Part shown: positions 1 through 64,000 of the stretch, piece by piece
Position numbering within the stretch: position 1 is the stretch's first letter
Layout of the letters: every line of letters starts with the position of its first letter
Assembly: GCF_000002985.6 (NCBI RefSeq)
Contig: NC_003284.9
Location: 2,356,001-2,420,000 of the forward strand
DNA from: Caenorhabditis elegans
Taxonomy: Eukaryota; Nematoda; Chromadorea; Rhabditida; Rhabditidae
Length of the DNA stretch: 64,000 nt
Direction: 5' to 3'
Position numbers and translations under genes: made by a program
Notes under the pieces: model-generated
Seen by the model: only the letters and a program-made list of their open reading frames with translations
What the model was told of the DNA's origin: nothing
Databases searched by the model: none

Positions 1-3000
1 TTAAAAATGATTTTAAAAAACTCAGTAGTTGCCAGTTTCAGACTACCACTTAAACTTTTTCCAAATTTTTGTTGGAATGGGTGACTTTTTTAAACACTTT
101 CCCAACTCAACAACTGCTATAAAAAGTGTTACTTTATCGTGAAAAATTTGAAAAAATTTTGAAATCTATTTCTGAATTGGAATTTATTTTTTGAGAACAG
201 TTTTCTCTTTCAAAACTCTGCTTGATCTAGTAAACAAAGATCTAGTCATCTGAAATTTTATCTAAACGTTTCTGTGTACTAATTATCATTATTTTTCTCA
301 CATGTTTTAAATTCGAGCTGCAACAAACTGAGCTGAACTACAACAAAGACATACACACATACACACCTGATGTCTGATGTATTCCAATTCACTTTTACTC
401 TTCATATACACACTTCTCAATTTGTCTATTCAACGAATGATGCTCTTTCTCACTCTCAGAATTTATCTCCTCGCGCATCAGGCATTGATGACAAATTTCG
501 TCGAACTGCTGCAGCCAAGGCAGCAGCGGAGGAGGAGGACATAAAATTGAGATTGAACTACTACGAAAGTACTTGTTTGATATTAACCATTTCTTTTCCA
601 TACCCCTCACCAGCTTTGTTTTTTTTTCGTTGGTTTGGTTCATCTTTGCCTTGTTCTACATCCTTCTTTTTCTCATCCGCGTTTTTTCATGTTTCCAAAG
701 CACAACTTTTATTTCGGTGCGGTTCGGAAGAAAATGAGAGAGCCCGACATTCTGATCGGGAGCAATAAACTGATCATTTCTGAATTACTCCGAGTTTTTT
801 TTTTGCCAGAAATTTTTAATGCTCTAGACTTTTCATTGCGCGGATGTCTATTCGGTTACTATCTAGCTGTTGACATGGAAAATCCACTTCAAGCCTTGTC
901 GTTATACACTTTACTAATCCGATTTCTGTCATTTCGTATGTCAAAAATGCATAACGTGGCGACTTTGTAACTTTGGAGTAACTTTGGTTACCAACTCCTG
1001 AGTCTCCAAAGCACAATTCGATTCTTAATCGTTGATTGTATTCTTTTAGACCTTTGAGAATTAATTCGAAAATAGATCCTCTAAATCTCTGCATACAAAT
1101 CCCTGTGATGAGATTCCTTCTTTGCATACTGATTACGCAAAACCAAAAGAGCTGCCGGACTTGACGCGGCATTTCCGGCTTCTCACATCTTACTTCATTA
1201 TGAAACGACGCATAAAGTTTTCCTCGCCGGCTCAGGTCTACCAATTGATTTCGTTCAAAGTCACAGCAGTCAAGAAGAAGAAAAGAAAGGAGGCGCTTCC
1301 CTGTCTGCCAGGGTGACCTTCCACGGTCCCGCCTCCAATAGTGGGTGCCAGCTCATCCGGCTTTCTGTGACGCCTTCTGACCTCAAGAAAAGGCTTTTCA
1401 TCTTTTTTTCACATGATTTTCTTACTGTAGCACGTTATGTTTTCACATACATGACATACATGAATTATCATTTTCACGACGGACGTTTTCCAAATTTCAT
1501 TACTCAAAACGTGCAGGCTTTTTCGAATTTTCAATAAAAAATTCCAAAAAGCCCTGCGATCTCACAGGTTTGTGTGCATTTTTGACAATGTTAGGGCATG
1601 CTAAGGTCCACTTGAAAATTTGAACCCTGCTAATGAAACATTTCAAATATGTTCGTCGTTGCTAAATGGGTATTCTCATATTTTCTCATCAATGTTTTCG
1701 TTTTTTTTATTGAATTAAATCAATTAGAGAATATATTAGCTATTCGCTTGCTTATACATTTCTTCATTTCTTAGGAAGTGATTCATCCCGGATATGTTCT
1801 TTTGCCCTTTTTGTCTCCAATAATAAATGCAAGAAAAAATTAAATCAAATTATAGGTGCTTGTTTGAATGGCCTCATAACCTTACAGTAGATTTGAAAGG
1901 TGTATAATTATTATTTTTTTTGTATCAAAAATTGCTTTCTTCCTTTATATTGCCTTTTTATTGCCAAACACCAAAATACAAGTTTTTCTTCTTCTTCTTA
2001 GTTTCCGTGAAGCAAATGTTTATAGAATCGCAACGGAGTGGGAACAAATGCTTAGAAAATTTGCAGAAGTTGACCATATACGGGTCATTCTTGCCCTCGA
2101 TTTTTGTGCTTCTGCCTGCTAAACATTTTGATTTTTGCCAGCACTTTTTAAGAAAGAACTTTTCTTGCTGGTCTTTCTGGTCTTTAGACTTGCCTTATAA
2201 CAGTTTGAAGCAAATGTGTTTTCACTCTTCCACTTTTCTCTTCTTATTCTCTCGAGCATTTTCAATTTTCAACCATATGTTTCTGATTTCCTCTCAGAAA
2301 AAAAAATTTCTCCTGGACTTTTTTTTGTCCTTTCTTCACGTTTTCATTTTTATTCTTAGCATTTGTAGTCATTATCAGGTGGCTTTAGAAGGGCACACAC
2401 ACGCACACTTTTGCGGAACAAGACAAAAATTCAATCATTTGGAGAGTGGCTTCAATTCACTTTGAAGACATTCGCAATGCATTGCTAAATCGTTTTGAGA
2501 AGAAAAAGAATAAGTGATGCAACATTCTTTTCATGATTAATTACTCAAAATTGTCTGGTCCCTTGAAACACGGAGCCTGAACAGAAAGAAATCCTGATAC
2601 GGAAGTTATTTGTTATGTTTTCGTTTCCATTCCCTTACTTTTACTCTACTCATGCCCCAGCTTTTCTCGTCGACCCATCAAACCAAACTGGAGAAGGTGA
2701 ATTGAACAAGAGAAAACTGATCGCACGTGAAGCGGAATGAAATTTAAAGTGTTGGACCCTTTTCCTTTTCAACACATTTTTTTGCCTACTCATCGAGCCA
2801 AATCTTGAACAAATGTTCAGCTCTCTTCAGTGTCGATTTTCGACAGCAAACTTCTCAAAATGACCTTCAGTCCCAAGATTTATATTTTTTTTGCATGGAT
2901 TTGAAATGAAATTTGAATACCTTGAGAACACGAAAAACACTATGCATAGTCGGCGACATTTCAAACATCCGTCATATTTCCTTATTCCTTTACAATTTCT

Positions 3001-3675
3001 GATTTTTTGTACTTGTAAGGTATACACGCAGTCCCAGTTTCTAGTTTGACCCCCCAACCTTCTATCTTTACACCAGTACTGCATACATTTTCGTGAAACT
3101 TTGTTTTCTTTGTTTTTCGTACAGCTCATCCTTAGCCTTTGAAAACAATAGAGGTATAATTTGCATGTGACGTTAGGTGGGACAAACAAAAATAAGAGAT
3201 ATACCTGTTCAATCTATATCAGAAATCAAAAACAAATCAATCAATCACCAAATCACCAAATAAAAGTTTAAATCTAAGACGAGATTATGCTAATTCATGA
3301 ACTTCAGTTTTATTTATCAGACTAGTTTCAACTTCTCACTCTTTTTATTTATTCACTCTTATTTTTTATGCATTATTATTCTGCAATAAATTTTCAAAAA
3401 AAAATTTTAAAGGTGGCATAGCGAGAATTTTTCGAAATTTGGAAAAATCTCAGTTTTTGCCACTTTTTCGGAAAATATCGGTTAAGATCAACAAATGTCT
3501 ATTCATGTTTCAAATAATAATCACACTGAAAGAAATCGAACATGTAACAATGCTATAGTTTTCTCAAAAAGTGGCAAAAACTCAGCAATTGCCATTTTTG
3601 ACTCGATTTTTTGACTTGGTTTGAATATTCCAAAAAACCTTGTTTTCAGATGAAATAAATATTTTTAAATATTTT
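1..3675. other. Intergenic, no convincing gene
   Basis: AT-rich DNA with poly-T and poly-A runs. I found no reading frame that combines a start, splice sites and protein-like composition. The longer open frames are low-complexity Phe/Ser/Leu translations of pyrimidine runs. One minus-strand frame (2827-3189) is unusually rich in cysteine but begins at a TTG and has no clear 5' exon; it is discussed under findings. The stretch at 1140-1400 has higher GC than its surroundings and could be regulatory. It lies upstream of the channel gene that starts at 4126. Confidence 0.5.
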
Positions 3676-3851
3676 CACGTGGTGCCAGAGCCTCTTATTT
3701 CGGCTTGGCCTACGCAAATCTACAAAAAAGACGCAGAGTTCTCAACTGATTTTGCATGGTTAAGAACGTATTTACTGATGTTACATTTTTTGGGCAAAAA
3801 ATTCCCGCATTTTTTGTAGGTCAAACCATAATGCGGCAGCCTGGCACCAAG
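3676..3851. mobile_element. Palindromic TIR repeat, CACGTGGTGYCAG family
   Basis: The block starts CACGTGGTGCCAG and ends CTGGCACCAAG, so its ends are inverted. Inside is a core with GACGCAGAGTTCTCAACTG and a TTTTTTGTAG stretch that recurs at 43732-43917 (opposite orientation, ending CACCACGTG) and at 46937-47105. It is a short non-autonomous fold-back element with no coding capacity. Three copies in 64 kb show that it is a high-copy family. Confidence 0.8.
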
Positions 3852-4090
3852 TAATTTTAGCAATTAATTTTAAAGGAATAAGACATAAAAGGCGGTAGGA
3901 AGTGGAAATCAAGTCTAAAATAATTTCTGGTTCATGTTGACAAAACTTTTAAGTTTACCTCCTTCAAAAACACTTCGCAACATTTTTTAGAATTCTCATA
4001 ATCCATTTTGATCATTTTCAGTTTTGAAAACCAATTTCGCTACTTCATCTTTAACTAAATAATCAATCTAATTGACGCCAGATTTTGGAA

Positions 4091-4129
4091 TTTCAGATCG
4101 AAACTATGAGCCAACTAAAATCCAAATGA
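4091..4129 (+). promoter_or_regulatory. Trans-splice-type acceptor and uORF overlapping the channel start codon
   Basis: TTTCAG at 4091-4096 looks like a spliced-leader acceptor 30 nt before the main ATG at 4126. An upstream ATG at 4106 opens an 8-codon frame (including stop) whose TGA (4127-4129) overlaps the main ATG (4126-4128) in the sequence ATGA. If the leader joins at 4097, ribosomes meet this uORF first. That suggests leaky scanning or termination-reinitiation, though the mRNA 5' end is inferred and not seen. Confidence 0.6.
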
Positions 4130-7100
4130 AGTTGCACACAATGATACGATTTCTTCTTTCCGTGTGCTGCATTGTGAACGTCTTCGAATCAGCAGATTTG
4201 GCCTTCATACCGCTCACCAAAGCGTTTCTTGACAAACTGAAAAATGAAACTTTGTACAACAGATTTGCAACTCCAACACAATATGACGGTGAGTGAACCA
4301 TTCTTCATTTCTATTTCAGACTAGGGTTACATTTTCTTTGGGTTGGACATGGGGTGTACTGAAAAATAACGAACAGCACTATTCCTTTCTGACTCCAGTT
4401 CTTTCCTTTTTCATTTATCATGTTTTTAGAGTATATACGCGTTCACGGTACAGGTATGAACGAGTGTTGCAGGCTTTCTCTTCTTACATAACTGTTGCTT
4501 TCATTTTTTTCTCTGAGAGATTGTTTTCTGACACCGCTACACACTAAACACTGTTCTAAACGTTTTGCTCACAGTCTCACGTCAGCTTTTCGCACTAATT
4601 CGTGTCATTTGTCCTTAGGAATCACTTAGATCATGTGTTGTCAACTGATTTTTTATTCTTTTCAATTTTCAGGTGTCCCTACAAACGTCACATTATCTAT
4701 GTTTATCGAAGGAATGAGCTCATTCAGTAAGATATTTTCAATCAATTCTAAATTTGAAAAATTCAATGAAGGCGCCTGAGCGCCTGCCGCGCTAGCCTTC
4801 CGGCGCCCCGCGTTTTTTTTATTATTCGAAGCGAAACCCAAAAAATGTCGGACGCTCCAAAGCGTCCATTTATCGCACTATGTGGTTCAAACTTGAAGAA
4901 TGACTAACTGTGCTCAATTAAACAAATTTCGTAATTAGACTTCTCAAAAAAAAATTCAAAAATGTTTTATGGTGGTTCAAAGTTTTGAAATAATTACTCT
5001 ACATCAAACCGTTGCTCTTCTAATTGTGAGGCCTCATAGACAGGCTTGATGGAATTCCACAAGAGTATAGGAACTTTGAAAATTTTGAGCCAAAAAAAAT
5101 TGTATTTTTCTCTTTAATTGTCTAATTTCCTCAGGTGCTCAAACAATGGATTACCATCTAGACGTGTATTTTCAAGAAGAATGGTACGACCATCGTCTTG
5201 CTCACAATGCTTCGGCTCCAATTCTTGTCCGAGACTTGACAGTTTTCAAAATGATGTGGCACCCGGATGTATATTTTGCAAATGCAAGATCCGCCGCTTT
5301 CCAGGTCAGTTCACACTTTACATGCTTCCACTTGTGTTTTGACTTGTGACTTCAAAAGATGTGAGAAAAAAAGACGGAAAATAAATTTGCTTTTTCCATC
5401 TCTACACTTCGAGCACTTTTATGACGAATGAGGGTCCTAATAACATGCAAATCCTATTTCCTATTTCAGGACATCACCGACGACAACTTTCTTGTATGGG
5501 TTTATCCAAACGGGCGTGTTTGGTATGACGCGAGAATCTCAATTGTAAGCGGAAAAAAATTATATTCAAATAGTTATTCAAAAAGTCATGTGTTCAGGTC
5601 AGCTCCTGCAATATGGATCTTTGGAAGTATCCATTGGACTCGCAGGAATGTGCACTTCGGATACTCTCATATGCTTACCCAATGACAGTTCTTCGTCTTC
5701 TCTGGTCAGAAAAAGAGGACGTTCCGGCAATCGACCGTAATCCAGACATCACCATGCCGGATATGTCGTTAAAACACATTAGGACAGGATATTGCAACGG
5801 AACTTATGCCACTGGAGAATGGAGTTGTATGACGGCCATTTTCTATGTGGAAAGAGAAATGATGCACCATGTCATGCAGACTTATGTGCCTACAGCTCTA
5901 ATAGTTGTGATTTCCTGGTTTAATTTCTGGCTGGAAATTGACTCAGCTCCAGCAAGAGTATCGTTGAGCATTACCACTCTCCTAACAATTTCAACACAAG
6001 CTAATGCAGTGAAACTTGCATTGCCAGAAGGTAAGGGGAAGGAAAACGGGGAATAAAAATAAAAATACATTACTGTTTTTAATTACAGTGAGCTACATGA
6101 AAGCTATCGACGTATGGATGGGATCTTGCATGGTAACTACCAATAGTGAATGTTGTAATATTTCAATTTTTTTAATTTTCAGGCATTCGTATTCGGTGTC
6201 ATGATAGAGTTTACAATTTGTCACTACGCTAAGAATTTGGAGATGCTTCGTGGCGACGGACAACCGTCGCTGATCGTCGACACTGCTCTCTCAACATTGT
6301 TCGGAGCGGCCCGAGATATAGACGATCTGGTGCGAAAAGTGGCCACGCTTGTATGTTGCTTGCACTGCTTTCACACGCTAAGCTCATTTTCAGACAAAAT
6401 ATTTTGATTCAACTTTTCTTTTGTCTCAAAACTGCAAGAAGTCGAAAACTTGGTTTTCTATACTAATATCGGCTAACTTTTGCATTCCTTCGATACTTGT
6501 CAAGAGAAAGCTAGTATAGCTGAATGAGTTTAAGCGACTTTTACCTTTCACTCACACACACACACTCACTAACCATTTCCTAAGTTTTTTCTTCCAGTCA
6601 CTTAATCTTTCAGGTTGAAGAAACAGTTTGGGTTTGTTTGTTGCCTCACATGCCAGCTATTTTTTTGTTTAATTTCTAACTTCTACCGCATGACAGTTTT
6701 CTTAAGTTTTCACAACAAGTCTTTTAAAATACGTGAAGTGTGCGGATCAAAGATAAAGTGAATTATGTACTTAGGCGCTTTTGTCTACGTTTAGAAAGAT
6801 CAAATGAATGCTGAAATTTCAGGCGACACCTACAATAGGCCTTCCACGAAGGCGCCACTCTCGCCCGCCCGCCCCACACCACGCCCCACACTCCCGTCAC
6901 CCTCATACCATCGCCCTACTAAAGTTTTGTTTTGCAATTACAAAACACCATCGCTCCGCCCACTACACACACAAACTATAGCGTGACGCGGAAGCCGTGA
7001 AGTGTCGGCCGCGGCGGAAGTAGTGCTAGTTTCATTGACGTGAAGTGAAATGCCAAGTACGCAAACATGTTATATGACGCCAAAATGCACCGCAGTGTGA

Positions 7101-8655
7101 TAGGGCGGGCGTGCGGAGTATGCGGGAGTAGGGCGGGCGTGGTGTACACTATTCGCGCCTCGCCTTCGTGGAAGGCCTAACCTACAGTCGTCTGTGGGGA
7201 ATTAGTCTGAATATAAATGACTCAAATTAGTGGATTTTTCGAAACCTTTAGCTAAAATAATAATAATTTTCAAAATCTTTCAAAAATGCGGACTTTTGAG
7301 TTCTTTTGAGTAGGTTTGGATCCTCGGAATCTTTAAATACAGAACGTATTGAACAGAACAAATCGGTCGTTTTCCAAAATTAATAAGGTGAAACTGAATT
7401 TGTACTAGTTTTTTCGAAACCGTTCCTGCCAAAAAATTTTGGAAATTTTCAAATTCGAGTTTTATCAAGCGGCAAAAACTTGAGTAGGTGCCACTTTTGG
7501 AAAAATCGAGGGCACTGCTCGAACCGCTACACACGCGGTCCTGGCTAACCTAAAATTATGAAATGAAATTGCGGCGCGTTTCGTGTCGCGTCGCGGCTCG
7601 GTTTTAGTTGTAAAACTAAATGTATTTGTCCGTGTGGAGTGCACGACTTTCCCAAAATGAGAGAGGCCAGAACCCCGTGCCTACAATGTTGGAATACCAA
7701 CATAATTAAAACAGTAAAAAATCAAAGCAATTTTTTTATCGACGAATTTCAAAAATAATTTGATCTCCTTTTTTCACCGCTTTTTGGGTCGAAATCTAAC
7801 AAACTTCGAAATTTTTCCGAAAAGTTTTCTTATGACATTTGATCGTTTTAACATTACTGAAGTGATGACCGTGGCCCGCCTTTAAACACTTTTTCTCTGA
7901 GATACTCTACCTTTCATAAAATAGAAACCGTGCACTCCTATGGAAAAATGGAATAAGTTGAGAATGAATAAACAACCCACCGCCTGTTAACCTCTGTTTC
8001 TTTTGCTATCTAACATACTTCTTACTAGTAAATTATTCAAGAAAACCAAATTTCAGAACGAGGAGGAAGGTGTTCGGGGGGACGGAGAACAACATATTGC
8101 ATTGAATATGCTAAATCCAGAGGAGCCGCGGCTACGCTCGTTGAATCAAAACAACGATGTTACGGCGAACGGGACCAGGTGAGAGCTAGGTGCTATTGAC
8201 ACCCACGAGACGTTGTTTTTTGAAGATATTTCGTTGGTGCGGAAAGGATGAAGCGGAAACGGTCAAAAGCGTCGCTATCCAGACTTCGTCAACAGGTAGC
8301 GAGCATGCGTCACGCTGTGAGTTTTGCTTATCTTGCCACTTGAAACCTGCTTAAATCGGTTTTATTTTTTCATTTTTTCATTTTGCTCAGAAGCTGGCGT
8401 TTGATATTTTTGAATTTCTGAGTGTAGTGTTCACACATTTCACTTCTCAAGTGTGCGATTTTTCTTCAAAACGTGAAAATTTTGTTTCAGACGATTGACG
8501 TCTCTCGTCGTGCTTTTAACTGGACACGCGCCCTTCGAAATCTACGCGGACGGCGAGTGGCTCAACGCATTGACGAGCGGTGTCGTATTGTATTCCCGAT
8601 GATATTCTTGCTATTCAATGTGGCCTACTGGAGCTTCTACCTTGTCTTCAACTAG
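4126..8655 (+). CDS. Cys-loop ligand-gated anion channel subunit (GluCl/GlyR-like, lgc family)
   Basis: Ten exons join in frame to 494 aa: 4126-4288, 4673-4726, 5135-5304, 5470-5544, 5598-6030, 6089-6132, 6183-6350, 8057-8178, 8226-8316, 8491-8655. A signal peptide (about 1-22) precedes the extracellular domain. The Cys loop is C158-x13-C172 with a WKYPLDSQEC core. A second cysteine pair (C220, C231) is typical of glutamate- and glycine-gated chloride channels. M1 follows at about 243-265. M2 is preceded by Pro-Ala-Arg (SAPARVSLSITTLLTISTQ), the hallmark of anion selectivity. M3, a basic intracellular loop and M4 (about 474-493) complete the pentameric-receptor subunit. Intron 7 (1.7 kb) carries a TIR element. 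AATAAA lies at 8802. The start at 4126 is the first in-frame ATG after a TTTCAG acceptor. The ligand cannot be told from sequence: glutamate, acetylcholine and amines are all used in this nematode group. Confidence 0.9.
6836..7179. mobile_element. Non-autonomous TIR element (MITE) in channel intron 7
   Basis: The element is 344 bp with near-perfect terminal inverted repeats: TAGGCCTTCCACGAAGGCG on the left and its complement CGCCTTCGTGGAAGGCCTA on the right. The ends begin and finish with TA, consistent with a TA target-site duplication of the Tc/mariner type. The interior is strikingly GC-rich (CGCCCGCCC and GGCGGGCG tracts), unlike the surrounding intron. There is no transposase frame. Confidence 0.85.
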
Positions 8656-9699
8656 CATTCTCTTATTCACTGTGATTGATCTCTACGTTGTGCATGTCCT
8701 CAAATCTTTTCTTGTTTTTTTTCTCATTTTTCTTGATTCAGGTTACCAACTCGCTAACTTTTCAACATTTACGATGATGATATTAGCCATTTTAATTTGA
8801 AAATAAATTATTATGTATTAAGAGTAAGAGAGTCACATTGTATTTTTATTTTATTTCAAAAATGGATAACGTTCCGCCATATAACAGGTACTATATATCC
8901 CTGCGCTTAATTATTTTTTTAACTGAAGGTCAATTTTGGCCCTTTGCAAAAATCTAAAATCTCAAATTGTTTCCACGCAGTGGTTGGAAATTGATTTTTT
9001 TTTTCTGAACTATCATCGTTCATTGCATATTTTAGTTGTTTTTCTCACATTATTTCATTGATTAAGGTACATTTACAGCAGATAGGCACTCAAATGATTA
9101 AAATTGGTTACCTATCGGCTTTAAATATAGCTTAATCAACGAAATAATGTAAGACAAAAAAATATGCAATACATGATTATAATGATGATAATTCAAACAT
9201 GGAAAATCGTTCAAAATTGAATATTTCAGTTAAAATTAGGCTAGTTCTTTGATAATTTGTATTGAACTGCCATAAAAAAATTTATAGGTAAAAACTGAGT
9301 TGCATCGCTCTTTGACTCGGAATAAAACAATTACAATTTTTTTGAAAAAGGTTTATTATGATATTTGGTTTGTTTAGTACTATAGGAATGCATTTTAATA
9401 ATTTCCCACGGGTGGTAGTGTACCTTTAAAACTTTTGTGTTTAAGTGATATTCTTTAGAAAGTTTTGAAAATTATTTGAAAATCCATAGACCCACATAGA
9501 CCTGACCACCACTGCATAACCACCCTGAAACAGTCTTTACAGAGTACCTTTTATCAAAAAAAAAGCTATTTTTACCAGTATTTTAAAATTAATACTTAAC
9601 GCTGATAACGTGGTTCAATAAAACATCAATAGAAAAGTTTCATTCTATCTTCTTTGGTACACAACTGAACAAAAACATTTATTAGAAGTTCAAAACCAA
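8656..9699. other. 3' flank and spacer with an old fold-back repeat
   Basis: After the channel poly(A) signal there is no gene. A fold-back at about 9020-9195 pairs GCATATTTTAGTTG / CACATTATTTCATTGATTAAG on the left with CTTAATCAACGAAATAATG / AAATATGCAATAC on the right. The same core occurs inside the elements at 31841-32426, 37100-37180 and 54690-54750, so this is a degraded copy of that family. The remainder is AT-rich, with AATAAA-like strings but no support for coding. Confidence 0.55.
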
Positions 9700-9942
9700 T
9701 CAATTTAAGTTTCTATCGATAAAAAATGGACTATTGCTGTTCTCGTCTAACGCGACATCTCCTATGCTGATGTGCTCAATTTCAACTTTGTTGAAAATAT
9801 CATAAATCAAATCCAATAATCTGAAATTAAAATTAATGCGGGAATTCTATTCTATGTACAAAAAAGCTTACCTGCTAGCGACGCAGATGAGCATAAAATT
9901 AAAAAAAAATGTTCCAAGGTCCACTGCTTTAGTTTCAAACAT
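9700..9942 (-). CDS. Small two-exon candidate gene, 63 aa, one hydrophobic segment
   Basis: On the minus strand ATG at 9942 opens an exon (9942-9872) ending AG|GTAAGC. A 51-nt intron closes with TTTCAG and the frame resumes at 9820 to a TGA at 9702-9700. The two exons join in phase to 63 codons. The complement of TTTATT about 20 nt beyond the stop gives AATAAA. The product begins MFETKAVDLGT, has a hydrophobic stretch (FFFNFMLICVASRLL) and an acidic C-terminal half. It matches no family I know. The case rests on splice signals, phase and poly(A) signal, so this is a plausible but unproven gene. Confidence 0.4.
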
Positions 9943-10492
9943 ATTTTGGTATGTATAAAAATTTAATATTGAATAGTGAAAAATTTTGAAAAGTATTTTT
10001 TCTTGTTTTTTTCTGATAAACTTTCGGTTTAAATGCGACAAGAAACTATGGTGCCATGTTGGAATACGTGGTATCAGTTATTTTTTAGATAATGAATCGT
10101 ATAGAAAGACTTTGACCGCATTAAGTGCCGAAAAAAACTACTGACGATAGTAGCGAAATCGAGTTCTTTCTTTCTTTTTTAATTTCACTGTGAAATATGG
10201 GAATTGATATCAGTAAAAAACGAGTATTAGGGCAAGTAAAACCGATCGCGATAGAAAATCAAATAGAAATGTTCATAGGATTCTCAGGCTATGGAACTTT
10301 TTTTATCCGCAAAGATTTTGCAATTTCAAAGTCACACGTGGCTTTTTTAATCGGGTCTCGTCACGATCTTAGTCAATGGCTGCTGCATTCTTCAAAAAGA
10401 AAGCTCGTGAAATTTGAAAGTCTACAAAACAGAGAAATGTCAGGATTTTGAATAAAAAATTTAGCACCTAGTGTCAAGTTTTCGCGATGTCA

Positions 10493-10870
10493 AAGGTGGG
10501 GTACCGAAATTTGTGACTTTGCTTTTTTAGACCAAAATAATTCAAAACTACCGAATTTCGTAATGAGACGTTCTCAAAATTAAAAAAAAAAAAGTTTTGG
10601 CCGCTCAAAGTTTTGGAAAAAACGGCCTATTTTTAGCTAAAATCTCAACTTTTGGCAACTTATCGGTGTTGCAGCGGTTGGAACTTAATTTTTATTTGAA
10701 AATCATCTTTTAATGCATGTTTTGGCATTTTACTACGTGTTGTTTCGTTGATTGAGATGTTTTTTTGGCCAATGGGGACGAAAAGTTTTCGGAACATCTC
10801 ATTACTTCAGGTCTATCTCATTACTTTCAGGTCTAAAAAAAGCAAAGTCTCAAATTTCGGTATCCCACCT
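10493..10870. mobile_element. TIR element, AAGGTGGRGTAC family
   Basis: The left end is AAGGTGGGGTACCGAAATTTG, followed by GACTTTGCTTTTTTAGACC. The right end is the inverse: GGTCTAAAAAAAGCAAAGTC, then TCGGTATCCCACCTT. About 378 bp, no coding frame. Half-copies with the same termini lie at 14575-14745 (right half) and 16907-17100 (left half), and a diverged one at 41805-41995. It is a non-autonomous DNA transposon family. Confidence 0.8.
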
Positions 10871-11020
10871 TCAAAGCATTTCCAGAATATTTTAGTACAA
10901 TAGTTTAATACTTGTACAATTTAATACATATACTTGTTTTTTATAATCCAAAATTTTTAAAATTTAAACGTATATTTATTTGCATTTTAAAGATTAGGAA
11001 ACAATATTTTCTAAACATGA

Positions 11021-11096
11021 TATATATATATATATATATAATATAGATCATATATAATAATATAGATAATGTGCGTATATATATATATATATATAT
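11021..11096. repeat. AT dinucleotide microsatellite
   Basis: Two blocks of alternating TA (about 11021-11045 and 11077-11096) are separated by imperfect ATATAGATCATATATAATAATATAG. It is simple sequence and self-complementary, with no other feature. Confidence 0.9.
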
Positions 11097-11504
11097 ATGA
11101 GGGGTATTGAAGTATTCAAAAATGTAAAAATGGCTATGTTGTTTTGAAATTTGATGATGAAAAAATTGATCTGCGGTATGTTAAGCTAATTAGGACAAAA
11201 CTGTTACTTTTTCACATTGCAATGTTAAATAATAAGAATGGATGTTTTCCACTATTCGAATCAGACTACGGCACCGACCTACAGTAATAGCCGTTAATCT
11301 CTTCTTCATTCAAATAGGGCACAGTCAAATAAGATAAAGAGCTTGGTCAAACAAGATCCTGTGGCCTAGCACTTGGGAGAGCGGTCAAAAGTGCAGTCGG
11401 AGTTTGTGATAGGAATATCCAGTTTCATAAACAGTACCGGTTTTTTGGGCATTGTTGGTTTATTGCGGTGTCTTTTATCTTGATAAATCACTGTTAGCGA
11501 TTTT

Positions 11505-12087
11505 TAAAGGTGGAGTATTTAGCGCCAGAAAGTAAATTGTTTAAAACTACTTCCATAGTGCTAAAATGGCCAGATATCATAGGAAAAGTTGTCAAAATGG
11601 TTTCGAAATATATGCACTGCCAGTCAAAAAAAAAGTACTTGTGTAACATGCAAAATTGACCATTTTTTAAATGTTACGTGGCTCTTTTTATCCATATTAG
11701 GTTTAGGATTAGTTTTTTATATGCCGTGAAGCACTAATCAATTTCACATTTTGATTATATTATCATTTTCAAAAAAAATGAATGGAAAACGTATTGGAAA
11801 ATATTTTTCGGTCAGGTTTACTACAAAAGTACTTCAAAAAGTGGCGATCGCTGAGTTTTTGCATGTTCGAAATTCTAAATATTGATTTTTTAAACACAAG
11901 TAGACTATAAAATTTGAAGGTAACTTTTTTTTGATTCCAAAACTTCCAAAAGTGGTATAATCTGAGGTTTTTTAAATTTTCAAAAAATCATATAATATTT
12001 GGAAACATTTTTTGAATTTTTTTAGTTGGTTATTTGGTCATTGTGGTGTCTTAAAGTAAATTCACCACTAGTGCTACTCCACCTTAA
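11505..12087. mobile_element. TIR element, GGTGGAGTANNTAGCGCCAG family
   Basis: The left end reads TTAAAGGTGGAGTATTTAGC and the right end AGTGCTACTCCACCTTAAA, forming long imperfect inverted repeats about 583 bp apart. The interior is AT-rich with no frame. The motif (AG/T)AGCGCCAGTGGGGA or its complement recurs at 38813, 46375, 48770, 52840, 57600 and 57925, so this is the most frequent repeat family in the window. Confidence 0.75.
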
Positions 12088-12189
12088 ATCGTATTTGAAA
12101 TATCTTCCGAGCGTGCCCAGCTAAAACAATTTCGATAAAATCTGCTGTTGTCTGCGTCAAAATAGAAAAAAAGAAGACAAAGACAGTTT

Positions 12190-12629
12190 CGATGAAGGAC
12201 CGCTGCGTTGATTTCGATTTCGAATGTTGCGACCCCGACCGTTCAAGGTAACCCTCTTTTTTTTCGTTGGCGCCTCGTGTACTTTCGTTTCTTTTTCTAC
12301 CGGTTCTCAGCACACACCGCGGAGGTCCATTTTTCGCCTTGCAATTCATTCTGCAGCGTTTTTCCGTTTGAATTAGTGCAAGTCATCAGTGGTTACGTGT
12401 ATACGCAGACTGGCAGGCGTTTTTTGTTTACACACGTCATCATCTTACGACGTCGTCGTCCTTTCTGGTCATTTCTACTTTTAATATTTGGGAAAGGGGC
12501 ACTACTATTTACCTGCCTTCTTCCCATATTAGGTGGGCCCTTGATGTGGACAGTTGGTGGCGAACGCTGCATTTTTCCATTCCAGAGAGTAGAGAGTGTG
12601 CGGGTTGAAGAGAGACAGACGTCACTGCG

Positions 12630-12678
<49 letters not shown>

Positions 12679-13020
12679 TCGATCCCCAACAGTCCCGCCC
12701 ACATTTGTCAACACACGGTTCTTACGACAGTTGTCCCTTCATCTCACTCTTCATTCATTTATTCCAGTGAGAGTCCCACACACGACTGGACTTCCATATC
12801 GAGCCACAGCTATCAACGAATTTGCTGGCAAGATGTAGGCAGTTCAGTTGTGCGTTTATGGAGACCAACATCCGGATTAATCCTCTATATTTTCCTCCCT
12901 TCACTGCCATGTTGTCTAAACGTGCCCCTGTGTGCTGTTGCCGAGCCCTTCGTTTCCATAGGGATTTTCGTTCATCCCTTGGAAAAATGAAGCCTGCTGG
13001 ACTATTCCTTCGTTGTAAGT
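12190..13020 (+). promoter_or_regulatory. GC-richer block with two exon-like starts, possible distal promoter or first exons
   Basis: This stretch is richer in GC than the flanking DNA and contains a CA repeat. Two ATGs are followed at short distance by good splice donors: ATG 12192 with TCAAG|GTAACC at 12247, and an ATG near 12988 with TTCGTT|GTAAGT near 13015. Joining the second to the acceptor at 19991 would keep the frame of the 479-aa gene (phase 1, extending its N terminus by about 11 codons). That is a one-in-three coincidence and the intron would be 7 kb. It may equally be regulatory DNA only. Confidence 0.3.
12635..12676. repeat. CA dinucleotide repeat
   Basis: About 21 uninterrupted AC units inside the GC-richer block. 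It produces a Thr-His run in one spurious open frame. Confidence 0.95.
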
Positions 13021-13029
13021 TTTTTTTTT

Positions 13030-16000
13030 AGACTACAAAGCAAAATGGTTCAAAAAACGTTCGGGCTTCCATCTCTTTCCCAGCCTACATCTCAACCTGG
13101 GCTGGCAAGAAATGGCAGTCTACACGTTTTTCAACCAAATGCTATGGCCTTTTTTTATTCTGAAACTTTGTAAAAATATTAGGGAAAAATCGTTTATTCA
13201 AATATAAAAATCAAAAGGAAGCCGAACCGTTATCAGTCACAATTCCATATACATTCAACAATAAACATTTGTGAGTCAATACTCACAAAGAGAATCAATA
13301 AATTGTTATGTCCAAGCAAACCGTCACCATTGTTGCCTTTTTGAACCGTGTGCAAAACGAATTTTTCAATGTACAATGTATCGATTTTTTCATTTTTTCG
13401 GACAGGTTAATGTGCATGACGTGAAACAAAAGAAAAACTATGACACAAAGTGGTGTCTCTGAGAACTGTGCAGGTGTGGTGTCTTACACAAAACTGATGA
13501 CTGTACAAATGTTAGTGCAAATACGTAAAAAGTGCAGCTCAGCGGGAAGGTGAGAAAACCGATCGCACTTAAGAATAACCATTCAGATTACAATAATATG
13601 GTGGGGTTTTGTAGTGCAAGTGGTGATCTATGACAATTTGTGAAAATCTATGTATCGGGTAAGAACTTGTGTAGAATATCTGCCCAAAAATGTTAATCTT
13701 TTTGAACATTTCGAGGGCCCTTTTTATCCATATTAGGCTCAAGATTAGTGTTTTGTTTAAGCCTAAAAATACAAATCAATTTGAAATTTCAATTAGATAG
13801 TCATTTTAAAAATAATTTTTTATAGATTTTTTGGCCCAGAAAATAAGTTTCTGTTTTTAAAATTTTGTTTGAACATCTACCTGAGCATTACTGAAATATT
13901 CAATTAACTCGAGATGCTGAAAAGTGCCGGTGCGCGTAATTTTTTTGTATTCATTGAATTCTGCCATTTTGAATCATCAATTGAACGTAGACGACGATAT
14001 CAGAAAATTACAAAAATTCTCCAAAAACTGTTGACCATAATTGAAAATCAGATTGGTAATTCCGTCTTGGCATGTTCATACCACCAGTCAGAAAAGTGTC
14101 ACTAGAGAAAGTGAAAAATGAAACACATTTATCCTCATTTTTCGAGATTTTTGTTCGCAGACTGTCGCCAGTTGAATGATTGGCAAAAGATCTGATGCAC
14201 TTGAGAAAAAAAATTGGAAAATTAAAAAAAAAATGGTGGCAACTATTTGTAATATGTTGGGGTAAAGGCCACGTGATAGTATTTTCAATTATGAATCGTT
14301 TTCCTGCAAGTTAGGATACACTGGTTTTTTGTGACTTCATAAAATAATTGTAATATGCGAGAACTTCAGGTTCTGAGCCTGAACTGTTTTGTACCACTTT
14401 TGCAAAATGGTTTTTTTCTGATAACCAGTCACCAAAATGTAACTTTTTTTTAGCCAAATAAAAGTTACATTTTGTGCCCCAAAGACCATTAATGTACTTA
14501 AATCAACGGATAAACGCCCAATCAATGACCACAATATTTATTAAAAAGTGATAAACAAATAAACAATTAGGTTCCAGACGTTGCAACACCGAGAAGTTGG
14601 AAAAATTTTGATTTTAGCTGAAAATGGGCCTTATTTTGCCGAACTTTGAATTGCCATAACTTTTTTTTTGGTAGGTTTGGACCGATTTGGGTCTAAAAAA
14701 GCAAAGTCTCAAATTTCAGTACTCCACCTTCAATTGTTCCTTTAATATTTGGAATCAATCCAAATGTTCACCGCTTTAAACGAAAACGGTCAGCACACCC
14801 GTATCAGTGTCTTACTTTCATACAAAACGTGGTACCAGCCTATTGATGCAATAATTCTTATCAGTGAAAATTTACTTGATAACTAAAATTATTAGTTTTG
14901 ATTATACTTGGATTTCAACGAAAAACGGAACAGAGTACTTGGTTTTCTGGATAATAACTAGAAATGTGGAATGGTTTTCACAATTAACTGACTATTAAAG
15001 CAGCAAAAATAGTTCATTGTAGCTTTGATTTTCAAGTGAGCTAAACTATTGCAACAAACTTAAATATACATACGTTTTGAATCACATCAAAATACAGATA
15101 AGAGCATATATAATTTGGGGGAAAGCCTTTCAAAAGTCCTATTGTAATCCGGATAATCAAAATGAGCTGATGTCGTGTATGGGATTTAAAAAAATTAGAT
15201 TGGGACTAAAATATGCAGCCAGAATTTTAAATTCAAATTGTTTTTATGCTCTATTATGATAACACGATAATGATGACAATTAGTTAAACGAAACAAAACG
15301 CGCTCTGTACGAATTGCACTTTGGGCATTAAATTTTCATGTCAAAAACTGATCAAAATGAATAACCCGAAGATGAAGGAAATAAAGTTGTATTTATGTTC
15401 TAGCTAAACTCACAATTTGTGGCAGGGTTTCAAAACTTGCACAAGTAAAGGTGCTTTTGGTTTTTGTTTTCACGTTTTGAATTACGTAGTGTATTGAGTT
15501 CTCAATGGATCTTTTTATGAGTCTAATTATTTTCAAAATTGCAATGTTGTGATATTTTGAAAACAACATTTTTGAAGTCTGTTTTTCTGGCATGAAAACA
15601 ATGATAACACGCAGATACCTCACATTTGAAACAGCTTTAATCATTGACTATCTGGATATATTAAAGAAGATAATTTTAATGAAACGTACTATTTACTTGC
15701 ATGTTTAAGCTCAGAAAAACACTACTCCTTATGTAAGACTAATATAGACAAGGGTGAAATTTTCAAAATGGTTAGCATTTTTGAGGCAGATACACAAGTA
15801 CCAGAAATGACAATAAAACAAGTATAAATATATCACTAAAATGTTTTTAAGCGGAATAAAGACAACATGGCTGGAAACATCGCCTGCATACCCTGGAAGC
15901 CCTAACTAAACTTAATTTAATCCTACCGCCTATTACATTTCCTTCTCAAAAATTTCTTATAATCTGATTTAACATATCCTTTCCACAGTTTTTGACTCAT

Positions 16001-16349
16001 ATATTCAAAATATGTATAATAATAATAATAATAGTAAAGTTTATGCATGCGTATTGTTTATTCCAGTAGTGATATATGATTCCAAACACCAATATCAAAT
16101 TCATACACTAGAAACGAATACCAGCCATCAACCTCATTGATTTGGTTGTTCAATCCAGAGGTCTCACACACCGATTTTACGCTACCTTCTGTGGTCACGC
16201 CCTTTTTTAGTATAAAAAGCTGCCAACGCAAAAAAGAAAATCATTTACTAAACGCCGACCTTCTCCCCACAATGTGCGCCGGTGTCTCTCTGCACACTCC
16301 ACATTCTCTGCTGGTAAATTGACTGCGGCGGTGGCGACCATGTATCTTA
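13030..16349. other. Gene-poor AT-rich spacer
   Basis: I found no gene I can support. There are scattered 60-85-codon frames: 13914-14105 (+), which starts at a true ATG, and 15393-15644 (-), which also has an ATG and ends near an ATT|GTGAGT donor. Neither has a recognisable product or partner exon. A half TIR element occupies 14575-14745. Near 16210 a TATAAAAAG box precedes an ATG (about 16271) and a CTG|GTAAAT donor-like site, a possible isolated first exon with no downstream partner that I could find. Confidence 0.4.
14575..14745. mobile_element. Right half of AAGGTGGRGTAC-family TIR element
   Basis: The right end reads GGGTCTAAAAAAGCAAAGTC then TTTCAGTACTCCACCTTCAA, matching the right terminus of the 10493-10870 element. 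The matching left end is absent, so the copy is truncated. Confidence 0.7.
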
Positions 16350-18243
16350 TCATATCGAATCAGTTTTGCTCCTCAGTTGGGCAACATACTGCCTCTCAAT
16401 GTACACCACCATTCGATTGATAATATTATTCAATGCGGTTTTTTTTTCTACTTTCTTGTTGCTTTGAAGAATTGCAGTCGGTTGCAAGCTTAAATACAAA
16501 TCCGAATTGTTATTAAAGCTACCAACCGGCTTCAAGTCTGAAAGAGCAGTTGAAAAAAGGTAAGCCTGTTTAAATTTGTTAAAGAGTAAAAAAAAAACAA
16601 AATGGATTTTCGATTAACTGAAAATGTAACGGAAATGAGAAATTTGAAAATCAAATCACACGAAAATGTTCCTGCCAAAAATCGTATTCTGCCATTAACA
16701 GTTGTGTGGACAAAAAAACCTTGACCAATAATATTTTCAGATTCAAAGTACATATTTTGGACTCCGTGGAGCTTGTCAAATTTTCCAGAATATCCAATGT
16801 TTACAAAAATAGTAATTAAAACAACACAACCAAAGAGAAACCCATTTGAATACCGTACAGAAATGCTAGGTAGTTTTTGAAATTTCTCAAAAATGTTTCT
16901 ATTCAAAGGTGGAGTACTGAAACCTAAGACTTTGCTTTGTTAGACCAAAAAGGGCCCAAAACTACTAAGTTTCGTAATGAGACGCTCGGAAAATTTTTCA
17001 GAAAAAAAAGTAGGACGGCTCAAAGTTTTGAAAAAAGTTGCATATTTTCAGCTGAAATCTCAAATTTAGGCAACATTTATCTCCGCGAGTTGTGACTTTG
17101 AACTCGTATTAATCAATCACAGACGTAATGCTTTCAGCTACACTCATTTGGTTTTTTTTTTTCAATATTGGAAAACTCAAATTTATTGAAGTTATACATA
17201 TAAATGATGTGATTATTTAAAACATTTGAAACAAAATAGTAACTCTTTGTAAAATATCTGAAGATCACGAGTCGATGTCAGCTTTCAAAAGCAATGTGCT
17301 CCCCGCTTTTGGGCTATCAATAAAATACACGTAATCATTATTGTCAGACAAGTGTAAAAACTGACATGACAGAGAGCTTTTGATATTTAGAACAACGGGA
17401 ATATAGAAGGGTGAACAATCTCCAATTGGGTACTTGGTTGGCGCTCACAACTTTAGATGCCAACAGACTCACCAAACCATACTTCATTGAAATTTCAAAT
17501 TTGTTGAATCAAAAAATTTGTGAACAAAACTATTATTCCTGCATACGTTTTTATTTTTAAGCTGGAGAGTTACCAGTAAGAAAATTGTTGACAAAATCTT
17601 TTTATGTGCTGGTTAAATAACCAAATATGTCAAACTTTGAAAAATTCTTCGAACTGTGGAAAAAGAGACAATTACTCAGTTATTCGTAAACTTTGTAATT
17701 GAGCAAAAAACAAACAAGACTGGCAAACCGGACTGAATCGAACGTCCGGCGTCAAGTTTTGACAAAAATAATCATTCAACTTTTAAATAAAAATTGAGTA
17801 TGTAGGTTTTTCACGTCGCCCGAAAACTGTGTTTATGAGAAAAAATGTCCGCAATTTTTTCTACTCGACTGATGTGTTCAAACTTCCAACGTTTCACGTT
17901 CACGTTTCATTATTTTTTTAAAACCTAATGTTTTGTCAAAAACTTTGTTGGAAATATTTTTACGGATGGCAGAATGTCCTGCATCAAAATTAATATTGTT
18001 TTTTTTTTGTCGTCTATCAGTACTGTTAGAAATTATGGAAGTTTAAGTTATCAATTATTAATTTTCATCTGTCCGTAGTTTCAAAATTTTTTAAATAAAA
18101 GTTCAATAAAAAGTGCGTCAAAGAATCTTTTTTAAACATTTTGTCGAAAAACTTCGACTTCTAATACAAAACTGATGCCCTCGCGTTTAAGCAATTTTTA
18201 ACATACAAACCACTCAGATTGAAAATTCCACTTTCGAGAAACC
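16350..18243 (-). pseudogene. Decayed or fast-evolving minus-strand gene, unknown protein with one TM segment
   Basis: Several minus-strand segments look protein-coding and sit between good splice sites. The best pair is 16906-16660 joined to 16537-16350 (donor T|GTGATT, acceptor CTTTCAG), an open frame to TGA with a hydrophobic segment (FGCVVLITIFVNIGYS). Upstream, 17443-17269 is open and ends TC|GTGATC in the phase needed to join it. Further exon-like pieces (17653-17574, about 17900-17815, 18022-17925, 18243-18120) have acceptors such as TTCCACAG and TTTCTAACAG, but at least three contain in-frame stops or need frame changes. No start codon can be assigned. I read this as a gene losing its 5' part, with a half transposon in the intron before 16906. 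The family is unknown. Confidence 0.35.
16907..17100. mobile_element. Left half of AAGGTGGRGTAC-family TIR element
   Basis: It begins AAGGTGGAGTACTGAAACC followed by GACTTTGCTTTGTTAGACC, like the left end of 10493-10870, and fades out by about 17100. Its terminus abuts the exon-like frame 16906-16660. Read on the minus strand the element end supplies GGTTTCAG, a perfect splice acceptor. Confidence 0.7.
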
Positions 18244-18799
18244 CTGAAAAACTAAAAAAAAAAACGTGGCCCACGATAATATTTGTTCAATTACAATTGA
18301 GTCTAACGTATTGAATTTGAATAGTTTATGTCTTTGAAAAATAAGTTTAGACAATGCCCTTATTGTATTCTAGTATTGTATTTTAGACTTGAAAAATCCG
18401 CAAGTAAACAGACCAAAGCTTAAAATAAGTGAGATTGGGCAGGCGCCACAAAAAAGTGGTTCCAAGTTAGGGCACAACGGGTGGTTAAAAAATTTGAATT
18501 TAACGTCTCTCAAAAAAATTATGGATTTTAGCCAATTACTTGTCGCCACCATTTTCTTGATATTTATGAAAAATGAAAATTTTGAACAAATACGAATAAT
18601 TGTCCTTTACTGATCTCCAATACGTCGTTCAACAGGATAATCATCCGATTTCATATAAATAAATTAATTATTTTCTTCTTCCGTCTCCCGTTTTGACCTC
18701 AACAAAATCGCTTAGAATAGAGATGCACTATCCCAAAATCAATAATGATCTACCTGCTCTCTTCGATTGAATACCATGTAAATAGCAGACATACATTTT

Positions 18800-19048
18800 A
18801 AAAAGGATTAAAGGACGATCCGTTCTTCAAGTGCTATGCACTGCGGATCTGGGATTCAGGTACACTGCCTGGTGGTGATCCCTCTGGGCTGTAATTTAAG
18901 CCACGTCCTAGCCGGGGACTGTGGCCGATAATCCAGTCGTGGATTGCTCCACTTCCCAATAGAGGCTGGGTGAACCTAGGGGGTGAGGCCGGACTCGTGA
19001 CCTCCAGACTGCTAGCGGCCACCACTACCGACTGAGCTATCTGCCCCC
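18800..19048 (-). mobile_element. tRNA-derived SINE flanked by a 19-bp direct repeat
   Basis: On the minus strand the head (from 19048) reads GGGGGCAGATAGCTCAGTCGG, a Pol III A-box, and further on GGTCACGAGTCCGGCC, a B-box-like T-arm. Unlike a tRNA the unit continues with a non-tRNA body containing AGCAATCCACGACTGGATT, which is shared with the copy at 60041-60290. The sequence AATAGCAGACATACATTTT occurs at 18781-18799 and again at about 19073-19091, bracketing the insertion as expected of LINE-mediated target-site duplication. It is not a functional tRNA. Confidence 0.8.
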
Positions 19049-19996
19049 GAATAATTTTATTCTTTGAAAAAAAATAGCAGACATACATTTTCCCTAATTC
19101 AACCCCTTGCCCTCTTGCCATTCTCCAAACGTGACGAGACCATCTGCCGCGCTGAGACACCGCAGTGTTCCTCGTCGCACGTTTGTCTCGTTTCTTAGAC
19201 TCTCCACTCTCTTGCGTGTACTCTCGCACATTGTCTCCTTATCCGGTCAGTTTTTTGAATGGTTCGAAGAGCCTCAAATCATTCCTTTATCTCACGTATT
19301 TACATGTAGATTTTCTTTATTTTCTCACCGCATTTATTCATAATTTTCAATACTTCTCAGAGCATTCTCGGCGCAACAAATCATTCTTTTTGCTCAGTCC
19401 CAAATACCTTTTCTTTTCTTTTTATCTCCTTGTTGCTGCGTCTCCGTATCTCTAACAACATTTTCGATTTCCCTAGCAATGTCGTTACTTTCTCGTAATT
19501 TCTCACTTTTCTCGTAATTTCTCACTTTCTTTCTCGCCGGACAAAAAATGTATACGAGTTCTCGCCCTTATTTTGAAAAACATCTAATAGAGACATACGA
19601 GAGTGATGAGTATCAGCGATATGTTAAATGGCATAGTCTGTCGCGGACCAGAACAAGCAGAAGTAATGAAAATATCATTTAAATTTAGAGGCATAAAATT
19701 CTGAATATTTTTTTAAACAGATAAAAAAATTCTCCAATTTTCAGAAAAATCTACATTTTGATGTTCTTATGAAAGACGATGCAAATTATTATTCAAGCTA
19801 ATTCCTTCAAATCGTCCGTAAAAACTTACTGATTTTACCATTAGTTACCAAATGCACTGGTTTTTTTAACTCCTCAATTGAGTTGCCAAAATTATGAGCG
19901 ATAGATGTTACTTTTTTTTTAGCTACTTGCTCCGATTGTTTTTCCTCTTTCTGTATCCTTAAATATACTTTGAAATACTTACCTGTTTCAGTTACA

Positions 19997-22652
19997 ATGA
20001 CGGATATGGAAAGTCAATTCGAAATTATCCGAACCGAAATCGTAAGTTCATTTTTTGCTTTTTTTCTACAATTACAATCCTATTTTCAGACTCTCGGAAA
20101 TCTCACGGGATCCCTGCACACATTGCACCAAAACGTGAAGCTACAGATCTTCAGTGACGATCTCTGTCAGGCTTTTGACTCGTTCCTGATTTTCTTCCAC
20201 AGAAGCGTATCGAGTTATATGGACAAATTAAAGTCACAAACTAACGACGATGACGACGACGTTGCTGATAGACTTTCGGCAGCGGAAGCTCACGTTTCGC
20301 TTCATTTGGGCAGATTTGTGGTAGGTCGTTTCACTTTTTAGTTTGTAGAAACTAAATATGGTTCTAAAACTAATTTAAAACGGAGTTAGTTTAGCCACTT
20401 TGTCGAGTCGAATGACCAAATATCATAATTTAACAAAACAATTCTGAAAGGCCCAGTTTTGCCACTGTTTTGGAATCGGACAAATTAATATATTTTTCGA
20501 ATTAAGTTTCAAATATTAATATTTAAAAATGTAAAGATTCCAACATGACTTCTCTATAGTTTTCTCAACAAGTGGTAAAATCTCAGTTATTGCCAGTTTT
20601 TAAATCGAAACGCAAATTTTCAAACAATTTTCGGAAATTTTTACTATGATATTTGGCTTATGTTATCATAACTCCTCTGTTAAGAAGAACGAAAGAAATA
20701 TATTTTGCAGGCCGAGATTCCAACATTCGCCGACGGATGCGATGTGTCTGGATTTTGGCACAGTCTACTGGTCAAATTGATTAATGAGATGTTTGGATTC
20801 TCTCACAAGACTTTTGGTATTTTAGAAAACCATTTTGCACAGCTATATCACAGTTTTTTTGCAGATCCAGCAGCAAAAGTCAAAAACAAGAATGCAATCA
20901 GTGCACTGTTTGAGGAATTTTTGGCAGCTGAAAAACCAGATAGATCCACTGCGTACGAATATATCTGCGTTATGTACATCAAATACCTTCAACAAATGAA
21001 TCTGCATGCGGAGTTGGAGTTGTTCGCAGCAGAGGTTTGGAAGAGTTATATGGATGTACCAATATATAAAGTTTTCAGAAAATTGCTCACCCCCACGAGT
21101 ACCAACAAGAAGGCAGTTCTTATTGGAAAGAAGAATGTCTTGCACTTCTGAAGGCTGCGGATAAGTGCACAAATAACCGTCTGAGAAACAACTTGCTCAC
21201 AATCGGAAAACGTCTCTTCAACAACACTACTGCCAACATCTCCAAGCAAACTGAGGCGTTCTTTGCTATCCTCACTTACATCGATCTCTGTGACAATCCA
21301 GTCACCGCGGAAGTCTGGACCGGTTTGAGAAAAATTTGCAAAAGAGTCATTGAGCATGGAAATGAGGTGTTGTTCTTTGCAAACAACGAGAACTTTGACG
21401 AGAACTTGAAGAGTGCTCTGAAAGTTTTTGGTGAGGTTGAGGTAAGATTTTCATATTATGAAAGTTTTGTCTAAATACATTCATCATGATACAAAACGAC
21501 CACAAAATTTTAGACTTTCTCAAATTTTCTATCAAAGCTTTTAAGGAAATCCAGAGCAAGGTCGCATTTTCCGACCTCTAGAATATTTTGACACTAAAGT
21601 GTGAAAATGGTAGAAAAACAGTTGTTTGGGTCGATAAATTTTCAAAATGTTTTACTATAATATCTGATCCTTTTGGCACCGTGGCACAGCTCAACCTTTG
21701 AATAAGTTTGGGGGCTCTGAAATATGTCAAAAAATGTACTGGAAAAATTCATATTGATTTTACAGAATCCTATTCGGCAAACAATTTCAATAATTTCAGT
21801 TGACACTCAATAGACGAATTGGAATGATCCAAAAATTGGAGAGAAGCGATCCACAAGATGGACATCAAATGGACTCTGCATTTTTCATTGATTATGGATA
21901 TTATTATGTGATGAGAGCCTCCATTTTCCAGAGCGCTAAATTCATTGTTGGTGAGCAAGAAGGTAAGTCGAAATCAGGCGCTTGTGCACCGTACATCGTA
22001 TTCAATTTCAGCCAAAGAGCAAACAGCGTTGGACATCAAGCAGGCGTCGGACTATTCTTATCACTATACAAATGTTCAAATCGCTATCAATGACGTTCTT
22101 GAATTGATTACTTCAAATTTTGAAAATTTGAGTGAAACAAGCTTGGTTGAAATGGGAATCTATCAGTATCTGGAGTCGGTAAGGAATACTTTAGGGCGGC
22201 GATAAGTCCTAAGCCAAAATTCATAAATTTTTCTTGTGTCGGTATTTTCTAAAAGTTTTGACCATCACTAGTATCCTAGCTCGCCATTTTTTGGAGGCTT
22301 CTATTTGATCTTGCTTGCTAACAAGTTTTTTCCTAAATTCTTTATTGACAGAAGCTTTTAATTCGGGGCGCTGAAAAGTTGTTAAAATTACCGTAAAATG
22401 GAATATGTACGAACTCAACTTTGTACTTAACTTTCAAAAAATTTATTCTATTTTCAGATTATTGACGCATGCTTTGACAATAGAAGAACAAAGGACCAGC
22501 AAACTATTTTCGACAAGGCTAACCAGCTTCTGAGCAAAACTAGTGAGATGTTGGGAAAGCACAGTAACTCATCCGAGCCTGTAACAAGTGCAATGGACGC
22601 TTCAGGACCCTCTCCTGACGAACATCTTGCAGACGATAACATGGATGACTAG
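19997..22652 (+). CDS. Unrecognised 479-aa protein, acidic patches, helical
   Basis: Exons: 19997-20041, 20090-20320, 20711-20816, 20865-21034, 21079-21441, 21800-21962, 22012-22178, 22458-22652. All phases agree and give 479 aa. The first ATG lies 5 nt after TTTCAG (19986-19991), typical of trans-splicing. The 48-nt intron 20817-20864 is a multiple of three and open, so retention would simply add 16 residues. There is no signal peptide or membrane segment. The protein is mostly predicted helix with a DDDDD patch near residue 70, and ends in an acidic Ser/Asp-rich tail (DDNMDD). A central region with repeated helix pairs could be an alpha-solenoid. I do not recognise the family, and the function is unknown. 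AATAAA lies at 23040. Confidence 0.85.
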
Positions 22653-23245
22653 TTGATAGAAAGCCAATGCATTCGTTCGACATCACCATTTGATTCACCA
22701 GTTTTCACATTTTTTTGTTATAGATTTCCAACTATGAGTCGTTTTGTTAAAAGGAGCATTTACAATAATGTTTCCTTTTCATGTTTTTGTGCATGCATTC
22801 CTGAATACTCTTTTTTATTGATTCCCTTGGTATTTCTGCATCTCATCCGTTACTTTTTGAAACAATACCTGTTTTCAAAGTTTTACCCTCCCTCAATCAC
22901 ACCTGTTTTGAAGTTCTTTCATAACTTTTGTGCGCCAACATTTCATGGATGTTTTTTTATGTTACTTTCATCTCGAGAATGTTTTTTCTCCATTTCAAGA
23001 ATCTCGGTCTCACTTCTTCCCACCCGTTTTTCATTTAGAAATAAATTTTAAATTTCTCCAGTTTGCTTCTAAATATTTAATTGTTTTGATTTTTGGTTCT
23101 CTGAATGCACAAATTCATCAGGTTCTGTAGGTATAATTATGAAACCGCTTTGAGCAAGAAACCAACTTAAAAGGAAGTGTCGTTTGGAGCATCTCCAGGT
23201 CCTGGCTATGTCTCGGCTATGTCTCACTATCAGCTCAGACTGCCA

Positions 23246-24694
23246 GAGTCACTAATTTTAGTGAACTGCCAGAGTCACTAATTTTAGTGAACTGCCAGAG
23301 TCACTAATTTTAGTGAACTGCCAGAGTCACTAATTTTAGTGAACTACCAGAGTCACTATTTTTAGTGAACTGCCAGAGTCACTAATTTTAGTGAACTGCC
23401 AGAGTCACTAATTTTAGTGAACTGCCAGAGTCACTAATTTTAGTGAACTGCCAGAGTCACTAATTTTAGTGAACTGCCAGAGTCACTAATTTTAGTGAAC
23501 TGCCAGAGTCACTATTTTTAGTGAACTGCCAGAGTCACTAATTTTAGTGAACTGCCAGAGTCACTAATTTTAGTGAACTACCAGAGTTACTAATTTTAGT
23601 GAACTGCCAGAGTCACTAATTTTAGTGAACTGCCAGAGTCACTAATTTTAGTGAACTGCCAGAGTCACTAATTTTAGTGAACTGCCAGAGTCACTAATTT
23701 TAGTGAACTGCCAGAGTCACTAATTTTAGTGAACTACCAGAGTCACTATTTTTAGTGAACTGCCAGAGTCACTAATTTTAGTGAACTGCCAGAGTCACTA
23801 ATTTTAGTGAACTGCCAGAGTCACTAATTTTAGTGAACTGCCAGAGCCACTAATTTTAGTGAACTGCCAGAGTCACTAATTTTAGTGAACTGCCAGAGTC
23901 ACTATTTTTAGTGAACTGCCAGAGTCACTAATTTTAGTGAACTGCCAGAGTCACTAATTTTAGTGAACTACCAGAGTTACTAATTTTAGTGAACTGCCAG
24001 AGTCACTAATTTTAGTGAACTGCCAGAGTCACTAATTTTAGTGAACTGCCAGAGTCACTAATTTTAGTGAACTGCCAGAGTCACTAATTTTAGTGAACTG
24101 CCAGAGTCACTATTTTTAGTGAACTGCCAGAGTCACTAATTTTAGTGAACTGCCAGAGTCACTATTTTTAGTGAACTGCCAGAGTCACTATTTTTAGTGA
24201 ACTGCCAGAGTCACTAATTTTAGTGAACTGCCAGAGTCACTAATTTTAGTGAACTGCCAGAATTACTAATTTTAGTGAACTGCCAGAATTACTAATTTTA
24301 GTGAACTGCCAGAATTACTAATTTTAGTGAACTGCCAGAATTACTAATTTTAGTGAACTGCCAGAATTACTAATTTTAGTGAACTGCCAGAGTCACTATT
24401 TTTAGTGAACTACCAGAGTTACTATTTTTAGTGAACTGCCAGAGTCACTATTTTTAGTGAACTGCCAGAGTCACTAATTTTAGTGAACTGCCAGAGTCAC
24501 TAATTTTAGTGAACTGCCAGAATTACTAATTTTAGTGAACTGCCAGAATTACTAATTTTAGTGAACTGCCAGAATTACTAATTTTAGTGAACTGCCAGAA
24601 TTACTAATTTTAGTGAACTGCCAGAATTACTAATTTTAGTGAACTGCCAGAGTCACTATTTTTAGTGAACTACCAGAGTTACTATTTTTAGTGA
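23246..24694. repeat. 26-bp minisatellite, about 56 units, with higher-order structure
   Basis: The unit is ACTGCCAGAG + TCACTAATTTTAGTGA, and its second half is a near-palindrome able to form hairpins. Variants (AATTACT, TCACTATTTTT, CTACCAGAG) are not random. A marked pair of variants recurs exactly 390 bp (15 units) apart (23341/23731 and 23581/23971), and a block of five AATTACT units plus two marked units recurs 260 bp (10 units) apart (24411/24671). The array therefore grew by block duplication. It sits between the 479-aa gene and an orphan exon-like segment. Confidence 0.95.
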
Positions 24695-24729
24695 AAAAAA
24701 AATTATTATATTTTTCCTGGTTCTTACAG

Positions 24730-24915
24730 TGGGAACTCAAAAGATATCCGCAGTTGACCTTTAATCAGTTGGTGACGCCATATCTGAAATTCACCCCCCG
24801 TAACGTGGCATTCTTCCAAGACTACGTTGAAGTTAACAATTTCAAACAATTTCAAAGTGGAGCATTATCTGGAAATATGTATATCGAACAGAAAATAACT
24901 ACAAGCGTCTCAATA
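24730..24915 (+). pseudogene. Orphan exon-like segment
   Basis: Directly after the minisatellite TTCTTACAG (acceptor-like) is followed by an open frame starting WELKRYPQLTFNQLV. It continues for about 60 residues with nematode-like codon choice and composition (Phe, Tyr, Asn and Gln balanced, no homopolymers), then runs into pyrimidine-rich UTR-like sequence. No partner exon is visible upstream: the previous gene already stops at 22652. The phase would allow splicing from exon 7 of that gene (end 22178), so an alternative last exon is possible. A relic of a lost gene is the other option. Confidence 0.4.
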
Positions 24916-25589
24916 CTGATTCATTTTGTCAAAAAAAAACGTCAACTAGTCCCGTCAGTTTTTGATTCTCTAAACATTCTCACTTCTCTCATCTCTGCTC
25001 TCTCTCTTTCTCCACCTTCTTCAATCACTTTGTGTGTTTTCGAAATTGTACCCGATCATGAGACACATCCCCATTTTTCTTATTTTAAAAAATAGTTCAA
25101 CCTTGATATATCGAACGTGCCAAAATTCTATTTTCTTCCTCATTTCCATCATCAGTTTTCAAGAAAAACAAGCCAATTAATCTCTCACTCTGCTTGTGCT
25201 TTCTTGAACATTAAGCTTTCTCTAGAGTGTATGTCCCCGTTCGAAAACTCAGTGTGCATTTTGTAAATTTTGTAACCCAATTTTTTGCCGCCTTATAATT
25301 TTCCCCTAAATAAAATATTCTAACTTTTGATAGGTTTTCTGTTTTAAATTGCTCTTTCAGTGCAGACAATAGGCCAATTTTGTTTAATTTAGGAATTTCA
25401 AAATTTTGAGTTCTTCGTCTAGACAAGCTTGTTATTCCTGTTTTCCAAAAAAAATGTGAATAACAGGAAGCGCCTATCTGTTAATTTGTACTATTATAAC
25501 AGCGTTGAAACAAAACCCTCGTCAGCTGTACTCCTCTATTTTTTATTTTACTGACTGTCTAGAAAATAAATAAAAATTTAAAGTTTCAG

Positions 25590-26292
25590 ATGAATTTTCA
25601 TGTTATTCTGTTTGCCACTTCCATCATCACAGTTTTAGTTTCGACCGGTGAGAAGCTATTAATACCCCAGACACGAAAATTTGCGCTCAAAATACGGTAC
25701 CCGGTCTGCGCACGAGACGTGCGCCTTTAAAGATTACTGTAGTTTCCACTTGTCTTTGTTGCGGAATGTTCATCAATTTTTCATAGTGTTTCTATAACTT
25801 TTTATGTGCATGTTTTTCTAGAGTTTGAAGATAGACTACTCTTCAAAGGTGCAACACCTTTTTGCATTAAAAAAACATGTGGTGTCGAGACCGGGTACCT
25901 TATTTTTAGCGAAAAATGTTGCGTCTGGGTATTGATTTTCGGCATTTTAAAAATATATTTCTGGTTTCAGCAAGTTGTGGAAAGATAAAACGAGAGGTTC
26001 ATTCTTCCGGATGCCCGAAGAATTCCGTTTACAAGGAATGCACAAACTTTTGCCCGGATAAAAGTTGCCAAAACATTCAAACGGTACATTGAAGCACGCC
26101 CCTTTCAAATATTGTTCATAGATATTGAGTTATTTCTAGGTATCAAGCTGCTTCTCTCTTCGATGTGGACCACCGGCTTGCATGTGTAAAGAAGGGCACG
26201 TTTATTTGGATGGAAATGACAAAAACAAAGGATGTGTGAGCAGAGAGACCTGCAATAAATTGAATAAGCTCCGTGACGCCCATGTTCTTTAA
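25590..26292 (+). CDS. Secreted TIL-domain serine protease inhibitor, 107 aa
   Basis: Three exons (25590-25647, 25971-26083, 26140-26292) join in phase. The ATG follows TTTCAG directly, giving a spliced-leader site with no 5' UTR. Residues 1-19 form a signal peptide (MNFHVILFATSIITVLVSTG). The mature part has ten cysteines in the spacing of a trypsin-inhibitor-like (TIL) domain, including GCPKNSVYKEC, RCGPPACMCKEG and GCVSRETC, followed by a short basic tail. TIL proteins are small disulfide-rich inhibitors of secreted serine proteases; nematodes have many. The target is unknown. Intron 1 carries a TIR element (25662-25931). AATAAA at 26357. Confidence 0.85.
25662..25931. mobile_element. TIR element, ATACCCAGRCGC family
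   Basis: It begins AATACCCCAGACACGAAAAT and ends ATGTTGCGTCTGGGTATT, inverted termini of about 15 bp. Inside, GGTACCCGGTCT and AGACCGGGTACC form a second inverted pair. A related copy lies at 27480-27788 in the neighbouring pseudogene. It is non-coding and sits in intron 1 of the TIL gene. Confidence 0.75.
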
Positions 26293-26695
26293 TTTTATTT
26301 GCAAAAAAAAAAACAATGAAGATCATAAATTACTCATTTGATTTGAAAGTATCCTCAATAAAGCAATATATACAGCTACGCGCAACACAGCCTCTTCCGA
26401 TGGAAATGCACCAATCGAGCGTCAAGTGGCTGCTGGCGCGTTTCTAGTGCCACACGTTGCGCGCTTTCGTCGTATTTGTAATTTCAATCGCATTTTTTGC
26501 TGTTTTGCTTTTCTGTTAATCTTTTATGAAATGTTTGGATTTTTCAAGTACAGTGATATCATTCTCATATTTAGCTGCAAAAAGTAAAAAAAAAAATCCA
26601 TTAATTTCTCTCTGTATTTCTCCAGTTCCTTGTTATAGCTTTAAAATCATTTTGATTATTTTTACAAATACAATAAATACTTTTTTCCAGACAGA

Positions 26696-28092
26696 ATGCC
26701 GGATCCACTGGAAGCCTCTATCAATCATATTTTGAAACAAAAAACTCTTAAATGGATTTTTGTGGGTGGAAAGAGAGGTGTCGGAAAGAAGCCGTTCAGT
26801 TGCTCATTGGCAGCTCAACTCAACACAAAAAGTCGTGGAAGAATTCTTCTCAGTCGATCCAGCTCACAACATTTTGGATGCTTTTAGCCAGAAATTCATT
26901 CAAACTCCAACACTGGTCGAAGGATTCGAAAATCTTTTCGCGATGGAAATTGATTCAAATTCAAATGGAGAAGGCGTAGAAATGGGAAATATCAAAAAAA
27001 TGTTCCAAAATGCTGCACAAAACGAAGGTGGAAGCGGTGGATTCTCGATGGAAAAAGACTTTCTTCAAAGCTTTGCTGGAGGATTTCCTGGGATCGATTA
27101 GGCAATAAGTTTCGGGGAAATGATAGAGTTAGTGTCAATGATTCTGATTTTTCTAATATAGTATTTTTTCAGGTTGATAGATTCTCTTGGCTTCGACGTT
27201 GTGGTCTTCGACACTGCTTCAACTGGGCACACTCTTCGTCTTCTTCAATTCCCAACAATTGTTGATAATTTTTTTACCAAAATTCTTTCACTTCAAGGAA
27301 TGTTAGAACCAATGTTGAATAACATCGGTGGAATGTTTGAAATGGAAGATGATGAAACGCTTGAGACGATGATGACAGCTGCAGTGAAAGATTTGGAAAG
27401 GATGAACGCACAGTTCAAGGATCTTGTTAGTTTTTCAGATAATGTATAAGTGCTTTTTAAAATTATTACGGAGAGATATCACCCAGGCGCAAAAAGTACG
27501 GTATCTGGTCTTGGCACGGAAATAAAAAAATGTTAGTTACGTGCGAAAATGTATGAGCCTTTAAAGAATACGATAACTCCAAACTCTCGTTGCTGCAGAA
27601 TTCATCAATAGTTAAATGCAAAACACATTTTTATAAAAAACTATAAAAATTCCAAAAAAAAAATTATGCAGCAACACGTTTGAAACTACAGTAATCTACA
27701 GTAAAGGCGCACGTTTCTTCTGCTTTTCATAGAAAATTTGTCGAGACCTGGTATCAAATTTTGTGCGCAAAATTCTGCGTTTGGGTAATATGCTTGTTTT
27801 TGGATCTCTACAATTATATCAAGGGCAACTTCTAGCTTGATCCATTGGATTCAGAGATTTCAAATCATCAAAATTTCTGCACAGTATTCAAATTTTTATT
27901 TACAGAACTGCACCTTATTCGTCTGCATCTGTATGGCCGATTTTCAAGCCGAACGACATATTCAGGAGTTGTCCAAACAAGGAACCGATACTCATAATAT
28001 TATTGTCAATCAACTTCTCATTCCGGATATCGATGAAAATGGAGCAGTTTCAAGGCGAAAATGTGCACAACAAACCGGCCAAGCTTCAACTT
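26696..28092 (+). pseudogene. Broken duplicate of asna-1 (GET3/TRC40 tail-anchored-protein ATPase)
   Basis: The translated pieces match ASNA-1, the cytosolic ATPase that delivers tail-anchored proteins to the ER. In order they are: [20 protein letters not shown] (26741-26800, the P-loop region, with the TT after the lysine replaced by KP), then a frameshift near 26820-26830. [24 protein letters not shown] runs to an in-frame TAG at 27099. [20 protein letters not shown] begins at 27173 after an intron, and [32 protein letters not shown] follows from 27906. The metal-site CxxC has become SRRKC and the C-terminal 60 or so residues are missing. The copy keeps a TTTTTCCAG acceptor before its ATG and has introns, so it arose by DNA duplication and not from an mRNA. 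It cannot make an active ATPase. Confidence 0.9.
27480..27788. mobile_element. TIR element, ATACCCAGRCGC family, second copy
   Basis: The left end is TCACCCAGGCGCAAAA and the right end AAAATTCTGCGTTTGGGTAA. Internal TATCTGGTCTTGGCACG pairs with GAGACCTGGTATC. It is related to the element at 25662-25931 and lies in the intron-like gap of the asna-1 pseudogene. Confidence 0.7.
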
Positions 28093-28560
28093 CTGATCCA
28101 ACCCGAGGTTAGTTTTATTTTTTATAGATTTTTGAAACAAGTTCATCGGAATTTTTCAGGTATGTTCTCGTGCAACTTCAGCAGTATGCACTTCAGGACC
28201 TCTTCAACACTTAACCGTCATCTTCTCAACATTCATATGGAACCACAAATAGGACTGGAACGAGTGGAGATGTAGTGCCGATTGCAAAGTCTCGCAATCT
28301 TCCGGGAGCACTTCTAACGCAGCCTGCTCAAGTTCATGAAGTATAAAAAAGAACACACCCATCATCCACGACGTCGGCTGCAGAGACTTCAGAAACAACC
28401 GAAACCATCGGGACTACGTATCTTTGGAGCGTCCGGTGTGAACTCCCGGCTCCAAAATGGTGAGTAGAAATGTTTTCTTTTGACGATTTCTCAAATAATA
28501 ATATTCCAGTTTGGTGGGACAACGAAATGGAGTAGATGGATGCTCAAATCCCAAGACTAC
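28093..28560 (+). pseudogene. Coding relic fused after the asna-1 copy, possible C2H2 finger fragment
   Basis: After the asna-1 match ends, the sequence still looks coding. 28160-28275 encodes FRTSSTLNRHLLNIHMEP, which fits the second half of a C2H2 zinc finger (F-x5-L-x2-H-x4-H), though the usual CxxC before it is not intact. Another frame downstream gives a Thr/Ser-rich run (SSTTSAAETSETTETIGTT) interrupted by a TAA. Donor-like GAG|GTTAGT near 28110 and TTTTTCAG before 28161 suggest old splice sites. I infer the remains of a second gene joined to the asna-1 duplicate. Confidence 0.35.
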
Positions 28561-29807
28561 AATCCATCCATGTATAATTACCCGAAATGTCATACATCTT
28601 TTATTTTTCTAGTTTTAAACTTGCAAAACTTGTAATACCCCAGTTGTTAAGTGTTCCGTGTTACATATGTATGAATATAATTGTTTGTTAAATGTTTGTT
28701 AGTCAAGATCATTTTATACTGTATTTCTCTTTGATTTGATTATACCTTTACAACTAGATGAATAAACAAAATATAAATGAAATTGAAGAATTAAATTTTT
28801 TTCTGCATGCACAACATTTTATTTTTTCTGCATACACAACAACGTGTAAGTATACAATAAAAACAATTAGTTCAAAAACACTTTTTTTCTTTCAGTAATT
28901 TTTGATTTTTTTTTTGAGCTCCTCGATTTCGACGTTTTAAATGTTTTTTATGTAAAAAAAATCTGTGACATATCTGTGACAATTTTTGTATAAAAAATCA
29001 TTAACTTTGAACGAAATTTTTTTTTTGAGAATTCTTTGACAACCAAAAAAGTTAAAATACAAAAGCATTTCACGCATAAAATAAAAAAAAAATTTCCAAA
29101 ATGACAGGAGTATAATACACAAGCACCACATTTTTAAATGCTTTTTTTTCGTAAGTTTTTTATTTCGTTTTAGCAAGGTTTTTTCTGTGACTATCGTCGA
29201 ATAAAAATCATGGTTGCTAACATAACTTCCCACAATTTCAAAAAATCGGTATAAAATAAAAAATGTCATGAATTTCGACTCAAGACATATTGCCACCTCT
29301 AATAAGAAAGTAAATTTAACTAACTGGACAATTTTTCAACAAAAAAAAGTGCAAACTAGCTGGGCGTCCTGCTTTTGAGATAACTTAACAAACTTCACTT
29401 TGGACTTCTCTGCATTTTCTAAGTCATCAGAAATCCGAAAAAAAACACGTATTGGATTCTTGAGACTTTGAATCAAATGTTGTTTTATCCAATTAGCATT
29501 GATAACGAATGATTGAAAAGCATACCAAACATGACTTTGTCACATGTGTCCAGAAAATGATTGATCAGAAATTATGAGACACTTCTTTGGAAAAGCTAGG
29601 CCTCAAAACATAAAAGTGAATAGATGAGTAATGAGTAATGGTTGTTCTTTCCCGCCCTAGTATTTTGCTTCTCTCATTTCTGCCCGATTTCTCCCCGCTA
29701 CTGCTGCTGCTGTCGTCGTCGACGCCGCCGCCGCCGTCACCACCGTCTAACCACACATTTCGACAAAGGCGCCGAGTGTATCACGCAGCCGGATAGCGGC
29801 TGATAAT
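28561..29807. other. Spacer and 5' flank of the SOD-repeat gene
   Basis: AT-rich with several poly-A/T runs and no supported gene. Near 29697-29750 there are short CTG and CGTCGTCGACGCCGCCGCCG trinucleotide tracts, the only GC-rich part, about 60-110 nt before the ATG at 29808. It is probably promoter or leader sequence of the next gene. Confidence 0.5.
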
Positions 29808-32800
29808 ATGTACAGTCTTATTGTCCCACCTACCCGCTTCATCATACTTATTGCATGTATTCTCGCATCTATCCAGCTTCTTGTACAATGCTCTCCAATA
29901 TCAACGTCCTACAGAACTCTTCTATACGGGGAAAAGCTGAAAGGCTTTTTGACGGTCAGTATCGTATTAGTGTCGCCTTGTGTGTGAGGAAGTTGTCTTA
30001 TCTTGCGTGTGGGGTGACTGTGCGAGTTGATTCGATTCAGTTGGGGTCGAAATGGAAAGAAAAAAAAAAGATCGAAGTGTAAATCATCCCTTTTATTCTA
30101 GTGTTTCTTCAATCCTTCCAAGGTTGTTTCCAATTTCTATTGTCAATCATATCAAGAAGGGAACGAGAAACAAGAATTTTCGTTTTAGAAATTGATATCA
30201 ACAATCGTATTTTTCACGTTTCCCGGAGCAAAATTCAATTTATAGAAAGAAATTTTTAAAAAATTTGAACTCAAATCATGATGGTGTAGTCGATTATTTT
30301 TTATCGCTTTATTTTTGAAATTATTTGAAAAAACCCAAATTTTAAAATGAAACTTTTTGATAACTTTTCAAAAAAAAGTTATGTGAATGTCGCAGCGGAT
30401 GTGACCTTTTTTTTTGAAATCACCTTCTAATTTTGGGTTTACAAGTTAATTATGTTGCCTTTTCAATCGAGTTAGGTTTTCATTTTTTGAGCCGCGATAA
30501 CGTTTTTGTGAGTAGTTTCCAAGCAGTTTCGTTATGAAATTCGTCGTTTTCAGACAATTTCAAGTATAGTGAAGCAATACTAAAAATTCGACTGGGCTTA
30601 AATATGGCTCAAATATTAAAGCGACAGTACAAATATTAAAGCGACAGTACACTTAAAAAGTGGCAAAAGTTTTTGTCAATAAATCATTTTCAAAATTTTT
30701 TTGAAAAGTTTTGGCGCTATAGGATCATAGGTTTTCAACATTTTCCCCACTACTAGACAGTGTAAAAACTATAATCTGATATCCTTTCTCCATTTTCAAC
30801 TTGGTCTAACAATAACATTCCATGATTTTTTTTCAAAACAAGTCGTAAACGGAAAGGTTTAGAAAATAAACGTCACATGTTTTCCAACAAAAAAAAGTCC
30901 ATTAAATTTTAACCTCTGTGACAGAAAAACAATAGGTCAAACTAGTGCGTCTTGAAAGTACCTCGTCTTGGATCTACATTGACCCAAATTAAAAAGATCA
31001 TAACTATTCTCCTACGATAGACTGATAGACTAACAACCGTGAAATGTTCCATCATTTCCAATCAGTGATTAATCTGTGACGACCAAAAAGATGAAGACAC
31101 ACACGTGATTGGTGGGGGGATAAGGATGCGTTGAAGACCTTCCTTTGCCGTTAGTTTCGATTTTAACGATTTTATTTTCAAAGTTTCAGATATCACCAGC
31201 TGATGAGAATGGGGATACTTATATTGTTAGTTTCGACATTAAAGAGAAACCAAATGATACTTTGGTATGGGCAGTACACACCTCATCCGCTCCTTACGAC
31301 ATGGCTGTAATGACTGATAATTGCCGGCGTGTAAAGAAAAGTCCGCCCGTCGTGAAGAACATGCCGGTCACAGATTCAACCATCGCTGGCGACGGTCTGG
31401 CAGGCAACACGTTGGTGATTTCCGGTGATAACAGCGAGGTGAGGGTCACCAATCATTGCTGTGGACAGTTCTTGCAAGAATAGTTGCAGGTTCTGGCTTG
31501 CGCGACAGTTATCATACCTGGCAAAGAACTGATGCACGCTTCGTTTCACCAGGAACCGATTGAAGGACATGTTCATATAATTCCGATCAAAAATAATGCA
31601 GTATGAGCTTAAATTTGAAGATTTTTAAATGCATGGAATTTGTTTTAGGTTCGCCTGGTACCTGATCTCAAGTATATGCCAAAATATGACTACGTTGAAC
31701 CGGAGAAGAAAATCATGACTTGGGCATTTGTGGATTCTTGTACAGCATTGAATGATTCTACCAAACTAACAGACTACAGTGAAGTTGGTGTCGACTCGAG
31801 AGCGACTTTTGTTTTCAGTAAGATTTATTGATTTTTTTTAAAGGAGGACTAACGGTTCGGACGATTTTGAACGAATAGACCCAAAATGTGATCAAATGAA
31901 CTAATGTCGTAACAAAACTGCTCAAAACTTTTTCAACAGTGTTTTATGCCGGTTCAAAATTTCGTAAAAGTTACACTGATTTTAACTAAAATTAAAAAAC
32001 GAATTTTGCCCACTTTTCTGTGTCACATCTGCCCGAAGTTGACTGTTACGGAATAATCATCTTCTTTGCATATTTTGGTAGTTTATCTCTTTTGATTCCG
32101 TTTATTACAATACATTGAAAGCCATCAGGTAGCCAAAAATCATTGAAATTGATTACCTATTGGTTTTAAATGTGCTTTAATAAACGTAATTGAATGATAT
32201 AATATACCAAAATATACCATTAAGAATGATAATTCCACAAAAGTAAACTTCGAGCTGACACAGAAAAGTGGGAAAAATTCGAGATTTTAGCTAAAATCAG
32301 TGTAATTTTTTTGGAATTTCAAACCGGCATGAAAAATATTTGAGAAGTTTCTTTACGAAACTCGTTCATTTAGGTACATTTTAAGTCTAGATTTTCAAAA
32401 GCGTTCTAACCATTAATCCTCCTTCAATGTTACCACAAAAAGTCCACCAAAAAATAACCGTATCAAGTTCCTTGTGTCTTCTGTACTGTTTCCTCTAAGA
32501 AATTGAGAAAGTAATGTGATAATGGATGAAAACAAAGATCATAACCAACTACATAACTTATATTTCTTATTCAGCACTTCCGGAAAACTACACCTTGGAA
32601 TCATTGGCTTTATATCGCGAAGACAAAATATTTGCATGCGCTGATATCGTGAATGTGGAACCGAGAATACTCAAATCTCTTGGAGTCACACTTCGCCAGA
32701 CACACTATTTTGAACCAGTTATTGGATTGAAATCTCCACCGAAAGAGTTGCATATTAGGGATGATTGTTTAGATATTTCGACGGAGATTGTGCATAAAAA

Positions 32801-35800
32801 CTATTTGAGCTATTATCCTTCGGTTAATATTTTCGGATCCGAATCAATTATGTTAAAGGTATATCCGGTGTCTAGTGGCATTTCATTGCTGGAATAACAT
32901 TATTCAGAGTCTGGTTTTGAACAATTCTTGTAATGCGCTCCGACCACAGTTTGCTCGGCCGGCTGCAATTGCCAACTTCATACACCCTGTAATTGGAAGG
33001 TAATAGTAGGATTAGCGCAAGTGGGGAAATTATTAAATACTACTGAAAACAGTAAAACTTTTTGGAAAAAATTGAAATTTTTTCATTGACAGTGAAAAAG
33101 TGACAATTACGGAGTTTTAGAGCCTCCATGGGAGGCGGGCGCGGTTTCAGAGCTTAACGCCTGCCTCCAACCTGCCCGTCTCACGCCGGCCTCTAGTGTA
33201 AAAAGTGGTTCTTTTGCCGCGGCCGACACTTTTCGAGTTTCTCGCCGAACTATATAACAGCCGATAAATTAAGGTAAAACTACGAGACTTACACAGATGC
33301 AAAACTAAAGCTTACTCGATAAACTTGTTCCTTTCAAGTGTTCTTGTCCTAATTCTAAAAATACATTACAAAAATTTTAAGTTTGGCTAAAAACACTTCT
33401 TAAATTTGCTTTATTTTTAAATTACAGTTGTGGTTGAAATTTTCGAAAAAAATGTTTTAAGCAATCATAAAAGTTTCAGAATTGTACTCGTTGATACAGA
33501 TGACAAAATTTTGCTCACTGGGGAAATTCGAAATATTTTTGATGAAATGTCCACGCGTGCAACTGTGTTGGTATGATCCATTCAATAGATTGAAGACATA
33601 TTATTCGTTTAGATATCCAACAAAACTGCTGAATCGACATCTTGTGCACATACAACGTGCGAAACTTGTCATAAAGTTGAAAACGCTGCCGTCGTGGTCG
33701 GCAAAAATGAAAAAGCAGTGACAATGACTGGAGTTTTCAACTGGTTCAACATATCAGACATGAAGTCTGCCATAATTGATCTCGAATGGATGAAAGTTTG
33801 CGCAAACCTCACAGTTTTGCCTTCCGGAGCCCTCACAATGCATGCCATGGTGAAAAGAGTCGCTCCGTTTTCATCGGCTACCGTCGCCTCGCTTGTGGCT
33901 TTGGAATATCCGGCCAACAATTATACGGAGGTCTGATTCATTTTAATTTTGAAAAAAGTTGTAGCTTTTCATTTCCAGATTCTGATTAATAAAAAGCAAA
34001 AATTCTCCGACGTTCAAGCACATTTCCGTCCTCTCGATCGGAGTATCACAAGTGGTCCCCCATGTGGAGAACAGAATTTAGGAGGCGTCACAAAACTTCC
34101 TTGGGTTGAAGAACTAAAGAAAAATTTCATGAGTCACGAAAACGATTCCAGTGTGATTTTTGACGAACGGTTTGTCACCGGCGTGACGAGTATGCTTGGC
34201 ACTTCAATTCTCCTCAAGGAAGGGAAGGATGTTTTCTGTGGACACTTTGAACCGCCCAGTGAAAGGACAGTCGCGTTTGCTGAACTTGGACATCCTTTTG
34301 ATGGGTATATTAAAATGGTGAGCTCAATAGTGTATCACGAAAAAAAATACTTTTTTCTTATAATTAGTAAAAAAGTTTTTCTTAAAAATAATTGCACTCA
34401 CTTGCAAGCTTTCGAATGACAATTCCAAAAATGTTGTAGTAATTTTTTTATTAAAACACCGTTGACTAGGTATTCCAACTGTAAGGTAAAAAATTTTCAG
34501 ACACAATACACAAAATCGAATTGGGAATCCGGATTTCCTACTGAAATCTATTATTCTTTGAAGTACATGAATCAAATTGACCCCACAGTCAACCCGGTTT
34601 GTTACTTTTTTTTGAAAATAATAATGGGGTTCCGAGTGCGTTTATCCCTTTTTTTCAGATTTTTTGCTACAAAAAATGGCAAAAAAGGATGAAAATGCAC
34701 TTGAATACCCTCATAAAGTTTTTAAATTTATCCTCCAAATTCAGGAATCAGTGACATGGGACATTGTGAGCGATCAAAACCTAACTTGCAGCTCTGCAGT
34801 TATTTTTAATCCGCTACAAGTAGATGTGAGTGGTTTTTTTTTCCGAAATCACATTTGCATTCACATAATTTCAGGAATCTGAATGCACTAGTCAGCGATA
34901 TGAGTTTTGTCCCATCGGAAGTGCTTCAAACCGCTCAAAGCCGCTGCTAATGCACGCCCGCTGGCATTTAACTGCTCAGGGTTTTCCGCTATCCGGCCCT
35001 TATTCAGGTATGTGTATCACTCATAGGAGGCGGAATTCGAAGCGTGTGAAAAAGTCATGAAATGTTGATGTCGCCTTACCGTCTATTTTATTGCAGTAAT
35101 CGGCAAGACACTCAGACTGCAATCGATCAAGAACCCAAACCAGATTGGCTGTTACCCAGTTAAAAAAGTCTCAGAGGTAAACAATAAATCAAACAAGGAA
35201 CCAAAAGGGGCCCTAAGAAAAAATAAAATAAATCTACCCTAATTGACAGAAAACAGTCCCAAGATACCAAATATGAATGTAAAATAATTAATTTAAAAAA
35301 TTCTAAATTTTGTATTATTTTTTTCAATTCTGGAAAATATTTGTGACAAATTCGATATTTGTAACCTAAAAACTATCGTTGAATATTCTCGTTTTTTAAG
35401 ATTTTTTTATTATGTGACATTGATTGTGATTTAAAAATTATACACTGTTTAGAATTTTTTGATTTTCTGAAAAAATCAATTGGATTTTGATGTCAGATTT
35501 TTTGATGTCAGTTATCTTTAAAAAACAGTAATTTTTGATAATTGTACCCTACAAACTATACTTGAATATTCTAGTTTTTCTGGACATTTATTTATTTATT
35601 ACGTGACATTTATTGTGAATTTAATAATTTAGAAATGTTCGATTATTTACAAAAAAAAAGTAATTTGTAATTAGATGCCAATTATTTTCTAACAAAAATA
35701 AGTGTTTTTTTTAAATATTCACAATCTCAAAACTATACTCGAATACTCTATTTTTACGTGAGAAAAAATCTTTTATTATTGGAAATTTATTGCAATTTAA

Positions 35801-36597
35801 AAAGCAATTAGAAATTTTCGATTATCTAAAAATGTTGGATTATGATGCCAAAATAAAACCATTTTTCAAAATTTTGGGCCGCCATAAAAAATTTCAAAAA
35901 ACTAAATTCGTTAATTTGAGCTTATTTTCAGTCTATACATTCAAAATACCGAAAACCGTTAGTACACTTTTAAGCATTTTTGTCAATTGAAAAATGTATT
36001 GTAATATCTTGAAATTTGTCTAACCCCACGGCAAGTTCGTGCAAGACTATTTTCCACTAGGCTCATAGCGCCCCTATATTGGGAATACGGCATATTTCCA
36101 GGCAACTTTCCGATGGGTGGTTTACACCAATACTTCGCTGTCTACTGTGCAGCAAAAGATTTCTGACAAAGCCGGAGTTCCGTCATTCAAGGTATGAACA
36201 AGTTGAAAATATATTATTGCACATATATTTACAGGTAGAAGTTGATTATACAAGGGAACTCTATCAAACACGATGCACAATATTTAGAATCACAATTTTA
36301 GGTAAGTGCACTTTTTTGTAGCTACAGAAGTTCAAAGAGAGTAAAGAATTATTACCCACAACTTTTGTTTCAGAGAACGATGAAAAACTGGAACAAATCT
36401 TAGACTCTTTTGATGTGGAAGCAAGAAAGTTTATCAATGATACGGAGCTCGTTTGTAGTGAAACACAGCCGTTGACAGTCGATGCAACTAATGCAATATC
36501 ACAGAATATTATCACATCCTCCACATCCTCACTGATATTTTCAATTCCCTTGCCAATATCCCTACTGTTCATCTTACTGGCTCGTTGTTTTCTGTAA
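29808..36597 (+). CDS. GPI-anchored protein of Cu/Zn-SOD-like repeats (CSRP-type), metal ligands degenerate, 856 aa
   Basis: Sixteen exons join in frame: 29808-29954, 31190-31438, 31490-31600, 31649-31817, 32575-32858, 32908-32999, 33480-33570, 33613-33930, 33979-34317, 34501-34596, 34745-34825, 34875-35007, 35097-35176, 36102-36191, 36235-36301, 36374-36597. An N-terminal signal peptide (TRFIILIACILASIQLLVQC) and a C-terminal hydrophobic tail (SLIFSIPLPISLLFILLARC) indicate secretion and a GPI anchor. Between them SOD-like units recur, seen as LKGFLTISP..DTYIVSFD..LVWAVH, GNTLVISG..VLACATV, MLGTSILLKEGKDVFCGHF and SVIGKTLRLQ..IGCYP. In copper-only SOD repeat proteins the metal site is HVH; here it is AVH, AFV or absent, so catalysis is doubtful. 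The role may be copper or surface binding. No single conserved domain is strong, so family assignment is moderate. Confidence 0.75.
31841..32426. mobile_element. Long-TIR fold-back element in SOD-gene intron 4
   Basis: It starts AAGGAGGACTAACGGTTCGG and ends GTTCTAACCATTAATCCTCC, with inverted arms extending nearly to the centre (for example TGATTTTAACTAAAAT against ATTTTAGCTAAAATCA). The centre carries the CATATTTTGG..ATTGA core seen at 9020-9195. About 586 bp, non-coding; the same family is at 54473-54925. Confidence 0.85.
33115..33260. repeat. GC-rich dispersed repeat in SOD-gene intron 6
   Basis: CATGGGAGGCGGGCGCGG..TTAACGCCTGCCTCCAACC forms an imperfect inverted pair, followed by CTGCCCGTCTCACGCCGGCC. 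Its GC content is far above the intron around it, marking it as an inserted repeat. I see no second copy in this window. Confidence 0.5.
35370..35860. repeat. Degenerate tandem repeat, about 180-bp period, in SOD-gene intron 13
   Basis: AAACTATCGTTGAATATTCTCG (35371), AAACTATACTTGAATATTCT (35547) and AAACTATACTCGAATACTCT (35729) recur about 176 and 182 bp apart. Each is followed by a TTATTATTGTGACATTTATTG-like stretch and then GATTTTCTGAAAA or GATTATCTAAAAA. It is an old three-copy tandem duplication within a 925-nt intron. Confidence 0.7.
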
Positions 36598-39504
36598 TTG
36601 TTTTTGACAATCGGTTCATCAAATACGTGTATAACTGCGTTTTTAATAATGATATATATATTTTTCCCCTGCTCACCCCGCCTCGGTTGAAAGATAAATC
36701 TGTAAATATGGAGCCGAGTAAGTGAAGTGGTTGCGTTCGTATAACGCGATTATAAACATCCGGTTGGTGATGTGCACATCAACAGGGGCTCCTACTCACT
36801 TCAGATGAGAGCTTCTTCTCTTTTTAGCAATTTACTACGTAATTCCACCTGTCCCGTTTTGAAGGAAATAAAACGTGAAACCGCCGTGTTAACTTTCGCA
36901 ATGTGTTTTTTTTTGGAATTTGAAAAGTATTTATTTAAATTTTCATTTTACCAAATTAAACAATAATTGCAAAATTGAGAGGACAAAATTGAAAATTGAT
37001 ATCGTTTCAATTTTACACTATTATTTTTTCACACTTTTCTAACAAAATTTATGACGGTTCAAAATTCGGTCACTTTTCCGTATTGAAGCGGTTGGAAATT
37101 AACTTTTTCTGAAATATCATCATATTTTTTCTCATATTTTGGTCTTTTATCTCACTGTATTTCAAGGTGTTAATTCGAAAAAGTCAATTTCGAACAGCTT
37201 CAACACTGAAATTTAAGCACATTTTGGGCACAAATGTTTAAAATACCCCGAACCGTTAGTCTTTTTATAGATGGAGTTTTGCCCTAAGAAACGGAAAACG
37301 GTTCAAATATATCATAAATAAATTTGAACCAATTTATATAGTTTTTCTGAATTTTTTAGTAATTTTTTCAATTTTGCATAAAATGCGATAGGTTAAATTA
37401 TTTTTATTCAATGTTTCGACTTTTTTTTTCGAAATTTTGAACTCTGTAGGTTTTGCCCTAAACGACTGAAAACAGTTCAAATGTATTAAAAATGAATCTA
37501 AAACGAGTTTATAAAAATTTTCTGAATTTTCCAACGAATTTGAAAAGGCTGAAATATTTCTGAACTTTCGCGCAAAATTTTGAACCGCCATAAAAAATTA
37601 AAAATTTTATTCTAGATATATCATTACAAAATTCGTTTATTTTAGCACATTTCGAATCTATCCGTTCAAAATTCCCCGAACCGTTACAACTTGTTGATCT
37701 AAAAGTGTTTCCATGTATTCCTGTGCCTCATTTTTTTTTCTCTCAACATTTCGCAACGACGCTCATGTACACACGACGCGTGTATACATGTCGTTACCCT
37801 GTATCTAGGCGAGCTGATATCTACTATCAGGATTCCGTGGAATTTTTGAGTAGAATTCATCAAATTTGTGTGAATAAATGTCACATGAAGACGGCAGTAA
37901 GCAACGCATAAATCGACCCTGTGTGGAAAGAAGGCGATGGAGAATGAGAGAGGAGGGGAAAGGGAACCTTATTTCTGGGTGGTGCCCCCGAAAACCACCA
38001 TCGACAATTTTCTTTCACGTCAAAACTAGCAATGTTTCTTGCAGCGGGGGGCTAGGTGGGGCTCCAGAACTTTTCATGTTCCCTCTTCTTTTTTATACGA
38101 GCTATTATGACAAGTTGCACTGCTGCAGTACGTTGTACTTGAATAAAAAAAACGGATATTACTTTTATTTCTATAAAAACCGAATACAACACATGATAAA
38201 GAATATTCAAGTTAATTACCATAGTGCAGCACGTGAAAGTGTTATCTTTCCACGATATCCTGTGCACATGATATGGACTTCATTAGTGCACCTGGCTATT
38301 TTCAACATGTGCATCGGTTCTATTCTCCCTTTTAATTTGTAGTCATTCATTACTCTCATTTTCTCATATTATTTCCTAGACGTAAATTGATATGAGTAGT
38401 TGGTCCATTTTAAAACTTTAAAAGTTCTGTGATCCAAAATGTACTTCCCATTTTTCGGCACATTGAGGAATTTTTCAATACGCTTTTTCTCAACGTTGTG
38501 TCAAAATTTTATTTTTGGTTATATAAAAATTTTAAAGTTATATAGAAATGTAGAGAAGTGTTAATAATCTTAGAGACTAACTTTACTTTTAACTGAAAGT
38601 TTTTGAAAAATTGTGGTGGCCAGTGTTATATACACACCAGGATTGGAGCAACTTTTCAAAACTTTTTATTGAAAATAAAGTCATTTTAGAAAGTACTTAT
38701 ATTTCTATTTAAATTTCCAAAAAAAAAGCTTTGACACAACGAAAATAAAGATAATTTGTAATGATTATTATTAATTGGAAAACTTATTAACCTCAATTTA
38801 GTAGTTAAAAGGTGGAGTAGCGCCAATGAGGATATCTTTGAAATACTATTGTAATCTAATATTTAAAACAACCGAATAACAATAAAACACGGCAAAAAGT
38901 TGTTAATTTTCAAAAATTTTAGCACATTGCTAAACTTTAAAACATTATACGCTTTTTTATTTCTCTTCCAAATTATTCGCTTCCAGAGAAATGTCGCATG
39001 TTCCGACCCCTAAAATAAAATTAAAGTATAAAAATCTTATATAAAAATCAAATATTAGTAGTTTTGAACCCTTTTCCTCACTGCCGCTACTCTACTGTGG
39101 ACGGGACCCTACCTTTTCATCAATTTAAATATATTTCGAGTTTGCCCTACTGTCGGTTCCATCTAATCTTCCATTATTATATCAAAACCAGTACCCTTCA
39201 AATTTTATAACAGCTACAAATTGTATGATTTCTCTTCAAACTGTATGCCACTAATGCTCACTTTTAAATGTTTATTTTATAGCTTTCCAAAATCGCAATC
39301 CAGCGAGGGGACACCGGCAGTGGTGTCCACTTCTGTTCCATTAGAAGGCCACCTTCGACAGCAGCATTCACACCGGTTACTTAGCGACGCGAGCCGTCTA
39401 TTAGCGTGCAGAAGAAGGAGAGGGAGAGAGTGGTCACCAACTCGGAGAGCAGCATATAAAGCTTGACCCTTACGAGTCCCTGATATTCCGCCGACGGGTC
39501 GGGA
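36598..39504. other. Spacer with element remnants and a short ORF
   Basis: 3' flank of the SOD-repeat gene, then AT-rich DNA. At 36805 an ATG directly follows CACTTCAG and opens 53 codons to 36966, a weak gene candidate. Remnants of the AACGGTTCGGGG-type elements lie at about 37025-37260 and 37430-37690. 37700-38060 is less AT-rich, with ACACGACGCGTGTATACATG, a short palindrome. A copy of the GTGGAGTAGCGCCA repeat starts at 38809. 39100-39500 is probably the promoter of the lectin gene. Confidence 0.45.
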
Positions 39505-42500
39505 ATGAGGTGCACAATATGGCCGTTGTGGCTGTCACGACTATTAATATTATATTATTTATCAGTGCCGGTTATAGTCATTGCGCAGAACACCACCTGT
39601 TCAGGTATGTCTAATTTGATTTTTTTTTGTTTTAGTTTCTACTTTTTTTCATTTTCAGGAACCGTAGTTTTAAATGCAACTAAGGAATTACAGTACTTGA
39701 CAACTCCTAACTATGAATTGAGTTATAAGTATCCTCCTTTTTTAGATTGCCGTTTTTTCATAAAAGCGCCAGATAAAACACGAGTTGTTGTAGAAATAAT
39801 TGATATGGAAATGGAACCCAGAATATTTGACGAATGTTCTGATTATGTTGGTTTTGCAGAAGGTATGTCAATGTTTTCAAATCTTGTAGTGTAGTTCAGT
39901 GTATGTATAAAGGAAGCATGGAAGCCATAGATTATGCACTCTAAATCCAAAATAAAACCCGATAATTTCAGATGTGACCGAGAAAAATATTTCAAAAATG
40001 CTCACTCTTTGTGAAACTCTGACAAAGCGACAGGTACTTGAAAATACTATTAATTTAGAAATATTGAAGTTTCAGTATATATCATCAACCAACACATTGA
40101 CCATTATTTTCCAGTCAGATGAGCTTATAGAATATCGAGGTGCAAGGTTAAGCTATCAATATCACGGTAAGTACTGTTTAAAAAAAAGAACAAAAAAATC
40201 AAATTTCGTAGTTTTTAGTAAAATTTAAATAAAGAGTGGTTTGGAATAGGTATGTGCTTAAATGAACAAATTTAGTAATGAAACTTTTCAAAAAATGTTC
40301 AAAATTTTTTATTATGGTGGCTCAAAGTTTGAAAAAAAGGTCAATTTTATGTAGTTAAATTAAAATTTTGACAACTTATCCGTGTCGCAGCGGTCCGAAA
40401 TTGGTTTTTTTTACGAAATATCACTTTATTGCATATTCGGATAGATTTTCTTACGTTAGTTCGTTGATTAATAGTAAGGAACAATCAGCCGGCCTATCGC
40501 TGCCACTCGCGGCTCAAGTAAAGAGCGACGCGGAACCCCGAACGTGTCGGACGCCGCGGCGTTCTCACATCGAAGCCTTAATGATCATTCAAAAAATTGA
40601 TTTTCGGACCGCTGCGACACGGGAAAGCGGCCTAAGTTGGAGAACCGCTAAACAAAATTTTTGAAAAAAATTGAAAATTTTAGAGATATTTCATTACGAA
40701 ATTCGTTCAAGTGAGCACAATTAGAGTCTATATAACTGAAATACTGCGGCATGTATTTAGAAACCTGAAATTTCTGAATAGAGCACTAGCAATATGACTT
40801 CTGGGAAAACTTACAAGTCTTAGAGAACAAATTGAGATTTAGATAACTAACTCCCTCTTTTAAAAAATTTGTCTTAGATATTACCACTTGCCCTCCTGGT
40901 TGGACTGAGCTATCGGACGGCAAATGCGTGAGACATGAGATTGATCAAAAGACTGACTGGATCACGGCTCAGAATCGTTGCATGGAACAGCAGAGCAATC
41001 TCATCACGATAGAAACTGGTGCCAAAACCACGGAACTTGAAAGTTGGTTTGGTGCAGGCTTTTTCTGTCATTTCCCAAAATTTGCAGATTTATTTAAAAG
41101 TGTTCCCACGAGGTTTTGGACTGGAGACACGGATGCAACAACCGAGGGATTGCTTGTCGGAATCAATGACAGAGAAGCTCCAAACATCCCAGGGTAAGCA
41201 TAGTTTTCTCACGGTATTCATTCTAAAAATTGGTTTAAGTCGTGAATCCGGAAATAGTTACACTGACAATAACGACAATAATGATTGCATGACTGTCCAC
41301 TTCGGTGATAATCAACCTTTTCGAATGGATGGTTGTGCGTCTTTCAATGCATATATTTGTGAGATGAAGAAAGATGGAACGACTGTCCTGTACCCGCCAC
41401 CGGTTCAAAACATCCAAGATGGATCCAACTCTCACAATTCAGCATACGCACTTTGGCTTTTGCTGTTTTTAATTGGGTTACTGTTTTTGACAATAATGGC
41501 GTTTTTGTGTTTCAGTGAGTATTCTTATTTCCCTCATGATTTTTTTTCTTCAACACGGTTGTTTTAGTGTGCTGGAAACAAAAGGACGCAAGAGTTCACA
41601 CGGAAACTTCCGGCGTTCAGCAGAATGCATTCATGAGCGAGACTACTCATCGCATAGATCAACAATCCAGAACATCTGGAAATGGGCAACGTAAGTTGGT
41701 CTAAAAAAATGCAACTTGTATAGCAAAATGTTTTAGTCACTTCGGTCAATAATAAAAATTATCTCAATCAACGAATAAACGCGTAATAAACTACGTGATA
41801 AACACTGAAAAGTTGTCAAATTTTGAAGTTTTAGCTAAAAATATATTTAACTTTTTTTTTCCAAAACTTTGTGCGCCCATAACTTTTTTTGAAAAATTTT
41901 CAGAACGTTTCATTACGAAATTTGGTAGTTTTGGAACACATTGGGTCCAAAAAACCAGTCTCAAATTTCAATACTCCACTTTTAAAAGTTAAAGACAATT
42001 TTTTTGGATTGACAACGTGTTATAAAAAGCATGCTTTATAACAATTTCCCCCTGGCGCTACTCCGCATTTAAAACGCCAAAATGTTAACTTCTACAAACC
42101 TCTTATTTTAGTATAAGGGTTTTTAAATATTCTCTTGGAAACTCCACTTTCATACATATAGAAGCTTTTTTTTTGTTTTCAGAAATTGCTCCAGTAGCAT
42201 CTTCGTCTGGCGGAGCCAACCGTACATCTCGAAATTCGCCAATCAATGTCCCTATTGAAAACAATAGACCAATCAAGAAATTTCCAATGGCACCAGTTCC
42301 GAATCGCTTACCAATGGCTGAAGAACCATCTGGAGGATCGGAGCATGTTGTGGAAACAGGCATACTTGGAGCTAATAATGATGATGATGTTGAATCGGTC
42401 AGTGCTGCTCCGAGAGCTCAAACAAGAACACTCCCACCAATGCCAACGAGAGAAGGAACGTTCCAGAGTATTAATACGAGGTCAGCAAAAAAAATGCCGT

Positions 42501-42653
42501 TCTAGGAGTCATGAACACTCTATTTTTTTCAGAGATGGTAGCACCATGAGGACACGAAGAAATAAAGAACTATTTGAGCGACCTGTGATGCATGTTCTTG
42601 ACAATGTATCTGCAATATCTCTAGATGAATTTTGGAGCAATAAAAAACCCTGA
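39505..42653 (+). CDS. CUB and C-type lectin domain single-pass membrane protein, 529 aa
   Basis: Nine exons join in frame: 39505-39604, 39659-39862, 39972-40033, 40076-40166, 40878-41193, 41240-41514, 41568-41690, 42183-42480, 42533-42653. A signal peptide (about 1-27, LLILYYLSVPVIVIA) is followed by a CUB-like domain (about 33-152, with DCRFFIKAPDKTRVVVEI). A C-type lectin domain follows (about 156-305): TCPPGWTELSDGKCV, AQNRC, LITIET, DCMTV and CASFNAYICEM mark its conserved cysteines. The canonical WND and EPN calcium motifs are not evident, so sugar binding is uncertain. One TM segment (about 327-349) leads to a 180-residue Pro/Ser/Asn-rich cytoplasmic tail. A nematode clec family member, likely a surface receptor. 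A possible 36-nt intron at 41052-41087 is open in frame and was kept as exon. Confidence 0.85.
40381..40622. mobile_element. TIR element, CGTGTCGCAGCGGTCCGAAA family
   Basis: The left end CGTGTCGCAGCGGTCCGAAA and right end TTTTCGGACCGCTGCGACAC are near-perfect inverted repeats, 242 bp in all. It lies in the long fourth intron of the CUB/lectin gene (40167-40877). No frame inside. Confidence 0.85.
41805..41995. mobile_element. Diverged half of AAGGTGGRGTAC-family element
   Basis: The right end TTTCATTACGAAATTTGG..CACATTGGGTCCAAAAAACC..TCTCAAATTTCAATACTCC matches the right terminus of 10493-10870 with substitutions. It lies in intron 7 of the CUB/lectin gene. Confidence 0.6.
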
Positions 42654-42970
42654 GTGACCTGCAGCTCAAAATGCCACTCGGTTTAGGGTTTTGTTTAGAT
42701 CAGCGGGTTTTATGCAATTTATTATTTAATAACTATTCTCACATGGATTTTTTGTTCTCATCACTAACCAAACTGCCGAAAATTCATTTGTCTTTCTTTT
42801 TATGAAAATATATCAATTTATAATTTATCTTATAACTTTTCTTCATCTCATAAATGCAAAAAAGGACATTAAAACTTCAGATCACAAAAACAGTAGGTGC
42901 TTTGAATTGGGAAACAAAAAAAAACTATTTGACAAGAAAAATGGCATTAAAATGATGGAAATTTTCGATA

Positions 42971-45939
42971 TCAAACAATATCGTACGCGTCAGATTTTGG
43001 TGATATATCTTCATATTTGACCGGCGGTAAAGCAGTTGGCATAATGACACATTTGAAGAATGTTCGGTTTCTTCGTAATCCTAAGAAATTCCTCCAGTTT
43101 GCTTTGAATCCTTTATTCAGTCGTTTTCTGGCGCTCGTGTTTTTCTTAGATCCCGTCAGTTTCTGAAATTTATTGGTTTTTTTTTACGAAAAAATCATTT
43201 TAAAAATGTAATCTTACTAAGTAATCAATGTAAGTGCATCCGATTGAAATCAGATAAATATTCCATGAAGTCAGACCGCCAACCATCACCAGAAGAATGC
43301 CACTCAGCAAGTAACAGAACACAACTGACGTTCGAGCAAAACCTGAAGTAATTGAAAAACGTTTTTCAATTATTTTGAAGTACAAAAATACACAAAAAAT
43401 ATAAAATCAGACATATAACCGCTTAAGTTTTATTTTTCTGCAAAAAAATATGCCCCAAAAGAAATGAATGGAAAATGTATTAAAAATATTTTTTTGGGCC
43501 CGATATATACTAAACAAGTACCGAAAAAATTCCTGCGAAAAATTCAAACTCAACTTTCAAAAAAAAAATCTTTCTCAATTCAGGGGTATATTTTTGATGT
43601 CATTTAGTGTCAAAATATAGAAAAAATTTTTTGATTGATTTGAAAATGAGATTAATTTTAATTTACAAACGACGAATTATTGTAATTTTTAGCTACTAGC
43701 ACAATCTCAATAACTAAAACAACCGTTTATTCACGTAGTACCAGGTTGTCACATAACGGTTTGATCTATAAAAAATGCGAGAATTTTTCGCCCAAAAATA
43801 TGTGACGTCAGTGCGTTTTTAACCATGCGAGATCAGTTGAGAACTCTGCGTCTCTTCTCCCGCATTTTTTGTAGATCTACGTAGATCAAACCGAAATGAG
43901 ACAATCTGACACCACGTGTTCTTTTCAGATCAAGCAAATACTTTTCTATGTTTTGACATTTAATTCAAGTTAAATATATTGCAGTAGCAAGACGCCCGTT
44001 TTCAAAAACCGGTCGTTTGGGCAAACTTTGCAAACTTGCCGTGGTCGTCGAACTCGCTAAATTGCAATATTTTTTTGAGCTCAAAAAGTGCCAAAATTAA
44101 TGGAAAAAACTAAGTGCAAAAACTTTCGTTTATTACCCATTGGCATGTATACATATTTTTACCATTCACGATACTTTTTCTTAGAATTTTCAATCCATAC
44201 AGTTTTCCTGCCCATTAAATAATGTTCGCCCCAAACACAAGTGTTTATTCTTCTATACAAAACGAAAAGTCAGAATCACTGACCGTCATAATCGCAAATA
44301 ATGTCCTGAAGTGGTGCATGTTCTAGTATTGTCGTGCAATATGTTGTTTGAGAAGACTCCTGAAAGAATACACTTTGAATTTACCACATACCAAAAAAAC
44401 TGTACAAACTTACTAAGAACAAATGATCGGAAAACGACTGATATCCGGCTATAATGATTGTGGCCGCCGCAAGTGTCAAATTTGCAATGAATAGAAAGAA
44501 ATGGCGATGGTTGTGTAACCCAACACACTGGTTGATCCAAATACAGTGGTGATCCATCCCAAGTACACATTTCTCGCACACGGAGCAGTGATGAGCGTTA
44601 TCGCTTTTCCAGTAATTGCACTTGGAGCAAAATGAATCGCCTTCTTCCTGACAAAAACGTAAAATTTTTTAATCAAATGCGTTCATTTTACTCACTCCAG
44701 GATTTGCAACTGGTGGTATTGTCCTGGCTTTGTAGTAATGATATTGGATGTTGAATAAGAAATACAGGCCGCAAGTGCCGAGCAGCAAGAGTAGCCAGGC
44801 AGGTTTGTATCTAAAATAATACAAGTTTTTCGAGAACTGTTAAGTGTGAAGGTTGAGTAAAAAATTTCAAAATGTTCAGCAAATTGGTAAGCCGACAAAT
44901 TGCCGATTTGTCGAATTTGCCGGTAAGACGGCAATTGCCAAAATTTTACGTCGAATTGTGTTTTTGCATTTTTATTTGGAAATTTCAGAATTTAAATTTC
45001 AATCTGCGAAATTGTACGCATCCTATGAATGTTCCTACAAAGAGGCACAGTTTAACTGTTACCGTCTTTGAAAAAAATCCCTAAAAATATTTTTGGCAAA
45101 ACTGATATCCGGCAAATCGGCAAACCGACAATCTGCCGATTTGCCGAACTTGTCGACGAACGGCAATTGTCGCCCACCCTTGGTTTGTACATCTTTTTCG
45201 TAATTACTACAGTGTTCTCAAAATTACCAGAAACTAAACGGGACAGTTTATATATATGTTTTTTTTTTAATTGCATATGCACAAAATTGACAATCGAAGA
45301 AAAGTTTCATAAAAACAGCGTGGTGTGTTTGACTTTTTATTAATAATAGTTTTTCAACAAAAAAACTCACAGTTGTTCATATGGAATGATTATGAAAAAG
45401 GATGTGAAGGCTAGAAATGTGGAGATGAAGTATACGAAGAACACCAGAAACTGAAAAAAAAATAATTTGGTTTAGTGTAAATTTTCACATTTTTTGTTGT
45501 TATTGTTTAACTTATCTGCAGATGAGGTTTTTCTCATGTTTCAATTAACCGTGCAATGAATTTTTTCAAAGAAGAAGTATCAGTTCTGGGTTTTCTTGAG
45601 CATATACACCAAAAATTTAAAATTTCATAATAAATACAGGCTTTTAGCGCACAAGTACCGATGTTTGTGTATTAATATTGTTTTAGAATAATTTTTGCTT
45701 ATTAAGGCTACTACATAAGTAACAAACATATTTATCAATTATAAATTTTCTGTTCAAATACTTACTTTTCCAATCTGCCGCATCGATGAGTTCGCAGCTT
45801 TGACCATGGGAATAAACGTTCCATCATCAATCTTCCTATCAATGAAGTCGCAAAAATGATTCATTTTATCTGAAACTGTATCAGCTTGAAAAAAAAACAA
45901 CAACAAATCGGCAAGACACTTTTACTTACCATGACACAT
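42971..45939 (-). CDS. DHHC palmitoyltransferase, ZDHHC4/23-like, 316 aa
   Basis: Eight minus-strand exons join in phase: 45939-45930, 45884-45766, 45450-45371, 44810-44696, 44647-44414, 44359-44284, 43342-43218, 43162-42971. The start ATG is in a 10-nt coding exon (M-C-H, then Ala across the junction); an in-frame ATG at 45864 is the alternative. Two N-terminal TM segments are followed by the zinc-binding cysteine-rich domain. There CSKC, HHCSVCEKC and DHHCIWINQCVG (DHHC at residues 140-143) are intact, with Ile replacing the usual Pro after the catalytic Cys, as in ZDHHC4. Two more TM segments and a GCTYIDYL stretch resembling the TTxE motif follow, then a basic C-terminal tail. It should S-palmitoylate membrane proteins at ER/Golgi membranes; substrates are unknown. 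Confidence 0.92.
43732..43917. mobile_element. Palindromic TIR repeat, CACGTGGTGYCAG family, second copy
   Basis: It ends GACACCACGTG and holds the core GTTGAGAACTCTGCGTCTC, the reverse complement of the core in 3676-3851. It lies in an intron of the DHHC gene. Confidence 0.8.
44880..45178. repeat. GGCAAATCGGCA-type palindromic repeat
   Basis: Two arms rich in CGGCAAATTGCCGATTTGCC-like strings (44890-44940 and 45110-45170) are inverted around an AT-rich spacer. It lies in intron 3 of the DHHC gene and is a typical dispersed nematode fold-back. Confidence 0.7.
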
Positions 45940-48031
45940 GTTTCCTTTTCTTCCGTTAAAATTGTATTCCCATCGTACTACTCTTCCCTGTCTTCTTTGA
46001 ATGGAGGTTCGCCTAGAATAGTGTGTGCCGACGCTTTAGACGGCCAGCAGTGCGCACAGGCCAATCATGCCGGTCATACAGAGTACCCATTGTATGAGAG
46101 AGTGCAGACACTGCATTGACCAAGCTAAAGTGTATTGTGGACAGTGATGAGGTTGGATGACCAGTGACGAAGCAGAATGGAAATAGTGTAGGGTTACGAA
46201 GAGAGCCTAGATACGCAGACAAAACATAGAGACAGAGAGTGGAGAGGCATCGAAGGGTTGCGGACAGCAAAACATTGATGAGAAATCAAGCCGTTCTGTC
46301 ATTTTTGGCTCTCATTCCGTTTATACCCATATAACTCTAACGTTTATTTTAACTGAAGTTATTTTTTTGGCAGAGTAGCGCTAGTGAGGAAATTGTATTT
46401 AAAAAAACCAATCTCCTTATGCCAAATTAACCAAATACCATAATAAAACTTGTTTTTTTTCAATAATAAATATTTTTTATTTTGTCTGAATTTTGTCTGA
46501 ATTTTGTCTTTTTATTTTATCAGAAAGTGGCATTTGCTAAGTTTTTGCCACCTTTTTGGATGTCGTCGATCAAAAATTGTTTTACTTCAAGTACTTATAG
46601 ATTAGTTAAAAGTTCATAAATTAAAACAGCTAAAAACATGATATTTTTCAGTAAAAAATGATTCATGACAAACTACCAATATTTCAAAAACAAGGAAGCT
46701 ACCAGAAATCCATAAAAACCTTAAAAAACGATTCTTGATTAGGTAAAATATACTGAGATTTTTTTTTTGAAGAATGCCGGTCTTCATTTTTTGTGTCTTG
46801 ATTTTCAAATGAAAAGATATGTTTCATCGCTCTTACTAAAATTATATTAAAAAAAGAGTAACGGTTCTGAGTTTTTTGAAAGTACGGACCCGAAATGTGC
46901 TCAAATTAACTTGGAAAAAATTGTCCCATTTTGGCTCACGTGGTGTCAGAGTGTCTCATTTTGGCTTGATTTACGTAGATCTACAAAAAATGCGGGAGAA
47001 GAGACGCAGAGTTCTCAACTGATTTTGTATGGTTAAGAACGTGCTGACGTCACATATTTTTGAGCAAAAAATTTCCGCTTTTTTGTAGATCAAACCATGA
47101 CGGCAAAATTGGAGATTTTAGCTTTAAATAGCCCAATTTTTTAAAAAAATTTTAAACCACCATAAAATAGTTTAAAACACTTTCAGAATTTTTGAAGTTT
47201 GCTTACTTATTTGAATCATTTTTAATCTAAACGATCAAGTATTCAGTTTCCTTGAAGGTTTTTTGGCTATGAAAAAATATACCGTGATAAAATCAATTTT
47301 CACTTTAACTTCCAATTTCTTCTGCCTCATTTCAATCCAATCCGTCAATCTACGTCATATTCTAATTTCCGCGCCTCTGTTTCATTTTCCGAAGGCGACA
47401 ACATTAAGCTTTTGGAAAACAACTGAAAGAATGTGGGTTGTGAGCAACATGAAATTGACGCTGCCTGCTGCTTCATTTTTCGTGCATTCGTTTTGACTAC
47501 CAGGCACTACCAGGACGTAGAAGAGCAGCAACGTCCTATTGATTTTGACCAAACATGTTCTCTGTTGGATAATCGGTTTTTTAACACATTTCGGAATGTC
47601 ATTCCGTTTTTTAAAATATATTTTTTACTTCTAATATTAGCTTTTTTTTCAAAATATTTAATTGTCAAAAAACATTTAGAAAACTTTTTGAAAAGTTTCA
47701 TTACAAATTCTGTTAATTTGAGCACATTTTGCAAAAAACGTTTAAAATTTCCAACCAGTACTCCTCCTTTAAAAAAATTTTCAGTGTTGGTAAATTTCCA
47801 AATGTTTCAAATATGTGATGAAATTGTAGAAGGCTACTTCTAAAATTACGATGAGTGATAACTCAGTTTTCACCACTTTTGACTGTAAATTAAAACATTT
47901 AAAAATGCTTCAAAAACTTATTTCTTGGTTTCCGCCATTTACACATCATACTCATGTTCCTTTTTTCTAAAACAATATTTTTTAAAACTTCTGATTATTT
48001 TTTAATAAAATTCCTATTTTCAGCTTTCAAA
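45940..48031. other. Divergent promoter region and spacer with repeats
   Basis: This separates the minus-strand DHHC gene from the plus-strand 627-aa gene, so it should hold both promoters. The first 300 nt beside the DHHC start are less AT-rich. A CACGTGGTGTCAG-family repeat copy, third in the window, occupies about 46937-47105. A GCAGAGTAGCGCTAGTGAGG remnant starts at 46370, with TTTTGTCTGAA triplicated near 46483-46510. 47380-47520 is GC-richer and could be upstream regulatory DNA. No gene seen. Confidence 0.5.
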
Positions 48032-51000
48032 ATGAACCGAGAACTTGGATTTACCTGTTTTGAATCTTTGATTAAAAGCCCAAGCACCAACAAAGAAGAC
48101 ATCAGAAAAGCATTGCAAATTTTGGCGAATGGATTTTCTGAAGAAACGATTCGTTATATATTGGGATCTTTGCTTCAGTAAGTGGACCTTCTTCTTTTTT
48201 TCAAAAAAAAATTGTTACAGAGACTACATCAATGAATCAACCATGTGCTACTGGAAGAAAGCTTTGGTAAAACTGATACCAGAAGACAGTTTCAATGAGG
48301 TATTTCAAGCCAATTGAGTAGCCAAAACTTTCATTATTTTCAGTACCGAGCAGATTTGATATTCAATGCTCCTCCTGTTCTCTGGACAAAGCTCGGCGCA
48401 GCAGCTGGTAAACACATAACTGGCATTGTCATGGAAAAGGATGAAGAATGCTATGAAACAGCTATAAACAAGTTTGGCGACATTGTGTTGGAAATTGCGC
48501 GCGGTGAGTAGTTATTTGATGAAACAATTTTTGTGAAATATTAATTATTTTTTTTAGATATTCGCATAAATAATCGATGGCGGATTCAAGATGTCAAAGA
48601 CAGCCTGCAATGCCTGAAATATTTAATTTGCGAATTGAGACCACAACTACCACCACTAGCGAATGCTGAGCTAAATAGCTGTTTCCTTTCAGTAAGTGTT
48701 TGTGTTTGAAAAATGTAGTACCCCACGAAAAATTGGTAATCCACCAAATTTTGTAGAATTTAAAAGTGGGATAGCGCCTGTAGGGAAATCGCACCACAAT
48801 GACCACAATGACAGAAATTTTTTTAAAATGTTGTTTATGATTTTTTGAAAATTGAAAAAATCTCAGTTTTGACCACTTTTTGGAAGTACCAAACAATGGA
48901 AACAATCGAAACTGAAAAAAAAAAATGCAGTGCAGTTCATTAAACAAATAACTTTTCAAAAAATTATTAAAATCAATTTTTCAGCTAGCCAAAAATGTCC
49001 GTCTGGGCCGCGAAAATTTCTTCCTACTGATATCTCTTATAATTGTTACTGAAAACTTTTCGTATCAAATGCTGGAGGCTTTAACATACCACGTTTCAAA
49101 AAGATGGCTGAATCTGGGAACCGCCGTTGAGTTTTTGAACATAAAAAGAAATGCCACAACAATTGAGGAATTGGGAAATTTCAAAGAAATGGATATAGAT
49201 CGAATCGAAACGAATTTCGTTGTAGCAGTGCGTTTTTTTTTCAAGAATGTATTTTTCTTTCTACTGTGTGGTCAAGCTTTCAGATGCTCCAAAACAGAAA
49301 TGCCTACGAGATTCAATACTTCATGAGTCAATTACAACTAAATAATTCAGTATCGGATGAAATTTTGGCAGACAGTGCACACCGTCATTTAATTGAACTA
49401 GATATGACACGTCAGAAAAATCCAACAAATCACGGACTTATTTTCTTTTCCCGCCAAAGTGTGCTCATAAAGTACTTCCCCAACTATCGACAAAACGTGT
49501 TCGATGAGCTGATGAAGTTTGCAGTTTTAGAGCCAATGATGGATGAAAAACAACGTTGCGTATATTACACGGTACAGTTTTTAAAACTCATCAAAACATA
49601 CAAGTTTATAATTTTAGTGCCTCGCTGCAGTGTGTCCCAAAAAGGAGCAACATCACCAGAATAGTAATCCGGAACTTTTCAAACTTCTTTTCAAACGACT
49701 CATGAAGTTTCTACCAGATGTGCACGCAGAAGGGGTTAATTGAAGGATTTATGAGCAAGTAAATCTAATTTAATTTTTTAATTTCAGATTGACCAAGTGT
49801 TTGGTCCATTTGAAATGGTTTTGCACTGTCTGTATAACCTGTACCAAATAGATACAAAATTAAAAGCAGTTATGACTGAAATCGATCCAGACTGGCAAGA
49901 AAAGTAAGTGGTTTAATACCTTTGAATTTTTTTTTGTGTGTTATCTAAAAAAATTATACTATTCTTTTTAAAGGCCAGTGGGGAAATTTCTTTTAAACAT
50001 ACCATAATTACTAAATAAAGTATTAAGTTGCAACTCAAGTTCTTGGTTTGTTTGAAGAATCTGAGCAACCTTTTTTCGAAAAAATTCAAACTTTTCTTAT
50101 TTTATTTTCAGAATCGCAAAGGAAATTGATTTCCACATTGTAGCAAATGCAAATAATGTGTACAACTGGGGACGTTTTAGTCGTCATTTTAATCATCATG
50201 AGAGACAGCGATACCAACGTGAGCAATACATTATTGTAAATACAGGGTATGTAAATTGGATAATTTTTTACTTCAGAAAAAAATCTGTCTATTTTCAGAA
50301 AACTTCTCGTCTATATGCTTGGTGTAATCAACAACGACGTTCTTCAAGTTGAGCCAAGTTTCATGAGCCCTTTGAATATTTTTAAAGGTAGAGTTGAGAA
50401 TAGATTTATCAAATTTTTTTGATAACGTTGCAAAAAGTATCATGACAAAGACAAGGTGCGTGAGCCTTGCAGACGAATGTTTCACTTCAAAAAATTTCAA
50501 TCAAGACTTAAGAATGCGTTTTTAGTGTCAGAATGACAATTATTTACATTGGATAAAGCTTTATGAAAATGTATTCCAAAACATGATAAAACCTTCAGTA
50601 ATTTTGAGACAACTCAGCATTTTTCAGAACTATTTTGAATTATTTTTTCCTTTTCGAAAACTGAGCAATCTGTAGCATATTTCAATTTTCAGGCTACAAA
50701 CTTACCGATGGATTCAAAAATTCGTTTCCAATCTTTATGACAAAAACTCTCAGCCGACCTGGTGGTCGTGTACCTTTGCTCCATCGGATCACAATGAATT
50801 ATGATCGGATTTTTGGCAATAATCAAAATGTTGAAACCGAAATTACAAGACATTTGAGGCATTACTGGCCCATATTTCAACTCAATAACAATAATGATCA
50901 GGAACGAATTCATTTGGAAGAGCAAATGCGTCACGTTCAAATTGATCGTCTCACAGACGCAGATTCGTTTGGTGTTCCATATTTTGTGGAGTCTGAATAT

Positions 51001-51069
51001 CCCTATGAATCGGATGATTCTTCCGACGAAGATGAAGAGGAAGTTATCAGTCCAGTGTCGGCTGCTTGA
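48032..51069 (+). CDS. Unrecognised 627-aa protein with acidic C terminus, probably alpha-helical repeat
   Basis: Eleven exons join in frame: 48032-48177, 48221-48299, 48344-48503, 48558-48691, 48985-49227, 49284-49571, 49618-49734, 49788-49903, 50112-50246, 50299-50387, 50693-51069. The ATG lies 9 nt after TTTTCAG, a trans-splice-like site. There is no signal peptide or TM segment. The protein reads as helix after helix with leucine-rich amphipathic spacing, suggesting an ARM/HEAT- or MIF4G-like solenoid. It ends in an acidic run (DDSSDEDEEE at about residues 609-618). I considered RRN3, CBP80 and API5 and could not confirm any. AATAAA at 51347. It is probably the first gene of an operon with the myotrophin gene. 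Confidence 0.85.
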
Positions 51070-51346
51070 AAATTGAACAACACTTCAGAGATATTTCGTT
51101 TTCCGTTGTTTATTGTTTCATTTTTCAATGTTTTCACACCTGATCTTCATCTCTTTTTTCATTTCTCTGCGCACACTAAGCACACAACACCAGCCTTTCT
51201 CATCGATTTTTTGCGTTGTTCAGCGGAAACTAGCTGTCCAGTCTGATATATTGTTCTGTATACAAATTTTTATCCAAATTGTCAATTTCTAACATATTTT
51301 GTTGTTACAGTTTTGTTTTTTTAAAACACGTATCATAAATTTTGTA

Positions 51347-51466
51347 AATAAAAGTTTGAAGCTCAATTTTCTTGAAGTTTCCTTGAGATTTTATTTCACT
51401 GGTTTCTAACCTACTGCTATTTACATTTTTGTGAACATTTTCTATTAAAACTCACAACAATTCCAG
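51347..51466 (+). promoter_or_regulatory. Operon-like intercistronic region: poly(A) signal then trans-splice acceptor
   Basis: AATAAA (51347-51352) of the 627-aa gene is followed about 114 nt later by ATTCCAG directly abutting the myotrophin ATG at 51467. In Caenorhabditis such roughly 100-nt spacing marks polycistronic pre-mRNAs whose downstream gene receives SL2. A U-rich stretch (TTTTCTATT) lies between. The operon is inferred from spacing only. Confidence 0.55.
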
Positions 51467-53164
51467 ATGTCCGTCGCCTGGAACGTACAAAACGGAGAGA
51501 TCGATGCAGTGAAGCAGAGCGTCAACGAGAAGAACGTTCACGAGATCTACAACGGCCGCACCGCCATTCAAATTGCCGCCGACTACGGACAGACTTCTAT
51601 CATTGCGTATTTGATTAGCATTGGAGCGAATATTCAGGTGAATCAGCACGATATTCAACAATATGCATTTATGTTTGTTGATTCAGGATAAGGACAAATA
51701 CGGAATCACACCGCTGTTGTCTGCCGTGTGGGAAGGACATCGCGACGCGGTGAAGCTGCTACTCCAAAACGTGAGTATTTTATGGTGCAGTAGCGCCTGT
51801 CGTGTGCTAGTAAGCTTAAATTTTACAGTGAAACTTTCCAGAATAATTTTATTCGCTGTCAAAAACGGCTATTTCTCAGTTTTCGCCTCAAAAAATTTAC
51901 GAGTAGGCGAAAAAAAAGGCGATTTTTGAACTCATCAAATAATGTTTCAAATATTCTAAAAATTCAATCATTGCTCTTCATCTTACAAAAAATCTAGAAC
52001 TTTTGTAATTTTGGCATTTTACTTTTTGAGAAAACCATAGCACTGTTACGTGTTCGAATTTCGAGGCTGTTTAAATATCAACAGTTGAAACGTAAGTAGG
52101 CATTAAAATTCGAAATAAAATTTTTTTGATCGACAACTTCCAAAAAGTGGCAAAACCTGAGATTTTTCCAATTAAAAAAAAATAATTTAAAATTTAGATT
52201 TTTCTTTAATATTTTTATTATGATAATTGATCATTGTGGTGTCATAGCCATTTTTTTTTAAGGCGGAATAAAGAAAAAAAAATACTTTAAAATATTTTCT
52301 CAAAATTTTAGAAAATCGAAGGTTATGATCGAATACAACAGTAATAATTAATTTTTTTAAATGATTTTTGTAAATTTGCAAAAATCCAAAAAACTGCCGA
52401 ATTAAATTTCAATTCCCGCGCAATTGAGTGACGTCATGTTTGACTATTTGGCGTTTTCTGGCTAAATACAGTTTTTCTTGAATTTTTCTGTAATATTTGA
52501 TTTCAAATACCGTTTATTAAGTTTTCAAACATTTTCCAGCAAAAAAACCATAAATAAAAATCCTTAGTCAATTTTGCAACCAATTTTGCACTTCTTTTCG
52601 CAATTTTCTTTTGGGTTATTAGAAATTCTCTATGGAAAAATGTTTGCAAAATTGACAAGCGGCGTATAAATATTGAAGTAATACCGATGAATTTAGCCAG
52701 AAAACGTGATTTTGCCAAAAAATTATGTCACTCATTTGCGCGGGAATTCGAATTTATTCATGACTTGTTTTTCGATTTTTGCAAAATTGGAAAAAAAATC
52801 ATAAAAAATTAAAATTTTTTTGCACATTACTTCACCTTTAGAACAATTTCCCCACTGGCGCCACACCATCTCAAAAAGTATTTAACAATTAATAAAAAAT
52901 AAACATAAATGAGGTACATATACCTAATCAACCGTGGTTTGAAACGGATTCCTCGCCCTAACTTAACCTTTAACATGAAAATTACATTTTAACAATTATA
53001 CAAGTTTTATTAGATACAAGCTTTTTTGAAGTTTAAAAAAATTACATAATATTCATATATCAGTTGCTTTTCAGGGTGCGGACCGTTCGATACACGCCCC
53101 AGACGGCACGGCACTCATCGACTGCACCGAGGAGGAAGACATTCGTGAACTTCTTAAAAATTGA
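51467..53164 (+). CDS. Myotrophin (V-1), four-ankyrin-repeat protein, 114 aa
   Basis: Exons 51467-51637, 51687-51770 and 53075-53164 join in phase. The ATG directly follows TTCCAG. The sequence matches vertebrate myotrophin along its whole length: NGRTAIQIAADYGQTSIIAY, DKYGITPLLSAVWEGHRDAV and GADRSIHAPDGTALIDCTEE correspond to ankyrin repeats, and length agrees (114 against 118 aa). Myotrophin binds the CP alpha/beta heterodimer and inhibits actin capping in the cytosol. Intron 2 (1.3 kb) is filled by old repeats, including a CCCCACTGGCGCCACACC end near 52850. AATAAA at 53549. Confidence 0.95.
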
Positions 53165-53677
53165 GCATATTTTACTTTAATACATGCATAAGTATATTTT
53201 ATCAAGCATTCGCTAATTTATTCACCATTAAATCTCGATTGCGGCATTTTGTGTACTTTTTTACTTTTTTATCTTCTTCCAAATGTGGAATTTTCATGTT
53301 CACTTCTTTTTCTCTCTTTCGCTTTTTAGTTTCATTGTGATGTCAATTTCAATCATCGATCTTGTTCCTTCCCCCCATTCATTGAAATCCTGTCACATAT
53401 GTGTCTGTTTCCGATGCGTTTTCCTTATTCCGTTGCTTATTTCGTTCATCCACATATTGTCTCGGTTCTCTGCTTTTTTTGTTGCAGCTTTAAATTTGCT
53501 TTATCACCCAACTGTGTGTCTTATCACCGTACACCCGTCCATATAAATAATAAAGGTGCTTGCTTCGAGAAAACATTTCCATTTTGGTTTTGATTCTATT
53601 TTGTCAATGATCGCGTACAACAATCGGATTATTCGTATTTGAACTGCAAATGTGCACTTGTCGACTCTTTTACCACA

Positions 53678-56600
53678 ATGCCGAATTCTAGGGTGAAATT
53701 GAAGGACCGAATGCTGAATTATGCCTACGAGGACAAAAAACACCTACTGTACTGGCCAGAATCAGTTAGATTGAAAGTGAGTTCAAAAATTATTCAATTT
53801 TTTTTTGTTACTATTTTTCCGGCCTAGAAATTATTATTCCTAACGGTAAAATTCAAAAAATTTACATTTATAATTTTTTTGTTGAGAAACTTGAAAAAAA
53901 AAACCTTTTTGGGGTACATGGCAAGGATAAACAGCGGTAAAGAGATGTAGATTTTATCGATTTTCGCAATATCGGGATGTATGGAAAATGGAGAAAATGA
54001 GGAAATATTTACAAACTTTTATATTGTTGCCAAAACTAATAGTTAAGAAATGTGTCTAGATATTCAAAAATTAACAAAATAATTCTAATATTTCAGTCCA
54101 CAAAACCAGATGCTCGAGGAACAATGCAATATACAATGCCGGGTATCAAGGAAGACTTTATTCGTAGTCCAATTGAACATCGTTACCAAGTACGTCATTA
54201 TGCAACTTTGTCATATCAATACGTTCAATTTTCCAGGACACGTTCAACAAATTTTTTCCCTCCTACGACCTTGACCTTAATCAGCGAGGGTTGATATGGT
54301 TTCTTGTGAGTACACTACGTAACTAATAACACAAGTATAACATGTTCAGAAAAAAGGCCTTTTGGAAGCAGCTTTAAATGGAACATCTGATATGCTGACA
54401 TGGCTAGGACAAGGAAAAGATAAAGCTGGAAGGCCGTCGGAAATTAATCAAATATGCATGGAGGTTAGTAACTTAAAAGAGGAGTAACGGTTCTGACTAT
54501 TTTTTATAGAAAAAATAGAAAAAAATAAGGAAAAAATGTGCTCAATTGAACGACTTTCAAAATTAAAAGTTTTAAAAAATTGTCAAAATTTTTTTATAAC
54601 GGTTCAAAATGCCAAAAAAGGGGCTAGTTTTTCCTAAAGCCTCAATTTTTGTATATTTTTTTGTGGTACAAAAAATGGCCAAAGTTGGTTCCCTATCGGC
54701 TTCAAATATACCTTAATTAACAAAATAACGTGAGATAAACGACCTATATATGTAGAATAAAAAATCAAAATTCCAAAAAAAATTTAGACCACTTTTTTTT
54801 AATTTTTGAATCGCCATAAAAATTGAGAAATTTTTTTTGAGAAGTATCATTTTGAAATATGTTAATTTGAGCACATATTAAGTGTATACTTTAAAACAGA
54901 AAACCCATAACCAGTACTCATCTTTCAAAAAACTACCTGTAAATTTAGATGATATACAATTTTTTAACTGTATCATATTTTCAGATATGGACTCTTCGTT
55001 TTCAAATTTTTCTGAATCTACGTATGCATGCCCAACTTTTGGCTGAATTAGCTGCATTCGAAGAATTAGATGCGCCCGATCTATTCTATCAGTACAAAAC
55101 GACTGATAAGACAGGTATCATTGACTATAAAATTTGAATTTGATCTGTTTATGACTTGATTTACGAATTGCTCGGCGGTTTGCAGGTAGTTTGGTTCCGT
55201 TTGCAATGCGACTCATCCACGCAGAAGCACTCCGATTCTCACCATTTCCGTGGAATAGTTTGATAAGAATTGAAGCATTGCAATCGCATGTTGAACAGGT
55301 TGAAGAGTACATTAGGAGCAAAATGTATAAATCATATTTTTTTGCAGATTGTCAACATTTTCCGGTTACGAAATGAGCCAGAAAGTTATCTCAATGACTG
55401 GGAAAAACGTTTGGAAAGTGTCAAGTATCTTTATGTGAGAGTGCTGCATGGGCTTGGAGTATGTGAATATGAAAAGAAAAATAAATTAATGATCTTATTT
55501 AGGAATATCAAATCTCAATGACTATGTTGAACAAAGTTCGAGAGGAGACTAAAAACAATGAAGAAAAAACTGCTCTGTCCAGAGCTTTGATGAGAATGGC
55601 AATGCAAGCTGGCGACGAGAAAGCAATGAATATTTATGCAGAAGAAGCAAATAAACTTTCCAATGGTACCAATGCAATGACAGTTCACAAGTTTGTGCAA
55701 CAAATTTTTATTCTCTGATTTTGTTTTATTTCAACTGTTTTCAGAGCTATGAGGAGTATATTCCTGGGCTCGAACAATCACGCCAACGAATACATTGCTC
55801 GCATTCCAATCACAGACGATCAAACTCCGCAATACATCAACACAAAAGCGTTGATTCAGTTGTACACTGGACGGGCGGTAGACGCTGTTAAAACTATCAC
55901 TCAAATCAAGCCGGTTAGAGTTTTAAAACTACATTATCAAAATTAAATTTTGCCTGGGAACGTTATTGCCACATTTTTCAAAAGTGGAATAAAGCTAGTG
56001 TGGAAATTTATGGGTTTATACAAGTAGTGTCCAAAAAATGTGTAAATACATTTGTGACGTCACAACTGTAATAAAATACACGTGTTATGTATTTTAATAC
56101 AGTTGTGACGCCATTTTTGTACATTTTTTTTCTATTTTTATGACGCTACTTGAATAATAATCATCACAAATAACTACTCAAAATTAGGAGAAAGCTGGGT
56201 ATTTCTGTAATTCTTGAAAAATATAATTTTCCAGTCAAAAAATATGCCAAGTCTAAATTTGTGAAATGCTGATTACAGTAATATTTTAATTTCAAATGTT
56301 CCAAATATTTTTCAGCATATTTCAGCATATTTTCAAATATTTTTGTGACGGTTTGAACTTGGGAATAAAGCCAAGGGCAAATTGTTTATAGTGCTAAAAT
56401 GTCCAAATAGAATAGGAAAACATCTTTAAAAAACTGATATCTCAAAAATTGGAAGAAGAGATAATTGTCATAAATTATCTTTTTTTTTTCAAAACTTATT
56501 AATTAAGTTTATTAATAAAAAAACAAAAATCACGCACAAGAAACAATTTTTCTCTACATTTTGTGAATCATTAAAATGGAGGAGTGTCCCATAGCAATTG

Positions 56601-56734
56601 GGTGCACTGTATATGTCTGTGAAAAATCAAACTTCGGTTTATAGATTCTACCTGGCCCAACAACTACAAACCTGAGAACGATTGCTGAACTTTGCTACTC
56701 AACAGCGGCTAAAGATGAACTTCTGATCAGATGA
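53678..56734 (+). CDS. TRAPPC12-like subunit of the TRAPP III tethering complex, 391 aa
   Basis: Ten exons join in frame: 53678-53776, 54097-54189, 54237-54305, 54350-54463, 54985-55114, 55186-55298, 55348-55458, 55503-55690, 55745-55913, 56645-56734. The region LVPFAMRLIHAEALRF, then SVKYLYVRVLHGLGEYQISM and NTKALIQLYTGRAVDAV, follows the TPR part of human TRAPPC12 (VPFQLRVLHAEL and so on). The last exon, after a 731-nt intron, restores the NLxTxxEL motif near the C terminus and a TGA. TRAPPC12 acts with TRAPP III in ER-to-Golgi traffic and autophagy. The protein is much shorter than the human one and lacks its long N terminus; the last exon is the least certain part. It starts 124 nt after the myotrophin AATAAA, but no clear trans-splice acceptor is seen. 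Confidence 0.85.
54473..54925. mobile_element. Fold-back element, GGAGTAACGGTT family, in TRAPPC12 intron 4
   Basis: The left end AAAAGAGGAGTAACGGTTCTG pairs loosely with the right end CCATAACCAGTACTCATCTTT. The centre holds GGTTCCCTATCGGCTTCAAA..CTTAATTAACAAAATAACG, the core shared with 9020-9195 and 31841-32426. Confidence 0.7.
56040..56126. repeat. Compact hairpin in TRAPPC12 intron 9
   Basis: TTGTGACGTCACAACTGTA, ATAAAATACA, a short CGTGTTA loop, then TGTATTTTAATACAG and TTGTGACGCCATTTTTG form a roughly 87-nt nearly continuous hairpin with few mismatches. It has the size of a miRNA precursor. It could equally be a tiny MITE, and no second copy is visible here. Confidence 0.65.
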
Positions 56735-58063
56735 ACATGATCATGAAAAAGAAAAAGTCAAACATAAAAACAAGGTGGAGGTGCTTCTATTCCAAATTCT
56801 AGTCTGATCTGGAACTATATATATATATATATCGGTTGGCCACTGTGAAGGTTGTGAATTCAAATCACAACTGATCTGTATAAGCATAATTTATTTGCAT
56901 GTTTTTTTTTGACTATACATTTGTTTAAATTTCAGTGTGTCAAAAATAAATGTTTAATGCCAATATATTTATTGAAGCAAGTTGTCTAGAAAACTTATGT
57001 AAGCAATTGAGAATCGTAGAATTTCAATTTTTGAAAGTTTCTTTTCAACGGGAAGAGTTGGCAGGAGAGCTCGCAGTTGGGAAAATGCCATATTGAATGA
57101 TTCTACACGAATTCTGAAAACAAACTATTTTGAAAGTTACCAAGTTTTAGAATTTGAACCTACCTTTCTCGGGTCGCATGAAGATTTCGATATTTTGGAG
57201 TTGCACGTCTCCTCTTCCTTCGTTCGGCTTTTGAAAGTTTTCGGTATTCTTCAGACGTGGTGTCCAATCCTCCATCTTCCATGAGCATTGTCTTTGAATA
57301 GTGGAACACTTGCTGGAATAGAGGATAGGAAAACGAGTAACAGATTTACCGAGTATCTGCATATCCCGAAACAAAACAGAGGCGGCGCGCGATGAGCCCA
57401 TTTTATTGCTCATAACACTAATTGAGTTGGTCCACGCCCATATGTGTCCCTTTTGCACGCTGGCCGCCACTAAAGGATTACCTTTTTCAAGTGTTTTATT
57501 AGTAAGACATTGTAATTGGACTTTATTGCACATACAGAAAAGATACTCGTAATAAAAGGACACTGGAAGAAAATAAAGATTTCGGAATTTTAGTTGTGGT
57601 TTAGCGCCAGTGGGTTTTTTTCTGAACTTTTATATTTTTTTAAAATTGCCTGTAAAAGGTTTGGCAAATTGCCAAATTAAAAAAAAAGAGCTTTTAATCC
57701 TTTAGAATGTTTTAACACAAACGATTAGAACAAAATAAAAGTATAAACATCGTCCAAAAAAGTTTTATTTTTATTTTTTAAATTACAAGTGGCAAACTGG
57801 ATAATTGTTACTTTTTGTCAGTAAATTAAAACTTTCCAAGTTTTTTAAAAATTGTACTATGATATTTGGCTAGTTTTGCACCATAGAAGTAGTTTTAAAC
57901 ACTGTCCCCACTGGCGCTACTTCACATTTAAAAACTTAAAATCAGAATAAGTATAATGCTTCAAATACTTTTTTAGTGCAAGAAATCCCGTTGGAATCAC
58001 ACTGGGAATGTAAATATCGGTCAACGAATTGTAAATAAAAAATATCAATCAAAAGAATAGCTG
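56735..58063. other. Convergent 3' spacer with repeats and an uncertain minus ORF
   Basis: It lies between the 3' ends of TRAPPC12 (+) and the ionotropic receptor (-). An ATATATATATATATAT run sits near 56818. On the minus strand 57563-57147 is open for 138 codons without a clear start and contains a possible GTAAAT..TTCCAG intron. No family was recognised. A repeat element fills 57590-57942. The rest is AT-rich. Confidence 0.45.
57590..57942. mobile_element. TIR element, TAGCGCCAGTGGGG family
   Basis: The left end is GTGGTTTAGCGCCAGTGGG and the right end CCCCACTGGCGCTACTTCAC, inverted. The same ends occur singly at 38813, 48770 and 52850. About 353 bp, AT-rich interior, no frame. Confidence 0.75.
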
Positions 58064-61000
58064 CTAGTATTGGAAGGCTGTGTTCTCATAAGCTGAAACA
58101 GAATTTGATCGTTTCGTCCGTCGAAAGGTGTTTCCATTGGTTTTTGTGCCATTTGTAAGTTTAGGAGCATCTTGCTTAACACCATTTGTATGAAAACCAT
58201 TTGGAACGACTTGTTGGGATTGTTTCATTTCAAGTTCTTCTTGCTCTTTTTCAGCGGCTTTTCTTGCTTTCCTTCTGAACAGTGGATTTTTAAATTAATG
58301 ATAGCTTGGCATTTAGAGCAATCTTCTCGCTCAAATTAATGAAGGGTACTTGTGTAGTTAAATGGCCCAAACTAACAAGTTTTCAGTTCATTTCTTTTGA
58401 ATTGATAATTTACTTGAAAAGTGAAATTGATTTGCATTTTTAGGCCTAGAGAAATTCCTAAAGTAAGCCTAACGTTGTCAAAAATGGTCACGTAAAATTT
58501 TTAACAAGGCTAACATTTTTGTGCCAGGTATGCTACGCATGTACCTAACTTTGATAGACACTTGGCAAAGACATGGTCAGACTTGATTCAGGCTGTGCCC
58601 ACGTTTAGCTCAAGTTGAGCTAAGTCAACGACATAAAAAAAGTTCGGGGCAAAATTATACTTGAACACAGCCTGAGCCCAGTCTTGCCCAAAATTTTACC
58701 AACTTCGGGAGAAGAACCTTACTTTAAATGCCAAGATTCTATCTGAAAAAAGTATTCCAAACATACTTATAATAATAGTATTCAAATGCCAAAGTGACTA
58801 TGGAAAGTGCAATGCCGGCTAGAATAACGATGAATACACCTCCAATGTTTTGAATCGAAATGCCATCACTTTCATCCGATGAGTCAGGGCAGGAGACTTT
58901 ATTCGGGTTATCTGTCCACCATTTCTCCTTTAATGTTTCCAGACGACGTTCATTGAGTAGCATCAAAATTCTGCAAGACTCCTTGTTTTTTGAATATGTA
59001 GGTATGATGTATTTTTCCTTACGCGCTTGATATTTTATCTTTCAATATGTGTCCACTCTGAACTGCAATGGCGTATGGTTTTCTTGAAAATTCGGTTCCT
59101 ACTTGTTGAAGATTGCAGTTTGTTAAAGCTGCATACTTTATTTCAGTAGCATCTCCTGCAAATTCAAACATTTCAAAATTTCGAAATAACGAGGCACAAA
59201 CCAATAAAAGCAAATCCATCAACAGAGTTCAAGACGCGATCTACTGCAGTATCCATATTAACTGGCAGCTTAGACTCTTGCATGTACCTCCACATATTGG
59301 TAAACTTGTCAGAAACAGGATAGTCCCATACTGCGAGCTTTGCTCTATCCCGTGGAGACATGCTCTCGTTCAAAGACATCTCTTTCCACATACTGCAAAT
59401 TATAGTTTTTTAAAACATTATTTTAATAATGTATCTTACTTATAGAATGTTTCTTCAATTTCAGCCATTCTTCTGAAATACGTCTCTGATGCGCTTCCTT
59501 TAATTGGTGCATATTCAATTTTGTATTGCTTTGCCAAATCATCCAAAGAACTTAAAAATAATAAAAAAGTCTGAATTTACTCAAAGTATATCTTAAAGTC
59601 AAATCACCTGATTGGTTGTTCCAGGCGTGAAACTGTTAGAAACGCTGCCAGATTTGCTGTGTATGATGCAATTATAATAAATCCAAAAAGCCACCATGTT
59701 GCAGCAACCAAACGGCCGGAAATATTTTTTGGTGCTTCTCCGCCTCCTAAAAATATGAATATTATTTTAAAGATATGAGTAGCGCCAGAATATCATATTT
59801 TAAAAAAATTCAAAAAAAGTTTTTAAATTTCATATGATTTTTTGAAAATCAAAAAAAAATCTCGCTGAACTTCGATTTTGCGACAGTGCTATAGCTTACT
59901 CCCAAAGTGGTAATTACACGTTTTAACTCAATAAAAATTTTTACACGTTTCATTATGATATTTAAAAGTTTTTGGGTTTTTTTTTCCTAATTTTTCCACG
60001 ATCCAAGTAGGGACAAAAATGTCTTTTTAGACCTTTTTTGTTGCGGGAATAGCTCAGTAGGCAGGGATTTCCGGTTGCAATCTAGAGGTCACGAGTTCGA
60101 GTCCGGCTTCCCCCTTTGGTTTTTTCAACTTGTTAGTTTGCTTGTTAGCTTAAAAGTGGAGCAATCCACGACTGGGCTATCGGCCACTGTCACCAGCTCG
60201 GGTGTGGCTTGAACTAGACCTCAGTCGGAGCATAACCAAAACTTCCCTTCATGCTCTGATTCGAACTATCATACTATCCTTTTTGAATGGAAAATGTTGT
60301 ACTTAAAACGTTTTTTTGAAAATTTTTTCAAAAAGTTTTTGTTGTTGTTGAAAAGCACAATTTAATTAGCTGGTATCAGTTGTAGGAAAACCAAGGGTGA
60401 AAAAAAGTGCAAAAGTGCATGTTTCTCTTTTTTTGAATTGGGAAATAGCGGCAAACAGGACAAAAATGGACAGGATAACCCCATAAGCTTACCTTGAGGT
60501 GTTAATGACGTCATGCAGAACCACAAGCACTCTTTCAGACTAAACTGTCGTTTTTCAATGTCATTCTGATACCTGCAAAAATTAAAGCACAAATCACACA
60601 CTAGACTTTGCACTTATACCTTTCTTTGTTGTTGGTAAACGAATAGGGACTAAACCGATCGAATATCCATAGCAAAATGCTCGTGAACAAATATGCAGCA
60701 ACTATGCACAACCAAACGGGCCACTCTAGCACTTTCATAAATTTGAACAACGAATACTCCACATCAGCTTTTTTCATGAGAATTGTCGTTCCAACGAGGT
60801 CATAATAGGGAACTGTAAAATCCACATCGTTTTCTCTTTCAGCCATAACACTGAGTGGAGCAAGTGCGATATCTGCGGATCCAGAAACCAGAGCTCCAAT
60901 GAGCCCATTCCAGTTTCCATTATCATCCATCGTACCAAAACTTCCATCTTCAACTTCATAGATAGTGTAAGTGAAGTTGACTTCCACTTGTATCATGTTA

Positions 61001-64000
61001 ATAAGATCAATACAATAGCCTTCATACGGAGTGTCCGGGTCTCCTGTTCGTTGAACAAACGGTGGTTGCTAAAACATATTGTGTTTTTGAAATTAGTTCG
61101 AATATTATCAACCCACGATTAGAGTCACTACTCGGAAAATATTCAGGTTTCGAACATCAACTTGAAGAGTTCCATACATAACTGATAACTTTGAAATGGG
61201 ACTCCACACACCGACTTCTTTGTTGAAAAGCGCGTCTTCATGATCTCTATCTCTATCTATTTTGTATATTCTAACTTCAACGTCCTGTAAGAATTTAATT
61301 CGGGAGTTTGTCGGTATTTAATCTATTATAGAATGTTACTTGAAAAAACATATTTAGTCCTGCTTCCGTGTAATTTCCATATTCATGAGCAGGATCATTC
61401 AAGATAATATCTCTCACAGTTGTAGTGATGTTTGGTTCAGATGGTCCCGTTTGGCATGTGAATGTTGGAAGCACATCGAATGTTGCATTCATTGTTCGGA
61501 TCGTTTCAAATGCATAACCCATGACATTCATATAAAACGCAACGTTCAGCTGGAAAAAAAAAGACCACGTGGTGAAGTTAGCGAAGCGTTCATCACAAAC
61601 CGAGTCCCAACCATTAATCGAGTAATCCAACTCTAATCCAATTTCATTTCTAAACAAATAGTCATCCAGATCTCGAATTTCCATGAGTTTTCCAACTGGA
61701 AACGGGCGAAGCCAAAACATAAATGCGGATTCGCAACTGTCACACTTGAAAGCTGTGATATCCTGAAAGTACACGTTTTGTGGAAACAAAATTGTGGAAA
61801 CATAGTACAAAGCAAACATTTAGAAAAAACCCCCCACTGACCTTTGTAAGAACATATGTGTTGAAAACTCTTTGCTCTATGAAATCAGCAGCCTGTAATA
61901 TTCCAAAGTAGTCGAACTAATAAATGCAAAATATTAGAACTCGAGACTGGGATTTATTTTAAAATACAGTTATTGATGTGATGAACACACTCAGAGTAAT
62001 ACATAAAACTGTTTTGCTTGTACGCCCAAATAGTCCCCGCCTTTTTATCGGAAAATCACGGCGAAAGGGCAAAAATCTGAAAAATCTGGAAAAATCATCC
62101 AATATCAGGCCGCCGACATCTTGCGAGTTCCGCGCGCCACTATATTTTTTTGTAGCGAACGGGACAGCTCGCCACACCTACTGCGAATTAAACAAAGCGG
62201 CGCGCGGAACTCGTAAGATGTCGGCGGCCTGATATTAGTTGGCATCCAGATTTTTGCCTTTTCGCCGTGATTTTCCAATAAAAAAGCGGACCTATTTGGG
62301 CGGCGTACACGCAAAGCAGTTTTATTGTTGCAACATTGCTCTACCCTGGATCTCCTTAAAAGTTCTTATTTTTCAAAAGTTTGGCGATTTGCCAAAATTT
62401 GACTGGATTTTTTTTTCAAATGCGCTACTCCGCCTGTAATACAATTTTTTAACATTTTATACTAGAAAAAAAAAAGGTTAAGACTGGAATGAAATATTCA
62501 ATTAACGAAACTTGGGCTCTTCCCTTTTCCCAAACTCCTTTTAAATTAACTGCTGATTTTAAAACAATGAACATACTTCTAATGTAAAACGCTCCACATT
62601 TTCAGTTTTTGCCACCAGAATCAACGAGTTTATAGAGGCCATTCTGAGCTGTGTTATTTGAGCTCTCATGCGCAAAACAGTTGTTTCCATTGGAACAAAC
62701 CGAATACCCGGTAAAACGGAAAACGCATCTCTCCAAGCAGTAAAATCGGGTGCTGAAATTATATGTAACAGGCTAAAAATAATGTCTCACTTACGATACA
62801 TATTATCGTACAACACCGTGCTGTTTGGTGTGATGTTCAAGTCGGCAAAAATATCTGTAATCACATTTTGAAATACCAGTGTTGACAAAACCATAGTAGT
62901 ATAGGAGGGAGAAGATATTGTTGGTACACTCGTTCCTGCAAATTTCATAGGTATTTTCTTACAAATAGTGACTTCTGACCATTGAAGTTGAGTGGCAAAG
63001 ACCAGTAATTGAGATCCACTTGAATTGTTGGCACTTGCGAAATTCTAGCAAGTTCAGCGACCAGGCTTATCGAATCGTTTGACCGACATACAGATATCAC
63101 AAAACTTACATTTACCATTTGGTCACAAACTGAAATGTTTAAGGTTAAGTGAAAAGTATAGTTCTGGGTGTTTTGAACGTCCACTTTGACCATTTTGTGA
63201 TGACTCTTCTCAAAAATTTCTCAAAAAATTGATTATAATTGTTTTGGGATTTTGTTTTAAATGATAGAAATAGTTTGAAATTACTAAGTGTTACTATAAA
63301 AAGGTAAACATTTCTAGTTTTTTTTTGACATTTTAGCTTCAAATTTGCAAAATTTAAGAGACGGCAAAATTTTTTTTTGAGCTGCCGCGCGAAATGTTTC
63401 GTAAAATCCAACCACGTTTTGTATCGTTTCTTTTCCAGTATTCAGATTATTTTTCAAAATTTTTTGAAACACTTTCCGACACATAAATACTTTTTCTGAG
63501 ATTTTTCCGACTAATAATTGCAAATTGTTTGAAAAATTGTATTTAAAAAACAATATAATTATATTTCATCATTTCGGATTATTTTCTATTACAAAATTTC
63601 AGCTAAAATCTCCAGTTTGGGCCACTTTTCAATGTCAAAGCAATCCGAAATTGGTTTTGTTTGAAGTTTTTTTTCGAAATGTTGAAAAATGTTTGAAAAA
63701 CTTTTGAAAAATTTCATTACGAAATTCAGTTTTCTGAGCACATTTTGGGTCTTTAAATTCATAAAATAAAATGCTGAAGTGAATATTCTGCTTACGACTG
63801 TTAATATCCGATGAATCATTGAAGTCATATCTTTCTAAGGAAATAACGTCTACACGGTACTTGTCCACAAAAAACATTTTGCTGATATTTAAATGACGGA
63901 CTGCCGTTTTCGCGAATGTATCATTTTTGTCCACTGTTATTACTGCAAATGAGAGATTAGGAAGTATTTATAATTTGACAATGTGTAACAATTCTTACAA
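58064..64000 (-). CDS. glr-7: Ionotropic receptor, IR25a class (glr-7-like), 5' end beyond window
   Basis: Fifteen minus-strand exons join in frame: 63942-63796, 63129-62980, 62935-62795, 62752-62577, 61916-61842, 61762-61340, 61284-61117, 61068-60620, 60572-60493, 59746-59608, 59550-59440, 59392-59202, 59155-59023, 58970-58767, 58274-58064, about 932 codons. A donor (TT|GTAAGA) at 63999-64000 shows that the first exon(s) lie outside. An amino-terminal domain is followed by ligand-binding lobe S1 ([39 protein letters not shown] with the glutamate-contacting Arg). M1, the pore ([20 protein letters not shown]) and M3 SYTANLAAF come next, then S2 ([26 protein letters not shown]), M4 and a tail. 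[29 protein letters not shown] and [13 protein letters not shown] are near-identical to insect IR25a, the conserved co-receptor. The symbol rests on my memory that glr-7 is the C. elegans IR25a orthologue. Confidence 0.93.
60041..60290 (+). mobile_element. tRNA-derived SINE, second copy, in receptor intron
   Basis: GGGAATAGCTCAGTAGGCAGG (A-box) and GGTCACGAGTTCGAGTCCGG (B-box/T-arm) form the tRNA-like head. The body AGTGGAGCAATCCACGACTGG..CTATCGGCCACTGTCACC matches the minus-strand copy at 18800-19048. It lies in the intron between exons 60493 and 59746, antisense to the receptor gene. Confidence 0.8.
62004..62324. mobile_element. Long-TIR element in receptor intron
   Basis: The left end AAAACTGTTTTGCTTGTACG / CCCAAATAG and right end CTATTTGGG / CGGCGTACACGCAAAGCAGT are inverted. 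The arms continue inward (ATCAGGCCGCCGACATCTTG against AAGATGTCGGCGGCCTGAT), so most of the 321 bp folds back. The loop holds GC-rich AGCGAACGGGACAGCTCGCC. No frame; it lies in the intron between exons 62577 and 61916. Confidence 0.9.

Follow-up and report, generated by a model that had tools for sequence, protein, structure and literature searches.

The plus-strand gene at positions 29808-36597 of the window, the 64,000-nucleotide stretch of Caenorhabditis elegans DNA analysed here, has 16 exons and encodes an 856-aa protein that lacks a canonical copper site, carries a hairpin signature of copper-only SODs three times and resembles eukaryotic SODs over the whole length of one unit. With some reserve, we favour the reading that the product consists of tandem SOD-like barrels, most likely six, followed by a small C-terminal domain, and that it is a strongly diverged relative, without copper, of the animal copper-only SOD repeat proteins (CSRPs, also named CUSR, SOD4 or Rsod), probably held at the cell surface by a GPI anchor. 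The gene, the proposed units and the sites discussed below are listed in Table 1.

Table 1. Exons, proposed units and sites of the 856-aa protein, with positions in the window. Cysteines are those read as one pair per unit, followed by additional ones.
Feature	Residues (aa)	Window positions	Strand	Cysteines and sites	Basis
Whole gene, exons 1-8		29808-29954, 31190-31438, 31490-31600, 31649-31817, 32575-32858, 32908-32999, 33480-33570, 33613-33930	+		splicing and translation
Whole gene, exons 9-16		33979-34317, 34501-34596, 34745-34825, 34875-35007, 35097-35176, 36102-36191, 36235-36301, 36374-36597	+		splicing and translation
Signal-peptide-like N-terminus	1-28	29808..29891	+		hydrophobic maximum 2.53 over 17 residues; cleavage site by eye
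Unit 1	33-141	29904..31516	+	Cys 94 + 136; WAVH 76-79	hairpin motif at 121; masked-profile shuffles; likeness to unit 2
Unit 2	142-252	31517..32654	+	Cys 200 + 247; WAFV 194-197	likeness to units 1 and 6
His cluster	148-161	31535..31576	+	H148, H152, H159, H161, including the sole HxH (159-161, at 31568-31576)	672 of 20,000 shuffles as dense
Unit 3 (least certain)	253-337	32655..32958	+	Cys 290 + 328	cysteine pattern
Unit 4	338-449	32959..33816	+	Cys 392 + 444, also 397, 400	masked-profile shuffles; 23-column match, strands 2-3
Unit 5	450-578	33817..34251	+	Cys 516 + 574	hairpin motif at 561; shuffles; 17-column match, strand 7
Unit 6	579-728	34252..35170	+	Cys 647 + 722, also 663, 671	114-column match to the eukaryotic SOD profile; best window; C-C spacing 75
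C-terminal domain	729-830	35171..36516	+	Cys 774 + 810	not SOD-like (masked-profile shuffles); no Pfam match over cut-off
GPI-type hydrophobic tail	831-856	36517..36594	+		hydrophobic maximum 2.55 over 17 residues

Proposed repeat units of the predicted protein

The product contains 21 cysteines, 18 histidines and 13 N-glycosylation sequons. Three of the cysteines (17, 28 and 854) sit in or at the cleaved ends. One cysteine pair can be assigned by sequence to each proposed unit, and further pairs are possible at 397-400, 663-671 and 774-810. The six assigned pairs point to six units, the number most common among CSRP/Rsod proteins. From cysteine to cysteine the spacing is 42, 47, 38, 52 and 58 in units 1-5, below that of real SODs (75 in SOD5 and 89 in yeast SOD1), and 75 in unit 6. 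The cysteine-to-glycine spacing of unit 6 is 59, compared with 60 in SOD5 and 57 in yeast SOD1; in both distances taken together this unit is SOD5-like rather than yeast-like. Alignment of the six units with MAFFT did not bring their cysteines into line.

The hairpin motif of strands 7-8, written for the copper-only type as G-x-[ST]-h-x-h, 3-12 residues, h-x-C, occurs at residues 121, 561 and 706, i.e. in units 1, 5 and 6, where the turn between the two strands is short and the extended loop VII is absent. Three copies were found in 0 of 20,000 shuffles, a figure that is optimistic because the motif was written after reading the sequence. Among six-frame ORFs of bacterial loci, SODs included, one in 501 carried the motif, and among 36 reference SODs the short form was present in SOD5 only and a form with a longer turn in 12. 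A second hairpin regex (R1b) also matched three times, which was equalled in 16 of 20,000 shuffles. A loop regex (R2) that fits unit 6 proved to be mis-specified, the spacing in real SODs being one residue longer; it matched none of the 36 real SODs and was therefore discarded.

Sequence similarity to SODs

Because ordinary SOD models lean on metal ligands, the seven ligand columns were masked and the units were aligned by HHalign with masked SOD profiles, using 300 shuffles that keep the hydrophobic pattern as controls. One profile was eukaryotic and built of three sequences (yeast SOD1, an SOD1 variant and a SOD5 fragment), the other of 36 SOD sequences, mostly bacterial. This HMM-HMM comparison, which the preliminary description had proposed, gave a divided answer. 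With the eukaryotic profile, the real score was reached or exceeded by 12, 187, 192, 26, 10 and 0 of 300 shuffles for units 1 to 6, respectively, and by 128 for the C-terminal domain; with the 36-sequence profile the corresponding numbers were 25, 15, 124, 3, 0 and 119, and 96 for the C-terminal domain. The match of unit 6 to the eukaryotic profile covers 114 columns with 25% of the residues identical, at a score of 26.4 and a probability of 20%, and spans the whole domain with the landmarks in the right order, but against the mostly bacterial profile the same unit was indistinct from its shuffles. HHalign probabilities were low for all units, at most 20%. Short matches that fit the proposed register were also obtained. 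With the eukaryotic profile they comprise 16 columns of strands 2-3 for unit 1 and 17 columns of strand 7 for unit 5; with the 36-sequence profile, unit 4 gave the match listed in Table 1. The noise level can be read from the reversed C-terminal domain, which reached 20.1 against the masked eukaryotic profile, higher than units 1-5. In sliding windows the maximum of the protein fell on unit 6 (26.4). The reversed profile did not exceed 20.0, and no window of eight shuffled proteins scored above 22.0, the real protein being sampled every 10 residues and the shuffled ones every 20.

Without masking, 2, 43, 55, 17, 2 and 0 of 100 shuffles reached the scores of units 1 to 6 with the three-sequence profile (C-terminal domain, 42), and 3, 12, 89, 0, 1 and 32 with the 36-sequence profile (C-terminal domain, 27). 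A repeat with 200 pattern-preserving shuffles and the three-sequence profile gave 10, 93, 136, 25, 3 and 1, and 64 for the C-terminal domain; here the reversed C-terminal domain (19.1) scored above every unit, unit 6 included (18.8). In pairwise Smith-Waterman comparisons against pattern-preserving shuffles, nine of 42 tests had p <0.05. These were unit 6 with vertebrate-type SOD1 (p 0.005) and, out of register, with yeast SOD1 (p 0.015), unit 5 with the yeast protein (p 0.015) and with SOD1 (p 0.021), unit 3 with SOD1 (p 0.027, out of register), unit 1 with unit 2 (p 0.010), unit 2 with unit 6 (p 0.021), and the C-terminal domain with unit 6 (p 0.017) and unit 1 (p 0.030), the last two being a measure of noise. 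Unit 6 was not significantly similar to SOD5 (p 0.65). Plain shuffles with reversed references gave one p value of 0.009, for unit 5.

Standard searches returned no SOD. Pfam, searched at E<=10 with the whole protein and with seven pieces, gave no SOD match, Sod_Cu (PF00080) included, and neither did phmmer against the PDB with the whole protein and with units 1, 5 and 6 singly; phmmer scores against three single SODs were below 3 bits. A plain HMM of the 36 mostly bacterial SODs gave 0.9 bits for the whole protein, as high as in 19 of 1000 shuffles. Its scores for units 1 to 5 were reached by 126, 224, 584, 78 and 14 of 2000 shuffles, and it reported no match for unit 6 and the C-terminal domain. 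A weak Pfam match to zf-RING (E 0.057 for the whole protein, 0.0081 for unit 4) lay below the cut-off of that model and was rejected. AlphaFold was run on two contiguous pieces with the short introns read through, and its pLDDT below 50 throughout (means 33.9 and 30.2) speaks neither for nor against an SOD fold; with the first of these uninformative models Foldseek gave 662 matches at E<=10, of which 0 reached E<=0.001 and the 50 listed include no SOD. The spliced protein had no relatives in viral_contigs and genome_contigs (six peptide patterns in each), but animal genomes are few or absent in these collections and the null search therefore says nothing on orthologues. A fungal copper-only SOD-like query had no match in viral_contigs.

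Taken by unit, the sequence comparisons lend moderate support to a similarity to SODs that is clear in unit 6 with one of the two profiles, weaker in unit 5, marginal in units 1 and 4 and almost nil in units 2 and 3, where it would lie mainly in the cysteine pattern. The repeated SOD signatures claimed in the preliminary description are partly confirmed, most clearly by the profile match of unit 6 and by the threefold hairpin; units 2 and 3 fail one or both profiles, and Pfam and the PDB gave no SOD match. We consider it rather unlikely that the gene encodes instead a nematode surface protein with disulfide-bonded beta domains of another kind (immunoglobulin-like or of an undescribed fold), the SOD likeness of unit 6 being due to chance or convergence. 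Such a protein would explain why Pfam and phmmer against the PDB returned no SOD, why the two profiles disagree in their support and why control sequences score near units 1-5; it would leave unexplained the ordered, domain-long alignment of unit 6 and the three hairpins, and Pfam shows no other family either.

Loss of the canonical copper site

A canonical copper site is absent from all units, whatever the register, as the mapping of histidines suggested in the preliminary description made clear. In unit 6 the framework is kept, and three ligand positions are occupied in the alignment by T636, D638 and I652, the fourth, placed by eye, by Q712; the position of D113 in the E110/D113 signature is S675. 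Unit 5 allows two registers, with H502 either as a ligand of the HxH pair or, as in the alignment with the yeast protein, as the loop histidine, and neither yields a copper site. The HVH pair had earlier been described as AVH, AFV or missing; the WAVH and WAFV of units 1 and 2 agree with this, but an intact HVH at residues 159-161, the only HxH of the protein, had been overlooked. Where unit 2 is aligned with unit 1 or unit 6, this HVH falls in the strand-2 region, off the copper strand. No histidine follows it at a distance of 8-30 residues, the next being His 269 after 107 residues without any, whereas in yeast SOD1 and in SOD5 the HxH is followed by additional histidines at 15-16 and 72-76 residues. 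For want of these additional histidines we rejected the HVH as a real copper site. The earlier suggestion that a unit not yet delimited might still bind copper has to be abandoned as far as a canonical site is concerned, given a single HxH and no further histidines at the needed spacing. Since no unit is able to form a copper site, the protein is not expected to dismutate superoxide by the SOD mechanism. Metal might still be handled off the classical site by the His cluster in unit 2, which may lie on one face of the hairpin of strands 1-2 and gathers four of the 18 histidines, the sole HxH among them, within 14 residues; we regard this as very unlikely, as an equally dense cluster arises in 672 of 20,000 shuffles.

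Gene structure

Splicing and translation confirmed the 856-aa product proposed earlier. The exons form a single reading frame that opens with the ATG at 29808 and closes with the stop codon at 36595-36597 (2571 coding bases including the stop), all 15 introns have GT..AG borders, and the GC content is 42.6% in exons and 31.0% in introns. The putative signal peptide and GPI-type tail of the preliminary description coincide with the two most hydrophobic segments of the chain, which are its N-terminus and its final ~25 residues (17-residue maximum elsewhere, 1.73). The tail contains none of the 18 histidines and no acidic residue, and the protein ends directly after it. That two genes share the exons, or that the model is wrong in another way, might be read from the length of introns 1, 4 and 13 (1235, 757 and 925 nt), but is most improbable with all 16 exons in frame behind GT..AG borders, a single signal-like start, a single hydrophobic end and exon borders inside every proposed unit.

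The window also contains mir-73, mir-74 and mir-75, microRNA families that are not known outside Caenorhabditis.

Possible role

On the SOD-repeat reading, the product would be a secreted, glycosylated and probably GPI-anchored protein with a row of disulfide-bonded SOD-like beta-barrels; each barrel would keep its cysteine pair, and the hairpin typical of copper-only SODs, with its short turn, would be present in three or more. Rigid and stabilised by disulfides, such an ectodomain would lie on the outside of the cell membrane and most likely bind a partner in adhesion, recognition or a receptor-like function. By analogy, the protein is probably a cell-surface binding scaffold without a redox metal. 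This role is plausible because CSRPs, according to a 2026 review, consist of 4-12 repeats, in most cases six, are either secreted or held by a GPI anchor, and lose copper in some repeats, namely the first one or two, or in some members (PMC13017621). The interpretation as a surface scaffold of SOD repeats, already put forward in the preliminary description, remains the best available and fits the CSRP/Rsod family; its loss of copper is firm and its SOD fold moderately supported. For the full proposal the chances appear even: nematodes would have kept a CSRP/Rsod as a copper-less, six-barrel, GPI-anchored surface binding scaffold, a former dismutase beyond the reach of profile searches, possibly with a new His site in unit 2.

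Relation to known proteins

In the accessible parts of the literature, CSRPs are reported from other animals. The 2026 review states that none has been identified in Nematoda (PMC13017621), a survey of 65 eukaryotes including C. elegans assigned them for the most part to winged insects, tardigrades and certain aquatic animals (PMC7730656), the Rsod holders named in a survey of 19 species, again with C. elegans and figures aside, include no nematode (PMC9524095), and the word CSRP is absent from the accessible text of a nematode-wide antioxidant survey (PMC7694339). Our search of titles and abstracts, mostly of open-access papers, listed none that reports a nematode CSRP.

Judged from sequence features, membership of the protein in the CSRP/Rsod family is likely. 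It shares with the animal proteins the short turn between strands 7 and 8 and the many introns, and probably also a row of six units joined by short linkers, with a putative cysteine pair in each, and the predicted extracellular location with a GPI-type tail; the honey bee Rsod has 1100 aa and 18 introns (PMC1847502). It differs from them in having no copper site in any unit, in being too diverged for Pfam, in the compactness of units 1-5 and in coming from a phylum reported to be without the family (PMC13017621). The copper site with the E110/D113 signature, which it lacks, occurs in at least some repeats of many but not all CSRPs; it is not strictly defining, since copper-less members are described (PMC13017621). 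The fungal copper-only SOD5 (PDB 4n3t) shares the C-C spacing and the short turn with unit 6, but is a single domain with an intact copper site and shows no significant pairwise similarity to that unit. The metal-independent extracellular SOD3-like protein is another nematode SOD relative thought to be metal-free; it is, however, an isoform of Steinernema and clade IVb, and repeats are not mentioned in the accessible text (PMC7694339).

A close parallel, by description only, is offered by CSRPs known from tardigrades and the moth Bombyx mori, which have six domains, lack all obvious copper sites and are presumed to act otherwise than as SODs (PMC13017621). Unlike the 856-aa protein on present evidence, these are predicted to fold like copper-binding CSRPs, and the review leaves their role open (PMC13017621). 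If our reading is true, a Caenorhabditis member without a copper site fills a gap in the distribution of CSRPs, suggests that the non-enzymatic form is widespread among moulting animals and moves the question to an animal in which removing a gene, using reporters and following expression in tissues are everyday methods. A copper-less CSRP as such is thus already known from moth and tardigrades (PMC13017621), and the novelty would lie in its nematode member.

Features of the gene for a proposed repeat protein and of its surroundings

The C-terminal domain (aa 729-830) of the 856-aa protein, proposed to be GPI-anchored and built of SOD-like repeats, carries a cysteine pair of its own and matched no Pfam family above the cut-off, with DUF2100 reached at E 0.087 only. 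The reading frame of exon 13, in the 16-exon gene of this protein, runs on through 21 codons of intron 13 until it meets a stop. Were this intron retained, the product would be secreted and would lack both the C-terminal domain and the GPI-type tail (aa 831-856). Within unit 2, a proposed SOD-like unit (aa 142-252), four of the 18 histidines of the whole protein (H148, H152, H159 and H161) lie inside 14 residues, a clustering present in 672 of 20,000 shuffles.

Features identified in the window
Feature	Position	Strand	Match
Neurotransmitter-gated ion channel ORF	5574-6053	+	Neur_chan_memb, E 5.8e-13
mir-73 precursor	12771-12863	+	above Rfam gathering score
mir-74 precursor	13052-13132	+	above Rfam gathering score
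mir-75 precursor	16460-16548	+	above Rfam gathering score
ORF with ArsA_ATPase match	26736-27098	+	E 1.3e-17
Histidine cluster	31535-31576	+	
Nested inverted repeats, intron 4	31930-32346		
Arm pair	31930-31992/32284-32346		
Arm pair	32000-32025/32256-32281		
Arm pair	32060-32136/32149-32225		
Exon 13 with open extension	35097-35242	+	
C-terminal domain	35171-36516	+	
CUB domain ORF, then C-type-lectin-like ORF	39484-41194	+	CUB, E 0.00026; UL45, E 0.0095 (below cut-off)
tRNA-Cys, anticodon GCA	60043-60115	+	
Ionotropic glutamate receptor ORF	60604-61068	-	Lig_chan-Glu_bd, E 6.2e-32

The three microRNA precursors assign the window to Caenorhabditis. The CUB and C-type-lectin-like ORFs perhaps form a single gene. 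The nested inverted repeats of intron 4 resemble a small non-autonomous DNA transposon.
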